Source of the DNA: Pseudarthrobacter oxydans
Lineage (GTDB): Bacteria; Actinomycetota; Actinomycetes; Actinomycetales; Micrococcaceae
Direction: 5' to 3'
Length of the DNA: 64,000 nt
Assembly: GCF_034258515.1 (NCBI RefSeq)
Contig: NZ_CP139438.1
Span: 3,906,001-3,970,000 of the forward strand
The notes beneath the pieces are model-generated. The model saw only the letters and a list, made by a program, of their open reading frames with translations. It searched no databases and was not told the origin of the DNA. Both the position numbers and the translations under genes were made by a program. Each line of letters starts with the position of its first letter. Positions within the stretch are counted from its first letter, which is position 1. Positions 1 to 64,000 of the stretch are shown piece after piece.

Positions 1-300
1 CGCTCCGGCGAAAGCAACCCTCACGCGCCCGGTCTCGCCCTTGCCGGCGTTGGCCACCATGGTCCTGGCCCGCCGGCAGGCATCGAGAATATCCGTCGCC
101 GGCTGGACCAGGGCCTCGCCCGCCGGGGTGAGCCGCACAGAGCGGGTGCTGCGCTCAAAGAGTGGGGCGCCGAGCTCCCGTTCCAGGTTCTGGACTGCAC
201 GGCTGACCGGGGGCTGGGCCATGTGCAGCTGCTGGGCGGCCCGCCCGAAATGCAGCTCTTGGGCAACGGCCAGGAACGCGCGGATCTGCTGGATCTCCAT
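1..300 (-). CDS. LysR-family transcriptional regulator, N-terminal part (runs off the window)
   Basis: The reverse strand is open from an ATG at 298-300 to the window edge and encodes about 100 residues beginning MEIQQIRAFLAVAQELHFG. This is the winged helix-turn-helix of LysR regulators: the AAQQLHMAQPPVSRAVQNLE recognition-helix region, then the conserved ELGAPLFERSTRSVRLTPAG wing. The effector-binding domain lies outside the window. It is transcribed divergently from the CoA-transferase operon at 510, so it is a good candidate for that operon's regulator. The effector cannot be told. Confidence 0.85.
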   Translation of the reverse strand, partial: MEIQQIRAFLAVAQELHFGRAAQQLHMAQPPVSRAVQNLERELGAPLFERSTRSVRLTPAGEALVQPATDILDACRRARTMVANAGKGETGRVRVAFAGA

Positions 301-310
301 AGCGGGCAAT

Positions 311-327
311 TATGCGTCAGGCACATA
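311..327. promoter_or_regulatory. Possible LysR-type operator (interrupted dyad)
   Basis: TATG and CATA form a dyad separated by nine bases and contain a T-N11-A core, the usual LysR box shape. It lies 11 bases upstream of the LysR start and about 180 bases upstream of the CoA-transferase gene. The motif is short and could occur by chance. Confidence 0.25.
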
Positions 328-509
328 GAAGCGTCAAACGTCGGTGCGGCTTCCGCATCAATGCTGTTTTTCCACCAAGGGGCTGCGCGGCGGCAAGAGC
401 AGGGCTTTTGTTGCGCTTTGCGCATCAAAGGAGGCCGGAATACGTATTGGACGCGAAGTAATGGGTTTGCCACAGTGGGTGATGTGGAGCACAAACCGGA
501 AGGCATGAC

Positions 510-1718
510 ATGAATCAAACTGACGCTGCATCAAGGCTGAACCAGGCTTTCGGCCGCTCCGGCAGCGGGCCGCTGAACGGCGTGGTTGTTGCGGACTTCA
601 CCCGCGTCCTCGCCGGACCGTATTGCACCATGCTGTTGGCGGACATGGGAGCGACGGTGATTAAGGTCGAGAGCCCGCAGGGAGACGACACCCGCGGCTG
701 GAAGCCGCCCGTCCGTGACGATGAAGCCACGTTCTATCTGTCCGTCAACCGCAACAAGCATTCGATTGTGCTCGACTTCAGGGACGAGTCAGACCTCGAA
801 GTTGCCCGCGAACTCGCCGCAAGGGCAGATGTCCTCGTGGAGAACTTCAAGCCTGGCGGGCTGGAGCAGTTCAAGCTGGACTACGACAGCGTTTCCGCAC
901 TGAACCCGGATGTCATCTACGCGTCCATTACCGGTTTCGGCACCGCCGGGGGCGCGGGCTTGCCGGGCTACGATCTGTTGGTCCAGGCGGTGTCCGGGAT
1001 GATGAGCCTCACCGGCGGCCAGGACACCGAACCATACCGTGCCGGACTGGCCATATTCGACGTGATCACCGGCCTGCACGCCAGCATCGGCATTCTTGGG
1101 GCACTCCACCACAAGGACAACACCGGCCAGGGGCAGCTTGTTGAGCTGAACCTGCTCTCGTCCGCCCTGTCCGGAATGGTCAACCAGTCGGCGGCCTATG
1201 TCACCGGCGGGCTGGTACCCACCCGCATGGGCAACGAGCACCCCAGCCTGTACCCCTATGAACCGATGCCTACAGGCGACGGGATGCTGATCGTCGTGGC
1301 AGGAAACAACGGCCAGTTCACCAAACTCTGTGATGCTCTGGGCATCCCCGAAGTTGCCGCAGACCCGCGCTTCGGCAACCCGCAGGAGCGCAACGCCAAC
1401 CGTGAGGAGCTGCGGCCCATCCTCCAGGGGCGTCTGGCCGAGCGTTCCGCGGCTGAGTGGTTTGAGCACCTTTCCGGACTAGGCCTGCCCTGCGCGCCCA
1501 TCCAGGACGTCAAGGGCGGCATTGAACTCGCCCGGAAACTGGGACTGGAACCGGTCGTTATGGCCGGAAACGGCGAACGCCGGATTCCCTCCGTGCGCCA
1601 CCCGGTTGCCTTCTCGCAAACCCCGGTCAGTTATGAACTGGCCCCGCCGGAACTCAATGCCAGCTCCGATCTGGTCCGCACCTGGCTGGCCGCCAAGGAG
1701 GTGCGGCTCGTTGGCTGA
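510..1718 (+). CDS. CaiB/BaiF (class III) CoA-transferase
   Basis: The 402-residue product has the usual length for family III CoA-transferases, which move CoA between carboxylic acids through an aspartyl-CoA anhydride. The N-terminal GVVVADFTRVLAGPYCTMLL block and the PGYDLLVQAVSG motif are characteristic; the aspartate in the latter (about residue 155) is the expected nucleophile. The ATG follows GGAAGG with good spacing. It opens an operon with thioesterase, acyl-CoA dehydrogenase, dehydrogenase and thiolase, so it probably activates the imported carboxylate to its CoA thioester. The substrate is unknown. Confidence 0.9.
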   Translation: MNQTDAASRLNQAFGRSGSGPLNGVVVADFTRVLAGPYCTMLLADMGATVIKVESPQGDDTRGWKPPVRDDEATFYLSVNRNKHSIVLDFRDESDLEVARELAARADVLVENFKPGGLEQFKLDYDSVSALNPDVIYASITGFGTAGGAGLPGYDLLVQAVSGMMSLTGGQDTEPYRAGLAIFDVITGLHASIGILGALHHKDNTGQGQLVELNLLSSALSGMVNQSAAYVTGGLVPTRMGNEHPSLYPYEPMPTGDGMLIVVAGNNGQFTKLCDALGIPEVAADPRFGNPQERNANREELRPILQGRLAERSAAEWFEHLSGLGLPCAPIQDVKGGIELARKLGLEPVVMAGNGERRIPSVRHPVAFSQTPVSYELAPPELNASSDLVRTWLAAKEVRLVG

Positions 1719-2124
1719 GGAATTCCGCGCACAGGTGTACGTCCGCTGGTCCGACCAGGACGTCAACGGCCATGTAAACAATGCGCGCGTGGCAACCCTG
1801 CTGGAAGAGGCCCGGATTCAGTGGCGGCGCCACGCGGCCTCCGCAGCCGCTGCCGCCGAAACAACCACCCTGGTGGCGTCCCTGACGCTGCATTACCGCC
1901 GGCCCATCGAGTTCGGCCAGGACGTTGACGTGGACATCTGGGTGGCACGCATCGGGGACAGGTCCTACACCATGGCCTACGCCGGATACCAGGACGGGAA
2001 CCTGGTCCTGGACGCCTCAACAGTCATGGTTTCCCTCGACGACGCGACCGGGAGGGCCCGGGCGCTCGACGCCAGGGAAAGAGACTACCTGGAGCGCTAT
2101 CTGCGCGCTGAAGTGCCGGTCTGA
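1711..2124 (+). CDS. Hot-dog fold acyl-CoA thioesterase (4HBT family)
   Basis: The best start is TTG at 1711, placed nine bases after the AAGGAGG at 1695-1701, so the gene overlaps the end of the CoA-transferase by eight bases and is probably translationally coupled. The 137-residue product begins with VRWSDQDVNGHVNNARVATL, the 4-hydroxybenzoyl-CoA/FadM-type thioesterase signature in which the first Asp region is catalytic. A longer in-frame reading from 1522 lies wholly inside the upstream gene and is unlikely. It may release CoA from stalled intermediates of the pathway. Confidence 0.85.
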   Translation: MAEEFRAQVYVRWSDQDVNGHVNNARVATLLEEARIQWRRHAASAAAAAETTTLVASLTLHYRRPIEFGQDVDVDIWVARIGDRSYTMAYAGYQDGNLVLDASTVMVSLDDATGRARALDARERDYLERYLRAEVPV

Positions 2125-2193
2125 GCGGCACCCAAACAACAACCGGACAAACACTGCGGGCAACCCCGGCTGTCCAGAGACAAAGGAAAAACT

Positions 2194-3387
2194 GTGGTTA
2201 CAGAAGAGATCAACAGCGACTACTTCATGGTCGATGACTTCCTCTCCGAAGACGAACGGATCATCCGGAAGAAGGTCCGTAATTTTGTCGAAACCGACCT
2301 TCTGCCGGTCATCAACGACTATTGGGACCGGGCGGAATTTCCGTTCGCCCTCGTCCCCAAGATCGCGGCGCTCGGCATCGTCGGCACAACCATCGAAGGC
2401 TACGGCTGCCCCGGCATGAGCCGCCTGGCGGCCGGAATGGTGGCCATGGAGATGGCACGGGGCGACGGTTCCATCAACACCTTCATCGGGGTCCAGTCCG
2501 GCCTGGCGATGGGCACCATCAATACGCTCGGCAGCGAGGAGCAGAAGCAGCGGTGGCTTCCCGGGATGGCCAGGCTGGAAAAGATCGGGGCCTTCGGACT
2601 CACCGAGCCGGACCATGGCTCGGACTCCGTGGGGCTGGAAACGAGCGCGCGCCGGGACGGTGACCACTACATCCTGAACGGCCGCAAACGCTGGATCGGC
2701 AACGCGAGCTTCGCCGACGTCGTCGTTCTCTGGGCCCGGGATGAAGCGGACGGCAAGGTCAAGGCGTTCATTCTGGAAAAGAACGGCGACGGCAGCTACC
2801 CGGAGGGCTACCGGGCCGAGGTGATCACCGGCAAGATCGGCAAAAGGGCGATTCTGCAGCCCGACATCACCATTGAAAATCTGCGGATTCCGGCGGAGAA
2901 CAAGCTCGCCGAGGCGAATTCCTTCCGCGATGTCACCCGTGTGCTCACCGCGACCCGCGGCGGTGCCTCCTGGGAATCAGTGGGCCACGGGATCGCCGCG
3001 TACGAGGCCGCAGTGAAATACGCGAAGGAACGCGTGCAGTTCGGCAAGCCCATTGCCAGTTATCAGCTGGTGCAGAACAAGCTCGCCAACATGCTGGCCG
3101 AGTTGACCGCCATGCAGCTGATTTGCTTTCGCCTGGCCGCACTCGCCGACCAAGGGAAAATGACCGGCCCCATGGCGTCATTGGCCAAGATGCACACGGC
3201 CCAGAAGGCGCGCTGGATCTGCCAGGAAGCCCGCGACATCCTGGGCGGCAACGGGCTGCTGCTGGAAAACCATGTGGCGCGCCATATGACTGATATGGAA
3301 GTCGTCCACACGTACGAGGGAACGGACTCCATCCAGTCGCTGCTGATCGGCCGCGATATCACCGGCATCTCCGCATTCTCAGGATGA
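2194..3387 (+). CDS. Acyl-CoA dehydrogenase, glutaryl-CoA dehydrogenase-like
   Basis: The 397-residue flavoprotein starts at GTG after AAAGGAAAA. The FAD/substrate signature GLTEPDHGSDSVGLET and the C-terminal HTYEGTDSIQSLLIGRDITG are present; the Glu of YEGT (about residue 375) is the expected catalytic base. The sequence around that Glu and the overall length resemble glutaryl-CoA dehydrogenases more than straight-chain enzymes, but decarboxylation cannot be inferred safely. It supplies the alpha,beta-dehydrogenation step of the beta-oxidation set in this operon. Confidence 0.9.
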   Translation: MVTEEINSDYFMVDDFLSEDERIIRKKVRNFVETDLLPVINDYWDRAEFPFALVPKIAALGIVGTTIEGYGCPGMSRLAAGMVAMEMARGDGSINTFIGVQSGLAMGTINTLGSEEQKQRWLPGMARLEKIGAFGLTEPDHGSDSVGLETSARRDGDHYILNGRKRWIGNASFADVVVLWARDEADGKVKAFILEKNGDGSYPEGYRAEVITGKIGKRAILQPDITIENLRIPAENKLAEANSFRDVTRVLTATRGGASWESVGHGIAAYEAAVKYAKERVQFGKPIASYQLVQNKLANMLAELTAMQLICFRLAALADQGKMTGPMASLAKMHTAQKARWICQEARDILGGNGLLLENHVARHMTDMEVVHTYEGTDSIQSLLIGRDITGISAFSG

Positions 3388-3446
3388 CGTCCTTCTTGCC
3401 AGGAACAAGCCAAACCAAACGAAGAACAAGCCAAGAGGGAGAGCCA

Positions 3447-4223
3447 ATGAACAGGCTGAAGAACAAGACCGCCATCGTCACAGGCGGGGCACAGGGGATC
3501 GGCGCTGCCACCGCGCTCCGGCTGGCCGCGGAGGGCGCGACGGTTGCCATCCTGGACCTGAACGCCGAGCGGGCGGCGGCCACGGCCGCCGGGATCAGCT
3601 CAGACGCCGCCGTCGGGGCGGCCGGAGGTTCGGCAGTCAGTGCCGCCTGTGATGTCACGAGCGAGGAACAGGTTGCCGAGGTCTTCGGGCAGATCTTCGC
3701 CGACCACGGACGCATCGACATCCTGGTCAACAACGCCGGCATCACCCGGGACAACATGCTCTTCAAAATGGACCGTCCGGACTGGGATTCTGTCCTGGCC
3801 ACCAACCTGACCAGCGCCTACCTTTGCGCCAAGGCAGCGCAGAAGTTCATGGTGCAGGCCCGGTACGGAAAGATTGTCAGCCTGAGCAGCCGCTCCGCGC
3901 TGGGCAACCGCGGGCAGGCTAACTATGCTGCCGCCAAGGCAGGGATCCAGGGACTCACCGCCACACTGGCACTGGAACTGGGTCCGTTCAACATCAACGT
4001 CAACGCGGTGGCGCCGGGCTACATCGCCACCGCCATGACCGCTGCGACAGCTGGACGGGTCGGCAGCACGCCGGAGGAGCACCAGAAATCCGTGGCCGAG
4101 CGCACCCCGTTGGGCCGGGTCGGGGAACCGGAGGAAGTGGCCGCCGCCATTGCCTTCTTCGCCAGCGATGACTCCTCATATGTCTCCGGGCAGACGCTAT
4201 ACATCAACGGAGGGGCGCGTTGA
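3447..4223 (+). CDS. SDR-family dehydrogenase (FabG-like, 3-hydroxyacyl-CoA type)
   Basis: The 258-residue Rossmann protein begins MNRLKNKTAIVTGG, with the cofactor loop TGGAQGIG, an NNAG motif, the catalytic Ser in SLSSRSA and YAAAK. ATG 3447 follows GAGGGAGAG; an earlier in-frame start at 3384 overlaps the preceding gene and is less likely. In this context it is most likely the NAD(P)-dependent 3-hydroxyacyl-CoA dehydrogenase. Its stop codon shares one base with the thiolase start. Confidence 0.88.
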   Translation: MNRLKNKTAIVTGGAQGIGAATALRLAAEGATVAILDLNAERAAATAAGISSDAAVGAAGGSAVSAACDVTSEEQVAEVFGQIFADHGRIDILVNNAGITRDNMLFKMDRPDWDSVLATNLTSAYLCAKAAQKFMVQARYGKIVSLSSRSALGNRGQANYAAAKAGIQGLTATLALELGPFNINVNAVAPGYIATAMTAATAGRVGSTPEEHQKSVAERTPLGRVGEPEEVAAAIAFFASDDSSYVSGQTLYINGGAR

Positions 4224-5407
4224 TGCCCGAAGCATTCCTGGTGGGCGGGGTGCGCACCCCGGTGGGGCGCTACGGCGGCTCACTGTCCGGGGTCCGTCCG
4301 GATGACCTGGCGGCACTCGTTCTCGGCGAAGCTGTTCGGCGGGCAGGAATCGAGGCTGCCGACGTCGATGAGGTGATCCTGGGCAACACCAACCAGGCGG
4401 GAGAGGACAACCGCAATGTGGCGCGGATGGCATCCCTGCTCGCAGGCTTCCCGGACAGTGTCCCGGGGATGACCGTGAACCGGCTTTGCGCCTCCGGGCT
4501 CAGCGCCATCATCATCGCATCGCAGATGATCAAGTCAGGTGCGGCGGATATCGTAGTGGCCGGCGGAGTGGAATCCATGTCCCGGGCCCCCTGGGTGCTG
4601 GCAAAGCCTGAGAAGGCATTCGGACGCCCGGGAGAAATCGCCGATACCTCCATTGGTTCGCGCTTCCTGAATCCGAAGTTCCACGAACGCCCCAAATCCA
4701 CCTTTTCGATGCCGGAGACGGCAGAGGAGCTGGCGCGCGTGGACGGTATTTCCCGCGAGGACGCGGATGCCTTCGCGCTCCGTTCACATCAACGGGCCCT
4801 TGCGGCTGTGGATGAAGGCCGTTTCCTGGCGGAGATCGTTCCGGTGGAGACTAAGCGGGGAGCTGTCAAGGAGGACGAGGGTCCCCGACGTGAAACGACC
4901 CTCGAAGCGCTGGCGGGCCTGCGCTCGGTGGTGCACCCCGGCGGCGTGGTGACCGCGGGAAACTCCAGTTCACTCAATGACGGCGCCTCCGCCGTCGTTG
5001 TTGCCAGTAAAAATGCCGTCGAGCGGCTGAACCTTCGCGCGCGGGCACGAATCGTCGACGGCGCCTCCGCGGGCGTGCCGCCGGAGATCATGGGCATCGG
5101 CCCGGTGCCGGCCACACTCAAGGTGCTTGGGCGGGCCGGCTGGTCACTCGATGACGTGGGGGCGATCGAGCTCAACGAGGCCTTCGCGGTGCAGGCACTG
5201 GCCTGCATGCGCAGGCTGGGAATGAACGAGGAGATCGTGAACCGGGACGGCGGCGCAATCGCGCTCGGCCACCCCCTTGGATCCTCCGGTGCCCGGATCG
5301 CCGTTACGCTGCTGGGCAGGATGGAGCGTGAAGGTGCGGCCAGGGGCCTGGCCACCATGTGCGTGGGGCTCGGGCAAGGTACCGCGATGCTCCTCGAACG
5401 AGCCTGA
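4223..5407 (+). CDS. Acetyl-CoA acyltransferase (thiolase)
   Basis: The 394-residue protein has the full thiolase set: nucleophilic Cys89 in NRLCASGLSA, NEAFAVQAL, the GHPLGSSGAR histidine block and the terminal CVGLGQG cysteine. The start ATG overlaps the preceding stop (TGATG) and follows ACGGAGGGG; a TTG one codon upstream is an alternative. It would cleave the 3-oxoacyl-CoA made by the upstream enzymes, closing a complete beta-oxidation cycle once the MaoC hydratase downstream is counted. Confidence 0.92.
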   Translation: MPEAFLVGGVRTPVGRYGGSLSGVRPDDLAALVLGEAVRRAGIEAADVDEVILGNTNQAGEDNRNVARMASLLAGFPDSVPGMTVNRLCASGLSAIIIASQMIKSGAADIVVAGGVESMSRAPWVLAKPEKAFGRPGEIADTSIGSRFLNPKFHERPKSTFSMPETAEELARVDGISREDADAFALRSHQRALAAVDEGRFLAEIVPVETKRGAVKEDEGPRRETTLEALAGLRSVVHPGGVVTAGNSSSLNDGASAVVVASKNAVERLNLRARARIVDGASAGVPPEIMGIGPVPATLKVLGRAGWSLDDVGAIELNEAFAVQALACMRRLGMNEEIVNRDGGAIALGHPLGSSGARIAVTLLGRMEREGAARGLATMCVGLGQGTAMLLERA

Positions 5408-5552
5408 CCCCTTGTTTCCTTGCTGAAAACCGCTGAATAACGACGGCGAGGGGTGACTTCACAGCGCCGCTCCCCGCCGCGAATGCCCGACTGATTATTG
5501 ATGCCTTAAGCACATCAATCGGTGCTCAATTTGGTATTGGATTCGAATTGAA

Positions 5553-5567
5553 CACTCTGCGAGAGTG
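5553..5567. promoter_or_regulatory. Palindrome upstream of the first TctC gene
   Basis: CACTCT and AGAGTG face each other across GCG, 74 bases before the TctC start in a 233-base gap between the thiolase and transporter genes. Its arms resemble the CACTCC/GGAGTG core of the palindromes at 16903 and 21200, but the spacing is one base shorter, so it may be bound by another regulator or have no function. Confidence 0.35.
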
Positions 5568-5640
5568 ATCTAGCTAACACAAAGGCGATCAACACAATGT
5601 GCAAGACCAACCACCAACCCGAACGACAATGAGGTCCGTT

Positions 5641-6633
5641 TTGAAGAAGCGAAGCGCAATGCATTTGAAAGTCTCTGCAGGGCTTGTGGGGATCTCGCTG
5701 GCACTGGTGGGCTGCGGCGCCGGTGGAGCGCCCCGTGCCAATGACGGATCCGACTACCCGAAGAAGCCGGTGCGGTTCCTGGTCCCTTTCGCCGCGGGTG
5801 GCCCCTCCTCCATGACAGCACTCGCCTACGCATCCTGCCTCGAACGCAGCCTGGGAAAGCCCGTCGTGGTTGAAAACAAGCCCGGCGGCAGCGGCGGCAT
5901 AGCCATGCAGGAGTTGGCCGGCGCCAAGCCGGACGGCCACACGCTCGGGCTCGGCACCAACGGCCCGCTGGTCATGAACCCCATCGTGAACAAATTAGGC
6001 TACAGCCTGGCTGACTTCACCTCGGTCGGAGTCATGGCCGAGATGCCCACCGTGCTCGTGGTCGGCGCCGACTCGCCGTTTGCCGATGCGAAGGAATTTT
6101 TCGCGGCGGCCAAGGCAAGTCCCGGGAAGCTCAGCGTCGCGGTTCCCGGGGCTACCACCTCCGCAGCGATCGAGCTGACGCGGTTGAAGTCCGACTACGG
6201 CATCGAGGTCACGGCGGTTCCGACCGCCGGCAACGCGGAAATGACCACGAATCTGCTCGGCGGCCATGTCGACGCACTGTTCATAACCGACCATTCCGAC
6301 GTTGCAGCACGGATCGCGGACGGATCCTTCAAGCCGCTTGCCATCAGCAGCCCGGAACGCGCCGCCTGGTACTCCGAGGTTCCGACGCTGGCCGAAGTCG
6401 GCTTCAAGGATCTGGTCAACGCAGTTTCGGTGTTCGGCGTCGTCGGCCCGAAAGGCATGCCGGAGAACGTCGTCTCCAAGCTCGAAGGCGAACTCAAGAC
6501 TTGCGCCGCTGATCCGGGCGTGGCCGAACAGGTCGGCGAACGGTTTGTGCCTGACGAATTCGCCGGTTCCAAAGAGCTGCACACCGCATTCACTGCCATG
6601 CAGGACCTCTACCAACCCCTCCTGGGGAAGTAA
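5641..6633 (+). CDS. TTT-family substrate-binding lipoprotein (TctC/Bug)
   Basis: The product is about 330 residues, a lipid-anchored extracellular solute receptor. After a KKR n-region comes a hydrophobic stretch ending in the lipobox LVGCG, then DYPKKPVRFLVPFAAGGPSS, the conserved ligand-loop start of TctC/Bug proteins, and VVENKPGGSGGIAMQELA. I choose TTG 5641, which sits six bases after GAGG and matches the TTG start of the paralogue at 8851; ATG 5629 and GTG 5599 are in frame. It feeds the TctB/TctA genes that follow directly. Confidence 0.88.
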   Translation: MKKRSAMHLKVSAGLVGISLALVGCGAGGAPRANDGSDYPKKPVRFLVPFAAGGPSSMTALAYASCLERSLGKPVVVENKPGGSGGIAMQELAGAKPDGHTLGLGTNGPLVMNPIVNKLGYSLADFTSVGVMAEMPTVLVVGADSPFADAKEFFAAAKASPGKLSVAVPGATTSAAIELTRLKSDYGIEVTAVPTAGNAEMTTNLLGGHVDALFITDHSDVAARIADGSFKPLAISSPERAAWYSEVPTLAEVGFKDLVNAVSVFGVVGPKGMPENVVSKLEGELKTCAADPGVAEQVGERFVPDEFAGSKELHTAFTAMQDLYQPLLGK

Positions 6634-6651
6634 ATCAGCAAAGGCATGGAT

Positions 6652-7185
6652 ATGACGAAACCCGCTCTTGGCCCCGCAGAGGTGGACGATGCCCGTCCGG
6701 CGGCCGGACACCCCGACAGGCCCCGGCATCGGCTCCGCCGCCTGGTCCCCCTTCTCCTGGTCGCCGCCGGAGTATCGGCCGTGATCGGGTCCTGGCAGCT
6801 CTCGCTGGGAGAGCTGAACAGCCCCGGTCCCGGGCTCTGGCCCTTTATCGTCTCCGTCGCGGTGACCATCGCAGCGGTGGCCCTCGTGCTGTTCCCGGAC
6901 GCGGCGGTTCCCGAGTCCTGGACCCGGCGGACGGCCGCTATTGCGGGCGGAGTGGGCAGCCTGTGCGTGTTCGTGGTGCTTTTTGAAGCCATAGGCTTCC
7001 TGGTTCCGGCGTTTCTGATGCTTCTGCTCTGGCTCCGGGTTTTCGGCCGCGAGCCGTGGCGCTGGACCGTCCCTTTGGCCCTCGGAGGTGCCGTTGTGCT
7101 GCACGTTGTTTTCGCAGGCCTGCTTGGGGTGCCGTTTCCCGACGACATCGTAGTCACCAGCCTCTCCCCGATGATCGGATTCTGA
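6652..7185 (+). CDS. TTT-family small membrane subunit TctB
   Basis: A protein of about 177 residues with four predicted membrane segments and the typical LNSPGPGLWPFIVS motif of TctB after the first helix. ATG 6652 has AAAGG seven bases upstream; ATG 6646 is an alternative. The gene lies between tctC and tctA, the standard order of the tricarboxylate transporter operon. Confidence 0.85.
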   Translation: MTKPALGPAEVDDARPAAGHPDRPRHRLRRLVPLLLVAAGVSAVIGSWQLSLGELNSPGPGLWPFIVSVAVTIAAVALVLFPDAAVPESWTRRTAAIAGGVGSLCVFVVLFEAIGFLVPAFLMLLLWLRVFGREPWRWTVPLALGGAVVLHVVFAGLLGVPFPDDIVVTSLSPMIGF

Positions 7186-7186
7186 T

Positions 7187-8767
7187 ATGGACGCCCTGAA
7201 CAACCTGGGCCAGGGCTTCTCTGTAGCCTTTGACCCGATGAACCTGCTGTTCGTATTCGTCGGTGTGGTCATCGGAACTGCCATCGGCGTCCTGCCGGGG
7301 CTGGGCCCGACCGCCACCATCGCGCTCCTGCTGCCGATCACCTACACGATGGATCCGGTCGGCGCGGTGATCATGCTGGCCGGTATCTACTACGGCTCGA
7401 TGTATGGCGGCACGATCACCTCGGTACTCCTGCGTCTTCCCGGCGAGGCCGCATCAGTGGTCACCACCTTTGATGGTTATCAGATGACCAAGCAGGGCAG
7501 GGCCGGAACGGCTCTCGGCATTTCCGCGGTCGGTTCCTTCATCGGTGGCACGGTAGCCATCATCGGCCTTACCTTCCTGGCTCCGTTGCTTGCCAAGGTG
7601 GCCGTGGCGGTGGGCCCGGCGGGCTACGTCGCCATCATGATCCTGGGCCTGTTCCTGGTGACCTCCCTCGGCACCGGTTCAACGGTCAAGAGCCTGTTCA
7701 TGGCAGGAGTCGGCCTTCTGCTCTCCACCGTGGGCCAGGACCCGGTCACCGGAACCGCACGCTTCACGTTCGGCCAGACGTCGCTGCTGGGCGGGTTGGA
7801 TTTCGTCGCTATCGCCATGGGGCTTTTCGGTGTGGGAGAACTGCTCCATAGCCTCGAGCGGAGCGAAAAGGGCCAGGCCGTCACCGCCAAAATCAAGAAC
7901 ATCTGGCCCTCGCGCAAGGATTTCCGTGACTCCTCCGGTGCGATAGCCCGGGGCTCGGTGCTGGGCTTCTTCATCGGCGTCCTGCCCGGCGGCGGCGGCG
8001 TCATCTCATCGCTGGCATCCTACGCCATGGAGAAACGCCGCGCGAAGGATCCCAGCCGGTTCGGAAAGGGTGCCATCGAAGGCGTCGCCGGTCCCGAGAC
8101 AGCGAATAACGCCTCATCAACGTCGGCCTTCATTCCGCTGCTCGTCCTGGGCATCCCGTCCAACGTTGTCCTGGCCATGATCTACGGAGCGCTCCTGCTG
8201 CACGGGATCACACCGGGGCCGCAGCTGATCAACGAGCATCCCAACGTTTTCTGGGGCGTCGTCGCGTCAATGTACATCGGCAACCTGATGCTCATCATCC
8301 TCAATATCCCGCTGGTTGGAGTCTTCATCCAGATGCTCCGGGTACGGACGGGGATCCTTTCGACCTTCGCCCTGCTGGTGGTCATGGTCGGCGTGTTCTC
8401 CATCAACAACAACCCGTTCGACATGTGGGTGGTGCTCGCGTTCGGGGTTCTCGGCTGGATCATGATCAAGGCCCACTTTGACCCAGGCCCCCTGGTGCTG
8501 GCTTTCATCCTGGGCCCGATCCTGGAGAAATCCTTCCGCCAGACGATGCTGATCTCCGAAGGAAGCTTCGGTATTTTCGCCTCGGACCCGGTGTCCGCGA
8601 CCATCTTCATCCTGATCGGGCTGTTCATCGTCTACGGCTTCATCAGCCGCAGACGGCGGCAGCGCAGGACGCGCCGCGCAGCCGCTGCAGGCCCGGAAGA
8701 GGGCAATACGCTCGTCCACGCCTCGGCCAGGCGCGAGGGGACTCCGGATCCCGGCACCGAAGAATGA
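7187..8767 (+). CDS. TTT-family large membrane subunit TctA
   Basis: The 526-residue protein has about 11-12 hydrophobic segments, the repeated glycine-rich GIGVLPGLGPTATIALLLP and GVLPGGGGVISS motifs of TctA, and KGAIEGVAGPETANNAS, the diagnostic PExANNA signature. It starts one base after the tctB stop. The cytoplasmic tail is arginine-rich. It forms the cation-coupled carboxylate channel with TctB. It is closely similar throughout to the protein at 13674-15320, indicating duplication of the whole system. Confidence 0.93.
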   Translation: MDALNNLGQGFSVAFDPMNLLFVFVGVVIGTAIGVLPGLGPTATIALLLPITYTMDPVGAVIMLAGIYYGSMYGGTITSVLLRLPGEAASVVTTFDGYQMTKQGRAGTALGISAVGSFIGGTVAIIGLTFLAPLLAKVAVAVGPAGYVAIMILGLFLVTSLGTGSTVKSLFMAGVGLLLSTVGQDPVTGTARFTFGQTSLLGGLDFVAIAMGLFGVGELLHSLERSEKGQAVTAKIKNIWPSRKDFRDSSGAIARGSVLGFFIGVLPGGGGVISSLASYAMEKRRAKDPSRFGKGAIEGVAGPETANNASSTSAFIPLLVLGIPSNVVLAMIYGALLLHGITPGPQLINEHPNVFWGVVASMYIGNLMLIILNIPLVGVFIQMLRVRTGILSTFALLVVMVGVFSINNNPFDMWVVLAFGVLGWIMIKAHFDPGPLVLAFILGPILEKSFRQTMLISEGSFGIFASDPVSATIFILIGLFIVYGFISRRRRQRRTRRAAAAGPEEGNTLVHASARREGTPDPGTEE

Positions 8768-8850
8768 TTCCGCGCCGCCACGTCCATCCGTGAGCGCCAT
8801 CGGTTGCGAGTCAACCGAAAGACAATTCGACAGAAAGACAAGGGAGCACC

Positions 8851-9849
8851 TTGAAGAACGTCTTACGCCTTCAAACGACCGCCGGGCTTGCCTTGGCATC
8901 GCTGGCATCCCTGACCGTAGCAGCGTGCGGTGTGGCCGGTTCCGCCGGCCCCGGGAATGCCGGATCCGACTATCCCGCGAAGCCGGTCACCATCCTTATG
9001 CCCTATGCCGCCGGCGGCCCCTCGGATCTTACCGCCCGTTCGGTTGCCGCCTGTTTGGGGAACAGCCTCGGCGAGGCCTTCGTCGTCGAAAACAAACCCG
9101 GCGGCAGCGGAGCCGTCGCAATGCAGGAGCTGGTGGGTTCCAAACCCGACGGCCAGACGCTGGCGCTCGGTACCACCGGCACGCTGGTCATGGCCCCTAT
9201 GATCAACTCGCTGAGCTACAGTCTTGCGGACGTTGAACCCATAGGTGTCATGGCCGACAATCCGACCCTGATCGTTGTGGGAACAAACTCCCCCTACAAG
9301 GACGCAGCAGAGCTCTTCGAAGCGGCCAGGGCGGATCCTGGAGCAATCTCGATGGGTGTTCCTGGTGCTACGAGTCCCGCGGCCATTGAACTGCAGCGGC
9401 TGAAGAACGACTACGGGGTTGAGATCACCGCCGTGCCGGCCTCGGGTAACGCGGAGATGACCACCAATCTGCTGGGCGGGCATGTGGATGCACTTTTCAT
9501 CAACGATCATCCTGATGTCCAGGCACGGATTACCGAGGGGTCTTTCCTTCCCGTTGCCGCCACCACGCCTGAACGGCTCGGCTGGCTCCCCGACGTACCG
9601 ACGCTGGCCGAATCGGGGTTCCCGGACCTGGTGAATGCCACGTCAATCTACGGCCTGTTCGGTCCCCAGGGCATGCCGGACGCTGTTGTGTCCACCCTCG
9701 AACGCGAACTCGAAACCTGCCTTAGTGACCCCAAGGTCGTTGAGCAGATCGGAAAGAACTTTGTGCCGAAGGAATTCATTGGTGCCGAGGAGCTGGGCGC
9801 CAACTTTGCCCGGATCAAGGCACTCTACGAACCGATCCTCGGCCGGTGA
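8851..9849 (+). CDS. Second TTT-family substrate-binding lipoprotein (TctC/Bug)
   Basis: A 332-residue paralogue of the 5641 protein starts at TTG after AAGGGAGCACC. Its lipobox is VAACG, followed by DYPAKPVTILMPYAAGGPSD and VVENKPGGSGAVAMQELVG. It follows tctA by 83 bases, a gap that contains the dyad CGGTTG/CAACCG (8801-8817). Having a receptor on each side of one TctBA pair suggests that the same membrane complex takes up two related acids. Confidence 0.9.
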   Translation: MKNVLRLQTTAGLALASLASLTVAACGVAGSAGPGNAGSDYPAKPVTILMPYAAGGPSDLTARSVAACLGNSLGEAFVVENKPGGSGAVAMQELVGSKPDGQTLALGTTGTLVMAPMINSLSYSLADVEPIGVMADNPTLIVVGTNSPYKDAAELFEAARADPGAISMGVPGATSPAAIELQRLKNDYGVEITAVPASGNAEMTTNLLGGHVDALFINDHPDVQARITEGSFLPVAATTPERLGWLPDVPTLAESGFPDLVNATSIYGLFGPQGMPDAVVSTLERELETCLSDPKVVEQIGKNFVPKEFIGAEELGANFARIKALYEPILGR

Positions 9850-9889
9850 GCCGGGTAACAATCGTCGTCCTAGTCAACGGGAGATTTTC

Positions 9890-10345
9890 ATGGTGAGGGA
9901 ACTGAATGGCCTGGCGGAGCTTGTGCCGCTGATTGGCTCAGAACTTGGTGTGAGCGGCTGGCACAGTGTCCAACAGGACCGGATTCAGGACTTTGCCGAT
10001 GCCACCGGCGACCAGCAGTGGATCCACGTCGATCCGGAGAGGGCGGCCGGCGGCCCGTTTGGGCGTCCGGTTGCCCACGGCTACCTGACCCTGTCGATGA
10101 TCCCGTTCTTGGCACAAGAGGTGTACCGGGTCAATGGATTGAAGATGATCGTGAACTACGGGCTGAACAAGGTCCGGTTTCCGAGCCCGGTCCCGGTGGG
10201 TTCCCGGGTCCGGAGCCGCCTCACCCTCGTCTCCGTCACCCCGGCTGCCCAAGGCAGCCAGGTGGTGATCCGCCATGAGATTCAACTCGAGGGCGGGGCC
10301 CGGCCGGCCTGCGTGGCTGAAACAGTCTCCTTGATGGTCGGCTGA
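9890..10345 (+). CDS. MaoC-like (R)-specific enoyl-CoA hydratase
   Basis: A 151-residue hot-dog protein. The hydratase motif is complete: FADATGDQQWIHVD with the catalytic Asp and His, then GRPVAHGYLTLSM. ATG 9890 is the start that matches the family; the long in-frame extension to 9635 overlaps the TctC gene. It supplies the hydration step missing from the 510-5407 gene block, so the operon appears to be one functional unit interrupted by its transporter. Confidence 0.9.
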   Translation: MVRELNGLAELVPLIGSELGVSGWHSVQQDRIQDFADATGDQQWIHVDPERAAGGPFGRPVAHGYLTLSMIPFLAQEVYRVNGLKMIVNYGLNKVRFPSPVPVGSRVRSRLTLVSVTPAAQGSQVVIRHEIQLEGGARPACVAETVSLMVG

Positions 10346-10362
10346 GGGGCCTCGGCAGGCCG

Positions 10363-11277
10363 GTGGACAAGAGAACATCCCTCAGCGAGGCTGTGGCGGA
10401 GCACATCCGGGACGGCCAGCTTGTTGCCCTTGAAGGATTCGGGCACCTGGTTCCGGTGGCGGCTGCCCACGAAATAATCCGGCAGGGACTCCGTGACCTG
10501 ACGCTGGCCCGGATGACCGGCGACGTGCTGATTGACCAACTGCTGGCGGCCGGTTGCCTGAAGGGAGTCATCGGCTCCTTTGTCGGAAACAGTTCGGCAG
10601 GCTCGCTCCACGAGCTGCGCCGGCGGGTGGAGAACTCGGACCCCGTTCCGTTGGATCTTGAGGAATACAGCCACGGGGGCATGGTTTGCCGGTACCTTGC
10701 GGGTGCCTCGAAGCTTCCGTTTTATCCCATCAACTCCTACCGGGGCAGCGATCTGGTGGCACTGAACGGAAAGATCCGGTCCGTCAAGGACCCGTACGGC
10801 GGGGAGGAAATCCACGTGGTCCCGGCGCTGAATCCCGACGTGACGATCATTCACGCGCAGCGGGCCGACCGGGCCGGCAACATCCAGGCGTGGGGCATTC
10901 TTGGCGTGCAGGCCGAAGCTGCCTTCGCCGGGAGGAAGGTCATCGTTACGGTCGAGGAAATAGTGGACGACGCCGTCATCCGCTCCGACCCGAACCGCAC
11001 CATCGTTCCATCCCACGTAGTCGACGCAGTGGTCCACTGCCCGCGCGGAGCGCATCCTCATTCGGTCCAGGGCTACTATGACCGCGACGACGGGTTCAGC
11101 CGCCGCTGGTCCGAGCTCGCCCGCGATCCGCGGCGGCTTCGCGACTGGCTGCAGGAAAACATCCACGGCACCCGGGACCATGCGGAGTATATTGCCCGTC
11201 TCGGCCCGGACTACTGGGACCGCCTGCAGGTCGAGGCGGCATTCTCCGTTCCGGTCAACTACGGAGGCCGCAAATGA
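10363..11277 (+). CDS. CoA-transferase subunit A (family I, glutaconate CoA-transferase/IpdA-like)
   Basis: The 304-residue protein starts with GTG and the family-typical DKRTSLSEAVAEHIRDGQ. It has the GFGHLVPVAAAHEIIRQG loop and the NPDVTIIHAQRADRAGNIQ block of alpha subunits. It overlaps the beta subunit gene by four bases. Family I enzymes either move CoA between acids or, as in IpdAB, hydrolytically open a ring; both fit this catabolic operon. I cannot choose between them from sequence. Confidence 0.85.
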   Translation: MDKRTSLSEAVAEHIRDGQLVALEGFGHLVPVAAAHEIIRQGLRDLTLARMTGDVLIDQLLAAGCLKGVIGSFVGNSSAGSLHELRRRVENSDPVPLDLEEYSHGGMVCRYLAGASKLPFYPINSYRGSDLVALNGKIRSVKDPYGGEEIHVVPALNPDVTIIHAQRADRAGNIQAWGILGVQAEAAFAGRKVIVTVEEIVDDAVIRSDPNRTIVPSHVVDAVVHCPRGAHPHSVQGYYDRDDGFSRRWSELARDPRRLRDWLQENIHGTRDHAEYIARLGPDYWDRLQVEAAFSVPVNYGGRK

Positions 11278-12110
11278 GCATCACGGAACGATCGGAAAAA
11301 TCATCGACACGCGTATCCTGCCGCCAAACGGAACCTGCACAGCCGGAAGTGACCAGCAGCGAGCTTCTCACCACCCTGTCCGCCCGTGCGCTGGAAGGAA
11401 AGCATGTGGTGTTCGCCGGACACGGACTTCCCACCCTGGCAGTGTCCTTGGCGCAGCGGACGGTTTCTCCCGGCGTCGAAATAATCTATGAGTCAGGCGT
11501 GACCGGGGCGCAGCCGGCAGACCTGCCGCGCAGTATTTCGGATTCGGTCCTCGTCACCGGCGCGGCGGGGGTCCTCCCCATGGCGCAGCTGTTCAACTTC
11601 GTGCTGCAGGGACAGCGCGTGGACGTCGGATTCCTCGGTGCCGCCCAGGTGGACAGATACGGCAGCCTGAACTCCAGCCTGATCGGTAAGGACTGGCGGG
11701 CGCCGGCCAATAAGCTCCCAGGCTCCGGGGGCGCCATCGAGGCGATGGCCGGGGCCGGCGAAATCTTCGTCGTGATGCGCCGGCACAATCCCCGGTCCCT
11801 CGTGGCAGACCTCGATTTCTGCACCACGCCCGGACCGCGCCGGGCGGCGGCGGCCCGCGGCGGCATGATGCCCGCGGGCCTGGGCGTGACCACCGTCATT
11901 ACGGATCTGGGCATCATGACACGCCGGGGCATCGACGAAGAGCTTGTCCTTACCGCTGTACATCCCGGCGTCGAGGTGGACGACGTCAGGGCAGCCACAG
12001 GGTGGGACCTGGAGGTCTCGAAGAACCTGGTCACCACGGTGCCGCCGACCGGCCGGGAACTGGCACTGCTGCGGGACGTGTTGGATCCGGAGCGGGTATA
12101 CCTGCGATGA
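11274..12110 (+). CDS. CoA-transferase subunit B (family I)
   Basis: The 278-residue protein begins with an ATGA overlap on subunit A. IIYESGVTGAQP carries the glutamate that becomes the glutamyl-CoA intermediate in family I enzymes, and GFLGAAQVDRYGSLNSS is typical of beta subunits. It has an unusual 30-residue polar N-terminal extension before the conserved part starts at about residue 28. It is the last gene of the forward operon and is convergent with the MFS gene at 12193. Confidence 0.87.
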   Translation: MSITERSEKSSTRVSCRQTEPAQPEVTSSELLTTLSARALEGKHVVFAGHGLPTLAVSLAQRTVSPGVEIIYESGVTGAQPADLPRSISDSVLVTGAAGVLPMAQLFNFVLQGQRVDVGFLGAAQVDRYGSLNSSLIGKDWRAPANKLPGSGGAIEAMAGAGEIFVVMRRHNPRSLVADLDFCTTPGPRRAAAARGGMMPAGLGVTTVITDLGIMTRRGIDEELVLTAVHPGVEVDDVRAATGWDLEVSKNLVTTVPPTGRELALLRDVLDPERVYLR

Positions 12111-12192
12111 GTCCGGGTCCGGTATCCCTTCGGGATTGACAGGAATCACCGGCTTGGCCACTCCCCCACGCTGGCAGTGTGACGCTCTGCCA

Positions 12193-13662
12193 TCAGATTG
12201 CCGGTGCCGTGTTCCTGATGCCCTGATCGATTCGGCCGACCTTTTTAGTTAATGAGGGGCGTTGCCGGGGCAGGAAGCTCGCCAGTACCGCAGCAGTAAG
12301 GGCTGCTGCCGCGGCAATCCAGAAGACGTGTTCGAAGGCTCGGAAGGATGGGTGCTCTGTTCCGTCAAGCGTCAGTGTGGTTGAGGCCAGCAGCACGGCC
12401 ACGGCGGCGCTGCCGATGGTGGTTCCGATGACGCGCAGCACGGTGTTCAGCCCATTGGCAGCGGCAGTGACGGTTACGGGGACAGATCCCATGATGAGGA
12501 TGGGCATCGCTGCATAGGCGATGGCGTTGCCGATGCCTATGACAACAGCTCCCAGCATCACCATCCAGACTTCTTCGGTCAGGAAGAGGCGGCCAACGTA
12601 GCCGGCGGCAGAAACGAGGGAGCCCATAATGAGGGCGGTTTTGGCGCCGTAACGGCGGCTGCTGAGGGCGGATACGGGAGTGAAGAGCACCATTGCCAAG
12701 CCGATGGGAACCATGCAAAGGCCGGCAGCCATCACGCTCAGGCCGAAGCCGTATCCAGCCGCGCCAGGCATCTGCAACTGCTGGGTGGTGGAGAGCAGGT
12801 TGGAGTACATGGAGTAGCCCACGAGGACCGCCACCAGGTTCGTGATCAGCACGGGTCTCCGGGCCGATGTCCGCAGGTCCAGCATTGGTTGACTGATCTT
12901 CAGTTCGAGCGGGACCCACAGGGCCAGGGCAGCGACCGCGGTTAGTGCCGTTATCAGCGTTGGTGCACTGGTCCAGCCCCAGGTACCGCCCTTGGACAAG
13001 GCAAGAAGTGCGGCGGTCAGGGCCGTCGAGAGCAGGATGGCCCCTCCGTAGTCGAACGTGCCCGGCGTGCGGACCCGGGATGCCGGCATGACCAGCGGCA
13101 CTAGCGCGACCAGGACGATTCCGACCGCAGCGGCGCTCCAAAAAATTGACTGCCAGCCGAGGAACTCATACAGCACACCGGCCAGCGGAAGACCCAGCGC
13201 GCTCCCGAAACCCAAGGTGGCGCTGATCATCGCGACGGCAGGACCCAGCTTCATGGCGGGGATCTCCTCGCGCAGGACGCTGATGCCCACGGGCACGAGG
13301 GCTGCGGCGGATCCTTGGAGCGCGCGGCCGGCGATCATGGCCGGAAAACCCAGATTCAGCGCCACCAGCGCTGAGCCGATGGTCATCATGACCAGGCAGA
13401 CGAGCATGATCCGGCGTTTGCCGAACATGTCTGCCAGACGGCTCAGCACCGGGGTGGCCACTGCACTTGCAAGCAGTGTGGCGGTGAGGACCCAGGAGGC
13501 GTCCTCAACGGAGATCCCGAGCAAGCGCGGCAGGTCGGGCAGCAGGGGAACCACCGTAGCCTGCTGAAGCGTGACGGTCGTTCCGCACAGGCACAGCACC
13601 GGTACAAGGAGCCTGCCGGCAGCCCTGGGCTTCGATGCTCTGCCTTTCCCGCGTAGAGACAT
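12193..13662 (-). CDS. MFS transporter, DHA2-type drug/solute exporter
   Basis: The 489-residue membrane protein has a dense set of hydrophobic segments (about 14), the motif A form RLADMFGKRRIMLVC after the second helix and a motif C-like GSALGLPLAGVLYE in helix 5. Length and spacing match the EmrB/QacA group. It lies 11 bases downstream of a reverse tctA, so it may be cotranscribed with the second TTT system. It could export a toxic intermediate or surplus acid; the substrate is not evident. Confidence 0.85.
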   Translation of the reverse strand: MSLRGKGRASKPRAAGRLLVPVLCLCGTTVTLQQATVVPLLPDLPRLLGISVEDASWVLTATLLASAVATPVLSRLADMFGKRRIMLVCLVMMTIGSALVALNLGFPAMIAGRALQGSAAALVPVGISVLREEIPAMKLGPAVAMISATLGFGSALGLPLAGVLYEFLGWQSIFWSAAAVGIVLVALVPLVMPASRVRTPGTFDYGGAILLSTALTAALLALSKGGTWGWTSAPTLITALTAVAALALWVPLELKISQPMLDLRTSARRPVLITNLVAVLVGYSMYSNLLSTTQQLQMPGAAGYGFGLSVMAAGLCMVPIGLAMVLFTPVSALSSRRYGAKTALIMGSLVSAAGYVGRLFLTEEVWMVMLGAVVIGIGNAIAYAAMPILIMGSVPVTVTAAANGLNTVLRVIGTTIGSAAVAVLLASTTLTLDGTEHPSFRAFEHVFWIAAAAALTAAVLASFLPRQRPSLTKKVGRIDQGIRNTAPAI

Positions 13663-13673
13663 TCCCTTGGCGA

Positions 13674-15320
13674 TCAGCGGGCGGTGGGGCTGTGTTGCTT
13701 GTCGGCATGCTGGGCTGCCGGCGCCCCCGCACCCGGTCCTGAAGAGGCGGCGGGGAGTACTGCTGGGTCACCGCCGTCGGACGTGGCCTGCGGAGCTTGC
13801 TCCTCCGCCACCGGCACGTGAGGGGAGGCCTTGGCTCCGGCAAAGCGGCGCCGGAAGCCGCTGACGGCCTTGATGGCAATGACGGCGAGAATAAGGCTGA
13901 AAATGATTGCGGCGGCCGGGTCGGTGACAAAGATGTCGAGGCTGCCGCCGGAAATCAGCATGGACTGTCGGAAGGATTTTTCCAGGATAGGTCCGAGGAC
14001 GAAGGCCAGGACCAGCGGGCCGGCGTCGAAACCTGTCTTGGACATGATCCACCCGAGGACGCCGAAGGCCAGCACAACCCACATGTCGAAGGAACTGTTG
14101 TTGATCGAGTAAACGCCGATCAACACGATCAGCAGCGAAAAAGCGACGAGGATGCCTTGGCGCACGCGCAGCATCTGGATGAAGATGCCCACGAGCGGAA
14201 TGTTGAGGATGAGCAGCATCAGGTTGCCGATGTACATCGAAGCGATAACGCCCCAGAAGAGGCCGGAGTGATCGGTCATCAGCCGCGGACCCGGGGTGAT
14301 GCCGTGCATCAGCAGGGCGCCGAAGATCATTGCCAACACCACGTTGGAGGGAATGCCAAGCACCAGCAGCGGAATAAACGCCGTGGTCGAGGACGCGTTG
14401 TTCGCCGTTTCCGGTCCTGCGACACCTTCGATGGCACCCTTTCCGAACCGGCTGGGATCCTTCGCCCGGCGCTTCTCCAGCGCGTAGGAGGCCAGGGAGG
14501 AGATGACTCCGCCGCCGCCGGGAAGGATGCCGATGAAGAATCCGAGGACCGATCCTCGGCCGATGGCACCGGCAGAGTCCTTCATGTCCTTCCGCGAAGG
14601 CCAGATGTTTTTGATCTTGGCCTTGATGGCCTGGGCTTTTTCTGTCTGTTCGAGGGATCGCAGCAGTTCAGCGACGCCGAACAGGCCCATTGCCACGGCC
14701 ACGAAGTCCAGGCCGCCCAGCAGCGGCGCCTGGCCGAATGTGAAACGCGCCGACCCGTTGACGGGATCCTGTCCGACCGTGGACAGGAGCAGGCCGACGG
14801 CGGCCGTGCATACGCTTTTGATGGTGGATCCGGTGCCCAGGGACGTGACCAGGAACAGGCCCATGACCATGAGGGCAACAAAGCCGGCCGGACCCATCGA
14901 CAGGGCGATCTTGCCCAGCGCGGGCGCCATGAACGTCAGGCCGATGACGGCCACGGTGCCGCCGATGAAAGAACCTATGGCGGAGATGCCCAGGGCCGCG
15001 CCGGCACGGCCCTGCTTGGTCATCTGGTAGCCGTCGAAGGTGGTCACCACCGAGGCTGCCTCGCCCGGCAGGCGCAGCAGCACGGAAGTGATGGTGCCCC
15101 CGTACATCGATCCGTAATAGATGCCGGCCAGCATGATGATCGAAGCGGTCGGATCCATGGTGTAGGTGATGGGCAGCAGCAGCGCAATTGTCGCCGTGGG
15201 GCCCAGGCCGGGCAGGACGCCGATGGCGGTTCCCACCACCACGCCGATCAGGACGAACAGCAGGTTCACCGGGTCTAAGGCCACCGAGAAGCCTTCACCG
15301 AGGTTGCTCAGGATATCCAT
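13674..15320 (-). CDS. TTT-family large membrane subunit TctA (second system)
   Basis: The 548-residue protein starts MDILSNLGEGFSVALDP at ATG 15320; an extension to 15401 would run into tctB. It shares the GVLPGLGPTATIALLLP, GGGGVISS and GVAGPETANNASST motifs with the 7187 protein, and the two are near-identical over long stretches. The last 70 residues form a cytoplasmic, alanine- and proline-rich tail that the first copy does not have. Confidence 0.93.
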   Translation of the reverse strand: MDILSNLGEGFSVALDPVNLLFVLIGVVVGTAIGVLPGLGPTATIALLLPITYTMDPTASIIMLAGIYYGSMYGGTITSVLLRLPGEAASVVTTFDGYQMTKQGRAGAALGISAIGSFIGGTVAVIGLTFMAPALGKIALSMGPAGFVALMVMGLFLVTSLGTGSTIKSVCTAAVGLLLSTVGQDPVNGSARFTFGQAPLLGGLDFVAVAMGLFGVAELLRSLEQTEKAQAIKAKIKNIWPSRKDMKDSAGAIGRGSVLGFFIGILPGGGGVISSLASYALEKRRAKDPSRFGKGAIEGVAGPETANNASSTTAFIPLLVLGIPSNVVLAMIFGALLMHGITPGPRLMTDHSGLFWGVIASMYIGNLMLLILNIPLVGIFIQMLRVRQGILVAFSLLIVLIGVYSINNSSFDMWVVLAFGVLGWIMSKTGFDAGPLVLAFVLGPILEKSFRQSMLISGGSLDIFVTDPAAAIIFSLILAVIAIKAVSGFRRRFAGAKASPHVPVAEEQAPQATSDGGDPAVLPAASSGPGAGAPAAQHADKQHSPTAR

Positions 15321-15333
15321 GTGAGGGTCCGTT

Positions 15334-15846
15334 CTAGACGAAGGCGTCAAGCGCCAGGTCGGCGGGGAAGGGTACGCCGAGGAGCCGGTCGAAGATGACA
15401 TAAAGCACTGCCGGGCCAGCCGCGGCGAAGACAGCCGTCCAGCGCCACGACTCCCGGCCGAACACCCGAAGCCACAACAGGAGCATCAGCACGGCCGGGA
15501 TGAAGAAGCCCACCAGTTCGAAGAGCACTATGAACGCGGCAAGGCTCGCGATGCCGGCCATTACCGACACGCTCCGGCGGCCCCAAGCCTCCAGCGGCTC
15601 ATGTCCCGGCCACACGATCAGTGCCGCGGCGCTGAAGACGATGGCCAGCGAGATGGCGAACGGCCAGAGGCCAGGGGCAGGATTGTGCAGGGTGCCCAGC
15701 TTCAACTGCCATGACCCGGCCGCAGCCCCAAGGCCCAGTGCGAGCAGGACGAGCGGAGCGATTCTGCGCTGCCAGCGCAGGACGCCGGTGCGGGGCCTTT
15801 CCGGTTCCCGGATTTCGGCGGCCGCTTCCACGGGAGTAGAAACCAT
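15334..15846 (-). CDS. TTT-family small membrane subunit TctB (second system)
   Basis: A protein of about 170 residues with four membrane segments and the LHNPAPGLWPFAIS motif. ATG 15846 follows AGAAGGGTGA; an ATG ten codons upstream (15876) lacks a ribosome site. It matches the 6652 product in layout, including the C-terminal LLGVPFPADL. It lies between tctC and tctA on the reverse strand. Confidence 0.82.
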   Translation of the reverse strand: MVSTPVEAAAEIREPERPRTGVLRWQRRIAPLVLLALGLGAAAGSWQLKLGTLHNPAPGLWPFAISLAIVFSAAALIVWPGHEPLEAWGRRSVSVMAGIASLAAFIVLFELVGFFIPAVLMLLLWLRVFGRESWRWTAVFAAAGPAVLYVIFDRLLGVPFPADLALDAFV

Positions 15847-15901
15847 GGGTTCACCCTTCTTCGTGCCGGCCGTCATTGGCCGGCGGTTGAGTCGTTGTTA
15901 G

Positions 15902-16873
15902 TTACTTCGCCAGGAGGGGCTCGTAGCGGGTGCGCATGTCGGCAAAAACCTGCTGGGTCGCTTCCCCATTTGAGAAGCTGTTCGGCACGAACCGGTCGCC
16001 GATCTGGCCGATGACTTCGGTGTCCTTGCTGCAGGTTTCGACGCCGCTTTCGAGTTTCTCCGAAACCTGCTGCGGCAGGCCCTTGGGGGCGAAGAGCCCG
16101 TAGACCGAGGTGGTCTTGACGTCGAAGCCGGCCTCCTTGGCCGTGGGAGCGTCGGGGAAGGCCTCCGAGCGTGCTTCACCGGCAGCAGCGAGCGGGACGA
16201 GGGCGCCGTCTTTCACCTGGGCCTCAACGTCGAGGTAGTCGTTGACGAATCCGGCGTCGATGTGGCCGCCCAGCAGGTTGGTGATCAGTTCGGCGCTGCC
16301 GGAGGTGGGAACCAGCGCGAACTCGATGCCGCTCTCCTTCTGCAGGCGCTTGAGTTCAGTGGCCAGCGAGCTGGTGGCTCCGGGAACACCGATGGAGATC
16401 TTCCCGGGGTTGGCCTTGGCGGCGTCGAACAACTCCTGCAGGCTCTTGTACGGGGAGTCCTTTGGCACGGCGAAAAGGGTGGGGATGGCTGCCATGGTGC
16501 CCAGGGCCTGGAAATCGTCCTGGGAGTAGGCCAGGTCGTTGCTCATCGGGTTCAGGACCATAGGCCCGTTGGTGCTGAGCCCTACGGTGTAGCCGTCGGG
16601 TTTGGCGCCGGCCAGCTTTTGCATGGCCACTGCACCTGCTCCGCTGTCAAGGTTCTCCACCACGAAGGTGCCGCCCAGCATCTTTCCGAGGCAGGCCCCG
16701 TAGGCACGCGCCGTTGTATCCGAAGGCCCTCCGGCGGCATAGGGCATGACGAACGTAATGGACTTGGTCGGGTAGCTTTCGGATGATGCCTTGGAGGCAC
16801 CGGAGCAGGCCGTGACGGAAAGCGAAAGGCCGGCGACAGTGACGGCAGCGAAGAACACGCGAGTCTTGTTCAA
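15902..16873 (-). CDS. TTT-family substrate-binding lipoprotein (second system)
   Basis: The product of about 323 residues starts at TTG 16873 after AGAGGTTACC, with NKTR and a hydrophobic signal ending in the lipobox VTACS. The mature part has SYPTKSITFVMPYAAGGPSD and VVENLDSGAGAVAMQKLAG. A longer reading to 17008 would run back through the promoter and palindrome at 16903-16963 and is rejected. It is the first gene of the tctCBA set and lies just downstream of that operator. Confidence 0.88.
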   Translation of the reverse strand: MNKTRVFFAAVTVAGLSLSVTACSGASKASSESYPTKSITFVMPYAAGGPSDTTARAYGACLGKMLGGTFVVENLDSGAGAVAMQKLAGAKPDGYTVGLSTNGPMVLNPMSNDLAYSQDDFQALGTMAAIPTLFAVPKDSPYKSLQELFDAAKANPGKISIGVPGATSSLATELKRLQKESGIEFALVPTSGSAELITNLLGGHIDAGFVNDYLDVEAQVKDGALVPLAAAGEARSEAFPDAPTAKEAGFDVKTTSVYGLFAPKGLPQQVSEKLESGVETCSKDTEVIGQIGDRFVPNSFSNGEATQQVFADMRTRYEPLLAK

Positions 16874-16902
16874 GGTAACCTCTGGTGGTTTCGGTCTGAA
16901 GT

Positions 16903-16963
16903 TGAGAGTGCACTCCGCAAGGAGTGCCCTCTCAGTAATACAGGATTGTGACCGGCGGCACAA
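16903..16963 (-). promoter_or_regulatory. Promoter with large palindromic operator before tctC
   Basis: On the reverse strand a -35 TTGTGC (16958-16963) and -10 TATTAC (16935-16940) are separated by 17 bases. Directly after the -10 is a 32-base inverted repeat: left arm TGAGAGTGCACTCC (16903-16916), spacer GCAA, right arm GGAGTGCCCTCTCA (16921-16934), with 13 of 14 arm positions paired. A near copy lies at 21200-21231. The position fits a repressor that blocks initiation, most likely the TetR protein at 22491. Confidence 0.7.
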
Positions 16964-16982
16964 CCGCCTCCGGTGAAATAAA

Positions 16983-17867
16983 TCATTCGTTGGGTGCTGC
17001 TGATTCAAGCCGGGAGACGCTCAGCGCCGCCCGGGGTTTCATGAAGGCGTCCCACAGCGGCCCGGTTGAGATCCACCGCAGCGGATCCATCAGGGCCAGG
17101 CTGCGCGGGACGAATACCTTGCGCCGGCGCGCGGCGATCGCGCCAACGAGAAGGTCGGCGCAGGTGTCCGTGCTGGACACCACGCTAAACGGCCACGGAA
17201 GGGAGCGGCTCTCCCCGGCCCGGCTTCCCGCCCCGGAAATCATGCCGGTGCTCACCCATGCCGGATGCGCGACGCCCACGTCAACGCCCTTATGGGCCAG
17301 TTCCAGCCGCAGCGCCCCGCCGAAGGCCTCCACGCCCGCCTTGGAGGCGGCATACGCGTTGGCCCGCGGAACATTCTTCAACGCGGCGGCCGAACTCATG
17401 AGCAGGTAGTAGCCCCGGTTCGCGGTGATCTCCTCCAAGGTGGCCTTGACGGTCCTGATCACACCGCCAAGATTGACGTCGACGATCCGCAGCAGGTCCT
17501 CGGTGCTGGAAACGGCCACCGTGGAGGCACTGCCGATCCCGGCGCAGGCAAAGACGATGTCCAGCCGGCCGAAGTGCTCAACTGTCCGCCGGGCTGCGGC
17601 CTGCAGGGACATTTGGTCCGTCACATCCGCTGCCGTGGCCAGATGGCCCTCTCCCAGCGTGGAGACCAGCTGGTCCAGGGCTGGCTGGTCGCGGTCGACG
17701 AGGGATACGTGTGCTCCCGCGGCGGCCAGGCGCCGGGCCGTGGCCGCGGCGATACCGCCGGCACCGCCGGTAACCAGTACCACCTTGCCCCGCAGCCTGT
17801 CCGGCCCCCGCAATCGGTCCGTCCCGCTCCCGCCCGCCTCCGGAGGATTCAAGGATTGGAATCTCAT
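16983..17867 (-). CDS. SDR-family oxidoreductase
   Basis: The 294-residue protein has a cofactor loop TGGAGGIAAA, in which the third glycine of the usual TGxxxGxG is alanine, then the CAG version of NNAG, Ser in LMSSAAAL and YAASKAG. About 25 extra residues precede the Rossmann fold, and the C-terminus resembles membrane-associated SDRs. It overlaps the SDR gene upstream by four bases (ATGA) and so is coupled to it. Substrate unknown; an alcohol/ketone step is likely from context. Confidence 0.85.
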   Translation of the reverse strand: MRFQSLNPPEAGGSGTDRLRGPDRLRGKVVLVTGGAGGIAAATARRLAAAGAHVSLVDRDQPALDQLVSTLGEGHLATAADVTDQMSLQAAARRTVEHFGRLDIVFACAGIGSASTVAVSSTEDLLRIVDVNLGGVIRTVKATLEEITANRGYYLLMSSAAALKNVPRANAYAASKAGVEAFGGALRLELAHKGVDVGVAHPAWVSTGMISGAGSRAGESRSLPWPFSVVSSTDTCADLLVGAIAARRRKVFVPRSLALMDPLRWISTGPLWDAFMKPRAALSVSRLESAAPNE

Positions 17868-18634
17868 CCCATGTACGACCCTCCGTTGACGTCAACCGTG
17901 ACGCCCGTGACGAAGCCGTTTTCAACGGCGGCCAGGTACTGGACGGCCTGGGCAACGTCATCGGCGCTGCCCAGCCGGCCCACCGGGATGCGGCTGAGAT
18001 AGTTCCGGTTGACTTCGTCGGAGACGCCGGCGGCCATGCCGGCGTCGATCCGCCCCGGGGCGATGGCGTTGACGGTGATACCGAACGGTGCCAGTTCCCG
18101 CGCGAAGGAACGGGTCAGGCCCAGCAGGCCCGTCTTGGTCGCGGCGTAGTGGACGCCGCCCAGCCTGCCGCCGTCGCGTCCTGCCAGGGAGGACATGTTG
18201 ACGATCCTGCCGAATCCGGTGTTCTTCATGTGCGGTACCAGGGCCTGGATACCCAGGAACGGGCCCGTGAGGTTTACCGCCAGGACACTCGTCCACTCCT
18301 CCAAGGGGACTTCGTCACCCGGGATCTTTTGTCCGTCCCGTTTCGGGGAGATGCCGGCGTTGTTGACCAGCACCGCAGGGGTTTCCGGGCTGGCCTCCAC
18401 CGTCTCTGCGATCCGCTGCCAGTCGCCGGGCTCAGTGACGTCACACTGCATTGCCTGCAGGGATCCGCCCTGCGGATCCAGGTCCGCCCGGAGGCCGGCC
18501 AGTGCGGAGTCTGATGCATCCACGGCGATCACCCGGTCCCCGCTGGCCAGGAATGACTCCACGATGCCGCGGCCGATGCCCCCGGCCGCGCCGGTGACGA
18601 CGACTGTTCGGTGGTGCTGCTGGTTGTTACTCAT
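17864..18634 (-). CDS. SDR-family oxidoreductase (FabG-like)
   Basis: The 256-residue classical SDR has TGAAGGIGRG, an NNAG motif, MSSLAG serine and YAATKTG. Unlike its neighbour at 16983, the glycine loop is intact. The C-terminal SYMG end and GRIDAGMA block are typical. It lies 63 bases after the monooxygenase gene and would be cotranscribed with it; oxidising the alcohol substrate to the ketone used by the monooxygenase is the simplest role. Confidence 0.87.
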   Translation of the reverse strand: MSNNQQHHRTVVVTGAAGGIGRGIVESFLASGDRVIAVDASDSALAGLRADLDPQGGSLQAMQCDVTEPGDWQRIAETVEASPETPAVLVNNAGISPKRDGQKIPGDEVPLEEWTSVLAVNLTGPFLGIQALVPHMKNTGFGRIVNMSSLAGRDGGRLGGVHYAATKTGLLGLTRSFARELAPFGITVNAIAPGRIDAGMAAGVSDEVNRNYLSRIPVGRLGSADDVAQAVQYLAAVENGFVTGVTVDVNGGSYMG

Positions 18635-18697
18635 GCTTTCTCCGTTCCTCGTTGAACGGGAGGCGGCCTTCTTCTCGGCAGTCTCCCCGTGGGGCCG

Positions 18698-20227
18698 TTA
18701 GCGCACTCCGGCCAGGGCTTCTTCCCTGGCTTGGTCCGTGGATCCGGCCAGATAGGGTTCAGGGTCAAAGGGCGCGTTGACTTGGCGGAAGGTATAGGCC
18801 GGTTCCGGCCATAGTGTGGTCAGCCGCCCGTTGCGGTGGTCAACGTACCAGCTGCTGCAGCCGCCGTCGAGCCACACAGTGCCCTGGGCCAACTGGTCCA
18901 CACGGCCTATGAAGGCATCCTCCGCTTCCCTGCTCACCTCCAGCGCCGGCACAGCGGCCTGGTCGCGGAAGTTCACCGCGCCCATGATGTAGTCGATCTG
19001 GGCCTCGGCGATGTAGACGGCGGAGTTGTGGCCCAGCCCGGTGTTGGGCCCGTTGATGATCCACAGGTTCGGGAACCCATGCACGGCCGTGGTGGCGTAG
19101 GCCTGCATGCCGTTGGCCCAGCGTTCACTGAGCGGCTGGCCGTCGCGGCCGTAGATGCGGTAGGCAATGGGCAGGTCTGTCGCTTCAAAACCCGTGCAGG
19201 CGATGATGACATCCAGTTCGTGGCTGCCTCCGTCCCCGCCGATAACACGGTTGCCCTCCACACGCGTGACGCCGCCGGTTTCCAGGTGGACGTGCTCCTG
19301 CGTGAACGTCGGGTAGTAGTCGCTGGATTTCAGGACCCTCTTGCAGCCGAACGTGTAGTCCGGGGTTAGCTTCCGGCGCAGTTCCGGATCCTCAATCTGC
19401 CGGTGGAGATGGTCCAGGGCGACCTGCGCTGCAGCGGAGACCAGCGTCGGGGTGCCCCGGCGCTGGGCGTAGCGCTCCTCGTTGGACCAGAACATCTCCT
19501 CCCGCAGTTCCTGCATCACCTCGGGCATCTTGCGGAAAAGACCCTTTTCCTCCTCGGTGTAGGCCCGGTCCGGTCGCGGCGTCACGTACGGGGCCGAGCG
19601 CTGGAACACAACGACCTCCCCGGCGATCTTTGCCACCTCGGGCAAGACCTGGATGGCCGTGGCTCCCGAGCCGACGATGCCCACCCGCTTGCCCGCCAGG
19701 TCAATCCCGTCATTCCACTGCGCTGAGTGGAACACTTCGCCGGAGAAGTCGCTCAGTCCCTCGATATCGGGCATCTTCGGCTCGGACAAATGCCCGACGG
19801 CGGTCACCAGGGTTTTGGCTGCAAACTCACCCTTAGGGGTGCTGACTTTCCACAGCGCTTCCGCCTCATCCCAGCGGGCATCGGTCAGTTCGGCGCCGAA
19901 CACGATCCGTTCAAGGAGGTTCTCTTCCCGGGCAACGCTGCGCAGGTAGCCGAGGATTTCCTCCTGGGGGGCGAACATCCGGGACCATTCAGGGTTGGGG
20001 CGGAAGGAAAACGAGTACAGCAGCGACGGCACATCGCAGGCCGCGCCGGGATAGTGGTTGTCGCGCCAGGTTCCGCCCACGTCTTCCGCCCGTTCGAGAA
20101 TGATGAATGAGCGTTCGCCCTCGCGGGCCAGTTTTGCGCCCATGCCAAGGCCGCCAAAGCCTGTGCCGACGATGATGACGTCGACCGGCGAACCGGACGC
20201 CGGATAACCCATAGGGGTACTTTCCAC
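18698..20227 (-). CDS. Flavin-dependent Baeyer-Villiger-type monooxygenase
   Basis: The product is about 509 residues. It has an FAD-binding IIVGTGFGGLGMG near the N-terminus, the fingerprint FSGEVFHSAQWND (FxGxxxHxxxW) and a second dinucleotide loop VGSGATAIQV for NADPH. Such enzymes insert oxygen next to a ketone to give an ester or lactone. GTG 20227 follows GGAGGAACA; a TTG at 20278 would overlap the hydrolase gene. It lies between an alpha/beta hydrolase and two SDRs, the classic ketone degradation layout. Confidence 0.9.
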   Translation of the reverse strand: MESTPMGYPASGSPVDVIIVGTGFGGLGMGAKLAREGERSFIILERAEDVGGTWRDNHYPGAACDVPSLLYSFSFRPNPEWSRMFAPQEEILGYLRSVAREENLLERIVFGAELTDARWDEAEALWKVSTPKGEFAAKTLVTAVGHLSEPKMPDIEGLSDFSGEVFHSAQWNDGIDLAGKRVGIVGSGATAIQVLPEVAKIAGEVVVFQRSAPYVTPRPDRAYTEEEKGLFRKMPEVMQELREEMFWSNEERYAQRRGTPTLVSAAAQVALDHLHRQIEDPELRRKLTPDYTFGCKRVLKSSDYYPTFTQEHVHLETGGVTRVEGNRVIGGDGGSHELDVIIACTGFEATDLPIAYRIYGRDGQPLSERWANGMQAYATTAVHGFPNLWIINGPNTGLGHNSAVYIAEAQIDYIMGAVNFRDQAAVPALEVSREAEDAFIGRVDQLAQGTVWLDGGCSSWYVDHRNGRLTTLWPEPAYTFRQVNAPFDPEPYLAGSTDQAREEALAGVR

Positions 20228-20270
20228 TGTTCCTCCAATGTGTGTGTTGTTGCGTGCTGGTCCCGACGGG

Positions 20271-21113
20271 CTAGACAAAGAGTGCTTCCCGGATCCGGCC
20301 CGCAGGAGAAGCGGCGGGGTCCGTCACAAATTCGTTGATGAGCTGGAACAGCTGGGCCGGGCGCTCCTGCGGGACGGCGTGACCACTGTCGATGACCGCG
20401 TAGCGGGCGTTCGGAAGGCCTCCGAAAAGGAGCTGGGTCTGCCGGGCGGGCACCATCTGGTCGTGGGCGCCGGCAATGACCAGGGACGGAGCGGTGATCG
20501 CTGTAAGCCTGCCGGTCAGATCGGCGACGGCGTTGAGCCGCATCTGCCCGGCAATCCCCTCCGGGAAGGTCCGGGCATCAATCAGGGCCTGGATGTCAGC
20601 GTCGCCCCGGCCGGCAAGGAAAGGGTGTCCATAGGCTGTCCAGGTGACGAACTCGCGCAGGAGGTCCTGATCCGACTCGAAGAGCCGCTTCCAGATCCGG
20701 TTGCGAAGCCGCTGCTGGGCGTCGGCCCTGACCCAACCGGCCACCAGGGTCAGGCTTGACACGCTTTCGGGGCGGGAAGCGGCGAGGTCGGCCGCCACCA
20801 GTGCGCCCAGTGAGTAGCCGACCACATGGACCGGCTGAGCAGGAGCGCGGTGGTCGATGACGGCCGCAACCTGCCCTGACAATCCGTCGAGGGTCGGTTC
20901 CCCGGCAGGGCTCTGCAGGTCAACGGCCAGGACACGGTACCGGGCGGCAAGCATGGGAAAGAGGGTGCGGAAATGAGTCTTGGCGCTTCCGCCCGTTCCG
21001 TGGACCAGGACCACGGTGTCCCGGGAGTCTTCCGGTGCAAGCGTGTCATGGAAAGGAACCGAAAGGCCCCCGACGTGGACGGCACCCTCGTTTGCATCTG
21101 GATGAATCTTCAA
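20271..21113 (-). CDS. Alpha/beta-hydrolase
   Basis: The product is about 280 residues. It has the oxyanion loop VLVHGTGGSAKT, nucleophile elbow GYSLGA (Ser), an acidic residue in VIAGAHDQMVP and the final His in DSGHAVPQE, a complete catalytic triad. TTG 21113 is spaced seven bases from GAAGGG; TTG 21119 is too close. It is the first gene of the reverse operon and would open the ester or lactone made by the monooxygenase. Confidence 0.88.
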   Translation of the reverse strand: MKIHPDANEGAVHVGGLSVPFHDTLAPEDSRDTVVLVHGTGGSAKTHFRTLFPMLAARYRVLAVDLQSPAGEPTLDGLSGQVAAVIDHRAPAQPVHVVGYSLGALVAADLAASRPESVSSLTLVAGWVRADAQQRLRNRIWKRLFESDQDLLREFVTWTAYGHPFLAGRGDADIQALIDARTFPEGIAGQMRLNAVADLTGRLTAITAPSLVIAGAHDQMVPARQTQLLFGGLPNARYAVIDSGHAVPQERPAQLFQLINEFVTDPAASPAGRIREALFV

Positions 21114-21198
21114 TTCCAATCCCTTCGAATTTGACTGGCCGGTGCTGATAACGATGAGGGGATCCGATCGGGTGCAGGCAACGCGCAGTCACGCGATA

Positions 21199-21231
21199 TT
21201 GAAAGTGCACTCCGTGCGGATTACACTCTCA
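21199..21231 (+). promoter_or_regulatory. Promoter overlapped by the palindromic operator (divergent region)
   Basis: TTGAAA (21199-21204) and TACACT (21222-21227) are separated by 17 bases and point towards the alcohol dehydrogenase. The palindrome covers both boxes: left arm TGAAAGTGCACTCC (21200-21213), spacer GTGC, right arm GGATTACACTCTCA (21218-21231), 11 of 14 positions paired. The left arm differs at one base from the operator at 16903. A bound repressor would block the forward promoter and could also control the hydrolase operon on the other side. Confidence 0.7.
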
Positions 21232-21277
21232 TAAAAGCATAAGAGTGATACGAAGCACAATCGTTGGAAGGGAAACC

Positions 21278-22399
21278 ATGAAGATTACCGGCGCGGTCCT
21301 GGAGACCGTCGGCTCCCCCCGTCCGTACGCCCGGTCCCGCCCGCTTTCCGTTGCGGAGCTTGACCTCGCCGGGCCGGGACCGCAGGAAGTCCTGATACGG
21401 ATGGAGGCTGCGGGTATCTGCCACTCGGACCTCTCCGTGGTCAACGGCGACCGCCCCCGTCCGCTGCCCATGCTGCTCGGCCACGAGGCCGCCGGGACGG
21501 TCGTCGCTGTCGGCGCGGATGTCGATGACCTTGAACCGGGCCAGCGGGTGGTCACGGTTTTCCTGCCGCGCTGCGAGGAGTGCCCCAACTGCCGCACCGG
21601 GGGCAAGCTGCCGTGCAGCGTCGGTACAGAATCGAACGGGGCCGGAACGCTGCCAGGGGGGTCCACCCGACTGACGCGTGCCGGCCAGCCTGTCCGTCAC
21701 CACCTCGGAGTCTCCGGGTTCGCGACCCATGCCGTGCTCAGCCGCCGCTCGGTTGTCCCGGTCGGAAGCGACGTGCCGCCGTCGGTCGCTGCACTTCTTG
21801 GGTGTGCGGTGCTGACTGGAGGCGGGGCCGTCATCAACGCGGGGAATCCCCAGGAGGGGCAGGACATCATGATCGTCGGCCTCGGAGGAGTCGGCATGGC
21901 TGCTCTGCTGACCGCCGTCGCAATCTCCTCAGCGTGGGCCGAACCCGCCCGGATCATCGGCGTCGATGCGAACCCGGACAAACTGATCACAGCGCGGGAA
22001 CTGGGGGCAACAGAAACGTACTCGCCTGCCGAGGCCGCGGACCTGGGCATCCGGGCCCACATCGTCATCGAGGCGGCCGGCCACCCCCGCGCCTTCGAAA
22101 CCGCGGTGCAGGCCACGGCGCCCGGCGGCACCACGGTGACTGCCGGACTGCCGGCTGCGGGAGTGCTGTCATCCATTGAACCGTTGGGGATCACAGCCGA
22201 GGCCCGCACCATCGTCGGTTCCTACCTGGGCTCCGCAGTACCCGCCCGCGACATCCCGGTCTACGCCCAGATGTGGCGCGAAGGAAGGCTGCCGGTCGAA
22301 AAACTGGCTTCGTCGGTGATCACCCTGGACAACATCAACGAGGCGATGGATGAACTCGCCGATGGAAATGCCATCCGCCAGATCGTGATGTTCAATTGA
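21278..22399 (+). CDS. Zinc-dependent alcohol dehydrogenase (MDR family)
   Basis: The 373-residue medium-chain dehydrogenase has catalytic zinc ligands in AAGICHSDLS and GHEAAG, four structural zinc cysteines in CEECPNCRTGGKLPC, and a GLGGVG coenzyme loop. ATG 21278 follows GGAAGGGA; an earlier start at 21245 lies in the promoter region. It would oxidise the primary or secondary alcohol released or consumed by the divergent monooxygenase/hydrolase operon. Confidence 0.9.
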   Translation: MKITGAVLETVGSPRPYARSRPLSVAELDLAGPGPQEVLIRMEAAGICHSDLSVVNGDRPRPLPMLLGHEAAGTVVAVGADVDDLEPGQRVVTVFLPRCEECPNCRTGGKLPCSVGTESNGAGTLPGGSTRLTRAGQPVRHHLGVSGFATHAVLSRRSVVPVGSDVPPSVAALLGCAVLTGGGAVINAGNPQEGQDIMIVGLGGVGMAALLTAVAISSAWAEPARIIGVDANPDKLITARELGATETYSPAEAADLGIRAHIVIEAAGHPRAFETAVQATAPGGTTVTAGLPAAGVLSSIEPLGITAEARTIVGSYLGSAVPARDIPVYAQMWREGRLPVEKLASSVITLDNINEAMDELADGNAIRQIVMFN

Positions 22400-22490
22400 G
22401 AGTTATCGGCACCAGAACTGAACCCCGGCAGCTGCGAACGGCCGCCCGGTACCCCACCGCTGATAGGAACGTTAATAAAGGATGAAGACG

Positions 22491-23144
22491 ATGACTTCGG
22501 AGGCCTCCGCAAGTGGTGCTCCCGTCGGGCTGCGCGAGAAGGCCCGGATCGAGCGTTACCAGAACATCCGCGCTGCAGCAGAACAGCTCTTCAACGAGCG
22601 GGGCTACGAGCACACCACCACCAAGGAGGTGGCCGAGCTTGCCGGGGTCGGGGAGGCCACCCTCTTCCGTTACGTCAGCAACAAGCACGAACTGCTGCTG
22701 CTGGTTATCGGCGAGCGCATGGATACGACGCTCCAGGCCATCGAAGACGCGGACAAGGAACTGGCCGCCAATACTTCCACCGCGCGGGACTATGTGGAGC
22801 GGATCTACGCCATCTTCCGTGCACGCGCCCGGTTCTACGCAACCGACCCGGAGAACGTCACGAGCTACCTGCACCACGGCTTCAAGGCCGGAAGCCAGCT
22901 CGGGGCCCAGAGCATCTCCCAGGGCGACAGGGTTATCGCCCTGATCGCCGCCATCCTCGACGACGCCAGGAAAGCCGGATATCTCAGCGCCGACGTCGAC
23001 TCACTGATCGTTGCGCAGAACTGCAACGGAACCTATATCCACGAGATCCTTCGCACCCCGGCGCGCGGATTCCGCCCGGAGGATCTCTGGGAGAAACTCC
23101 GCGAGCGACTGCGCGTGCAGATCGAACCGCTTTTCCGGTTTTGA
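22491..23144 (+). CDS. TetR-family transcriptional repressor
   Basis: The product is about 217 residues. The N-terminal helix-turn-helix is clear: IRAAAEQLFNERGYEHTTTK followed by EVAELAGVGEATLFRYVSNK. The C-terminal ligand-binding part is not assignable. ATG 22491 is spaced eight bases from AAAGGA; ATG 22482 touches that site. It is the last gene after the alcohol dehydrogenase and is the most likely protein to bind the twin palindromes at 16903 and 21200. Confidence 0.88.
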   Translation: MTSEASASGAPVGLREKARIERYQNIRAAAEQLFNERGYEHTTTKEVAELAGVGEATLFRYVSNKHELLLLVIGERMDTTLQAIEDADKELAANTSTARDYVERIYAIFRARARFYATDPENVTSYLHHGFKAGSQLGAQSISQGDRVIALIAAILDDARKAGYLSADVDSLIVAQNCNGTYIHEILRTPARGFRPEDLWEKLRERLRVQIEPLFRF

Positions 23145-23532
23145 AAGATCCAGCGCCTGCCGGCAGGGCGTCCATCTGGGCCGAGAAGCAGGAGTCGCTT
23201 GACTGAGGTCGTCCAATCCGTTGTCCACCCCTAGAAAAGGCGTCCAGGGCTCGTGGTCCCGCAGGATGTGCTCCTAGCTTCCCTGTTACTGCGGGCTTTG
23301 TGGTCACAACCGCCGCCTACGCGATCCTGATGGCGGAAAGCGGCCTGGTCAGGCCCTCTGCAAATGCTGTTCGGTTACCGCGTTGACGTAACCGGCATCA
23401 CTATCCTATTCTTGATGAAACGATTCAAGGGAAAGGGCTTTCCAAAGTCCGGCACCCTTCAAGGTCCACGTCGACCGTCCGGAACACAACAGCTCCGGTT
23501 CCTTGCCAAAGACGACGAAGGAATTCACCAGA
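23145..23532. other. Non-coding stretch with a gene remnant and promoter
   Basis: This 388-base gap holds no credible intact gene. It contains a decayed fragment of a rifampin-phosphotransferase-like gene (23278-23349) and, further on, a likely promoter for the MHS transporter: TTGACG (23383-23388) and TATTCT (23407-23412), 18 bases apart. GAAGGA near 23516-23521 could serve the transporter start at 23533. Confidence 0.5.
23278..23349 (+). pseudogene. Remnant of a rifampin-phosphotransferase/PEP-synthase-like gene
   Basis: About 72 bases align with 26524-26595, including an exact run of about 31 bases. Translated in the same frame it reads SFPVTAGFVVTTAAYAILMA and matches residues 34-58 of the larger gene at 26424 (GFPVPAGFVVTTAAYATLLA). 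Nothing else of that gene can be found next to it, and a stop (TAG) immediately precedes it. It is best explained as the leftover of a second, older copy. Confidence 0.7.
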
Positions 23533-24936
23533 ATGAGCACCACCCCCGGGGAAACCCGTCCTATCCCGGAAGCCGGCGCTGGCCAGCGGGACCCGAAGAA
23601 AGCGGCGATGAGCGGCTGGATCGGAAGCGCACTCGAATACTACGACTTCGCACTGTACTCGCTGGCAGCGACGCTCATCTTCCCCGCCATCTTCTTCCCC
23701 ACCGAAAACCCGACCGTGGGGATCATCGCCTCGCTGGCCACCTATGCGGTGGGCTACGTCTCCCGCCCGGTAGGCGCCGTCGTACTGGGAGCATACGGTG
23801 ACCGGCACGGCCGCAAGCAGGTGCTCGTCTTCGCCATGCTGCTGATGGGCTTCGCCACCTTCGCCGTCGGACTATTGCCCACGTACGGACAGGTGGGCAT
23901 CCTGGCGCCAATAATGCTGGTGATCCTCCGCCTCATCCAGGGCTTCGCCGTCGCAGGAGAACTGGGCGGCGCCAGCGCGATGATCGTGGAGCACTCCCCC
24001 GACGCCAGGCGCGGCTTCTTCGCAAGCTTCAGCCTGCAGGGCACCCAGGTGGGCTCCATCCTGGCCACCGCCGTCCTGCTTCCCCTTGCAGCCATCCTGC
24101 CCGCCGACCAGTTCCAGGCCTGGGGCTGGCGGATCCCGTTCCTGCTCAGCGCCTTTGTGATCCTGGCGGGCTACGTTATCCGCCGCCGGGTGCAGGAGCC
24201 GCCGGCGTACGTAGCCCAGACCGAAACGGGCAAGGCCAAGCAGCGGTTCCCCCTCGTTGACCTGGTCCGCGGCTACCCGTGGGTCCTGGTCCGCTGCATC
24301 CTGATGACCTTCACCAACGTGATCGGTATGGCTACGCTCATCTTCGGTGTCTCCTACGCCACGCAGAAGGGCTACGGCAACGGCTTTTCCAGCAGCGACT
24401 TCCTGTGGGTCACGCTCGTGGCCAACATCGCCGCCGTCGTCACCATTCCGCTGTTCGGCGCTCTCTCGGACAAGATCGGCCGGCGGATGCTGATGGTGGC
24501 CGGCGGCGTCGGCGGTGGCGTGCTGGCCGGCGGATACCTGTGGGCCATCGAGCAGGGAAGCCTGGCACTGGTCTTCGTCTGCATCGTGATCGTCCAGGGC
24601 ATCTTCTTCCAGATGTGGAACGCCACCTTTGCCACGTTCTTCCAGGAGCAGTTCCCCATGCGGATCCGCGTCACAGGGTTCGCCGTGTCGCAGAACGTGG
24701 GCCTCATGATCGCATCGTTCTTCCCAAGCATCTTCACCGCCGTCGCTCCCCCGGGATCCGCCAACGTCCCCCTGGTCATCGGGCTGACCACGCTGGGTAT
24801 CTGCGCCGTCGCAGCGCTCGCTACCCTCCTGTCCCCCGACACCAAGGGCAAGTCGCTCGGCGACCTCGAGACCCGCAAGGGCAAAATTGAGGCGCCAGAG
24901 CCCGCTCCTGCCCGTGAAAGCGTGGCGGCGGGGTAA
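23533..24936 (+). CDS. MFS transporter of the metabolite:H+ symporter (MHS) family
   Basis: The 467-residue protein has about 12 membrane segments. MSGWIGSALEYYDFALYSLA with an acidic residue in helix 1, YGDRHGRKQVL in loop 2-3 and LQGTQVGSILA are typical of MHS members that carry shikimate, proline/betaine, citrate or aromatic acids. ATG 23533 is favoured over TTG 23503. The gene stands alone behind its own promoter and ends at a strong terminator. Substrate unknown. Confidence 0.87.
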   Translation: MSTTPGETRPIPEAGAGQRDPKKAAMSGWIGSALEYYDFALYSLAATLIFPAIFFPTENPTVGIIASLATYAVGYVSRPVGAVVLGAYGDRHGRKQVLVFAMLLMGFATFAVGLLPTYGQVGILAPIMLVILRLIQGFAVAGELGGASAMIVEHSPDARRGFFASFSLQGTQVGSILATAVLLPLAAILPADQFQAWGWRIPFLLSAFVILAGYVIRRRVQEPPAYVAQTETGKAKQRFPLVDLVRGYPWVLVRCILMTFTNVIGMATLIFGVSYATQKGYGNGFSSSDFLWVTLVANIAAVVTIPLFGALSDKIGRRMLMVAGGVGGGVLAGGYLWAIEQGSLALVFVCIVIVQGIFFQMWNATFATFFQEQFPMRIRVTGFAVSQNVGLMIASFFPSIFTAVAPPGSANVPLVIGLTTLGICAVAALATLLSPDTKGKSLGDLETRKGKIEAPEPAPARESVAAG

Positions 24937-24981
24937 CGGATGCGGCCGCGGGACGGGCTACCGCAAGTGGCACCCAAGGCC

Positions 24982-25020
24982 AAGCGGTCGACGGCGGGAC
25001 TCCCCGCCGTCGACCGCTTT
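24982..25020 (+). terminator. Rho-independent-type terminator
   Basis: A perfect 17-base-pair stem (arms at 24982-24998 and 25003-25019) with loop ACTC lies 46 bases after the MHS transporter stop and is followed by T-rich TTTCGTT. It ends the transporter transcript and separates it from the TM2/PH pair. Confidence 0.85.
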
Positions 25021-25189
25021 CGTTAAGAACGTCCTCGACGTCTTCAGGAGGAAACACTGCGGCTTACAGGGAAATTTGCCCAGCAGTCCGTCACACTTAG
25101 GAAGGCTATGGATTCTGGGGGATGCCGTCGTTGACTGCCGCCGCCCGGTCACCTGGGGCCGCATCATCATTCTCCGGAAGGCATCAACC

Positions 25190-25660
25190 ATGACCCAGCA
25201 ACACCCCGACGCGAACTCGGCCCCGCAGGAAAATTACGGCCCGCCTGTGCCCCCTCCTTACAACGGCGCCCAAGCTCCAACCCCGCCGCCCTTCCCCGGC
25301 CCGCAGTACTCTGCACAACCGCCTATGCCGCAGCCGCCGCAGTACTCAGGCCAGCCGCCCATGCCCCAGCCGCCGCAGTACTCAAGCCAGCCGCCCATGC
25401 CCCAGCCGGGTTACGGTTACCCGCAGTCCAAGTCGAAGATCGCGGCAGGCCTGTTGGGCATATTCCTGGGTGGCCTGGGTATCCACCGCTTTTACCTTGG
25501 ATATACAAAGATCGGCATCATCCAGCTCGTGCTCGCGATCGTCCTGAGTGTGCTGGGCTTGGGATTCCTCGCCTTGTGGGGCCTTATCGAGGGCATCATG
25601 ATCCTCGCGGGCGCCGTCTACTTCCAGCGGGACGCCCACGGCGTTCCGCTCCGCAACTAG
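25190..25660 (+). CDS. TM2-domain membrane protein with proline-rich N-terminal repeats
   Basis: The 156-residue protein has a cytoplasmic first half rich in Pro, Gln and Tyr, with three exact-length 12-residue repeats (PQYSxQPPMPQP), and a second half that is a TM2 domain: KSKIAAGLLGIFLGGLGIHR, then FYLGYTKIG and a second membrane helix with LWGLIEGIMIL. TM2 proteins are common but poorly understood. ATG 25190 follows CCGGAAGG; a longer frame to 24887 would cross the terminator. It is 18 bases upstream of a PH-like gene, so the two are probably one transcript. Confidence 0.85.
   Translation: MTQQHPDANSAPQENYGPPVPPPYNGAQAPTPPPFPGPQYSAQPPMPQPPQYSGQPPMPQPPQYSSQPPMPQPGYGYPQSKSKIAAGLLGIFLGGLGIHRFYLGYTKIGIIQLVLAIVLSVLGLGFLALWGLIEGIMILAGAVYFQRDAHGVPLRN
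25301..25408 (+). repeat. Three tandem 36-base repeats inside the TM2 gene
   Basis: Units at 25301-25336, 25337-25372 and 25373-25408 each encode PQYSxQPPMPQP. Units 2 and 3 differ at one base, and unit 1 differs at a few more, so the last two look recently duplicated. The length is a multiple of three, so repeat number may vary between strains without breaking the frame. Confidence 0.9.
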
Positions 25661-25678
25661 GCCGAAGGAGACTGCACT

Positions 25679-26050
25679 TTGACTGAGATCATTCACGACA
25701 AGTATGAACAGCTCGAGCAAATCAGGGCCGGGCTCCTGCAGGGAGAAATCGTCTACGCCGTTTACGACTGCATCGGGGTCGGTACCGGCTTCGTGGGCAT
25801 CACCAACATGCGCGTAATCCTCCAGGACAAGAGCTTCGTCGGAAACAAACTTGCCGTCGTGTCCGTGCCCTACAAGAACATCCGCTCCGTCTCGATGCTG
25901 TCCAACAAGTCGATGATGGGCAGGTTCGCGTCAACCTCCAGCATCGGAATCGACACGGGTGGCAGCATCAAGGAAGCGGACTTCCGCGGCGATGACAAAG
26001 CCAAGCACGCACATGACTTGATTCTCTGGAACATGCTGAACACCAAATAG
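25679..26050 (+). CDS. Small PH-like domain protein
   Basis: The 123-residue soluble protein starts at TTG eight bases after GAAGGAG. Its pattern GEIVYAVYDCIGVGTGFVGI, TNMRVILQDKSF, VVSVPYKNIRSVSMLSNK matches bacterial PH (YokE/bPH) domains: an N-terminal helix, a beta barrel with TNxRVIL, and a C-terminal helix. Function is unknown. Its tight pairing with the TM2 protein suggests they act together at the membrane. Confidence 0.72.
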   Translation: MTEIIHDKYEQLEQIRAGLLQGEIVYAVYDCIGVGTGFVGITNMRVILQDKSFVGNKLAVVSVPYKNIRSVSMLSNKSMMGRFASTSSIGIDTGGSIKEADFRGDDKAKHAHDLILWNMLNTK

Positions 26051-26060
26051 CAGTCAGCAC

Positions 26061-26097
26061 GTAGAAGGGCGATCGGATGCTCCGGCCGCCCTTCTAC
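26061..26097 (+). terminator. Hairpin after the TM2/PH pair
   Basis: An 11-base-pair stem (GTAGAAGGGCG with CGCCCTTCTAC) encloses a 15-base loop, ten bases after the PH gene stop. There is no T-run, so it may be a terminator or an mRNA-end stabiliser. Confidence 0.6.
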
Positions 26098-26253
26098 GGC
26101 GAGGGAAGTGCCCGGATACCGGCGGCCCAGCCACCCATCGCGTTGTGGGGCAGGGCCGACCGGTTCCGGGGCCCTGACGGCGCCTCGACGTCCACTTTCA
26201 TGCCGAGGCCGAGTCAAAGCCTTGTCGGCCTTGGCACAACGAACGTACTCTTA

Positions 26254-26274
26254 TAGAGAACCATTAGTTCTCTA
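26254..26274. promoter_or_regulatory. Perfect 8-5-8 palindrome, probable TetR operator
   Basis: TAGAGAAC and GTTCTCTA are exact inverted copies across CATTA. It overlaps TATAGA (26252-26257), a possible -10 box with TTGGCA (26231-26236) upstream at a short 15-base spacing. Size and symmetry suit a TetR dimer; the operon it precedes contains a TetR gene at 28912, so autoregulation is likely. Confidence 0.6.
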
Positions 26275-26423
26275 AACCGGGGCCCAATGGACCGCAAGCA
26301 GCGCCGCAATCCCGCAGTTTCCAACAGCCATTCGTGCGGCACTTCCGGGAATCCTGCCTGTGATGCTTCTGGGGCATTGGACCAACGGCCGCTCCGCCCC
26401 CCTCTGTCCCCAGGGAGTCCCGG

Positions 26424-28915
26424 ATGACTGAAAAATTTACCGGGATGCTCGCCGACTTCGGCGCCGCGGACCTGGCGTTGGCTGGCGGAAAGGGAGCCAA
26501 TCTCGGTGAGCTCGTGCGCCACGGCTTCCCTGTTCCAGCGGGCTTTGTGGTCACAACCGCCGCCTACGCCACCCTGCTGGCAGAAACCGGCCTGGGCGCC
26601 GAACTGGAAGGGTTGCTCGAAGCCGAAAACGCCGGAGCACGGATCCGCGCGCTGTTCGCCGAATCCCACGTGCCGGCGTGCGTCACCGCTGATATTGCGG
26701 CGGCTTACGCCGCGCTGGGCGGCGGTCCGGTGGCCGTGCGTTCCAGTGCCACCGCCGAAGACCTGCCAGGAGCCGCCTTTGCCGGGCAACAGGACACTTT
26801 CCTGAACGTTGTCGGCGAGCAGGCAGTGACCCGTGCCGTGGTGGAATGTTGGGCTTCGCTGTGGACGGACCGCGCCATCGCCTACCGGCAGCGCCAGGAG
26901 ATCAACCCGCGGGAAGTGTCGATTGCCGTCGTCGTGCAGGACATGGTGCCGGCGGACACCGCGGGAGTCCTGTTCAGCGCGAACCCGGTAACCGGCGAGC
27001 GCGGTGAAATCGTGGTCGATGCCAGCCCCGGCCTGGGCGAGGCCGTGGTTTCCGGACGCGTCACGCCGGAACACTACGTGCTGGACCGTTCGGGCCGGAC
27101 AAAATCGTTCATCCCGGGCGCCCATGAGGTTGTGATCCGGGCCCTTGCCGGCGGGGGCACCCGGGAGAGCGCCGGCACGGGCAGCCGGCAGGCTGCCCTC
27201 GGCACAGGGCAGTTGGCGGAACTGGCGCGGCTGGCAATAGTGCCCAGGATCATTTCGGCCGGCCGCAGGACATGGAATGGGCCATCACCGGCGGGCGCCT
27301 GTACGTGCTCCAGTCGCGGCCGATGACCGCCCTGCCGCCGCAGCCACTACACCTGAACCCGTTCCAGCGCCTGATGGGTCCGTTCTTCCTGGAGATGTTC
27401 CAGGAACGTCCGTATCCCCTGGACGTGTCCGGCTGGATGCAGCGCGGCATTCTGGCCATGCTGCACGGCATGGCCGGAAGCGTCGGCGTCGTCTTCCCGT
27501 CGGTGAACGACTTGCTGCCGGAGGAGGACGGCGTGGTGGTCCGGCTGGTTCCTCCGGTGCCGCACCCTACACTTCGCACGCTCGGCGCACCCGTTTCCGT
27601 GGTGCGCCGGGCCCGCCGGTTCAATCCAACCCGGTGGACCCGGGACAGCAGGTTCGCCACATTCCTGGAGAACCTCCGGCGGCTCAACGCCCAAGACCCC
27701 CGGACCTTGGCCTGGCGAGGGGTGATCGGGCTCGCGGAGGACGCCTTCGCCACGATGCGGGGGATCACCGAGCTGCGGATCTCGTACCTGCCGGGAGCTT
27801 TCCTTCCGCAGGCCAAGCTGCGCCTGATGCTCATGCTGCTGGGCAAGAGGCACCTTGGCCCGGCACTCATCGCCGGCGCGGAAACCCGCACCAGCCAGGC
27901 AAACCGTGCGCTGGAGGCCCTGGCCGACCAGGTCCGGTCGCATGGCACGCTCGCCCGGGCCTTCACGGAACTTGAACCGGGCGAACTGCTTTCCCGGCTG
28001 GAGCACGATCCTGAATTCAAGGAATTCCACACACAATTCCAGGCATTCCTGGCAGAATACGGCCACCGTGAAACCGTCAGCGTGCTCTTGTCCAGTTCAC
28101 CAACCTGGTCCGATGCCCCCGAGGTGGTTCTAGGCCTGGTCACCTCCATGATGGGAGAGCGGCGGCCGGCCGCAGACCAAACCGGCCAGGCCCTTGCGGA
28201 ACTGAAACGTCATCCCGCCCTGCGGATCGCGGCCCTGCGGCGGCACCTGCTGTCCGCCGTCGACGCCGCAAAAGCCGGGACCGCCTTCCGCGAAGACAGC
28301 CACTTCTACGCCACCATGGTGCTGCCGCCGCTCCGGCGCGCGCTGTCCGAACTGGGCCGGCGGTTGTGCGATGCCGGGGTGCTGGCTGATGCGGCCGATG
28401 TCCAGCACCTGCGCTTTGAAGAACTGGCGGGAATGGACGACGGCGGCGCGCTGCCTGCCGCCGAGAGGGAACGCTACCGCCGGCTGGTGCTGGCCAGGGC
28501 CGCGAAACGCCGGGAACTGGAAGGCATTCCGCTGCTGGACACGGCAACGCTGTTCGCTCACATGCGTCCGGCGCCCGGGACTCTGGCGTCCGGCATGCCC
28601 GCCAGCCGCGGCCAGGCCACCGGGACGGTGAGGATCATTCGCGGGCCGGACGAATTCGGACTGCTCCGCAGCGGCGAGGTCCTGGTCTGCCCCTACACCA
28701 ACCCATCCTGGACTCCCCTGTTCCAGCGCGCGGCCGCCGTCGTGGTTGACGCCGGCGGGATCGCCTCCCATGCTGCCATCGTCGCCCGGGAATACGGGAT
28801 CCCCGCCGTCATGGCCACCGGGTCGGGGACCCGTGACCTGCAGACCGGCCAGCTGGTCCTGGTGGACGGCACCCGCGGACAGGTCACGGCGGCTGTTGCG
28901 GAGCCGTCGTCGTGA
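26424..28915 (+). pseudogene. Rifampin phosphotransferase-like (PEP-utilising) enzyme gene with a frameshift
   Basis: Two overlapping frames make one protein of about 830 residues. The first (26424 to about 27240) is the ATP-grasp domain: [40 protein letters not shown] and GLGEAVVSG. The second (from about 27245) resumes with DHFGRPQDMEWAITGGRLYV and LQSRPMTAL and ends in the swivelling His domain, GGIASHAAIVARE (His codon 28769-28771). The order ATP-grasp, middle substrate domain, His domain, with no C-terminal PEP barrel, is that of rifampin phosphotransferases. One base appears lost between about 27236 and 27251. It may be a broken gene, a programmed shift or a sequencing error. The real substrate is unknown. 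Confidence 0.75.
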
Positions 28916-29568
28916 CCGCTGGAACGGGCCAGGACCATCGAAAGCTGCCGCGCCGGCGCGGCGCGGTCCTGAACAACGCGATCTTCGATGCCGTCCTGGC
29001 AGAGATCGCCGAATCCGGATACTCTGCGCTGACTATGGACCGGGTAGCCGAACGCGCGCGCGCAAGCAAAGCCTCGCTCTACCGGCGCTGGCCCGGCCGC
29101 GCCGCCCTGGTACTGGACGCCGCCTACGCCTCTATGCATGGCCCGGACACCGTCCCGGACACCGGCAGCCTGCGGCTGGATACCTTGACCGCCATGCGGC
29201 AGGCTGCCCGGCTGCTGGAAGGGACCGTTGGACAGGCCGTTCGCGGAGTGTTGGGTGAGGCCTTGCAGAACCCCGAAGTTGCCGCAGAAGTCCGTGAGTT
29301 CACGCATGGAAACGCCAGCAGGATGATGCATGAGATCCTTGCCAGCGCCGTAAGACGGGGCGAATGCGATCCGGACCTCGTGACTGGCTTCAGGCTCGAG
29401 GCCGGTCCCGCCCTGCTGCGGCAACGGTTCATCTTCGGCTCCGGCCCCATCGAGGATGACTTCCTGGTGGGGATTGTGGACGAAGTGGTGCTGCCGCTGT
29501 TCGGCCTCGACCCGGGGCACACCCGGCGGGCACCTGAAACTGTAACTGAAGGAGAGCTGCGCCCGTGA
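28912..29568 (+). CDS. TetR-family regulator
   Basis: The 218-residue protein starts at GTG in a four-base overlap (GTGA) with the preceding gene. It has the helix-turn-helix ESGYSALTMDRVAERARASK, then ASLYRRWPGRAALV. The C-terminal part matches the TetR C-terminal fold in length but is not assignable. Coupled to a phosphotransferase-like gene upstream and a dehalogenase downstream; the palindrome at 26254 is its probable target. Confidence 0.87.
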   Translation: MTAGTGQDHRKLPRRRGAVLNNAIFDAVLAEIAESGYSALTMDRVAERARASKASLYRRWPGRAALVLDAAYASMHGPDTVPDTGSLRLDTLTAMRQAARLLEGTVGQAVRGVLGEALQNPEVAAEVREFTHGNASRMMHEILASAVRRGECDPDLVTGFRLEAGPALLRQRFIFGSGPIEDDFLVGIVDEVVLPLFGLDPGHTRRAPETVTEGELRP

Positions 29569-30230
29569 AACCTTCCACCATTGTTTTCGACGTCAATGAA
29601 ACCCTCTCGGACATGTCCCCCCTGGCAGGCAGGTTCGAAGAGGTAGGTGCACCGGCGTCCCTGGCCAAGCTGTGGTTTGCCACGCTGCTGCGCGACGGCT
29701 TTGCCCTCACCGCAGCCGGCGGCAACGGGTCTTTCGCCGAGATCGGTGCAGAGGCCCTGCGCGGCCTGTTCGCCGGCATGGACCTTGACAGGGATCCTGA
29801 CGCTGCGGTGGAGCATGTGATGGCAGGACTGGCAGGGCTTGGCCTGCACCAGGACGTCCCGGAAGGAGTGAAGGCACTCAAAGCTGCGGGGTTCCGGCTG
29901 GCCACCTTGTCCAACGGCGCTACCGGGGTTGCCGAGAAACTGTTCAACGACGCCGGGATCAGGGACAGCTTTGAACTGCTGCTCTCCGTAGAGGACGCGC
30001 CGGCTTGGAAACCGGCACGGGCAGCCTACGGGTACGCCGCATCCACGTGCGGCGCAGCGCCCGATGAGCTGCTGCTGGTGGCCGTTCATCCCTGGGACAT
30101 CCACGGGGCCGCGAAGGCCGGCCTCGGAACCGCATGGATCAACCGGTCCGGCGTCCAGTACCCCAAGTATTTCCAGGCTCCGGACTATACCGTGCCGGCG
30201 CTGGACAAGTTGGCTGCTGCCCTGGCCTGA
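29565..30230 (+). CDS. HAD hydrolase, haloacid dehalogenase type II
   Basis: The 221-residue protein has nucleophile Asp9 in TIVFDVNETLSDM, SNG in LATLSNGATG, Lys in SVEDAPAWKPARAAYGYA and an acidic motif replaced by VAVHPWDIHGAAKAGL. The DVNETL form is typical of (S)-2-haloacid dehalogenases. Starts at GTG in a four-base overlap with the TetR gene. Dehalogenation is a family-based guess. Confidence 0.83.
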   Translation: MKPSTIVFDVNETLSDMSPLAGRFEEVGAPASLAKLWFATLLRDGFALTAAGGNGSFAEIGAEALRGLFAGMDLDRDPDAAVEHVMAGLAGLGLHQDVPEGVKALKAAGFRLATLSNGATGVAEKLFNDAGIRDSFELLLSVEDAPAWKPARAAYGYAASTCGAAPDELLLVAVHPWDIHGAAKAGLGTAWINRSGVQYPKYFQAPDYTVPALDKLAAALA

Positions 30231-30441
30231 GATGGGCCCGGAACGCAACGGGCGCCGTTGGCATGTCAGGCAAACCCGGAACCCAGCACGTGAATGCAGT
30301 CAGCCGCGCCCCGAGCAGACTGGACAATCTTCCCGCAGGAGACCCTCGACCGGCTCTGCCCTTAGGGCGGCTGCCGCGGCACTCCTGCGGCACCCAGGGA
30401 CCGTCCGCCGCAGGGACTGTCCGCCCGCCGACGGACGTTCT

Positions 30442-31110
30442 TCAGGCTCCTCGCGGAGTGATCCTGGCGCAGCACTGCCCCGGGCTGTTGTTGGCCGCAA
30501 CCCGTTCTTCCGGCTCGCCGCTGCCGGCCGCCGCCCCGCTGAGAAAGGCCCCGTTCATGGCACAGACGACACCGGGGTGCCCCTCCGAGAGGCGGTGGAA
30601 GGGGCAGTTGGGCAGCGTGAACCCGCCGCTGCCGTCGGGATTGGGACGGTAGCCGAAAGCGACGAGGAAGTCCTCCAGGCCCTGGCTGTCCGCGGCCAGC
30701 GACTTCCCCTTGGCATAGGCGGTGGCGAGGAGAACGTCACGCACCGGCTGGTTGTTTGCCGCCGCCTCGTCGATGGCCGCTGCCATCAGCTCCCCGGCGA
30801 GGTCGTAGTTCCTGTCCGGCACGGAAACGCCCACTTCACGGGCAACGGCCCGGTACACCTTCGAGGGGCGCCCTGACCCCGGCCCGGACTTTCCGGCGGG
30901 CTTGTGGAACTCCACGGCAAGCAGTCCGTCGGCCACCAGTCTGTCCAGGTGGAATGACACGGTACTCCGGGGAAGGTCCGTGGCGTCAGCGGCCTCGTCC
31001 CGGCTCAGCGCGGCAGGAGCAGCGAGCACCAGCTCGTACAACTGCCGCCGCTTTTCGTCCCCGAGGGAGGACAGCGCCACCACCCGGCGTGCCCACGGAA
31101 GCCTGGTCAT
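30442..31110 (-). CDS. ArsR-type winged-helix regulator with a C-terminal cysteine cluster
   Basis: The 222-residue protein has an N-terminal winged helix: SLGDEKRRQLYELVLAAPAA, DEAADATDLPRSTVSFHLDR and LVADGLLAVEF. The C-terminal half carries CPFHRL, a second Cys 14 residues on (VVCAMN) and a CC pair 30 residues further (GQCCARI), a spacing that recalls SufR-like Fe-S or metal-sensing regulators. It is divergent from the DoxX gene with shared TTCTAAAA boxes between, so autoregulation and control of DoxX are likely. Cofactor unproven. Confidence 0.82.
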   Translation of the reverse strand: MTRLPWARRVVALSSLGDEKRRQLYELVLAAPAALSRDEAADATDLPRSTVSFHLDRLVADGLLAVEFHKPAGKSGPGSGRPSKVYRAVAREVGVSVPDRNYDLAGELMAAAIDEAAANNQPVRDVLLATAYAKGKSLAADSQGLEDFLVAFGYRPNPDGSGGFTLPNCPFHRLSEGHPGVVCAMNGAFLSGAAAGSGEPEERVAANNSPGQCCARITPRGA

Positions 31111-31122
31111 GCCCGCACCTCT

Positions 31123-31188
31123 TTCTAAAAAGATTCCTCTTGTTTAAATCTACGGCACTTTCTAAAATCAAGATATCTACTTTTAGAA
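31123..31188. promoter_or_regulatory. Three TTCTAAAA operator boxes between regulator and DoxX gene
   Basis: The octamer occurs directly at 31123-31130 and 31160-31167 and inverted (TTTTAGAA) at 31181-31188 in an AT-rich 88-base gap inside a GC-rich genome. The last two form a palindrome with a 13-base spacer immediately before the DoxX ribosome site AGAAGGAG. The arrangement fits a dimeric regulator that blocks both divergent genes. Confidence 0.65.
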
Positions 31189-31198
31189 GGAGTCCATC

Positions 31199-31615
31199 AT
31201 GACAACAAAAGCAGCCCACACGCCGGCGCAGGCACAGGACCTAAGAGGGGGACACCAGGCCTTCCTTTTGCTCCGCACGGTCTTCACGGTTGCACCTATC
31301 GTTTTTGGGCTGGACAAGTTCACCAACCTGCTGGTCGACTGGACGATCTACCTCGCCCCGGTGGCCACGTCCATCGTGCCCCTGCCCGCCCAGACCATCA
31401 TGTATGTGGTGGGCGTCGTCGAGGTGATAGCCGGCATTGCCGTGGCTGTGCGGCCGCGGTTCGGTTCACTGCTCGTGGCGGTCTGGCTTCTCGGCATCAT
31501 CGTCAACCTCCTGGTTCTCGGCGGCTTTTACGACGTGGCCTTGAGGGACTTCGGGCTCCTGGTCGGCGCACTGGCCCTGAACCGACTCTCCCCGGGGACA
31601 GGCATCTTCCGGTGA
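31199..31615 (+). CDS. DoxX-like membrane protein
   Basis: The 138-residue protein has four membrane helices, the first with FLLLRTVFTVAPIVFGLDKF and the second with IMYVVGVVEVIAGIAVAVRP, as in DoxX/DoxD proteins. Family members are linked to redox or thiol stress but their activity is not settled. Strong site AGAAGGAG before ATG 31199. Regulated probably by the divergent cysteine-rich repressor. Confidence 0.82.
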   Translation: MTTKAAHTPAQAQDLRGGHQAFLLLRTVFTVAPIVFGLDKFTNLLVDWTIYLAPVATSIVPLPAQTIMYVVGVVEVIAGIAVAVRPRFGSLLVAVWLLGIIVNLLVLGGFYDVALRDFGLLVGALALNRLSPGTGIFR

Positions 31616-31695
31616 GCTGAAATGGACTGGCAACGGCGCTGGGCCCACTGGTGCAGGCCCGGCGTCGAGCCCACCCTTTCGAATACGATCTTGTG

Positions 31696-32214
31696 ATGGC
31701 CCGCCTCATCGCTCCGGACGTTACTTACCACTCCTCCTGGCTGGAAGGAGCCGTTGAGTTCGACGGCGCCCGGCGTGACGGCGGAGGCGCCGAGGACTGG
31801 CCCCTGGAGCAACTCAAAAATCCCCAAACTTTCGGCCGCTTCGTGGACGCGCTACTTAGAGACGCACTGCCGGAGACCCCGCGCAAGCCGGGGCATGTGC
31901 CCTGCACCTACCTGTGGATCGTTGAAGGCAGCACGTTCCTTGGCTCACTCGCCATCAGGCACGAGCTGACCGACTTCCTCCTCAACGAGGGCGGGCACAT
32001 CGGCTACAGTGTCAGGCCCTCTGCACGGCGCCGCGGCCATGCAGCCAGGGCGCTGGCTGATGCCCTGCCGATCGCCCGGGAACTTGGAATCCAGCGGGTC
32101 CTCCTTACCTGCGATGAGGAAAACGCAGGCTCCCGGGCCACCATCGAAAAGAACGGCGGCGTTCACGAGGACACCCGCAACGGCAAACGCCGCTACTGGA
32201 TCGACACGGCGTAA
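31696..32214 (+). CDS. GNAT-family N-acetyltransferase
   Basis: The 172-residue protein ends with the acetyl-CoA binding block GYSVRPSARRRGHAARAL and LTCDEENAGSRATIEKNGG, typical of RimJ/RimL-like GNAT enzymes. ATG 31696 has no obvious ribosome site; GTG 31693 and a frame open to 31651 are alternatives. Acceptor unknown. Confidence 0.83.
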   Translation: MARLIAPDVTYHSSWLEGAVEFDGARRDGGGAEDWPLEQLKNPQTFGRFVDALLRDALPETPRKPGHVPCTYLWIVEGSTFLGSLAIRHELTDFLLNEGGHIGYSVRPSARRRGHAARALADALPIARELGIQRVLLTCDEENAGSRATIEKNGGVHEDTRNGKRRYWIDTA

Positions 32215-32284
32215 CCGGTCCGCGGAGGACAGGGCTGCGGTTGGAAGTCGCGATGCGCGTTCATGCTCCAGGCGTTGGTCTGCG

Positions 32285-32902
32285 CTAATCCGAGGGCAGG
32301 GGGCTGGCCTGGATGATGATGTTGGTCCCCCACAGATCCTCGGTAAAGCAGGTGATCAGGACAAACCTGCCCGGGACCCTGTCCCAGATCGCGCTGTCCC
32401 TCAGGGTGTCCTTGTACTCCGTGGTGATCTCATCGACGGTGAAGACCAGCGGCCCTTGCGCCGTGGATACGGTCAGCCGATCGCCCGGCTGCGCGCGTGA
32501 ACTGATCCCGTTGAAGGGGGAAGGACGCCCCTCCCAGCTGTGCCCGACGATGTACGTCGTGTTGGTGGAGCCTGGACCAGGTGTGCCGTACGGGGTCAGC
32601 CAGTAAGCGTCCGGAGTAGGGGGAGGAACAAGGGAGCCAAGGCTCGCCTCCTGCTCCGTAAGAGAGAGCGGCAGGACGGCTTGGTCCATCTCCACCGCGG
32701 GGTAATCGATGTGCACGGGCGGCGAGGCGGCAGCTTCCTGCAGTGGACGATGTTCCACCGAGGGGGACGGCGGCTCTGCGGCAGCCGACAGAGACGATTG
32801 CGGCAGGGCCTCTCGACTCAGGGTCTGCGCGGACCCGCCGCCCAGGATTGCCGCCGCTAAGCCTGCCGCCCCCACGAGGGAGAGGACGGCTTTCCGCCGC
32901 AA
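32285..32902 (-). CDS. Sortase-family transpeptidase (class F/E-like) lacking the catalytic arginine
   Basis: The product is about 205 residues: LRRKAVLSLVGAAGLAAAIL signal anchor, a low-complexity linker, then a sortase barrel with His121 in TYIVGHSWEGRPSPFNGI and Cys185 in RFVLITCFTEDLWGTN. In known sortases an Arg follows the Cys by about ten residues; here the last 20 residues contain no Arg or Lys at all (Thr193/Asn194 occupy the place). TTG 32902 gives a clean signal peptide; TTG 32953 is possible. It lies 10 bases after the surface protein gene, its probable substrate. Confidence 0.82.
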   Translation of the reverse strand: MRRKAVLSLVGAAGLAAAILGGGSAQTLSREALPQSSLSAAAEPPSPSVEHRPLQEAAASPPVHIDYPAVEMDQAVLPLSLTEQEASLGSLVPPPTPDAYWLTPYGTPGPGSTNTTYIVGHSWEGRPSPFNGISSRAQPGDRLTVSTAQGPLVFTVDEITTEYKDTLRDSAIWDRVPGRFVLITCFTEDLWGTNIIIQASPLPSD

Positions 32903-32912
32903 GCCCTTGGTC

Positions 32913-34118
32913 CTAACTACTCCGACGCCTTCCGAGCACCAGCCTGGCTGCAAAGACGATGGCCGCGGTCACGGCAAGGGCCGCCATGACTATTCCGAGT
33001 GCCTCCTGACCTCCAACTGGGAGGCCCGCGGCCGTATCAATGTTCGTGCCCTGGTTCCGTCCCCCCGCACCAGTACCGGCCAGCGGGACAGCTGCTGCAG
33101 GGGCGGAGGAACTGGCGCCGTTGGCACCTGGCCCATTGCCCGCTGCTCCACCTGCTCCACCTGCGGCTGTCGCCGTCGGGCTGTCGACGGTTGTTGCAGT
33201 CGGCGTCGCTGTGGCGGACCCTGATGCTGTCTCCGTAGCAGTTGGTGTGCTGGTTGCAGTCGCCGTCGCAGTCGCAGTCTCAGTCGGGGAGGCCGTCTCC
33301 GTGGGCGTTGCCGTGGCCGTCGGTGTGCCCGAAATGGGCGGTGTGGTTGCGGCTGGCGTGCAAGCCGGGTTGGTGATCACGTTTGTGTCCAGGGAGACCT
33401 GACCGTTACGGGCGAGAACCCGGCCCTCCACAACGGCGTTGGTCTCCGCTGTTATGGAGGTGAGGGCAAGAATGGAACCTTTGAAACTCGATGCGGTACC
33501 CAGGGTGGCCGAACTGCCTACCTGCCAAAACACATTGCAGGCCTGGGCGCCGTTGGTGAGGATGACGCTGCTGGCTGACGCGGTGATCAAAGTCGACGCC
33601 GCCTGGAACACGAAGACGGAGTTGGGGTTGCCCTGCCCGTCCAGGGTGAGCTGTCCGCTGAGGGCCAGCGAACTGGTGGACCTGTAGACACCTTCAGTCA
33701 ACGTCATGCCCACAAGGTCCCCTGCAACGCTGGTGGTCAACGGCTGCCCTGCTGCGGCGTTATAGGCAGTGGTCAGGTCCGACTGCGCTTGCACCGCAAC
33801 CGCATCTGCCGCGTGGATGGCCCCCGCCGTAATCCCTGGCGGAAAGCCTGTGATTGCAGTCCCGGGGCTGACGCCCAGGTCCCCCTGGAGGGTGGATGGG
33901 CCGGTGTTGGTCACGGCGGAGCCGGCGAGCACGGAGTAGGAGGTGGCAGTGCCCAAACCCACCGGCGTGGCAGCGAAGGCGGGTGACTGCTGCCAAACCA
34001 AGGCGACCGCCAGGATAACGGCTCCGGCTGCACCCCCTGCCATTGCTGTTTGCCGGCGCCGGGATGCCCCCGAGGTGTGTCGTTGTGACCCGCGTCGTTG
34101 CGCAGAGCAGTGTTGCAT
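32913..34118 (-). CDS. Ice-binding-like (DUF3494) surface protein with sorting signal
   Basis: The 401-residue exported protein has a signal peptide ending AFAA, then the DUF3494 ice-binding beta-solenoid domain (VGLGTATSYSVLAGSAVTNT, GDLGVSPGTAITGFPPGIT, NPNSVFVFQAASTLITAS, CNVFWQVGSSATLGTASSFK). A Thr/Ala/Pro stalk of about 55 residues with TATATP-type repeats follows. The C-terminus has LPVGG at 366-370, a hydrophobic helix and RRRSS, a cell-wall sorting signal; an LAGTG at 346-350 is a second candidate. ATG 34118 follows GGAAGGAA. Ice binding is inferred from family; adhesion is equally possible. Confidence 0.85.
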   Translation of the reverse strand: MQHCSAQRRGSQRHTSGASRRRQTAMAGGAAGAVILAVALVWQQSPAFAATPVGLGTATSYSVLAGSAVTNTGPSTLQGDLGVSPGTAITGFPPGITAGAIHAADAVAVQAQSDLTTAYNAAAGQPLTTSVAGDLVGMTLTEGVYRSTSSLALSGQLTLDGQGNPNSVFVFQAASTLITASASSVILTNGAQACNVFWQVGSSATLGTASSFKGSILALTSITAETNAVVEGRVLARNGQVSLDTNVITNPACTPAATTPPISGTPTATATPTETASPTETATATATATSTPTATETASGSATATPTATTVDSPTATAAGGAGGAAGNGPGANGASSSAPAAAVPLAGTGAGGRNQGTNIDTAAGLPVGGQEALGIVMAALAVTAAIVFAARLVLGRRRSS

Positions 34119-34416
34119 GGCAGTTCCTTCCCCCAGCGGGCAAACGCCCCAAAGCACTGCCTTACAAATTGTGAGGGAGCGATACCTGCGGACTCTACGC
34201 TTCAAACGGTGGTCCGCCTACGGTCTCCGCAAACTGCGGGAAGACCCCAGAGGAACCTGGGAACGGACGACGCGGTCCCTAGTCCCCATCGTGGCTGGTC
34301 AGGGCGGGCTCCCGCGCCAATCCCAGGCCCTTGAGGGCGCACCTGGAACCCAAAAGAATTATTCAATTCCCTGGATGTGTCGCGGTTGCAGAGCATTTCC
34401 GCCGAACGTTCCGTTC

Positions 34417-35163
34417 CTAACCCGCCGGCCGCAGCGACGTGATCATCCGCTTGATGTCCGCATACTCCGGCGTCCCCGCATACAGCTTCGCCTTCTCCAG
34501 GTACGGCAGCGACGGGTCGCCCGGCGTCAGGTTCAGCTCGGGGTTGTAGAACGCCCCGAACGTGGCGGCGTTGGGCGGCCAGTTGAAGAAGTGGAACATG
34601 TAGCAGGCCGAGTCACCTTCGGGAAGGGGCGCGGTGGTGATGCCGTAGGCCGCCGCCGGGGTATCCGGCGGGCCTGCTGCGATGTCGTTGCCGCGGGTTT
34701 CGAAGGTGTACCGCGGAACGGTGCCGTATTGCGCCAGCTGCGGCATCTCCTGCGATTCGAGGACCGAGTAGGGGTACTTTTCGGTGCACGTGGAGCCGGT
34801 GGCCATGTTGGTGCGCAGCGTCGCCAGCAGCCGCCCATCCTCGCTGGTCACCTCGGCGAATGCCCCGCCGCCCTCGGCCAGCTCCCCCGCCGGGTCCTTG
34901 ATGTTCCATGTGGAGGGCAGGTCGAACGCCAGGTCGCCGGCCGCCGTGGTGTAGGTGGTCCAGGAAGCCGACGGCGAGGCAACAGAGGGGCCACCGGAGG
35001 CACTCGGCGAGGGTGCCGCCGTCGTCGTTTGCGTGCGGGTGGCGCTTGCCGTTGCGGTAACGCCCGACGACGTCCCCTGCGGTTGGCCGGCTTGCCCGCC
35101 GCACGCGGTGAGCAGCGAAAGCGAAAGAAGTAGTGCCGCGCCGGGCCACGCTGACCGTTTCAT
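34417..35163 (-). CDS. Lipoprotein of unknown function
   Basis: The 248-residue protein begins MKRSAWPGAALLLSLSLL with lipobox LTACGG, a Thr/Ser/Ala-rich linker to about residue 60, and a globular domain starting TTYTTAAGDLAFDLPSTWNI that resembles PsbP/LpqN-like lipoproteins. No catalytic motif is recognised. It lies five bases after narK and so probably belongs to the nitrate operon. A much longer open frame in another phase through narK is a GC artefact. Confidence 0.75.
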   Translation of the reverse strand: MKRSAWPGAALLLSLSLLTACGGQAGQPQGTSSGVTATASATRTQTTTAAPSPSASGGPSVASPSASWTTYTTAAGDLAFDLPSTWNIKDPAGELAEGGGAFAEVTSEDGRLLATLRTNMATGSTCTEKYPYSVLESQEMPQLAQYGTVPRYTFETRGNDIAAGPPDTPAAAYGITTAPLPEGDSACYMFHFFNWPPNAATFGAFYNPELNLTPGDPSLPYLEKAKLYAGTPEYADIKRMITSLRPAG

Positions 35164-35168
35164 GACAT

Positions 35169-36404
35169 CTACGTCCCCTTCAATGCACCCTGCGGTGCGG
35201 GCTGCTTCGGCGACCGGACCGCAACGATGGTGAACACGAAGGCGATGACTGCCGTGACCACCAGCAGCATGAGGCCGATGAAGTAGCTGTTGTCCGCTGC
35301 GTTGTAGGTGGCTCCCATGACCAGCGGCGGGAAGTAGCCGCCCATTCCACCGGCCGCGCTGACAATGCCGCTGATGCTGCCCACCTTCCCCTGTGGCGCG
35401 AGCCTGCCCACCCAGGCAAACACGCCACCGGCGCCCAGGCCGAGCGATGCCGCCATGGCCACGAAGGTGAGGCCTGCCGGGATCTCGCCGTCGGGCCGCA
35501 GGTTCACGATGAAAGCCAGGACCGCGATGCCCGCCAGCGACGTGAGGACCACTGGCTTGGACCCGATTTTGTCCGCGACCGCTCCCCCGATGGGCCGGAA
35601 CAGGACCGCCGCCAGGGCGAAACCCGCAGTTCGGGTGCCTGCAGCAGTGGGATCGAACTGGTAGATATCCCGGAGGTACGTGGGCAGGTACGTGGCGAAG
35701 GAGACGAACCCGCCAAAGACGATGGCGTAGAGGAAACACAGCTTCCAGGTGACGGCGAGCCCGGCCGCGTCCTTGAGTTTCGGGATCACCGGCGCGGTGT
35801 TCCGCTTCCAGTCCGGGGACTCCTTCAGGTTGAACCAGATCACGGCCCCCATCACCACCAGCAGCCCGGCAATCAGCAGGTGCGTGGGCAGGTAGCCGAT
35901 CCAGGTCACCAGACGCGGGGTCAGGAAGGCCGCCAGCGCGGTCCCGCCCATCCCGGCGCCGAAAACGCCCGTCGCGAAGCCGCGCCGTGAGGGTTCGTAC
36001 CAGGCGGAAACGAAGGGGATTCCGACGGCGAACACGGTACCTGCAATGCCCAGCAAGAGGCCGGCGCCCAGCACCACGGCGTAGGAACCGAGGGTGCCGC
36101 CGAGGGCCACCAGCAGGACGGGCGGGACACTGCCAAGCAGGACAACCGTGAACATGACCCGGCCGCCGTAGCGGTCCGTGAGGGCGCCCATCACGATCCG
36201 GCCCAGCGCGCCCACAAAAATGGGCATGGCCACCAGCACCGCTGTGGAGGTTGGGTCCAGCCCCATCCCCTGGGTGTAGCGCGCGCCCAGCGGCGCCACG
36301 ATGTTCCACGCCCAGAAGGCGGTGACCGAGGCGGCAGTGGCCAGGGCCAGGTTCCGTCCCTTGCCCGGGTGGGAGGTTTCAGTGGGCTGGGCGGCTGCGG
36401 CCAT
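35169..36404 (-). CDS. narK: Nitrate/nitrite transporter NarK
   Basis: The 411-residue MFS protein of the nitrate/nitrite porter family has 12 membrane segments, ALTDRYGGRVMFTV in the 2-3 loop, GAGMGGTALAAFLTPRL in helix 5 and GGMGGYFPPLVMG in helix 11, the glycine-rich nitrate signatures. It is 12 bases downstream of narI and supplies substrate uptake and nitrite release for the reductase. Confidence 0.92.
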   Translation of the reverse strand: MAAAAQPTETSHPGKGRNLALATAASVTAFWAWNIVAPLGARYTQGMGLDPTSTAVLVAMPIFVGALGRIVMGALTDRYGGRVMFTVVLLGSVPPVLLVALGGTLGSYAVVLGAGLLLGIAGTVFAVGIPFVSAWYEPSRRGFATGVFGAGMGGTALAAFLTPRLVTWIGYLPTHLLIAGLLVVMGAVIWFNLKESPDWKRNTAPVIPKLKDAAGLAVTWKLCFLYAIVFGGFVSFATYLPTYLRDIYQFDPTAAGTRTAGFALAAVLFRPIGGAVADKIGSKPVVLTSLAGIAVLAFIVNLRPDGEIPAGLTFVAMAASLGLGAGGVFAWVGRLAPQGKVGSISGIVSAAGGMGGYFPPLVMGATYNAADNSYFIGLMLLVVTAVIAFVFTIVAVRSPKQPAPQGALKGT

Positions 36405-36416
36405 TGTCTTCTCCTC

Positions 36417-37304
36417 TCACCGGTTCCGGGTGTCCCGGTCCTGGGTCCCGACGGCGGACCAGCCGCGCCGGGCGCTGGGGGCGTTGGGATTCTGCGCGGC
36501 CTTGCCGCCCGCCCCGGTTCCGGCCCTCCGGCCCGGGCGTCCACCGGCCGCAGCACCTGCCTTCACCCGGTCCCGCGAGCGGTACACGATGTACGGGCGG
36601 AAGAGGTAGTGGAACGGTGCAGTGAAGGCGTGGACCAGCCGGGTGAACGGCCAGATGATGAACAGCGCCATCCCCACCAGCGTGTGCAGGTGGAAGGAGA
36701 ACGGCGCGGCGGCCATGGCTGCGATGTCCGGCTGGAAGATGAACAGCGAACGGAACCACGGAGCCACGGTTTCACGGTAGTTGTGCGCGTGCTCGCCCTC
36801 GAACACGCTGACCAGCGTGGTCCACAGGCCGAACACGATGGCGGCAGTGAGGACCACGTACATGGTTTTATCGTTCTTGGTGGTGGCCATGAACACGGGC
36901 CCGGTGGTGCGGCGCCGGTAGATCAGCAGGACGATCCCGCCCAGGGTTCCCACGCCCGCGATCCCGCCCACGAACAGGGCGTTGAAGTGGTAGAAGTCCT
37001 GGCTCATCCCCACCGCCTCCGTCCAGGACATCGGGATAACCAGACCGAAGAAGTGCCCGGCGATCACGGCGAGCAGGCCGAAGTGGAACAGCGGCGAGGC
37101 GATCCGCAACAGCCTGGATTCGTAGAGCTGGGAGGACCGGGTGGTCCAGCCGAACTGGTCGTACTTGTACCGCCAGACCAGCCCGCCCGCCAGGACCACC
37201 ACCATCACGTAGGGCAGGACACCCCACAGCACAGTGTCCAGGGCAGAGAGTTCGACGGCGGCTCCGGGCTGTGTTTCAAAAGGCAGCGTTTCAAAGTTCA
37301 CCAT
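36417..37304 (-). CDS. narI: Respiratory nitrate reductase gamma subunit (cytochrome b)
   Basis: The 295-residue protein has five membrane helices. Histidines in the helices, such as FHFGLLAVIAGHFFG and PFSFHLHTLVGMALF, are in place to bind the two b haems that take electrons from menaquinol. About 55 residues rich in Arg, Gly and Ala extend past the last helix. The gene follows narJ by two bases. Confidence 0.94.
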   Translation of the reverse strand: MVNFETLPFETQPGAAVELSALDTVLWGVLPYVMVVVLAGGLVWRYKYDQFGWTTRSSQLYESRLLRIASPLFHFGLLAVIAGHFFGLVIPMSWTEAVGMSQDFYHFNALFVGGIAGVGTLGGIVLLIYRRRTTGPVFMATTKNDKTMYVVLTAAIVFGLWTTLVSVFEGEHAHNYRETVAPWFRSLFIFQPDIAAMAAAPFSFHLHTLVGMALFIIWPFTRLVHAFTAPFHYLFRPYIVYRSRDRVKAGAAAGGRPGRRAGTGAGGKAAQNPNAPSARRGWSAVGTQDRDTRNR

Positions 37305-37306
37305 GG

Positions 37307-37927
37307 TCAGGCCCCCTTCACGGGCAGCAGGCGCGGATCGTAGGGGTCAAGGCCAACCGCCTCGGTGGGTGGCCCGTAGCCCGCCATCCGCATCACGGCC
37401 TGTTCGTCGGCCGGCGACTTTCCGGGGAGCATGGCGCAGATGGCCGCCAGGATCCTGGCGTGCGGCAGCTTGTCCCGCAGCAAGCCGAACTTCAGCATCT
37501 CCAGGCTGGGCCGGTACCGGATCAGCAGCTCCCGCCCCGCGGAGAAGTCCACCAGCGCCGTGTATTCCAGCACCATGGGCAGGTAGTCCGGCAGCTCTCC
37601 CTGGGTGTCCACCAAAATGTCGCTTTGCCGGTAGGCCTTCTTGAAGCTGCCCAGCACTTCGCCGCGGCGCCGGGTGTCCCCGTCCGTCCAGTAGCTCAGG
37701 TGCAGGGCGTGGCGACGGCTGAGGTCGAACTCCCGCACGTAGTGTGCCTGGCTCTCCATCAGCGGCGTGGATTCCAGTGCGTCCAGCACCTCCTGGAAGG
37801 GTTCGACGGCGGCCGGGAACTCCGCGAGTGCGGCGCGCATGAGCGGGACCTTGGCCAGGAGGTCCTCGTCCGGGTAGGACAGGCACCACGCACCGGCCAT
37901 GTACGCCACCTGGTCGCGGCGGCTCAC
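37307..37927 (-). CDS. narJ: Nitrate reductase molybdenum cofactor assembly chaperone
   Basis: The 206-residue all-helical TorD/NarJ-family protein has YVREFDLSRRHALHLSYWTD and GDTRRRGEVLGSFKKAYR, the NarJ signature. It holds apo-NarG for cofactor insertion and is not part of the final enzyme. Its ATG overlaps the narH stop by four bases. Confidence 0.94.
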   Translation of the reverse strand: MSRRDQVAYMAGAWCLSYPDEDLLAKVPLMRAALAEFPAAVEPFQEVLDALESTPLMESQAHYVREFDLSRRHALHLSYWTDGDTRRRGEVLGSFKKAYRQSDILVDTQGELPDYLPMVLEYTALVDFSAGRELLIRYRPSLEMLKFGLLRDKLPHARILAAICAMLPGKSPADEQAVMRMAGYGPPTEAVGLDPYDPRLLPVKGA

Positions 37928-39618
37928 GGCTGGTCCTCCGCCGCGGCCAACGTGCCCGGCTCCGGCCCCTTGTCCGGGAAAAGGCCCGGCGGTGCCCCCC
38001 GGCCGTCCCAGTTCAGCAGGTTCACCCTGCCCTTCAGGCTGGTTCCCGCTGATACCTCACCGCTGGTCTGCCGGTCGCGCAGGGCGTTGAACGTGTCCAC
38101 CGCAACCGGCACCGGCCTGCCGCTCGCCTCACCGAACGGCGAGGAATCCTGCATGCCCGGGCCGCCGTCGAAATCCAGCGAGCAGCCCATCTCCTCCAGG
38201 TCGTGCGCCTGCTCCACGTGCGCCTTGGGGATGACGTACCGCTCGTCGTACTTGGCGATGGCCATCAGCCGGTACATCTCGTACATGGCCTGCCCGTCCA
38301 TGCCCACGGCCTCGGCGATGGACTCGTCCGGATCGTTGCCCAGGCTGATGCCTCGCATGAACGCACGCATGGCCGCAAGCTTCTTCAGCACCGCGGTGAC
38401 CCGGTCCGCGTCCCCGGCGGTGAAGAGCTCGGCGAGGTACTCCACCGGGATCCGCAGCGCATCAATGGCGCCGAACAGGTTGCCGTGGTCCTCGCCGTCG
38501 TGCCCCTGGTCCCGCAGCAGGTCCACCACCGGGGACAGCGGCGGCACGTACCAGACCATCGGCATGGTCCGGTACTCCGGGTGCAGCGGCAGCGCCACCT
38601 TGTAGACCTTGGCGAGGGCGTACACCGGCGAGCGCCGGGCGGCGTCGATCCAGTCCTCCGGGATGTCCTGCGCCCGGGCTTCGGCCTGGACGGCGGGATC
38701 GTTAGGGTCCAGCAGGACGTCCATCTGGGCGTCGTAGAGATCCTTCGGGTCGGTGACGGACGCCGCCGCGGTGACCGCATCGGCGTCGTACAAAAACAGC
38801 CCCAGGTACCGCAGCCGGCCCACGCAGGTCTCCGAGCACACCGTGGGGATCCCCACCTCCACCCGGGGGTAGCAGAAGGTGCACTTCTCGGCCTTGCCGG
38901 TCTTGTGGTTGAAGTAGATCTTCTTGTACGGGCAGCCGGTGACGCACTGCCGCCAGCCGCGGCACTTGTCCTGGTCCACCAGCACAATCCCGTCCTCCAC
39001 CCGCTTGTAGATGGCGCCGGAGGGGCAGGAGGCCATGCAGGACGGGTTCAGGCAGTGCTCGCAGATCCGCGGCAGGTAGAACATGAACGTCTGCTCGTAC
39101 GCGAACTTGATCTTGTCCTCGGACTCCCGCCGGACCTTCTCCACCAGCGGGTCCAGGTGCCCGTTCTCCGCGGAGCCGCCCAGGTTGTCGTCCCAGTTGG
39201 CGGACCAGGTGACCTTGGTGTCCTCCCCGGTGATCAGGGATTTGGGCCGGGCCACCGGAAAGTCGTCGCCCAGGGGCGCGTCCACCAGGGTTTTATAGTC
39301 GTAGGTCCAGGGCTCGTAGTAGTCCTTGAGCTCGGGCTGGACCGGGCTGGCAAAGATGCCGAACATTTTCTTCACCCGGCCGCCGGCCTTGAGCACCAGC
39401 CTGCCCCGCTTGTTCAGCGCCCAGCCGCCGCGCCACTTGTCCTGGTCCTCGTACCTTCGGGGATACCCCTGCCCGGGGCGGGTTTCCACGTTGTTGAACC
39501 AGACGTACTCGGTGCCTGCCCGGTTGGTCCAGGCCTGCTTGCAGGTCACCGAACACGTGTGGCAGCCGATGCACTTGTCCAGGTTCATCACCATGCCCAT
39601 TTGAGCCATGACCCGCAT
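37924..39618 (-). CDS. narH: Respiratory nitrate reductase beta subunit (Fe-S)
   Basis: The 564-residue protein has four ferredoxin-like cysteine clusters: CIGCHTCSVTCKQAW, CEHCLNPSCMASCP, CRGWRQCVTGCP and CTFCYPRVEVGIPTVCSETC. The Trp in CRGWRQC replaces a ligand and marks the [3Fe-4S] site of NarH. ATG 39618 overlaps the narG stop (ATGA); a frame continuing to 40287 lies in narG and is not the gene start. Confidence 0.95.
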   Translation of the reverse strand: MRVMAQMGMVMNLDKCIGCHTCSVTCKQAWTNRAGTEYVWFNNVETRPGQGYPRRYEDQDKWRGGWALNKRGRLVLKAGGRVKKMFGIFASPVQPELKDYYEPWTYDYKTLVDAPLGDDFPVARPKSLITGEDTKVTWSANWDDNLGGSAENGHLDPLVEKVRRESEDKIKFAYEQTFMFYLPRICEHCLNPSCMASCPSGAIYKRVEDGIVLVDQDKCRGWRQCVTGCPYKKIYFNHKTGKAEKCTFCYPRVEVGIPTVCSETCVGRLRYLGLFLYDADAVTAAASVTDPKDLYDAQMDVLLDPNDPAVQAEARAQDIPEDWIDAARRSPVYALAKVYKVALPLHPEYRTMPMVWYVPPLSPVVDLLRDQGHDGEDHGNLFGAIDALRIPVEYLAELFTAGDADRVTAVLKKLAAMRAFMRGISLGNDPDESIAEAVGMDGQAMYEMYRLMAIAKYDERYVIPKAHVEQAHDLEEMGCSLDFDGGPGMQDSSPFGEASGRPVPVAVDTFNALRDRQTSGEVSAGTSLKGRVNLLNWDGRGAPPGLFPDKGPEPGTLAAAEDQP

Positions 39619-42600
39619 CAGTACTGCACCTCCTGTGAGCGGCGGCGGACCGTGGCCACCATGTCGCGCTGGTTTCCGGTGGGGCCGAGGTAGTTGAACG
39701 CGTACGCCAGTTGCGCGTAGCCCCCGATCAGGTGCGAAGGTTTCACCAGCAGCCGGGTGACCGAATTGTGGATGCCGCCGCGCCGCCCGGTGGCCTCCGA
39801 CTTCGGCACGTCGATGGTGCGCTCCTGGGCATGGTGCACGTACACCACACCGGCGGGCATCCGGTGGCTGACGATCGCCCGGGCCACCAGGACTCCGTTG
39901 ATGTTCAGGCATTCCACCCAGTCGTTGTCCCTGACCTGGATGGAATCGGCGTCCGCCGGGCTCATCCACACCGTGGGCCCGCCGCGGGACAGCGAGAGCA
40001 TCAGCAGGTTGTCCTGGTATTCGGAGTGGATGGACCACTTGGAGTGCGGCGTCAGGTACCGGACCACCACCTCCAGCTGCCCGTTCCGGCCGAGTTTGGG
40101 TTCGCCGAAGAGCCGGTGCATGTCCAGCGGCGGCCGGTAGATGGGAAGGGCTTCGCCGATGTCCGTGAGCCAGTCGTGGTCCAGGAAGAAGTGCATCCGG
40201 CCGGTGAGGGTGTGGAAGGGCTTGAGCCGTTCGATGTTGATGGTGAACGGGGCGTAGCGGCGTCCGCCGGTTTCCGAGCCGGACCATTCCGGCGAGGTGA
40301 TCACGGGCACCGGGGCGGCCTGGGTCTGGGCGAAGGTGATGAACTTTTCCTCCGAGCCCTCGGCGAGGTCCGCCAGCTTCCTTCCGGTCCGGACTTCCAG
40401 GTCCTTGAAGCCCTGCACGGAAAGCATGCCGTTGGTGGTGCCGGAGAACGCCAGGATGGCCTCCGCCATTTTGGCATCGGTGTCCAGGGCCGGCCGGCCG
40501 TCCGCGGCGCCGCCGAGCATCACGCCGTTCGAGTGGCTGAGCCGGCTCAGCGGGCCGTCCAGTTTGTAGGTGACGTTCTTGACGGTGAAGCCCAGCTTGT
40601 CCGCCAGGGGCCCGACGGCGGCGAGCTTGTCCGCGATGGCCGTATAGTCCCGCTCCACCACGGAAAAGACGGGCATGTTCTGCCCGGGGACGGCGGGGAT
40701 GTCCGGCTTCCGCCAGTCGCGGACCGTCCCGCCGGGCTGGGCCAGCTGGCCAGGGGTATCGTGCTGCAGCGGCACGCTCACCAGGTCGCGCCGGACGCCC
40801 AGATGGGTCCTGGCCAGCCGGGAGAACTCGCGGGCCAGCAGGTGGAAGGTGTCAAAGTCGGTCTTGGTTTCCCAGGGCGGGTCGATCGCCGGGGTGAACG
40901 CGTGGACGAACGGGTGCATGTCCGTGGAGGAGAGGTCGTGCTTTTCGTACCAGGTGGCGGCGGGAAACACGACGTCGGACAGCAGCGTGGTGGAGGTCAT
41001 CCGGAAGTCGGCGGAGACCAGCAGGTCCAGCTTCCCTTCGGGCGCCTTCTCGTGCCATTTCACGTGCGTGGGTTTCAGCCCCTCCGCGTGGTCCTCGCCC
41101 AGGACGTTGTTGTGGGTGCCCAGCAGGTTCCGGAGGAAGTACTCGTTGCCCTTCGCCGAGGACCCGAAGAGGTTGGAGCGCCAGAGGACCAGGGTGCGCG
41201 GCCAGTTCTCCGGGGCATCCACGTCCTCGATGGCCGGGTTCAGGGTCCGGTTCTTCAGTGCGTCCGCGATGTAGCCGGGGGTGTCCTTCGCAGTGCCGGC
41301 GGCGACGGCGGCCTCCGCCTCGTCGGCGAGGTCCAGGGGATTGCGGTCGAACTGCGGGTAGAACGGCATCCAGCCAAGCCTTGCGGACTGGGCTATGGCG
41401 TCCGCGGTGTGCAGGCCGTCCAGGGCGCCGGTGGACAGCGGGGACTTCAGCGCGTCCGCGGAGTAGCCGTCCTGGCGCCACTGGTCCGTGTGCATGTACC
41501 AGTACCCGGTGCCGATCATGGTGCGCGGCGGCCGGGACCAGTCCAGGGCGTTGGCCAGCGACACCCAGCCGGTGATGGGGCGGGTCTTTTCCTGCCCCAC
41601 GTAGTGCGCCCAGCCGCCCCCGTTCCGGCCCATGCAGCCGGTCAGCATCACGAGGGCCAGCACCGCCCGGTAGGTGGTGTCGCCGTGGAACCACTGGCAG
41701 ATCCCGGCGCCCATGATGATCATCGACCGGCCCCTGGACTGCTCGGCGTTCCGGGCGAACTCGCGGGCCACCCGGATGCAGGCCTGCGCGGGGACGGACG
41801 TGATCTCCTCCTGCCAGGCCGGGGTGTACGGGGTGGCGGCGTCGTCATACCCCGCGGCCCACTCTCCGGGCAGCCCTTCGCGGCCCACGCCGTACTGGGC
41901 GAGCATCAGGTCGAACACCGTGGTGGCCAGCTGGCCCTCCACCTCGATCACGGGCACCCCGCGCCGGAGCACGCTGCCGGTGCCGTCCGCCTGCTCGAAG
42001 CACGGCAGCAGGATCTCGGCGCTTTCACCCGAGACCTCCCGCAGGGACAGTGCGGGGTCCATCCCTTCAAGGTCCAGGTTCCATCTGCCCTCTCCGCTGC
42101 CGGAGTAGCGGAATCCCATGGAGCCGTTGGGGACGGCCGGACGGCCGGCCTTCTTGTCGAACAGGACGGTGCGGAACGCCGCGTCCTCAGCCCCTGACTC
42201 CGCCGGGATGTCACGCGCGGTGAGGAATTTCGACGGCGTCAACGCGCCGTCGTCGCGCTTTTCCAGCCTGACCAGGAACGGCAGGTCCGTGTACTGCTTG
42301 ACGTAGTCCGTGAAGAAGGGAACCTGCCGGTCCACGAAGAATTCCTTGAGCATCACGTGCCCCATGGCCATGGCCAGCGCGGCGTCGGTTCCAGCCTGGG
42401 CGGGGAGCCACTCGTCCGCGAACTTGGTGTTGTCCGCGTAGTCCGGGCTGACGGTGACCACCTTGGTGCCGCGGTACCGCACCTCGGCCATCCAGTGCGC
42501 GTCCGGGGTGCGGGTGACCGGAACGTTGGAGCCCCACATCATGAGGTAGCGGGCGTCCCACCAGTCGCCGGATTCGGGGACGTCGGTCTGGTCTCCGAAC

Positions 42601-43331
42601 ACCTGCGGGCTGGCCACGGGAAGGTCCGCGTACCAGTCGTAGAAGGAGGTCATCACCCCGCCGATGAGCTGGATGAAGCGGGTTCCCACCGCGTGCGAGA
42701 CCATGGACATCGCGGGGATGGGCGAGAAGCCGGCGCAGCGGTCCGGGCCGTAGATCTTGATGGTGTTCACGTGCGCCGCGGCCGCGATTTCGATGGCTTC
42801 CTGCCAGGACACCCGGACCAGCCCGCCCTTGCCCCGGGCCTGCTGGTAGCGGCGGCGCTTCTCCGGGTCGGCGGCGATGTCGGCGAACGCCAGCACCGGG
42901 TCTCCCAGCCGGGCCTTGGCCTCGCGGTACATCTCCACCAGCACGCCGCGGGCGTAGGGGAAACGGACCCGGGTGGGCGAGTACGTGTACCAGGAAAAGG
43001 CAGCCCCGCGGGGGCAGCCCCGCGGTTCATATTCGGGACTGTCGGGGCCCACGGAAGGGTAGTCGGTCTGCTGCGATTCCCAGGTGATGATGCCGTCCTT
43101 GACGTACACCTTCCAGGAGCAGGAGCCGGTGCAGTTCACCCCGTGGGTGGAGCGGACCACCTTGTCGTGGCTCCACCGGTCGCGGTAGAAGATATCCCCC
43201 TTGCGGCCACCCTCCCGGAAAACTGCCCTGCCGTCGTCGGTCTGGTCCCACTTCGTAAAGAACCTGCCCAGCTTCAGCATTGCATCCGATGCCGGCCCGT
43301 CCACCCCCGCGACAAAACGCTCCTCAGCCAT
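39618..43331 (-). CDS. narG: Respiratory nitrate reductase alpha subunit (Mo-bisMGD)
   Basis: The 1237-residue catalytic subunit has the N-terminal HGVNCTGSC motif with His as first ligand of the FS0 cluster and SFYDWYADLP with the Asp expected to bind molybdenum. KWSIHSEYQDNLLMLSLSRG is in the C-terminal cofactor-binding domain. No Tat motif is present, so the active site faces the cytoplasm as in other Nar enzymes. First gene of narGHJI-narK; molybdopterin genes are outside the window. Confidence 0.96.
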   Translation of the reverse strand: MAEERFVAGVDGPASDAMLKLGRFFTKWDQTDDGRAVFREGGRKGDIFYRDRWSHDKVVRSTHGVNCTGSCSWKVYVKDGIITWESQQTDYPSVGPDSPEYEPRGCPRGAAFSWYTYSPTRVRFPYARGVLVEMYREAKARLGDPVLAFADIAADPEKRRRYQQARGKGGLVRVSWQEAIEIAAAAHVNTIKIYGPDRCAGFSPIPAMSMVSHAVGTRFIQLIGGVMTSFYDWYADLPVASPQVFGDQTDVPESGDWWDARYLMMWGSNVPVTRTPDAHWMAEVRYRGTKVVTVSPDYADNTKFADEWLPAQAGTDAALAMAMGHVMLKEFFVDRQVPFFTDYVKQYTDLPFLVRLEKRDDGALTPSKFLTARDIPAESGAEDAAFRTVLFDKKAGRPAVPNGSMGFRYSGSGEGRWNLDLEGMDPALSLREVSGESAEILLPCFEQADGTGSVLRRGVPVIEVEGQLATTVFDLMLAQYGVGREGLPGEWAAGYDDAATPYTPAWQEEITSVPAQACIRVAREFARNAEQSRGRSMIIMGAGICQWFHGDTTYRAVLALVMLTGCMGRNGGGWAHYVGQEKTRPITGWVSLANALDWSRPPRTMIGTGYWYMHTDQWRQDGYSADALKSPLSTGALDGLHTADAIAQSARLGWMPFYPQFDRNPLDLADEAEAAVAAGTAKDTPGYIADALKNRTLNPAIEDVDAPENWPRTLVLWRSNLFGSSAKGNEYFLRNLLGTHNNVLGEDHAEGLKPTHVKWHEKAPEGKLDLLVSADFRMTSTTLLSDVVFPAATWYEKHDLSSTDMHPFVHAFTPAIDPPWETKTDFDTFHLLAREFSRLARTHLGVRRDLVSVPLQHDTPGQLAQPGGTVRDWRKPDIPAVPGQNMPVFSVVERDYTAIADKLAAVGPLADKLGFTVKNVTYKLDGPLSRLSHSNGVMLGGAADGRPALDTDAKMAEAILAFSGTTNGMLSVQGFKDLEVRTGRKLADLAEGSEEKFITFAQTQAAPVPVITSPEWSGSETGGRRYAPFTINIERLKPFHTLTGRMHFFLDHDWLTDIGEALPIYRPPLDMHRLFGEPKLGRNGQLEVVVRYLTPHSKWSIHSEYQDNLLMLSLSRGGPTVWMSPADADSIQVRDNDWVECLNINGVLVARAIVSHRMPAGVVYVHHAQERTIDVPKSEATGRRGGIHNSVTRLLVKPSHLIGGYAQLAYAFNYLGPTGNQRDMVATVRRRSQEVQY

Positions 43332-43489
43332 GCTGCCACCGTAGGTGCGGCGCGGCTGGTCCAGTAGGGTCTTTCGACTGGTTGCAGCTGCTTGGTGGCA
43401 GGACTAGGCTCTGGTCGCCTGCCGGGCGCCTGCGCCGGAGCGCTTCCCGCCCTAGGCTGGACTTCGGACACACTGGACAGGAGGCTGCG

Positions 43490-44176
43490 GTGGCTGAGAC
43501 GACGTTAGCCAAGGCGGGCGTGGCGGAGCTGATGGCCGAACTGGCCGGGCTCGAGGACCCGAGGGCGCGCGAGGTGAACGAGAGGCACGGGGATGACCAC
43601 GGCGTGAACCTCAGCAAACTGCGTGCCATCGCCAAGCGGCTCAAAACCCAACAGGAACTTGCCCGTGACCTCTGGGCCACGGGCGATACCGCGGCGCGGC
43701 TGCTGGCGCTCCTGGTTTGCCGGCCGAAGGCGTTCGGGCGTGGCGAACTGGATGCGATGCTGCGGGAGGCGCGGGCGCCCAAGGTGCAGGACTGGCTGGT
43801 GAACTACGTGGTGAAGAAGAACCCGCACGCCGAGGAGCTGCGGGTGGCCTGGCTGTCCGATCCTGATCCGGTAGTAGCAAGTGCCGGCTGGGCTTTGACA
43901 AGCGAGCGCGTGGTGAAGGCGCCTGACGGCCTGGACCTTGAGGGGCTGCTGGACGTCATCGAGGCGGAGATGAAGGACTCCCCGGACCGGCTGCAGTGGG
44001 CCATGAACACCTGCCTGGCCCAGATCGGCATTGTGCACCCCGGGCTCAGGGCCCGCGCGCTGGAGATCGGCGAGCGCCTGGAGGTGCTCAAGGACTACCC
44101 CACTCCCCCGGGCTGCACCTCACCGTTCGCCCCCGCGTGGATCAACGAAATGGTGCGCCGGCAGGCGGGGCACTAA
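43490..44176 (+). CDS. DNA alkylation repair (AlkD)-like helical-repeat protein
   Basis: The 228-residue protein starts at GTG after CAGGAGG. The pattern NLSKLRAIAKRLKTQQELAR, DLWATGDTAARLLALLV, WLVNYVVKKNP and AMNTCLAQIGI matches the HEAT-like repeats of the AlkD DNA glycosylase superfamily. The aromatic residues of the active site cannot be mapped with certainty, so it could be a relative without repair activity. Divergent from narG, convergent with the LysR gene six bases on. Confidence 0.75.
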   Translation: MAETTLAKAGVAELMAELAGLEDPRAREVNERHGDDHGVNLSKLRAIAKRLKTQQELARDLWATGDTAARLLALLVCRPKAFGRGELDAMLREARAPKVQDWLVNYVVKKNPHAEELRVAWLSDPDPVVASAGWALTSERVVKAPDGLDLEGLLDVIEAEMKDSPDRLQWAMNTCLAQIGIVHPGLRARALEIGERLEVLKDYPTPPGCTSPFAPAWINEMVRRQAGH

Positions 44177-44182
44177 GGGCCG

Positions 44183-45097
44183 TCACCGGAAGTCGGCCGT
44201 TGATTCCTTCGCCACTTCCAGAAGCGTGGTTTGGAAGGCAATCTCGGCTGCGGCCCGCACCCTGTCGTGACGGTGCGCGAGCAGGACCCGCCTTGAGGGT
44301 GCGGTAGTGCCCAGGGAGACGATGCTGACCCCCGGGTGTTTGTTGACGACGGCGGTTCGAGGCGCCAAGGCGATGCCGAGCCCCACGCTGACCATCGCCT
44401 GGGCTTCCTGGTAGTCATTGGCGTGGAAGGCGATCCGGGGGGTGAAACCCGCGGCACGGGCGCTTCGTTGGAGCACCTCCACCACCGGGTGCGCTTCCTC
44501 GCGGACAATCCACTCCTCATCGGCAAGGTCCGCCATGTCAACCTGCTTGCGCCGGGCCAGCCGGTGGTCCTTTCCCACAACGAGGGCGGTTGCGTCCTCG
44601 AAAACCGTGGTGAGGGCAAAGTCCTCGGCGTTGATCCTGCTCCATTCGTAGTCCCAGAGGAGGGACATGCCCACCTGCCCGTTCTCCAGCATCTCGACCA
44701 AGTCCTCAAAGCGGCTGCTGCGCACATGCAGCTCAATGGCAGGGTACTGGCGTTTGAACTTGCTGATGACCAAGGGAAGAAACGAACCTCCCAGCGTGGG
44801 GAAGGTTCCCATGGTGAGGCTGCCCCTGTTCAGCCCGGCGATTTCGGCGAGGTCCGCTTCGGCAGCCGCCATCTGCCTGAGGATGCGGCGCGTGTGCGCC
44901 GCCAGGACGTGGCCGGCATCCGTCGGTACCATTCCGCGGGTCTGTCGCTGAAGAAGCGGCTGGCCGATCTCCGATTCCAGTCGCCGCAGCTGCTGGGACA
45001 CGCCTGACGGCGAGTACACGTGCTTCTCGGCCGCTGCCGTGATGGATCCGAGCTCCACCACGTCCAGCAGCAGTTCCAGCCTTCGAACATTGAGCAT
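44183..45097 (-). CDS. LysR-family regulator, probable controller of the PrpF/TTT operon
   Basis: The 304-residue protein has a typical N-terminal winged helix (MLNVRRLELLLDVVELGSIT, YSPSGVSQQLRRLESEIGQP) and a substrate-binding fold with GTFPTLGGSFLPLVISKFKR. ATG 45097 is nine bases from AAGGAG; a GTG two codons upstream is too close. It is divergent from prpF, the usual LysR arrangement. Confidence 0.88.
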   Translation of the reverse strand: MLNVRRLELLLDVVELGSITAAAEKHVYSPSGVSQQLRRLESEIGQPLLQRQTRGMVPTDAGHVLAAHTRRILRQMAAAEADLAEIAGLNRGSLTMGTFPTLGGSFLPLVISKFKRQYPAIELHVRSSRFEDLVEMLENGQVGMSLLWDYEWSRINAEDFALTTVFEDATALVVGKDHRLARRKQVDMADLADEEWIVREEAHPVVEVLQRSARAAGFTPRIAFHANDYQEAQAMVSVGLGIALAPRTAVVNKHPGVSIVSLGTTAPSRRVLLAHRHDRVRAAAEIAFQTTLLEVAKESTADFR

Positions 45098-45313
45098 CGG
45101 CACGGACTCCTTTGAAGTGTTGCTTACATCCCCTTAAGGATTTTAGCCTGCACCTTCATCCACAGCCGAACGGGGACGGGCCGCACGCCGTCGGAGTCAA
45201 GGAAAGGGCTGCCATGACCTTCGAAATGCCCGTCCAGCCGCCATTTGATTGAAGTAAAAGTGCAAGACCCTGCAAAAAATAGCGTTTGTAATTCAATGAT
45301 GGGGCGGATCACA

Positions 45314-45324
45314 CTAGGTCCTAG
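45314..45324. promoter_or_regulatory. Short palindrome upstream of prpF
   Basis: CTAGG and CCTAG face each other across one base, about 50 bases before the prpF start in the 278-base divergent gap. TGCAAGACCCTGCA at 45261-45274 is a second candidate LysR site. Both are weak signals. Confidence 0.25.
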
Positions 45325-45375
45325 CCGAAAGGCGGAACGGCCCACAGCAGGGCCCAGGAAGGTGTGAAAGCAATC

Positions 45376-46455
45376 ATGTTTAGAATCCCAGCAGCGTGGA
45401 TGCGGGGCGGAACCAGTAAGTGCTGGGTGTTCGAATGGGACAACCTCCAAGTCCCCGGAAAGAGCGTTGACGAAGTCCTCCTTCGGCTGTTCGGCAGCCC
45501 GGACAACCGCCAGATTGACGGCGTGGGCGGGGGAACCTCCACGACCAGCAAGGCTGTGATCCTTTCCCGCTCAGCCAGCGCCGAGGCAGACGTTGACTAC
45601 ACCTTCGCCCAGGTGGCCGTCGAGGAGCACAGGGTTGACTGGGGAAGCAACTGCGGCAACTGCTCAGCGGTGGTGGCACCGTACGCAATCGATCGGGGCT
45701 GGGTTGATGCCGGCCAGGAAACGACATCCGTGCGGACGCTGAACACGAACACCGACCAGCTCATCCTGCAGAAGGTTTCCACCCCGGACGGCAGGCTCCA
45801 GGAGACCGGTACCCTCATGATTCCGGGCGTTCCGTTCCCGGGGCTGTCCGTGGGCATGGGTTTCTTCGATCCTGCAGGACGGACAACCGGGAAGCTCTTC
45901 CCGACCGGAGAGCCGGTGGAGAAGGTGACGTTCGACGGGCGGGAAATCCCTGCCACCCTGATTGATGCCGGTGCGCCGCTGATCATCCTGGAGGCTGCTT
46001 CCGTGGGACTCACCGGGAATGAGACAGCCGGGGAGATCGATGGCCAGGCTGAACTCCTCGTGCACCTGGACGACGTGCGGCGGGACGCAGCGGTTCGAAT
46101 GGGCCTGGCCGCCACGAGGGCCGAAGCCGAGCGTGCGATTCCGAAGCTCGCGCTGGTGGCCCGGCCGTCCTCGGATGAGGGAGCCGACCTGGTGGTCCGG
46201 ATGCTGTCAATGGGCAAGCTCCACCCGGCGCTGGCGATCACCGGAAGCGTCGCCCTGACTATGGCTGCACAGCATGAAGGCACCGTGGTGCGGGACCTGA
46301 TCTCCACCGACGCTTCTTCCGGGCTCGCCATGCGGACTCCTGCGGGCCTCGTCCAAACCTGGGCCGAGACCCGCGACGGTGTCCCGGTTGTGGGCACCCT
46401 CCGAAGTGCCCGCCGCTTGGCCGATGCAGAACTGTTGCTGCCAGAGACCTGGTAA
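45376..46455 (+). CDS. PrpF-family isomerase
   Basis: The 359-residue protein starts MFRIPAAWMRGGTSK, the PrpF hallmark, with QIDGVGGGTSTTSKAVILS and the cysteine-containing DWGSNCGNCSAVVAP. PrpF members isomerise double bonds in tricarboxylates (methylaconitate, oxalomesaconate). GTG 45364 is an alternative start but sits one base from GGAAGG. It precedes a tricarboxylate transporter, which agrees with an unsaturated tricarboxylate substrate. Confidence 0.88.
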   Translation: MFRIPAAWMRGGTSKCWVFEWDNLQVPGKSVDEVLLRLFGSPDNRQIDGVGGGTSTTSKAVILSRSASAEADVDYTFAQVAVEEHRVDWGSNCGNCSAVVAPYAIDRGWVDAGQETTSVRTLNTNTDQLILQKVSTPDGRLQETGTLMIPGVPFPGLSVGMGFFDPAGRTTGKLFPTGEPVEKVTFDGREIPATLIDAGAPLIILEAASVGLTGNETAGEIDGQAELLVHLDDVRRDAAVRMGLAATRAEAERAIPKLALVARPSSDEGADLVVRMLSMGKLHPALAITGSVALTMAAQHEGTVVRDLISTDASSGLAMRTPAGLVQTWAETRDGVPVVGTLRSARRLADAELLLPETW

Positions 46456-46539
46456 GCGCGCAACCACAACAATCTGCCCCTCGCGCGCTCCTGGAAGGCG
46501 CTGCGCCGAGATAGGCACCCGATCAAAAGGATCATCTCA

Positions 46540-47751
46540 ATGACGAGCAACAAGTCATCCTTGGAACCACCCGGAACCGCTCCGCAAGAGGCACTTGCCG
46601 GGCAGTACGAAGAAGCGGACCTGCCAGAGCCGCCCAAGCATTCCCGGCGGACCATCCTTTCAGCCGTCGGCGCCTTCGCGTTGCTGGGCACCGCCACCAC
46701 GGTCCTCGGCGGAAGCCTGCTGAACCCGCCCTCCAGCACCGAGGACGGGGACTTCAGCGGCGAAACCCTGGAGTTCCTGATCCCCCTCGCGTCAGGCGGC
46801 GGAACCGATACCTGGGCACGTTTCATCGGCACCGAACTAACCAACTATGTTGCGGGCCGCCCCGGTTTTGCGCCCGTGAACGAGGCCGGCGGCGAAGGCA
46901 TCCTGGGCACCAACAGGTTTGCCCGCTCGGCAAAGACAGACGGCACGGAAATCCTGGTGGGCACGGCATCGACCGTTGTCCCCTGGGTCCTGGGCCGCTC
47001 GGCCGTGAAGTATTCCTTCGAAGACCTCAAGCCCGTCGTCGTCAACGGCACCGGCGGGGTCATCTATGCCCGCGCCGAGGCCGGGGTGTCCGGTCTTCAG
47101 GACCTGATAAACCGGGATACGCCCCTGGAATTCGGCGGCATCAGCGCCACGGGCCTGGACATCACCACGCTTGTTGCCTTCGACCTGCTCGAAGCGGACG
47201 TGACAAGCACCTTCGGCTTTGAAGGCCGGGGACCGGTCAACCTGGCGCTCCAGCGCGGGGAAATCGACCTGGACTACCAGACCACCTCGGCCTACGGCTC
47301 AGCCGTTGCCGGCATCGCCAAGGAGGGCAAAGCCGTTGTGCTCATGTCCTTTGGCCAGCTGGACGGAGCAGGCAACGTTGTCCGGGACCCCAATTTCCCT
47401 GATGTACCCACAGTCGCCGAGGCCTACGAAACGCTCCACGGAAAGAAACCCGCGGGCGAGAAGTTCGAAGCGTACAAGACCCTGCTGGGACTGACCTACA
47501 CCTACCAAAAAGGACTGTGGGTTCCGCAGGAGACACCCGAAAAAGCCTATGAGCTGCTCCGCAGTTCCAGCGAAAAGCTCGGGACCGACAAAGGCTTCCA
47601 GGAAAAGGCCGCCAAAGTCCTCGGCGGCTACCCCCTCGTCGCGGACACCGGCGTGGCAGACCGCGTCCGGGACGCCTACTCCGTCAGCAACTCCGTCCGG
47701 TCCTATGTCACAGGGCTGCTCGCGGACAAATACAACATCCACGTTGAATAA
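46540..47751 (+). CDS. TTT-family substrate-binding protein (third system), probable Tat export
   Basis: The 403-residue protein has an unusual N-terminus: about 40 polar residues, then SRRTILSAVGAFALLGTATT, a twin-arginine-like signal instead of a lipobox. The body has LIPLASGGGTDTWARFIGTE, APVNEAGGEGILGTNRFA and DVPTVAEAYETL, typical of the family. It is more distant from the two receptors in the left third. Followed nine bases later by the fused membrane component. Confidence 0.82.
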   Translation: MTSNKSSLEPPGTAPQEALAGQYEEADLPEPPKHSRRTILSAVGAFALLGTATTVLGGSLLNPPSSTEDGDFSGETLEFLIPLASGGGTDTWARFIGTELTNYVAGRPGFAPVNEAGGEGILGTNRFARSAKTDGTEILVGTASTVVPWVLGRSAVKYSFEDLKPVVVNGTGGVIYARAEAGVSGLQDLINRDTPLEFGGISATGLDITTLVAFDLLEADVTSTFGFEGRGPVNLALQRGEIDLDYQTTSAYGSAVAGIAKEGKAVVLMSFGQLDGAGNVVRDPNFPDVPTVAEAYETLHGKKPAGEKFEAYKTLLGLTYTYQKGLWVPQETPEKAYELLRSSSEKLGTDKGFQEKAAKVLGGYPLVADTGVADRVRDAYSVSNSVRSYVTGLLADKYNIHVE

Positions 47752-47759
47752 GGACCATC

Positions 47760-49730
47760 ATGCTTGACTCCGCAATGGCAGCGCTGGCATCCCTCGCTGA
47801 TCCCTCCCTCCTCATCATGCTCCTGATCGGCACCGTAGCCGGCCTCATCATGGGCCTCATCCCGGGGCTGGGCGGCACCGGCGCCGTCGCAATCCTCCTG
47901 CCCATCACTTTCGGCATGGAACCGCCCCAGGCGCTGGCCCTCCTGATTGGAGCCCTCGCCGTCGTCCATACTTCAGACACCGTTTCCGCCGTGCTGCTCG
48001 GCGCACCCGGATCCGCGTCTGCGAGCGTGACCATGCTGGACGGTTACTCCATGGCCAAGAAAGGACAGGCAGCCCGTGCCCTGACGCTGGCGTTCCTCTC
48101 GTCAATGGCCGGAGGCATCATCGGCGCAATCGGCCTGACCCTGGCGATACCGCTTGCCCGGCCTCTCGTGCTCTCCTTCGCCAGCCCGGAACTGTTCATG
48201 CTGACCGTCCTGGGCGTAGCCCTGGCCGCAGTCCTTTCGCGGGGAAACATCATCAAGGGTGTCTCCGCCGGACTCCTTGGCCTGGTCCTCGGCATGGTGG
48301 GAACCTCACCCACCACGGCCGAGGAACGCTTCACGTTCGGCAGCCTGTTCCTCGGCGACGGCCTGTCGCTCGTGGCCGTTGCCCTGGGAATCTTCGGCCT
48401 GGCCGAAATCGCATCACGTGCAAGCCAGCGGCGCGGACAAAGGGAAACAATAACCCTCGGCGGCGGCTGGGGCCAAGGCATCCGGGAATGGCTCAGCCAC
48501 TGGACCCAGGTCATCCGCGGAGCGCTCATCGGCATCTGGGCCGGCGTCCTCCCCGGCGTCGGTGCCACCGCAGGAACCTGGCTGGCCTACGGACAGGCCG
48601 TTGCCACCGCCAAGGACAAGCGCCAGTTCGGCAAGGGCGATCCGCGCGGAATCGTCGGCCCCGAAAGCGCCAACAACTCCGTGGAGGCCGGCGACCTGAT
48701 CCCCACCCTTCTCTTCGGCATCCCCGGCGGCGTACCCTCCGCGATGCTCCTCGGAATGCTCCTCACATACGGCATCCAGCCCGGTCCTTCGATCATCACC
48801 GAGCACCTGGACCTGATGTACCTGATCGTCTGGTCCTTCGCCATCGCATCCATTCTCGGAGCGCTCTTCTGCTTCCTCAGCGTCAAGCAGCTGGCAAAGC
48901 TGACTAAGGTCCCCTTCGCCGTCCTGGCCGCGGGACTCGTGGCCGTTATGCTCCTCGGCTCATTCCAGGAGGGCGGCCAGCTGGGCGACCTCTGGGTGAT
49001 GATCATTTTGGGCGTCTTTGGCTGGCTGCTGAAGTCCACCGGGTTCCCGCGGGCGCCCTTCCTCATCGGCTTCGTGTTGGCAATCCCGCTGGAACGCTAT
49101 TACTTCCTCACAGACAGCCTGTACGAAGGCTTCGACTGGATGGCCCGGCCCGGTGTCCTGGTCTTCCTGGCGATCCTGGTCCTTCCGATGATGTGGGCCT
49201 TCGTCAAGTTCATCCGCGCCCGCCGCCAGACCAACCTCGACGACGGGCACAGGGATGAGCAGCCCGAGGACGACGAAGCGCCCCTGAAGAACTCGACCTG
49301 GTCCCTGGCAGCATCCGGCATCTTCGCCGTCGCGTTTGCCGCAGCCCTCATATCATCGGCGTCCTTCTCACCCGAGGCCAGGCTCGTCCCCCAGCTGGTG
49401 AGCATCGGCGGACTGGCCTTCTCCGGGATCCTCCTCTTCACCGAAATTCGGGCAAGGGTCCGCACGAGGGCCGATCGGGCCGGCTGGACGCTCGATGCAG
49501 GCTTCGCATTGAAAACCTTCGCATGGATGACCGGTTTCCTGGCACTCACCGCAGTATTCGGATACCTCGTGGCCGTGACGGTTTTCATTCCCGCGTTCCT
49601 GCTGGTGGTCGCAAGGGCCCGCCTCAAGGTCGCGGTCATCTATACAGGGGTGCTGTATGTCGTGCTCCTGGCGCTCCCCTCCCTGCTGCCGATCGACCTG
49701 CCGCAAGGCTGGCTCAACACCCTTGTCTAG
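47760..49730 (+). CDS. Fused TctA-TctB transporter membrane protein (third system)
   Basis: The 656-residue protein combines both membrane subunits. Residues 1 to about 485 are TctA (GLIPGLGGTGAVAILLPITF, GVLPGVGATAGTWLAYGQ, GDPRGIVGPESANNSVEAGD). After a charged linker (DDGHRDEQPEDDEAPLKN) a TctB domain with four helices follows (FSPEARLVPQLVSIGGLAFS, FIPAFLLVVARARL). No stop or frameshift lies between. Covalent fusion fixes the subunit ratio at one to one. Confidence 0.9.
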   Translation: MLDSAMAALASLADPSLLIMLLIGTVAGLIMGLIPGLGGTGAVAILLPITFGMEPPQALALLIGALAVVHTSDTVSAVLLGAPGSASASVTMLDGYSMAKKGQAARALTLAFLSSMAGGIIGAIGLTLAIPLARPLVLSFASPELFMLTVLGVALAAVLSRGNIIKGVSAGLLGLVLGMVGTSPTTAEERFTFGSLFLGDGLSLVAVALGIFGLAEIASRASQRRGQRETITLGGGWGQGIREWLSHWTQVIRGALIGIWAGVLPGVGATAGTWLAYGQAVATAKDKRQFGKGDPRGIVGPESANNSVEAGDLIPTLLFGIPGGVPSAMLLGMLLTYGIQPGPSIITEHLDLMYLIVWSFAIASILGALFCFLSVKQLAKLTKVPFAVLAAGLVAVMLLGSFQEGGQLGDLWVMIILGVFGWLLKSTGFPRAPFLIGFVLAIPLERYYFLTDSLYEGFDWMARPGVLVFLAILVLPMMWAFVKFIRARRQTNLDDGHRDEQPEDDEAPLKNSTWSLAASGIFAVAFAAALISSASFSPEARLVPQLVSIGGLAFSGILLFTEIRARVRTRADRAGWTLDAGFALKTFAWMTGFLALTAVFGYLVAVTVFIPAFLLVVARARLKVAVIYTGVLYVVLLALPSLLPIDLPQGWLNTLV

Positions 49731-49765
49731 CAGTCCCTACCCCCTAAACCATTGGAGAAAGACAA

Positions 49766-50146
49766 ATGACGGTACTCGTGGCCTATGCGCCCGCCCCCGA
49801 AGGACGGGAAGCACTCACGGAGGGCATCAAGGAAGCGCACCTGCGAAAGTCGGATCTGCTGATTGTCAATGTGGGCCGGGGACACCATGACCTCGACGAT
49901 CACGAGATTGCGGAACTGGAAGGCAAGCTGTCCGATGCCGGGCTTGCCCTCACTGTCGAATCCTCCGTTTTGGCCGACCCGGGAGATGCAGTGATCCAGA
50001 TTGCGCAGGACCGCGACGTCGAAATGGTAGTCATCGGCCTGCGGCACCGCTCCATGGTGGGCAAGCTCATTTTGGGAAGCACCGTTCAGCGGATCCTCCT
50101 GGACGCCACTTGCCCCGTGCTCGCCGTGCGGGCCGACAGGCTGTAG
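49766..50146 (+). CDS. Universal stress protein (UspA family)
   Basis: The 126-residue protein has MTVLVAYAPAPEGREAL and IAQDRDVEMVVIGLRHRSMV, GKLILGSTVQRILLDATCPV. The final GS-V block is the ATP-binding signature of the Usp fold. It is 35 bases after the transporter and its transcript ends at the terminator at 50256, so it is part of the PrpF/TTT operon. Confidence 0.88.
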   Translation: MTVLVAYAPAPEGREALTEGIKEAHLRKSDLLIVNVGRGHHDLDDHEIAELEGKLSDAGLALTVESSVLADPGDAVIQIAQDRDVEMVVIGLRHRSMVGKLILGSTVQRILLDATCPVLAVRADRL

Positions 50147-50255
50147 GTACAGGCACGACCTGCCGGACCCCCGTCCGGCGCGCGTGCCGCCGTCCACGCA
50201 CTCCATCGCAACAGGAAGCCCGAGAGACGGGCGCGGAGGACGGCGCGCACGCACA

Positions 50256-50286
50256 GGAGGCAGGGCCATCTCCGGGCCCTGCCTCC
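50256..50286 (+). terminator. Terminator of the PrpF/TTT/Usp operon
   Basis: A perfect 12-base-pair stem (GGAGGCAGGGCC with GGCCCTGCCTCC) around loop ATCTCCG, followed by CCTTAT. It lies 109 bases after the Usp stop. Confidence 0.75.
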
Positions 50287-50502
50287 CCTTATGTGGCCAT
50301 CTTTTCCGATACGCCGGACGAAGGAATCTCAATGATGTTGTCAACGAGGAATCCCGTCCGGAGGCCCCGGTTCCCGCTGTAGTTTCGGCGCCTAATAGAC
50401 ACGCCCAACAGTCAGCCGTCGCCTTAACTGCAAGACCTTTCTCAAACCACGCTGCAGCCGCCTCACGCGGAGCCTCGGACAACGAACTATCTACACGCAA
50501 GA

Positions 50503-50558
50503 AACTGCTCCCCGGAAGTCAGAACTGAATTCCTCAGTCCAAACTCCGGGGAGCAGTT
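50503..50558 (-). terminator. Hairpin after the Nramp-like gene
   Basis: Fourteen-base arms (AACTGCTCCCCGGA and TCCGGGGAGCAGTT) pair exactly around a 28-base loop. Read on the reverse strand it lies 53 bases after the transporter stop and is followed by TCTTG. Confidence 0.6.
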
Positions 50559-50611
50559 CAGTGTGCAGGGGGCGCTTCTTATGGGCTGGTTTGCGGCTTA
50601 CGCCGGCTACT

Positions 50612-51910
50612 TTAGCCGAGCAGGGTGGCGATGAGTCGCATGGAGGAGGCGATGATGGCGATGAGGCCGATAGCGCCGAAGAGGTTTTGCCACCATTTGT
50701 TGCGGAGTTCTCCCATGATGGAGCGCCTGTTGGCCATGATGACGATCAGCACGCCGAGCATGGGGGCGATGAGTACGGTGAGGGATTGGGCGATGACGAT
50801 CAGGGCCACCGGTGAGGACTGGAAGGTCAGGGTGATGATCAGGCCGAAGGCAAGGATGATGCCTGTGATGATGCGGGCTGTGGGTGATCCTGCTTTGGCC
50901 CCGCGGCCCAGGCCGTCGGAGAGCATGGTGCCGCCCGCGGTGGCGTTGGCGATCATGGATGAGAAAGCGGCTCCGGAGAGGCCGAGGGCGAAGATCTTGG
51001 CTCCAACGGGGCCCGCCAAGGGTGCGAAGACGGAGGCGAGGGCGTTGATGGTTCCGGCTTCGGCTCCGGTCTTTCCCAGGACGGCTGCGGCGACCATGAT
51101 AACCAGGGCGGTCATGATGCCGGGTGCGACGATGCCGGGGATGGTGTCAACGAGGGTGATGTCGCGGTAGTCGGCGCGGGTGCGGCGGTGTTCCTTGATG
51201 CCGTAGGAGGTGTAGAAGGCGGCGTTGATGGAGAAGTTGGTTCCGACGAGGGCGACGATGAGGATTTCGCTTCCGGGCGGAAGTGTCGGGACCATGCCTT
51301 CCATGGAGCGGTACCAGTCGGGTTGGGCGACGACGGTGCTGGCGATGAAGGCCAGGCCCATGAGGACAACGATGACCAGCAGGGCCTTTTCGACGATGCC
51401 GTAAACGTTTTTGAGGGCCAGGACGAGGCCGACGGCAACGGTGCAGACAATGGTCCAGAGGACCGGGGACCCGCCGAAGACCAGGGACAGGCCGAGGCCG
51501 GATCCGACGGCGTTGCCGACGGAGAACATCAGCGTGATGCCAAAAACGCCGAAGCCCGCAAGGATTCCAACCCATTTGCCCAGGTGTTCTTTGATGGAGG
51601 TAATCAGGGACGTGGGTGTTGCGATGCCGAGCCGTACGCTCATGTCGGTGAAGAAGATCATCAGGATGGTGGAGACGGCGATGACCCACACGAGACTGTA
51701 GTCGAAGCGGCTGCCTGCCTGGACGGCGGTGGTGAGGTTGCCGGGGCCGAATTGCCAGGCTCCGACGACGAAGGCGGGGCCCATAAGGGCGAGGTAGCCC
51801 AGGAATGTACGGGGCTTCTTTGTGGTGCCTTGGGCCGGGTTTCCTTGCTTGGTTGCCATCTTTTCTTCCCTGGTTATGGGGCTGGTGATGGTCTTATTCT
51901 GCTCGCGCAT
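50612..51910 (-). CDS. Nramp-superfamily transporter lacking the canonical metal-binding motifs
   Basis: The 432-residue protein has about 11 membrane helices and the Nramp layout FLGYLALMGPAFVVGAWQFG, PGNLTTAVQAGSRFDYSLVW. In the family, DPGN in helix 1 and MPHN in helix 6 bind the metal; here the first is GPGN (residues 55-58) and helix 6 reads IVALVGTNFSINAAFYTSYG without Met, Pro or His. The usual Mn/Fe chemistry is therefore unlikely. ATG 51910 follows AAAAGGAGG. Shares a transcript with the aldolase gene upstream. Confidence 0.85.
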   Translation of the reverse strand: MREQNKTITSPITREEKMATKQGNPAQGTTKKPRTFLGYLALMGPAFVVGAWQFGPGNLTTAVQAGSRFDYSLVWVIAVSTILMIFFTDMSVRLGIATPTSLITSIKEHLGKWVGILAGFGVFGITLMFSVGNAVGSGLGLSLVFGGSPVLWTIVCTVAVGLVLALKNVYGIVEKALLVIVVLMGLAFIASTVVAQPDWYRSMEGMVPTLPPGSEILIVALVGTNFSINAAFYTSYGIKEHRRTRADYRDITLVDTIPGIVAPGIMTALVIMVAAAVLGKTGAEAGTINALASVFAPLAGPVGAKIFALGLSGAAFSSMIANATAGGTMLSDGLGRGAKAGSPTARIITGIILAFGLIITLTFQSSPVALIVIAQSLTVLIAPMLGVLIVIMANRRSIMGELRNKWWQNLFGAIGLIAIIASSMRLIATLLG

Positions 51911-51983
51911 CGGCGAGTCCTCCTTTTACAGCGACGTTGCTGGGGGTCGTCATCGACCGGGATGGAGAGTTTGAGGCTTGGAA

Positions 51984-52013
51984 CGGGTGGCGGGCCCGCA
52001 GGCCCGCCACCCG
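51984..52013 (-). terminator. Strong hairpin between the aldolase and the Nramp-like gene
   Basis: Thirteen exactly complementary bases on each side (51984-51996 and 52001-52013) enclose loop CGCA, 21 bases after the aldolase stop. It is not followed by a T-run. It could be a partial terminator or RNA-stability element that sets the two genes at different levels. Confidence 0.6.
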
Positions 52014-52034
52014 GAAGGATCCGGGGCGAGTGGA

Positions 52035-52970
52035 TCAGACGCTCGCGGTGACACTGCCCAGGTTCGCGGATTTGAGGGCCAGTGCGATTTCGTCGCCTGC
52101 GCCTTCGGCCAAGGGAAGCAGCGGCGGGCGGACGGTTGCGTGCTCGAGGATGCCGCGGGCGACGAGGCCCTCCTTGAGGGCGACGGTGCCTTCCATGTGG
52201 GAGCCTCGGTGGTAGACGTTCTTAGTCACGGGCAGCAGGCGGTCATGGATCGCGCGGGCTGCAGCATAGTCCTTGGCCTTACCGGCGGCGATGAGTTCCA
52301 CCAGCGGCTCCGGGGCGAGTCCGCCGTAGCCGACCAGTGCCCCGTCGACGTCGAACATGGTGTGGAGCAGGTATTCATCATGGCAGGTGAGGATCTGCAG
52401 GTCTGGATAGTTCGCGCGCAGGACGGGGATCTCGGTGTCCCAGCGCTTCATGTTGCGGACGCCGTTCTTGGTGGCAAACACGCCTTCCTGGCCGGCGATC
52501 TCGAGCTGGGTTTCCAGGTCATAGGTGGCCTTGGTGGCATCCGGGTACTGGAAGAGGATCAGTGGCAGGCCGGAGGTTTCGTAGATTTCCTTGTAGCGGG
52601 TCTGCGGGGCGCCCTTCTGGTAGCCGAAGCGGAGCCATCCGTGGGACGGATAGACGAGGCCGGCCTCGGCGCCGGCTTCAACGGCACGCTTGGCTTCCAG
52701 GGCAGCGACGGTGTTACCTTCACCGGTAATGCCGGCGATGATCGGGATTTCGCCATTCACGGCGCTCTTGAACTCACGGATGACGAGCGCCTGCTCGTCC
52801 TGGGTGAGGAACGTTCCTTCCCCCGCGTGGCCCAGGACCACCAGGCCCTTGACGCCCTCGATGCTGGCCAGCCAGCCGCCGAGCCGGTGGATCGCGTCGA
52901 CGTCGACGCTGCCGTCGCGGTTGAACGGGGTTACGGGTGCGGGGACCAGCCCACGGAGATCGATGGTCAT
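52035..52970 (-). CDS. DapA/NanA-superfamily class I aldolase or dehydratase
   Basis: The 311-residue TIM-barrel protein has Schiff-base Lys in GVFATKNGVRN, Tyr in LILFQYPDATKAT, and GHAGEGTFLT in place of the usual GTTGE loop. That loop normally binds the carboxylate of the alpha-keto acid, so the substrate differs from dihydrodipicolinate synthase. No lysine biosynthesis genes are close. It lies divergent from a LacI regulator and precedes an unusual transporter, a catabolic context. Confidence 0.88.
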   Translation of the reverse strand: MTIDLRGLVPAPVTPFNRDGSVDVDAIHRLGGWLASIEGVKGLVVLGHAGEGTFLTQDEQALVIREFKSAVNGEIPIIAGITGEGNTVAALEAKRAVEAGAEAGLVYPSHGWLRFGYQKGAPQTRYKEIYETSGLPLILFQYPDATKATYDLETQLEIAGQEGVFATKNGVRNMKRWDTEIPVLRANYPDLQILTCHDEYLLHTMFDVDGALVGYGGLAPEPLVELIAAGKAKDYAAARAIHDRLLPVTKNVYHRGSHMEGTVALKEGLVARGILEHATVRPPLLPLAEGAGDEIALALKSANLGSVTASV

Positions 52971-53010
52971 TTGAGCTACCTCTGTCTTCTTTGATGGTCG
53001 GCAGTCCCGC

Positions 53011-53042
53011 TATGATGAGAACGTTTGCGGGAACGTTTTCAA
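53011..53042. promoter_or_regulatory. Two AACGTT palindromes at a promoter, probable LacI operators
   Basis: GAGAACGTTTGC and GGGAACGTTTTC follow each other at a 12-base repeat (AACGTT at 53020-53025 and 53032-53037), about one helical turn apart, in the gap between the divergent aldolase and LacI genes. TATGAT at 53011-53016 is a good -10 box reading towards the regulator. Both genes could be controlled from here. Confidence 0.55.
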
Positions 53043-53135
53043 TATTGCAACGTGTTCCACCTCACTGTCAAGAGAAGGTTTGCAAAAAGGAGGAATAGAG
53101 TGTCTGGTACGCCCCTTTTGAAGAGGAGAACCGCC

Positions 53136-54179
53136 ATGGAACCGGCCGCCCCCGGCACGATCGTCACGCTTAAGGACGTTGCTGCGGCCAGCGGCGTGAG
53201 CATCTCCACTGCCAGCCGCGCCCTGGATGAACGTATGACGTCGCGTTCCGCTTCTGCAGCCCACGTCAGGAAAATAGCCGAGGAGCTTGGCTATCGTCGC
53301 AACTCTTTTGCGTCCAACCTGCGTAGGGGTGAGACCCGGACCCTCGGAGTGCTCGTGCCGAGGCTCAGTGATACCGTCATGGCCCTCATGTTTGAGCAAC
53401 TCGAGCGGGCAGCCTCGGACCGCGGGTACTTTGCCATGGTTGCTACCAGCGGCGATGATCCCGACGACGAACGCAGGGCTGCCGAAACACTCCTTGACCG
53501 CAATGTCGACGGGCTGATCCTTGCCACGGCCAGACTTGACGACGACCTGCCCCGGCATCTGCGTGAACGGGGCGTGGCGCATGCGCTGGTGCTGCGTACC
53601 GATGGGGTTAGCCCCTCGGCCCTCGGCGACGATGAGGTGGGCGGATACCTGGCGGTCAGGCACCTCATTGATCTCGGGCACCGTGACATAGCCGTTGTGA
53701 CCGGGCCGTCATTCACCTCCACCGGGATTGGCCGCCTCGCCGGCGCGCGCAAAGCCTTGGAAGGAGCCGGCCTTAAGGCGCGTGAAGAATGGCTGATGGC
53801 CGCTGGTTACGGCATCGAAAGCGGGGTTGCCGCCGCGGAATCATTGCTGGCCAGCGATACGGGGCAACGCCCGACTGCGGTGTTCGCTGCCAATGACAAC
53901 CTGGCAATGGGGGTCATCGCGGCCGCCCACCGCCTGGGCATCACCGTGGGAGACGACCTTGCCCTGGTCGGCTACAACGACATACCACTCTCGTCCCGCC
54001 TCTCAATCCCGCTCTCTTCCGTGCGAGTGCCCCTGGATCAGATCGCAGGCAACGCGATAGACCTCATCGTGAACCCCGGAAAAGAACCCAGGATCCGGAA
54101 ATCCATGCCAACACTCATACCCCGCCAATCGAGCGGCCCACCCCGACACTCCGCACCACCCGTTCCCCACGTCTCCTAG
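53136..54179 (+). CDS. LacI-family transcriptional regulator
   Basis: The 347-residue protein has TLKDVAAASGVSISTASRAL helix-turn-helix and a sugar-binding-protein core ending in a long basic/proline tail. VFAANDNLAMGVIAAAHRLG and LALVGYNDIPLSSRLSIPL are family signatures. ATG 53136 follows AGAGGAG; GTG 53100, six bases after AGGAGG, is an equally good start and would add 12 residues. Probably controls the aldolase/Nramp-like pair and itself. Confidence 0.88.
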   Translation: MEPAAPGTIVTLKDVAAASGVSISTASRALDERMTSRSASAAHVRKIAEELGYRRNSFASNLRRGETRTLGVLVPRLSDTVMALMFEQLERAASDRGYFAMVATSGDDPDDERRAAETLLDRNVDGLILATARLDDDLPRHLRERGVAHALVLRTDGVSPSALGDDEVGGYLAVRHLIDLGHRDIAVVTGPSFTSTGIGRLAGARKALEGAGLKAREEWLMAAGYGIESGVAAAESLLASDTGQRPTAVFAANDNLAMGVIAAAHRLGITVGDDLALVGYNDIPLSSRLSIPLSSVRVPLDQIAGNAIDLIVNPGKEPRIRKSMPTLIPRQSSGPPRHSAPPVPHVS

Positions 54180-54582
54180 GGCGCCATCAGCGGCGCCATC
54201 TGGACCTTGTCGCCTCAGCGCGGGAGATTCGCTCAAGGCAATAACGGCGATCTTTCACCGACGCACGCCCGTCAGGCCGCCGCAGGAGCAGCCGTTACCA
54301 GATCACCAGGCACAGCAACCAAAGCCATACCCGCCTCCCCTGGGTAGCCACGACCCTACAACGGCCGCGGAACTGAGCCCGGTAACAACATCAGGACAGC
54401 CACCATGAGGCTGCGCAGCCAACCGCAGACCCGGTGAAAGCCGACACCCGGGACGGCTTATCCCGGGCACCGCCCGCCGCAGCCGTATCCTGCTGGTGGC
54501 GGCCGCAACCACAATCCTGGGCGCCCTCCCGCCGGGCAACACCATCTTCAGCCCGGCAGCCGCCACGGAACCGGAGCCTGCC
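54180..54582. other. Non-coding stretch before the MatC-like carrier
   Basis: These 403 bases hold no convincing gene. GGCGCC repeated across six bases at 54180-54197 could be a weak terminator for the LacI gene. No operator or riboswitch was recognised. Confidence 0.4.
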
Positions 54583-55839
54583 ATGACAGCTGTTCAGATC
54601 ATCCCACTCGCCATCCTCGTGGTGATGTTTATCGTCGCCACGAAGTGGCCGCTGAACATCGGGGTGATGGGGCTGGTGGCGTCCTTCGGCGTCGGCTACT
54701 TCATGCTTGGAATGACAGATAGGGAGATCCTGGCGGAGTTCCCCGCCAGCATCGTCCTGACCATCATTGGGGTCACCTACTTCTTCAGCATGGCCCAGCG
54801 GAACGGCACGATCGACATCATTGTCCAGACGTGCGTGCGCCTCGTGAGGGGAAGGACCCTGCTGCTTCCCTGGGTGTTCTTTCTCATGGCCGCTGCACTG
54901 ACGGCACTGGGAACCTTTTCCCCCGCCGCCGTCGCCCTGCTGGCCCCGGCCGCCATCGGCTTTGCCTACGAATCCCGCATCCATCCCGTGCTGATGGGCG
55001 CCTTCATCATCAATGGCGCCCATGCGGGGGGCTTTTCCCCGTTGTCCGTGGCCGGCGTCCTGGTGCACGGGATTGCAGCGGAAAACGGCTTTCCCATTTC
55101 CCAAGGCTCGCTTTTCGCCGCGAGCTTTGCCGTCAACCTCATCCTGTCAGTCCTGACCATCGTGCTGTTCGCCCTTACAGGCAGGCTTCGCGACAGTAAG
55201 GGTGGCCAGCACGCGGATGTTGATACGTCACCTTCCGGGCGCCCGCATGGCCAGCAGATCGTCACTCTGGCCTTGATTGTGGTGATGCTGGTGTGCACGC
55301 TGGGCTTCCGCATGCCCATCGGTTTTGTTGCCCTTTCCGCCGGCCTCCTCCTGGCACTGATCAACATCAAGGAACACCAGACCTTCATCGGCGGCATCTC
55401 GTGGTCCACTGTCCTGCTGGTGGCGGGCATGATCACCTATGTCTCCCTGCTCCAGCACGTGGGAGTGATTGATACCCTCGCCGGGCATGCCCTGGCATTG
55501 GGCGCGCCGCTGGTCATTGCCCTCGTCCTTTGTTATGTCATCGGCGTTGGCTCGGCCTTTGCCTCCTCAACAGCTTTGCTGACTGCCTTCATCCCGTTGG
55601 CGGGCCCGCTGCTGGCCACCAGTTCCCTGAGCGCCTCCGGTACGGTCGCCGCCCTGGCCATCGCCGCCACAGTGGTTGATGTGTCCCCCTTCTCCACGGA
55701 CGGTGCGCTGATCGTTGCCAACGCACGGGAGGATGACCGGCAGCGCGTATACCGCCAACTGATGGCCTACGCCGGCGCGGTGGTGCTGGCCGGCCCGCTG
55801 CTGGCCTGGGCCTTGCTGGTACCGATGGGCATCGTGTGA
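54583..55839 (+). CDS. MatC-like dicarboxylate carrier (ion transporter superfamily)
   Basis: The 418-residue protein has about 12 hydrophobic segments in two halves, starting MTAVQIIPLAILVVMFIVAT, WPLNIGVMGLVASFGVGY, the MatC N-terminal domain first seen in malonate carriers. GAHAGGFSPLSVAGVLVHG and VDVSPFSTDGALIV are the paired re-entrant loop motifs. ATG 54583 is preceded by CCGGAG. A monocistronic gene with its own terminator. Confidence 0.85.
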   Translation: MTAVQIIPLAILVVMFIVATKWPLNIGVMGLVASFGVGYFMLGMTDREILAEFPASIVLTIIGVTYFFSMAQRNGTIDIIVQTCVRLVRGRTLLLPWVFFLMAAALTALGTFSPAAVALLAPAAIGFAYESRIHPVLMGAFIINGAHAGGFSPLSVAGVLVHGIAAENGFPISQGSLFAASFAVNLILSVLTIVLFALTGRLRDSKGGQHADVDTSPSGRPHGQQIVTLALIVVMLVCTLGFRMPIGFVALSAGLLLALINIKEHQTFIGGISWSTVLLVAGMITYVSLLQHVGVIDTLAGHALALGAPLVIALVLCYVIGVGSAFASSTALLTAFIPLAGPLLATSSLSASGTVAALAIAATVVDVSPFSTDGALIVANAREDDRQRVYRQLMAYAGAVVLAGPLLAWALLVPMGIV

Positions 55840-55869
55840 GCGGTCCGGGCGCCTCGCAGAATGGCGGAA

Positions 55870-55900
55870 CCCCCGCGCGAGTCTAGCTCCAGCGCGGGGG
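55870..55900 (+). terminator. Terminator after the MatC-like gene
   Basis: CCCCCGCGC and GCGCGGGGG form a perfect nine-pair stem around a 13-base loop that itself holds GAG/CTC. It lies 30 bases after the carrier stop and is followed by CTCCCTT. Confidence 0.75.
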
Positions 55901-56053
55901 CTCCCTTGCTTCCGTGTTGGGGAACGTGGAAACAGACAGCAATCTATCCGGTGATAGCTTCCGCCAAAGTCCAATTCGGCAGATCACCGCGAATATTGAT
56001 CGAACCTTGAGCAGAACCTGAGAGTGCCCTTGGATCGAACTGCCTCTGATGCC

Positions 56054-56524
56054 CTACGTCCAGTCCGACGAGAAATCCAGCGGCGGCCACCACCGCGTCC
56101 GCGTGTGGACAGCGAACCTGCGTCCGGTGACCTCGGTGGGGTTGATCCGAACCAGGTGCTCCTTGAGGCCTGGTTCCCAAGGTTCACGGTCCGGGTCCGC
56201 AAGCTCCAGGGGCAAGACGCCGTCTTCCACGGGCTCGGGAATGCCTTTGACCACCACGCTCCACACCTCGGTGCTGTACGCGTTCAGCCCGTCCGTCTCC
56301 AGCGCCACAGCGGCCCCTGCGAGCAAGGAACGCAACTTGGTGCCAGGGGCAGTCCGAAAATAGAGTGCCTCCTCTGCCGCCACGATGTTCACCGGAAAAA
56401 TCTCGGGGGCGGTCCCGTTGATGACCGCCAGCCTGCCGATGTACGAGGAGCGCAGGTACTTCCAGCACTCCGCTTCAGTGAGGACCTCGGTGTTCGATCC
56501 CGGCTGTGTCATGCCCATGGCCAT
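56054..56524 (-). CDS. Pyridoxamine 5'-phosphate oxidase-like FMN-binding protein
   Basis: The 156-residue protein has LRSSYIGRLAVINGTAPEIF, PVNIVAAEEALYFRTAPGTK and LRSLLAGAAVALETDG, matching the small split-barrel flavoproteins of actinobacteria that act on F420 or FMN cofactors. Enzyme activity is not predictable. ATG 56524 is four bases after the stop of the SRPBCC gene, so the two are coupled. Confidence 0.82.
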   Translation of the reverse strand: MAMGMTQPGSNTEVLTEAECWKYLRSSYIGRLAVINGTAPEIFPVNIVAAEEALYFRTAPGTKLRSLLAGAAVALETDGLNAYSTEVWSVVVKGIPEPVEDGVLPLELADPDREPWEPGLKEHLVRINPTEVTGRRFAVHTRTRWWPPLDFSSDWT

Positions 56525-56528
56525 GATC

Positions 56529-56978
56529 CTAGACTTGCCCGGCAGGCTGGCGCAGCTCCAGGTATTCCTTCAGCGCCATCCAGGTGGCCTGTTCCCGGCG
56601 GTTGCCCACGGCCCTCACCAGGGGTCCGAGAAGCCGCAGCGGGCCGTGCGGCTCCAGCCTCCAGACCCAGCGGAGCCTGCAGTGGTTTCCTTGCGGGGCG
56701 AAAGTCAGTCCGCCGGTGATGTCCAGGCCGGCAGTCCGGCTGTGCGATTTCAGCGAACGGGGACGGTTGAACCCCGTGCATTCGATGGTCACGCGGGAGC
56801 GGCGCCGCCCCTTCATGACGGCGGCGTACCGGGTCCCGAGCCCAACGGGCCCGGGCGTGAGCTTCTCCACCTGCATCATGCGTGGGTTGTAGAGGGGCTC
56901 GTTGGTTTCGTCCGCCACGAAATCGAAGACTGCCTCGATCGGGGCGGCGATCACTATTTCTCCGATGATCGGCTTCAT
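56529..56978 (-). CDS. SRPBCC (START-like) family protein
   Basis: The 149-residue protein begins MKPIIGEIVIAAPIEAVFDF, VADETNEPLYNPRMMQ, the polyketide cyclase/dehydrase fold that binds hydrophobic ligands. ATG 56978 is spaced six bases from TTGGAGGGAACG; an extension to 57017 lacks a site. Function unknown. Confidence 0.78.
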   Translation of the reverse strand: MKPIIGEIVIAAPIEAVFDFVADETNEPLYNPRMMQVEKLTPGPVGLGTRYAAVMKGRRRSRVTIECTGFNRPRSLKSHSRTAGLDITGGLTFAPQGNHCRLRWVWRLEPHGPLRLLGPLVRAVGNRREQATWMALKEYLELRQPAGQV

Positions 56979-57073
56979 CGTTCCCTCCAACGCCGCCGTC
57001 CGCAGGACCCGCGGCACGGGCCCTGCGAACAGCTTTGACTCAACCTGGCAGGAGCGGAAGTGCCGAAGGTCCC

Positions 57074-59467
57074 TCAGCCCTGGGGGGCCAGCTGCCTGCT
57101 TTCAGCAAGCCTGATCCAGGTGTCCACCACGGTGTCCGGGTTGAGGGAGACGGACTCGATGCCCTGGTCAACCAGCCACTCCGCCAGGTCGGGGTGGTCG
57201 CTGGGGCCCTGGCCACAGATACCGACGTACTTGCCGCGCTCCCTGCAGGCCCGAATTGCCATTGCCAACAGCTTCTTCACGGCAGGATCGCGCTCATCGA
57301 AGCCCCCGGCCACCACCGCCGAATCCCGGTCAAGGCCCAGGGTCAGCTGGGTCATGTCGTTGGAGCCGATGGAGAAACCGTCGAAGTAGTCCAGGAACTC
57401 GTCCGCCAGCAGCGCGTTGGACGGCAGTTCGCACATCATGATGACCTCGAGGCCATTTTCGCCGCGCCGCAGCCCGTTCTCCGCGAGGAGGTCGATAACG
57501 CCGCGGGCCTCGTCCAGGGTCCGCACGAAGGGGATCATGAGCTTGACGTTGGTCAGGCCCATCTCGTTGCGGACGAAGGACAGCGCCTCGCACTCGAGGT
57601 CGAAGCAGTCCCGGAACGAGGGATCGAGGTAGCGTGAGGCGCCGCGGAAACCGAGCATCGGGTTTTCTTCGTGCGGTTCGTAGGCGGGCCCGCCGATGAG
57701 GTTGGCATACTCGTTGGACTTGAAATCGGACATGCGCACGATGACCGGCTCAGGCGCGAAGGCGGCGGCGATGGTGGCCACACCCTCGGCCAGGCGCTTG
57801 ATGTAGTAGTCGCGCGGGCTGTCATAGGCGGCGATCCGTTCCCGGATTTCATCAGCCACGTCCGGCGCCTGGTCCTCAAGGTTCAGCAAGGCTTTGGGGT
57901 GGATGCCGATCTGGCGGTTGATGATGAACTCGAGGCGGGCAAGGCCCACGCCGTGGTTGGGCAGCTGGGCAAAGGTAAACGCCTGTTCCGGCGTTCCCAC
58001 GTTCATCATCACTTTCACCGGCGCCTCGGGCAGTTGGGTGATCCCGGTTTCCTCGACCGTGAAGTCCAGCAGCCCCTTGTAGATGACCCCGGTCTCGCCG
58101 TCGGCGCAGGAAACAGTGACCTCGACGCCGTCGGACAGCGCATCAGTTGCGTGGCCGGTTCCCACAACCGCGGGGATCCCCAGCTCGCGGGCGATGATGG
58201 CGGCATGGCAGGTCCGCCCGCCGCGGTTTGTGACGATGGCGGAGGCGCGCTTCATGATCGGTTCCCAGTCGGGATCGGTCATGTCCGCGACGAGGACGTC
58301 GCCCGTCTGGAATGCCGCCATCTGGTCGAGTGCGGTGAGGATGCGGACGCTGCCGGCGCCGATGCGCTGGCCAATGGCACGGCCTTCCGCCAGGACCGGG
58401 CCGGTTTCGTTGAGGCGGAAGCGGGTCTGGCTGCCGGGGGCACGGCGGGACTGCACGGTTTCCGGGCGTGCCTGCAGGATGTACAGGCCGCCGTCAATGC
58501 CGTCCTTGCCCCACTCAATGTCCATGGGCCGGCCGTAGTGCTTCTCGATGGCGACGGCGTGCCGGGCGAGCTGCTCGACGTCGTCGTCGCTGAGGCTGAA
58601 GCGCGAGCGCAGGGAAGCCTCCACCGGCACGAAGTCGATGGTGCGGCCCACTTCCTGGCTGTTCGTGTACGTCATCTGGAGGGCTTTCTCGCCCAGGCCG
58701 CGCTTAAGGATGGCGGGGCGGCCGGCCGCCAGGGCCGGCTTGTACACGTAGAACTCGTCCGGGTTCACGGCACCCTGGACGACGGCTTCGCCCAGGCCGT
58801 AGGAGGAGGTGACAAAAACGGCGTCCTGGAAGCCTGATTCGGTGTCCATGGTGAACATGACACCGGAGGACCCGACGTCGGAGCGCACCATCCGCTGGAC
58901 GCCGGCCGAAAGTGCCACGTCGGCGTGCTCGAACTTGTGGTGGACGCGGTAGGCGATGGCCCGGTCGTTGTACAGGGACGCGAAGACGTCCTTGATGGCC
59001 TGCAGGATGTTCTCGATGCCGCGGACGTTCAGGAAGGTTTCCTGCTGCCCGGCGAAGGAGGCGTCGGGCAGATCTTCGGCGGTCGCACTGGACCGCACCG
59101 CCCAGGAGAGGTCCGCGGAGCCGCCGTGCTTCTCGACCAGCTGCTGGTAGGAGTTCCGGATCTGTTCTTCGAAGTCCGGGAGGAAAGGCGTCCCGCGCAC
59201 CAGGGACCGGATCTCCTGGCCTGCTGCGGCCAAGGCCGTCACATCATCAGTATCCAGGCCCACCAGCCGGTCGGCGATCTTCTGGTCCAGGCCGGAGTCT
59301 GCCAGGAAGCGGCGGTAGGCGTCAGCGGTGGTGGCGAAACCGTCCGGCACCTGTACGCCGGCGGAGGTCAGGTTCTGCACCATTTCGCCGAGGGAGGCAT
59401 TCTTGCCGCCCACCCGGTCCAGGTCCTTGAGCCCGAGTTCGGAGAACCACAGGATGTCTGTTGTCAT
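57074..59467 (-). CDS. ppsA: Phosphoenolpyruvate synthase
   Basis: The 797-residue enzyme makes PEP from pyruvate and ATP with phosphohistidine transfer. All three domains are visible: ATP-grasp ([40 protein letters not shown]), swivelling His domain ([20 protein letters not shown]) and the PEP/pyruvate barrel ([33 protein letters not shown]). ATG 59467 follows AAAGGAG. Adjacent to its regulator ppsR; provides gluconeogenesis for growth on acids. Confidence 0.94.
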
Positions 59468-59492
59468 AGTTGCTGCTCCTTTGCAGAGGGTC

Positions 59493-59537
59493 GCGCACCT
59501 ACCCGCATCCGCGCACGGCGGACGCGCGTAGGTGCGC
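59493..59537 (-). other. Inverted repeat in the ppsA leader
   Basis: GCGCACCTAC and GTAGGTGCGC pair exactly around 25 bases that have further GC-rich pairing. It sits directly before the ppsA ribosome site and after ppsR, with no T-run. A leader structure or a processing site is possible. Confidence 0.4.
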
Positions 59538-59616
59538 ACAGTTCCTGTCCACAGTGTCAGGTCTCCAAAAGTCCTGCCACATGACGTGCGCCACACTGGA
59601 CTTGTGAAACTTTTCC

Positions 59617-60435
59617 CTAATGCTTGAGGTTCATCTTCTGGAGGATGGTCGCCGCCATTTCCTCAATGGACACGCTGGCCGAATTCAGGTACGGAATCCC
59701 GTAGGACTCGTACAGGCGCTCCGCGCTGCGCAGCTCGAACCCGCACTGGCGCAGGGAAGCGTAGGGGGAGCCGCGCCGCCGTTCGGTGCGGACCTGGCTG
59801 AGCCGCAGCGGATTCGTGGTCAGGCCGAAACACTTCGAAACAAAGGGCCTCAGCGGTTTCGGCAGTCCTTCCCGCTCAAAGTCCTCGTCCACCAGGGGAA
59901 AGTTGGCGGCGAAGATCCCGTGCTGCAGGGCCAGGTACATGGTGGTGGGGGTCTTGCCGCACCGGGAGGGGGCCACCAGGATGACCTGTGCCTTCTCCAA
60001 TGCGCGCAGGCTCTGGCCGTCGTCGTGCTCCATGGCGTACTCCACCGCGGCCATCCTTGACTGGTATCGGGCAGCGTTCCCCAGCCCGTGCGCCCTGCCC
60101 GGTTCCCCGCTGGCCGGCGTGCCGAGCCCCTGTTCCAGGACTCCAATATGGGTCCCGATGAGGTCCACGACGATGCCCTGGCAGGTGCCAAGGATCTGCC
60201 GTATTTCGCCGTTGACCGCCGTGGAAAAGACAATGGGCTGCAGGCCCTTGGCAGCGAGGCCGTCGATGGTCTCGACGACGGAACGCGCCTGCCCCGCGTT
60301 GGTGATGAACGGGATTGTTACGCGGTCGAAATTGTTCACGGGAAACTGCGTCAGCAGGGTATTGCCGAGCGTTTCCGCAGTGATGCCGGTGCTGTCCGAG
60401 AGGAAGTAGACGGGACGGAGATCGCCGCTGCTCAT
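59617..60435 (-). CDS. ppsR: PEP synthase regulatory protein (bifunctional kinase/pyrophosphorylase)
   Basis: The 272-residue protein has [20 protein letters not shown] at the N-terminus and the P-loop [15 protein letters not shown], the DUF299/PpsR hallmarks. It switches PEP synthase off by ADP-dependent phosphorylation of a Thr near the active His and on by phosphate-dependent removal; the ppsA product has Thr in GGRTCH where this occurs. Transcribed directly before ppsA. Confidence 0.92.
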
Positions 60436-60595
60436 GGTGCTTTTCGGACTTCCACGGCGGCGGGAAGTATGAGCCGCGGGTCATGGCGGTAGAACGTCAT
60501 GGGATGCCTTTCGTTCAGCGACGGCGGGGAACGGGTCCGGGCGGTGATGACATCGAGTTTACGGCGGCGGTGGCCCCCCTCGGCTCCGCGGGCGG

Positions 60596-61255
60596 TTACG
60601 TGCCCTGCCCCGGCGGGCGGATGATCCGGCGCCGGGTGGCAGCCGCGATGGCCGCCGTCCGGTTGTCCACGCCGAGTTTCCCGTAGATGTGGACCAGGTG
60701 CGTCTTGACCGTCGCCTCCGAAATGAACACCTGTTTGGCAATGGCGCGGTTGGAAAGCCCGGTGGCCAACAGCTCCAGCAGCTGGACTTCTCGCGGGGTG
60801 AGGGAGGTGGCCGGGTTGGTGATCCGCTTCATGAGCAGGGCCGCCGCCCGCGGTGCAAGGACGGTTTCCCCCGCTGCGGCCGCGAACACGGCCTGCCGGA
60901 TCTGTTCCGGCGGCGCGTCCTTGAGCATGTAACCGCTGGCCCCTGCCTCCACGGCGGCCAGGATGTCCGCGTCCGTGTCGTAGGTGGTGAGGATCAGGAC
61001 GGGCGGCGGCACCGCCAGCCTCCGGATTTCGGCGGTGGCCGCTACCCCGTCCATGCCGGCCCCCATCTGCAGGTCCATGAGGACAAGGTCCACTCCTTCG
61101 CCCAGGACCGTGAGCCGCGCCAGTTCCTTCAGCGCAGCCGTGCCGTCGGCCGCTTCCGCAGCGACGGAGATGCCCTCAAACTCTGTGAGCATGGCCCTCA
61201 GGCCGGCCCGGACCACCGGATGGTCATCGACCAGCAGGACCCGCACGCTACTCAT
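60596..61255 (-). CDS. NarL/FixJ-family response regulator
   Basis: The 219-residue protein has receiver domain VRVLLVDDHPVVRAGLRAML, phosphoacceptor Asp in VDLVLMDLQMG and Lys in GYMLKDAPPEQ, then a LuxR-type helix-turn-helix (LTPREVQLLELLATGLSNRA, IAKQVFISEATVKTHLVHIY). ATG 61255 overlaps the kinase stop by eight bases. Most likely target is the exporter genes at 62776, which lie divergent. Confidence 0.9.
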   Translation of the reverse strand: MSSVRVLLVDDHPVVRAGLRAMLTEFEGISVAAEAADGTAALKELARLTVLGEGVDLVLMDLQMGAGMDGVAATAEIRRLAVPPPVLILTTYDTDADILAAVEAGASGYMLKDAPPEQIRQAVFAAAAGETVLAPRAAALLMKRITNPATSLTPREVQLLELLATGLSNRAIAKQVFISEATVKTHLVHIYGKLGVDNRTAAIAAATRRRIIRPPGQGT

Positions 61256-62592
61256 CGGCGCCTCCCAGGGAGGTGTCATCGAGCGGCAGCCGGATGGCCA
61301 CCACCGCCCCTTCCCCCGGCACCGCCTCCAGTTCCAGCGACCCGTGGAGTGAATTAACCCGTTGCTGCAGCGAGCGCAGGCCGAAGCCGCTGCCGTCCGC
61401 ACCGCCGTCGTGCGCTGCACGGACAGCAAGGGACGGGTCAAAGCCGATGCCGTCGTCGTAAATGTCCATGGTCACCTCAGTGCCCAGGAAGGTGAGGGTG
61501 ACGACGGCGGTGCTGGCGCGGGCGTGGTCGCGGACGTTGGCGAGGCTGGCCTGTGCGGCACGGAGCAGGGTGACCCGGTACGGCTGCGGCAGTTCGACGG
61601 GGTCGCCGTCCACTTCCAGCCGGCAGCGGAGAGGCATCCCGCGGGCGGCGGCACCCGATTCAGTGTTCTCGCACAGCCGGCGCAGGGCCTCCACCAGTGT
61701 TGTTTCGTGCAGTTTGCGGCGAGGACAGGCCGCGGACAAAGCTGCGCGCTTCGGCCAGGTTGTCGGCAGCCGTCTGCTGCATGAGGGCCACCCGGGATGC
61801 GGCAGTGCCCCGGTCCCCGTCAGCCAGCGACTTCTCCGCCGCGCGGGCAAGCAGGACGATGCTGGAAAGGCCCTGCGCCAGCGTGTCATGGATCTCCCGG
61901 GCCAGCCGCTCCCGCTCCGCCAGCACCCCGGCCTCGTGCTGGGATGCTGCCAGTTCCTGCCGGGTCCGGCGCAGCTCGTCCGCGGCCCGCCGCTGGTTCT
62001 CGGCCTCACGGTAGAGGGCGACGTAGGCAAGGCCGGTGATGACGGCGAAGACGGCGCCAAACAGCGGCCCGACGACGGCTGCCACGTGCGGAACCGGCTC
62101 ACCGCTGGCGGACCACTGGGAGGCAATGACCGCCGCTGTCATCAGCGCAATGGTCAGCAGCGCGGCGGGCCGGGGCAGCAGGTGGACGTGCAGGAAAAAC
62201 AGCGGGAAAGCCAGCCAGGCGAACTCGGCGCTTCCCATCAGCAGGAGGGCCCACAGTGCCGTCACCGCGGCCAGCCACTGGATGCCGTGACGCCGGGGGT
62301 CGAAGGTGGTCCGGCCTGCGGCAAAGCGGTGTTCCAGGACAGTCCCGGTGAGGTAAACGCCGGCCAGGAGAAGGGCAACTCCGGCCCACAGAAGCGGGAA
62401 GGATCCCGCGGATCCCGGTGCAAGCAGCCGGACCACGCCCACCACCAGCAAGGTTGCGAACCCGGTGTGCAGCGCCACCCTCAGCACCCGCAGGATCGCT
62501 TCGGATGACGCCGATTCGACGGCGCTCAGCGGATCCCGCGACACACCCTCCCCGGGTGCGCTGAAAGGGGGCAGTGGCGGCGCGGCGGGCAT
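61248..62592 (-). pseudogene. Sensor histidine kinase gene (HisKA_3 type) with a frameshift
   Basis: From ATG 62592 the first frame codes for about five membrane helices, a coiled linker and the dimerisation box ERERLAREIHDTLAQGLSS with the phosphoacceptor His. At about 61716 it leaves phase after SFVRGLSSP; the next phase continues KLHETTLVEALRRL and has the ATPase domain (IYDDGIGFDPSL, GSGFGLRSLQQRV). Removing one C from the CCGCAAA run joins the two exactly. It may be a recent mutation or a sequencing error. Overlaps the response regulator start. Confidence 0.78.
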
Positions 62593-62775
62593 TTCACCAG
62601 CTTATGCCGGGCTGGCCGGCGACGCGTCAATCAAAAGGTTGACGCCCGGGTCCACCATTCCTCCTCCGCGGCTCAACTGGCTGCACGATTGCCCGGGCGC
62701 CGCCGCGCGGAACAGTGGATTGGGACCTCCTTCCACAGATCCCTCCCTGCAACTCCCTACCGAGAGAAGAACAAC

Positions 62776-63882
62776 GTGTTCCTCGCACTCCGCGACATCC
62801 GTTTCGCCAAGGGCCGGTTCGCCATGATGGGCGGCGTGGTGGCCCTGATCACCCTGCTGCTGGTCATGCTGTCCGGCCTGACTGCCGGGCTGGCCGAGCA
62901 GTCCACTTCCGCGATTGGCAAGCTGGGTGCTGCTGCCGGTTCGCCGGTGGACACGGTGGTGTTCGGCGCACCCGGTTCCAGTGTTCCCACGGCCTCCTAC
63001 ACTGACAGCTCAGTCACCGCCGCCCAGGTGGACACCTGGAAGCACCAGCCGGGTGTTGGCTCGGCCGAACCGCTGGGCATCACCCAAACCCGCGCCCAGG
63101 GTGCTGCCGCCGGCTCGGGCACGGCCAATGTGGCCGTCTTTGGTGTCGCTCCCGGAAGCGGGCTGGCGCCGTCCGACGTGTCAGCCGGCACTGCGGTGGT
63201 GGGCGCTTCGGTGGCGGAGGCGCTGTCCCTCAGGCAGGGCGACGCGCTGGACATCGGCGGCGTGGAACTTTCCGTCAGCGCCGTCGTCGAGGACCAGTGG
63301 TACGCCCACACGAGTGTTGTGTGGACGGCGCTTCCAGCGTGGACCGCGCTGGCACACGTGTCCGACGGCGGGCAGCTGGCCACCGTCGTCGCCGTCACCC
63401 ATGCGGACGGTGCCGCCCCCGATGAAGCCGCAGCCAACGCCGCGGCCAACACAGTGAGCGCCTCACGGACCGGCTCGTTTCAGGCGCTGGGCTCGTTCAA
63501 GAGCGAGAACGGCTCCCTGACCCTGATGCAGGCTTTCCTGTACGGCATCTCGTCCCTGGTGATCGTGGCGTTCCTGACGGTATGGACCATCCAGCGGACC
63601 CGGGACATTGCCGTCCTGAAGGCCATGGGCGCCCCCGGCTCCTACATCCTTCGGGACGCCATCACCCAGGCCGCACTTGTCCTGGTGGCGGGGGCGGGCG
63701 CCGGCGGGATCCTGGGTGTTGCCGCCGGGCTCCTTGCCGCCCAGGCTGCCCCGTTCCTGCTCACGGCAGCCACCACGCTGGTGCCCGTCGTCGGAATTAT
63801 TGCCCTGGGACTCGCCGGCGCGGCCCTCGCGGTGCGGCGCGTCACCACAATCGATCCCCTCCTCGCCCTCGGCGGGAACTAG
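62776..63882 (+). CDS. ABC transporter permease, FtsX/MacB type
   Basis: The 368-residue protein starts at GTG after GAGAGAAGA. It has one N-terminal helix (FAMMGGVVALITLLLVMLSG), a long extracellular domain of about 230 residues and three C-terminal helices with WTIQRTRDIAVLKAMGAPG, the FtsX signature. It is followed 12 bases later by an ATPase gene and diverges from the two-component system, a layout typical of peptide-antibiotic or lipoprotein exporters. Confidence 0.88.
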   Translation: MFLALRDIRFAKGRFAMMGGVVALITLLLVMLSGLTAGLAEQSTSAIGKLGAAAGSPVDTVVFGAPGSSVPTASYTDSSVTAAQVDTWKHQPGVGSAEPLGITQTRAQGAAAGSGTANVAVFGVAPGSGLAPSDVSAGTAVVGASVAEALSLRQGDALDIGGVELSVSAVVEDQWYAHTSVVWTALPAWTALAHVSDGGQLATVVAVTHADGAAPDEAAANAAANTVSASRTGSFQALGSFKSENGSLTLMQAFLYGISSLVIVAFLTVWTIQRTRDIAVLKAMGAPGSYILRDAITQAALVLVAGAGAGGILGVAAGLLAAQAAPFLLTAATTLVPVVGIIALGLAGAALAVRRVTTIDPLLALGGN

Positions 63883-63894
63883 AAAGGACAAACC

Positions 63895-64000
63895 ATGAAC
63901 ACCATGCAGTTTCCTGCCTCCGGGCCCGCTCCCCTGAGCCTGGCCGACGTCACCCTCGAATACCCGGACGGGGGCGGAACAACAACGGCCCTGGACCGGG
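63895..64000 (+). CDS. ABC transporter ATP-binding protein, N-terminal part (runs off the window)
   Basis: An ATG after AAAGGACAAACC opens a frame of 35 residues to the window end, including PLSLADVTLEYPDGGGTTTA, the first beta strands of an ABC ATPase before its Walker A. It pairs with the permease just upstream. Confidence 0.75.
   Translation, partial: MNTMQFPASGPAPLSLADVTLEYPDGGGTTTALDR

Follow-up and report, generated by a model that had tools for sequence, protein, structure and literature searches.

The window analyzed here, a 64,000-nucleotide stretch of the Pseudarthrobacter oxydans genome, contains two outward-facing gene sets that encode enzymes of ketone-degradation type, a regulator and a transporter. 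The rightward unit begins with a zinc alcohol dehydrogenase gene (adh, 21278-22399, + strand; PF08240 and PF00107), followed by a TetR/AcrR-type repressor gene (tetR, 22482-23144, +; PF00440, E value 1.3e-13) whose start is placed at 22482, or at 22491 to agree with the 217-amino-acid public entries. In the leftward direction, an operon opens with an α/β hydrolase gene (20271-21119, - strand; PF12697/PF00561) and continues with a type I Baeyer-Villiger-type flavin monooxygenase (BVMO; 18698-20230, -; PF13738/PF00743) and two short-chain dehydrogenases, SDR2 (17864-18634, -; PF13561) and, as the last gene, SDR1 (16983-17867, -; PF00106). Beyond it lie tctC, which encodes a solute-binding protein from a TTG start (15902-16873, -; PF03401, 8.9e-48), tctB for a small membrane subunit (15334-15846, -; PF07331) and tctA for a large one (13674-15320, -; PF01970, 3.1e-156). 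All three proteins exceeded the family cut-offs and together constitute a tripartite tricarboxylate transporter (TTT).

Type I BVMOs are characterized by the fingerprint FxGxxxHxxxW[P/D] and the motif [A/G]GxWxxxx[F/Y]P[G/M]xxxD. The translated monooxygenase carries GGTWRDNHYPGAACD, which fits the latter, and FSGEVFHSAQWN, which fits the former except at the last residue (Asn for Pro/Asp). Its best solved relatives are the phenylacetone (PAMO) and cyclohexanone (CHMO) monooxygenases (E values of about 1e-68 to 1e-63). The nearest solved chain to the hydrolase is the carboxylesterase 8qzu, making it a candidate ester or lactone hydrolase, and the solved relatives of TctC are of the BugD and terephthalate-binding-protein type. 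Among the best 25 NCBIfam matches per protein, none reached the cut-off for the BVMO, the hydrolase, SDR1 or the alcohol dehydrogenase. A single model, of a generic FabG subfamily, was passed by SDR2, and there were no matches for TctA, TctB or TctC. Assignment of a substrate from the enzyme families was therefore dropped, as these matches name none.

Two 32-bp palindromes, to which no strand is assigned, are present at the places reported in the initial annotation. Operator 1, TGAGAGTGCACTCC-GCAA-GGAGTGCCCTCTCA (16903-16934), is located 29 nt 5' of the tctC start codon and adjoins a -10-like box; operator 2, TGAAAGTGCACTCC-GTGC-GGATTACACTCTCA (21200-21231), occupies the divergent gap between the hydrolase start at 21119 (-) and the alcohol dehydrogenase start at 21278 (+). 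As had been noted, the left arms differ at only 1 of 14 bases and the spacer is 4 bases in each. Complementary arm pairs number 13/14 in operator 1 and 11/14 in operator 2. Palindrome strength alone was discarded as evidence for operator 2, given that the 10-30 kb region of the window contains, besides both operators, three 14-4-14 palindromes that are unrelated to them and pair at 11/14 positions or more. The significance of the operators rests instead on their match to each other and on their conservation. A scan of the window with the operator pattern (≤3 mismatches) returned these two sites alone (mean of 0.00 in 100 shuffles), and the genome search that had been proposed (4.44 Mb, ≤3 mismatches) likewise returned the same two sites only, with 0 matches for a reversed-pattern control.

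Operator 2 covers a candidate adh promoter, TTGAAA-N17-TACACT (21199-21227), in line with the overlap with both promoter boxes described previously. The box itself is plausible as a promoter, being one of two sigma-70-like matches between 15300 and 23600, a count close to the chance expectation of 1.0 ± 1.2. Operator 2 also abuts the presumed promoter of the hydrolase operon. For tctC, a candidate promoter read by eye, TTGTGC-N17-TATTAC, ends directly at operator 1. This agrees with the described position of the operator just 3' of a -10 box; the box itself is not among the computed sigma-70-like matches for 15300-23600. Both leftward promoters share a second motif, TTGTG-N7-TCA(C/T), 28-29 nt 5' of the operator. 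It is TTGTGCCGCCGGTCAC on the tctC side (16948-16963, -) and TTGTGCTTCGTATCAC on the hydrolase side (21245-21260, -), each starting 29 nt upstream of its operator and each found in 9/9 genomes that carry the cluster. This amounts to 18/18 promoters, which are not independent, as the genome of the window and that of strain GA104 are nearly identical. Compared with the GlxR/CRP consensus TGTGA-N6-TCACA given in PMC7999487, the motif reads TGTGC-N6-TCACA on the tctC side and TGTGC-N6-TCACT on the hydrolase side, and it overlaps the -35 position. CRP-type helix-turn-helix proteins are encoded in the genome of the window, and the motif is a candidate for a CRP/GlxR-like dyad, a -35 region or both.

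The nine cluster genomes span four genera: Pseudarthrobacter (the genome of the window, GA104, given as the same species, and MDT3-9), Cryobacterium (Y57 and Y82), Paeniglutamicibacter (ABSL32-1 and two more) and Kocuria flava, in which the cluster sits on a mobilizable plasmid. In all nine, tetR, the hydrolase-BVMO-SDR-SDR genes and tctC are retained together with exactly two operators in the same places, and the conservation in relatives on which the initial annotation had staked its proposal was thus observed. In the six cluster genomes outside the genus, the operators are 75-97% identical to those of the window and the flanks 45-77%. Some other components are less constant; tctAB does not follow tctC in Cryobacterium Y82, and adh is broken in both Cryobacterium strains.

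Among 206 genomes of the genus, two-strand operator matches occurred in 8/9 TetR-positive genomes versus 0/197 TetR-negative genomes (no match at E 1e-30), with a Fisher p of 1.3e-13 that ignores kinship. The pattern behind this count, and behind part of the cross-genus mismatch counts, had been loosened after sites were seen in 4/8 positives (G083, G201, G159 and G099). Mismatch counts are independent of the position weight matrix, which was trained on 13 already-seen sites and is circular for scores of those sites. The genome searches took one genome per species, sampled the family, order and phylum levels and scored few candidates per genome (14 or 7), so that tallies are lower bounds. In G040, which has the TetR, the operator pattern found no match; a repeat with different spacing precedes the tetR gene there. 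No 32-bp site was detected at the TTT operon of G017 or G083, in which the hydrolase promoter alone has one; the idea of one operator per TTT in every relative was accordingly abandoned. A 16-mer with 2 mismatches lies upstream of tctC in G083, and such matches are near chance (0-0.8 expected per stretch). In the stretch examined, a TTT was not seen in 6 of the 21 TetR-bearing genomes or records (G040, G159, G099, G294, G634 and an R. opacus plasmid).

The protein encoded by tetR scored 50.9 bits against PF00440, the N-terminal TetR_N helix-turn-helix, for which the cut-off is 24. Its AlphaFold2 model (pLDDT 92.3) is all-helical with nine helices, and FadR and EthR are the top fold matches. 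It is the only member of its subfamily found in genome G000 at E 1e-25. The residues GEATLFRY, at the position of the recognition helix, are exact in 26/26 aligned homologs and in 19/23 rows of another comparison. In five further genomes, homologs of 35-51% identity are accompanied by similar 32-mers within the surrounding stretches examined, and 16-bp palindromes, TGANAGTNNACTNTCA, lie close to some of the more distant homologs (34-43% identity). These palindromes are perfect near tetR of four distant homologs, three of which (G478, G294 and G634) are 1-2 residues off GEATLFRY; no perfect 16-bp palindrome was found in G000. Each 16-bp half of the operators resembles the single 16-bp palindrome of the distant homologs, with degenerate inner halves (1-5/8 sub-dyad pairs). 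Each 32-mer is probably composed of two abutting, half-degenerate 16-bp sites, with TGANAGT as the outer and CGGAGT as the inner element. According to PMC4150764, TetR proteins that bind as a dimer of dimers have operators of 22-32 bp and single dimers sites of 15-17 bp. The 32-bp length, kept as a unit in 9/9 genomes, falls within the former range. Because the 32-mer looks like two abutting 16-mers, two TetR dimers probably bind side by side on each, as in QacR or CgmR.

That both operators belong to one TetR regulon, as originally suggested, is well supported by the twin sites in 9/9 cluster genomes and by co-occurrence with tetR across the 206 genus genomes. As their regulator, the local TetR is the leading candidate by a wide margin, and operator 2 precedes adh-tetR, so a palindrome with predicted regulator binding lies at the regulator's own transcription unit. 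The earlier assignment of operator 2 to the alcohol dehydrogenase unit was incomplete; as the site lies between divergent genes, the hydrolase-BVMO-SDR-SDR operon is also controllable from it. Building on observed sequences, positions, uniqueness, conservation, co-occurrence and gene families, the following model predicts binding, repression, stoichiometry, inducer and substrate. We consider it likely, at a probability of roughly 0.85, that the 22482-23144 product is the local repressor of a catabolic regulon of three transcripts and two operators. Without inducer, TetR would occupy both 32-mers, with two dimers side by side on each. At operator 2, it would shut the divergent promoters of hydrolase-BVMO-SDR-SDR (leftward) and adh-tetR (rightward). 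As the latter includes its own gene, tetR is probably autoregulated. At operator 1, just 3' of the tctC -10 element, it would block tctCBA. The inducer may be a pathway metabolite, perhaps the oxo- or hydroxy-acid that is taken up or a compound derived from it. Its release of the repressor would increase uptake in step with the cleavage of a ring or chain. Judged from the genes, the pathway would convert an alcohol to a ketone, from which a Baeyer-Villiger reaction would form an ester or lactone that is then hydrolyzed.

Several alternatives bear on this model. The seven leftward genes are collinear, and the gap before tctC is 109 nt, as would suit an operator 1 that acts as a roadblock or booster inside one long transcript from the hydrolase gene to tctA. 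However, tctC has the TTGTG-N7-TCA(C/T) motif of the hydrolase promoter at an equal distance to the operator in 9/9 genomes, and the roadblock or booster reading is improbable. It is very unlikely that the twin sites serve a different, unlinked regulator while the adjacent TetR controls something else: although another TetR-type protein is encoded in the window (28912-29568), the operators co-occur with tetR in the genus in the 8/9 versus 0/197 proportion given above, accompany it into other genera and onto a plasmid, and have related palindromes near several homologs of 34-51% identity. The palindromes are also inverted repeats with 4-base loops, and the operator 1 stem could lie partly in leader RNA. 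A role in RNA, whether as a hairpin, an attenuator or a terminator where transcripts begin, is nonetheless hardly credible and was rejected; the imperfect pairing of operator 2 (GGATTA opposite ACTCC) is unchanged in 9/9 genomes, this operator overlaps the candidate adh promoter rather than a leader, and a T-run is absent after either palindrome.

The repressor model leaves room for two roles of the transporter. In the initial annotation, the TTT was thought to take up an acid released by the BVMO/hydrolase path, and such scavenging would agree with the formation of acid plus alcohol, or of a hydroxy acid, by a BVMO and an esterase, and with the import of carboxylates by TTT systems as noted in PMC5812351. 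Support for this was not obtained. A more natural place for uptake of product acid would be the operon at 510-12110, which encodes an acyl-CoA dehydrogenase, a thiolase, CoA-transferases and a second TTT of its own and has no 32-bp operator. TTT, BVMO and hydrolase genes recur together in some remoter clusters with different dehydrogenases, an arrangement that import of the pathway's own acidic substrate fits at least as well. Product uptake is rather unlikely.

Ketone catabolic clusters of the cyclohexanone and acetone type combine a type I BVMO with a hydrolase and a dehydrogenase. They share the alcohol dehydrogenase, BVMO and esterase/lactonase set with the Pseudarthrobacter cluster, which adds a TTT. 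EthA of Mycobacterium tuberculosis is a Baeyer-Villiger type monooxygenase. Its gene is divergent from that of EthR, a TetR-family repressor that, according to PMC5403819, binds cooperatively and represses in both directions. EthR is likewise among the nearest solved folds, but identity to the TetR at 22482 is 17-20% over the fold alignment, and EthR binds one intergenic operator as an octamer, in contrast to two 32-bp operators and a transporter here. FadR of Thermus thermophilus (3ang and 3anp) is the best solved fold match (23-25% identity); by sequence it is second behind Mce3R, and its entry titles indicate crystallization with acyl-CoA. The long operators resemble those of the QacR/CgmR/CprB type, for which PMC4150764 describes two dimers on 22-32 bp (32 bp for CgmR). 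The proteins it names serve drug resistance or butyrolactone-type circuits, whereas the stoichiometry proposed here derives from sub-dyads only. The bctCBA/tctCBA operons have the same families and tctC-tctB-tctA gene order as the window. Adjoining two-component systems are not uncommon among them, as stated in PMC5812351, but the Pseudarthrobacter tctCBA has a TetR-type operator and a BVMO operon instead.

Among the papers searched, none combined TTT, BVMO and TetR, a gene cluster joining a TTT and a Baeyer-Villiger enzyme, or a TetR-family repressor in a divergent intergenic setting with a BVMO. Judged by listings, no such cluster was described in searches on TetR, BVMO and ketone degradation, and no such regulon in searches on TctC, TetR, operator and TTT. 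By this measure, the actinobacterial TetR subfamily is undescribed so far. The regulon itself is new, while TetR repressor regulation of this kind is already known. A broader reading is tentative, at somewhat less than even odds: an actinobacterial subfamily may rule mobile catabolic modules in which an acidic ketone or the corresponding alcohol enters through the TTT and then undergoes Baeyer-Villiger cleavage, with 16-bp operators for one dimer, back-to-back 32-bp operators for two, and a near-constant recognition helix (changes of ≤1-2 residues). Its odds are lowered by the changed helix residues in three of the four homologs with perfect 16-mers nearby. In the TetR tree, which omitted L042 (a fragment match), deep branches are weakly supported, and either the 16- or the 32-bp form may be the older one.

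The cluster makes a regulator and its putative operators open to testing in a catabolic module that occurs in four genera and, in one case, on a mobilizable plasmid. The tie between a TTT and a Baeyer-Villiger pathway narrows the substrate search for both, and once the inducer is known, the compact inducible promoter set could be used to sense ketones or oxo-acids. Within one TetR subfamily, the sites form a comparative series of single versus double operators and, if the two-form reading is true, would represent a natural series for the origin of cooperative double operators.

Profile family matches identified, all on the - strand, tctA (13674-15320), tctB (15334-15846) and tctC (15902-16873) of a tripartite tricarboxylate transporter (TTT), the short-chain dehydrogenases SDR1 (16983-17867) and SDR2 (17864-18634), a Baeyer-Villiger-type monooxygenase (BVMO, 18698-20230) and an alpha/beta hydrolase (20271-21119). 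On the + strand, these were followed by a zinc alcohol dehydrogenase (adh, 21278-22399) and tetR (22482-23144). The BVMO is related to phenylacetone and cyclohexanone monooxygenases, and TctC resembles Bug and terephthalate-binding proteins. The predicted TetR model (pLDDT 92) gave T. thermophilus FadR as the best fold match, then the Bacillus FadR and EthR folds, and comparison by sequence with solved structures placed Mce3R first and FadR second. Elsewhere in the window, an ice-binding-like protein (PF11999, 6e-67) is encoded on the - strand at 32913-34205.

Both 32-bp palindromes described in the initial annotation are present, operator 1 at 16903-16934 between tctC and SDR1 and operator 2 at 21200-21231 between the hydrolase gene and adh. 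Searching with the pattern proposed there (up to three mismatches) returned these two sites only in the single 4.44 Mb contig (control pattern, 0); for the window, 0.00 places were expected from shuffled sequence. Complementary arm pairs number 13 of 14 in operator 1 and 11 of 14 in operator 2. Because three unrelated palindromes between 10 and 30 kb of the window equal or exceed operator 2 in quality, it is how closely the two sites match, and their conservation, that carries the evidence. A perfect GC-rich inverted repeat with 14-bp arms and a 4-base loop (24985-25016), perhaps a terminator-like element, follows an MFS gene (23503-24936).

TetR relatives are sparse. At E 1e-30 the genus gave 9 positives in 206 genomes, the family sample 7 in 395 and the order sample 4 in 396, each count including the window's own genome, which was the sole positive among 396 of the phylum sample aligned at E 1e-40; a search of 5.8 billion proteins yielded 92 at E 1e-20. 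The hydrolase-BVMO-SDR-SDR, adh and tetR set together with tctC occurs in nine genomes (L017 and L040 being one genome, counted once): the window's own, Pseudarthrobacter GA104 and MDT3-9, Cryobacterium Y57 and Y82, Paeniglutamicibacter quisquiliarum ABSL32-1 and two more Paeniglutamicibacter, and Kocuria flava. In the last, the whole cluster and both operators lie on the 113-kb plasmid 1, typed mobilizable (L021, NZ_CP013255.1 6302-36916), adjoining beta-oxidation and TRAP transporter genes. In seven of the nine, tctB and tctA stand beside tctC; they are not adjacent to it in Y82, and neither was matched in the 1.7 kb of contig left past tctC in Y57. Both Cryobacterium genomes carry, on that contig, a tctA of 77% at a distance of ∼25 kb. 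Their adh is frameshifted (L016 from 7033, L018 from 9117), with an ADH relative (63%) ∼5-6 kb off. Operator 2 and tetR are intact in both, as would fit a continuing role of operator 2 at the hydrolase operon and tetR.

Each of the nine cluster genomes has exactly two operator matches genome-wide, at equivalent places. For the six from other genera, identity to the window's sites was 88-97% for operator 2 (flanks 49-54% left, 62-77% right) and 75-91% for operator 1 (flanks 45-74 and 59-69%). A looser pattern, TGANAGTNNACTCC-N4-GGANTNNACTNTCA with up to three mismatches, matched 12 of the 206 genus genomes, and its reversed control 1 of 206. Matches on both strands, as expected of a palindrome, were confined to eight genomes, all among the nine that are TetR-positive; the ninth (G040) gave 0 matches to this pattern, and four TetR-less genomes had one-strand, 3-mismatch matches. 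Co-occurrence with TetR gave a Fisher p of 1.3e-13, without kinship correction and with the pattern having been loosened after sites in G083, G201, G159 and G099 had been seen. These four and G017 encode TetR homologs of 35-51% identity and carry similar 32-bp sites, located before the hydrolase gene in G017 and G083 (none was found before their TTT genes), before tctC and tetR in G201, and before a flavin reductase gene in G159. Within 20 kb, G201 (L035) has four such sites, with one more ∼6.5 kb beyond, probably marking a larger regulon; they surround two separate TTT operons and phosphotriesterase-family, SDR and CoA-transferase genes.

That both operators belong to one TetR regulon, as initially proposed, is well supported by their retention in the cluster genomes and by both-strand matches in the genus occurring only with TetR. 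The proposal can also be extended: operator 2 sits between the leftward hydrolase run and rightward adh-tetR, therefore in a divergent promoter region. This layout puts the hydrolase operon, adh and also tetR within its potential control.

The hydrolase and tctC promoters also share a leftward-strand motif, TTGTG-N7-TCA(C/T), of variable middle. In all 18 instances, two promoters in each of nine genomes, it starts 28-29 nt upstream of the operator, a common layout that is a second sign of joint control. Two of the three stricter TTGTG-N7-TCAC matches in the 64-kb window are at these promoters; the third (479-494, - strand, left edge) has no operator adjoining. The motif resembles the GlxR/CRP consensus TGTGA-N6-TCACA, as given in PMC7999487, yet occupies the expected -35 box position. 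The window's genome encodes CRP-type proteins.

Gene content around TetR relatives was compared by tblastn, with the window's proteins as queries (E 1e-10, 40% or more of the query), in 21 genomes or records, one of them the window's own; contig ends, and stretch lengths of 11-31 kb, limit the tallies. Relatives of the BVMO were found in 18 of 21, of the hydrolase in 16 and of tctA or tctC in 15. The clusters of G083 and G832 have extra MmgE/PrpD and Ldh_2 genes. The fetched stretch of G201 contains two TTT sets and a phosphotriesterase-family gene and lacks a BVMO; that of G159 lacks a TTT and combines a BVMO relative with MFS, FMO-type and luciferase-type monooxygenase genes. The suggestion that the pathway releases the acid taken up found no support, and recovery of a pathway product by the TTT seems rather unlikely. 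Because an acid transporter is often paired with BVMO and hydrolase while the dehydrogenases vary, import of an acidic substrate (an oxo- or hydroxy-acid) is preferred over such recovery, tentatively (probability perhaps 0.45). Further conversion of pathway products could fall to a separate operon (510-12110) of CoA-transferase III, acyl-CoA dehydrogenase, SDR, thiolase, two TctC, TctA, MaoC and CoA-transferase genes, where the encoded TctA shares 79% identity with the one of 13674-15320; the genome search (up to three mismatches) placed no operator pattern there.

Near more distant TetR homologs a shorter palindrome, TGANAGTNNACTNTCA, was found. Among 21 TetR-bearing genomes or records and 20 TetR-less controls (41 in all), perfect matches comprised 8 sites in four of the former (G478, 1; G294, 2; G634, 2; an R. 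opacus plasmid, 3) and 1 site in the latter; the reversed control matched once each in G011, G013 and G634. Seven of the eight lie 0.2 to 34 kb from tetR, the second G634 site being far off. Perfect copies were absent from the nine genomes with the cluster, where the 32-bp form takes their place, and from the other eight TetR-bearing ones. G832 has one-mismatch copies before tctC and the hydrolase gene, and G825 a 2-mismatch copy before the hydrolase gene, a level near chance.

The halves of the 32-mer look like 16-mers with an intact outer and an altered inner half; across 42 half-sites, outer TGANAG and inner TCC are nearly invariant. According to PMC4150764, TetR proteins binding as two dimers have operators of 22-32 bp, that of CgmR being 32 bp, and single dimers 15-17 bp. 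Two TetR dimers would then probably lie side by side on each 32-mer, centres 16 bp apart. The presumed recognition-helix residues GEATLFRY are identical in the window's TetR and in 25 homologs selected out of the 92, and are kept in 19 of 23 rows of a separate comparison, the exceptions being G040, G478, G294 and G634. Since the last three are three of the four holders of perfect 16-mers, the helix may differ slightly between the 16-bp and 32-bp operator forms. The probable regulon is new and its type already known; the series of operator forms is its most original feature.
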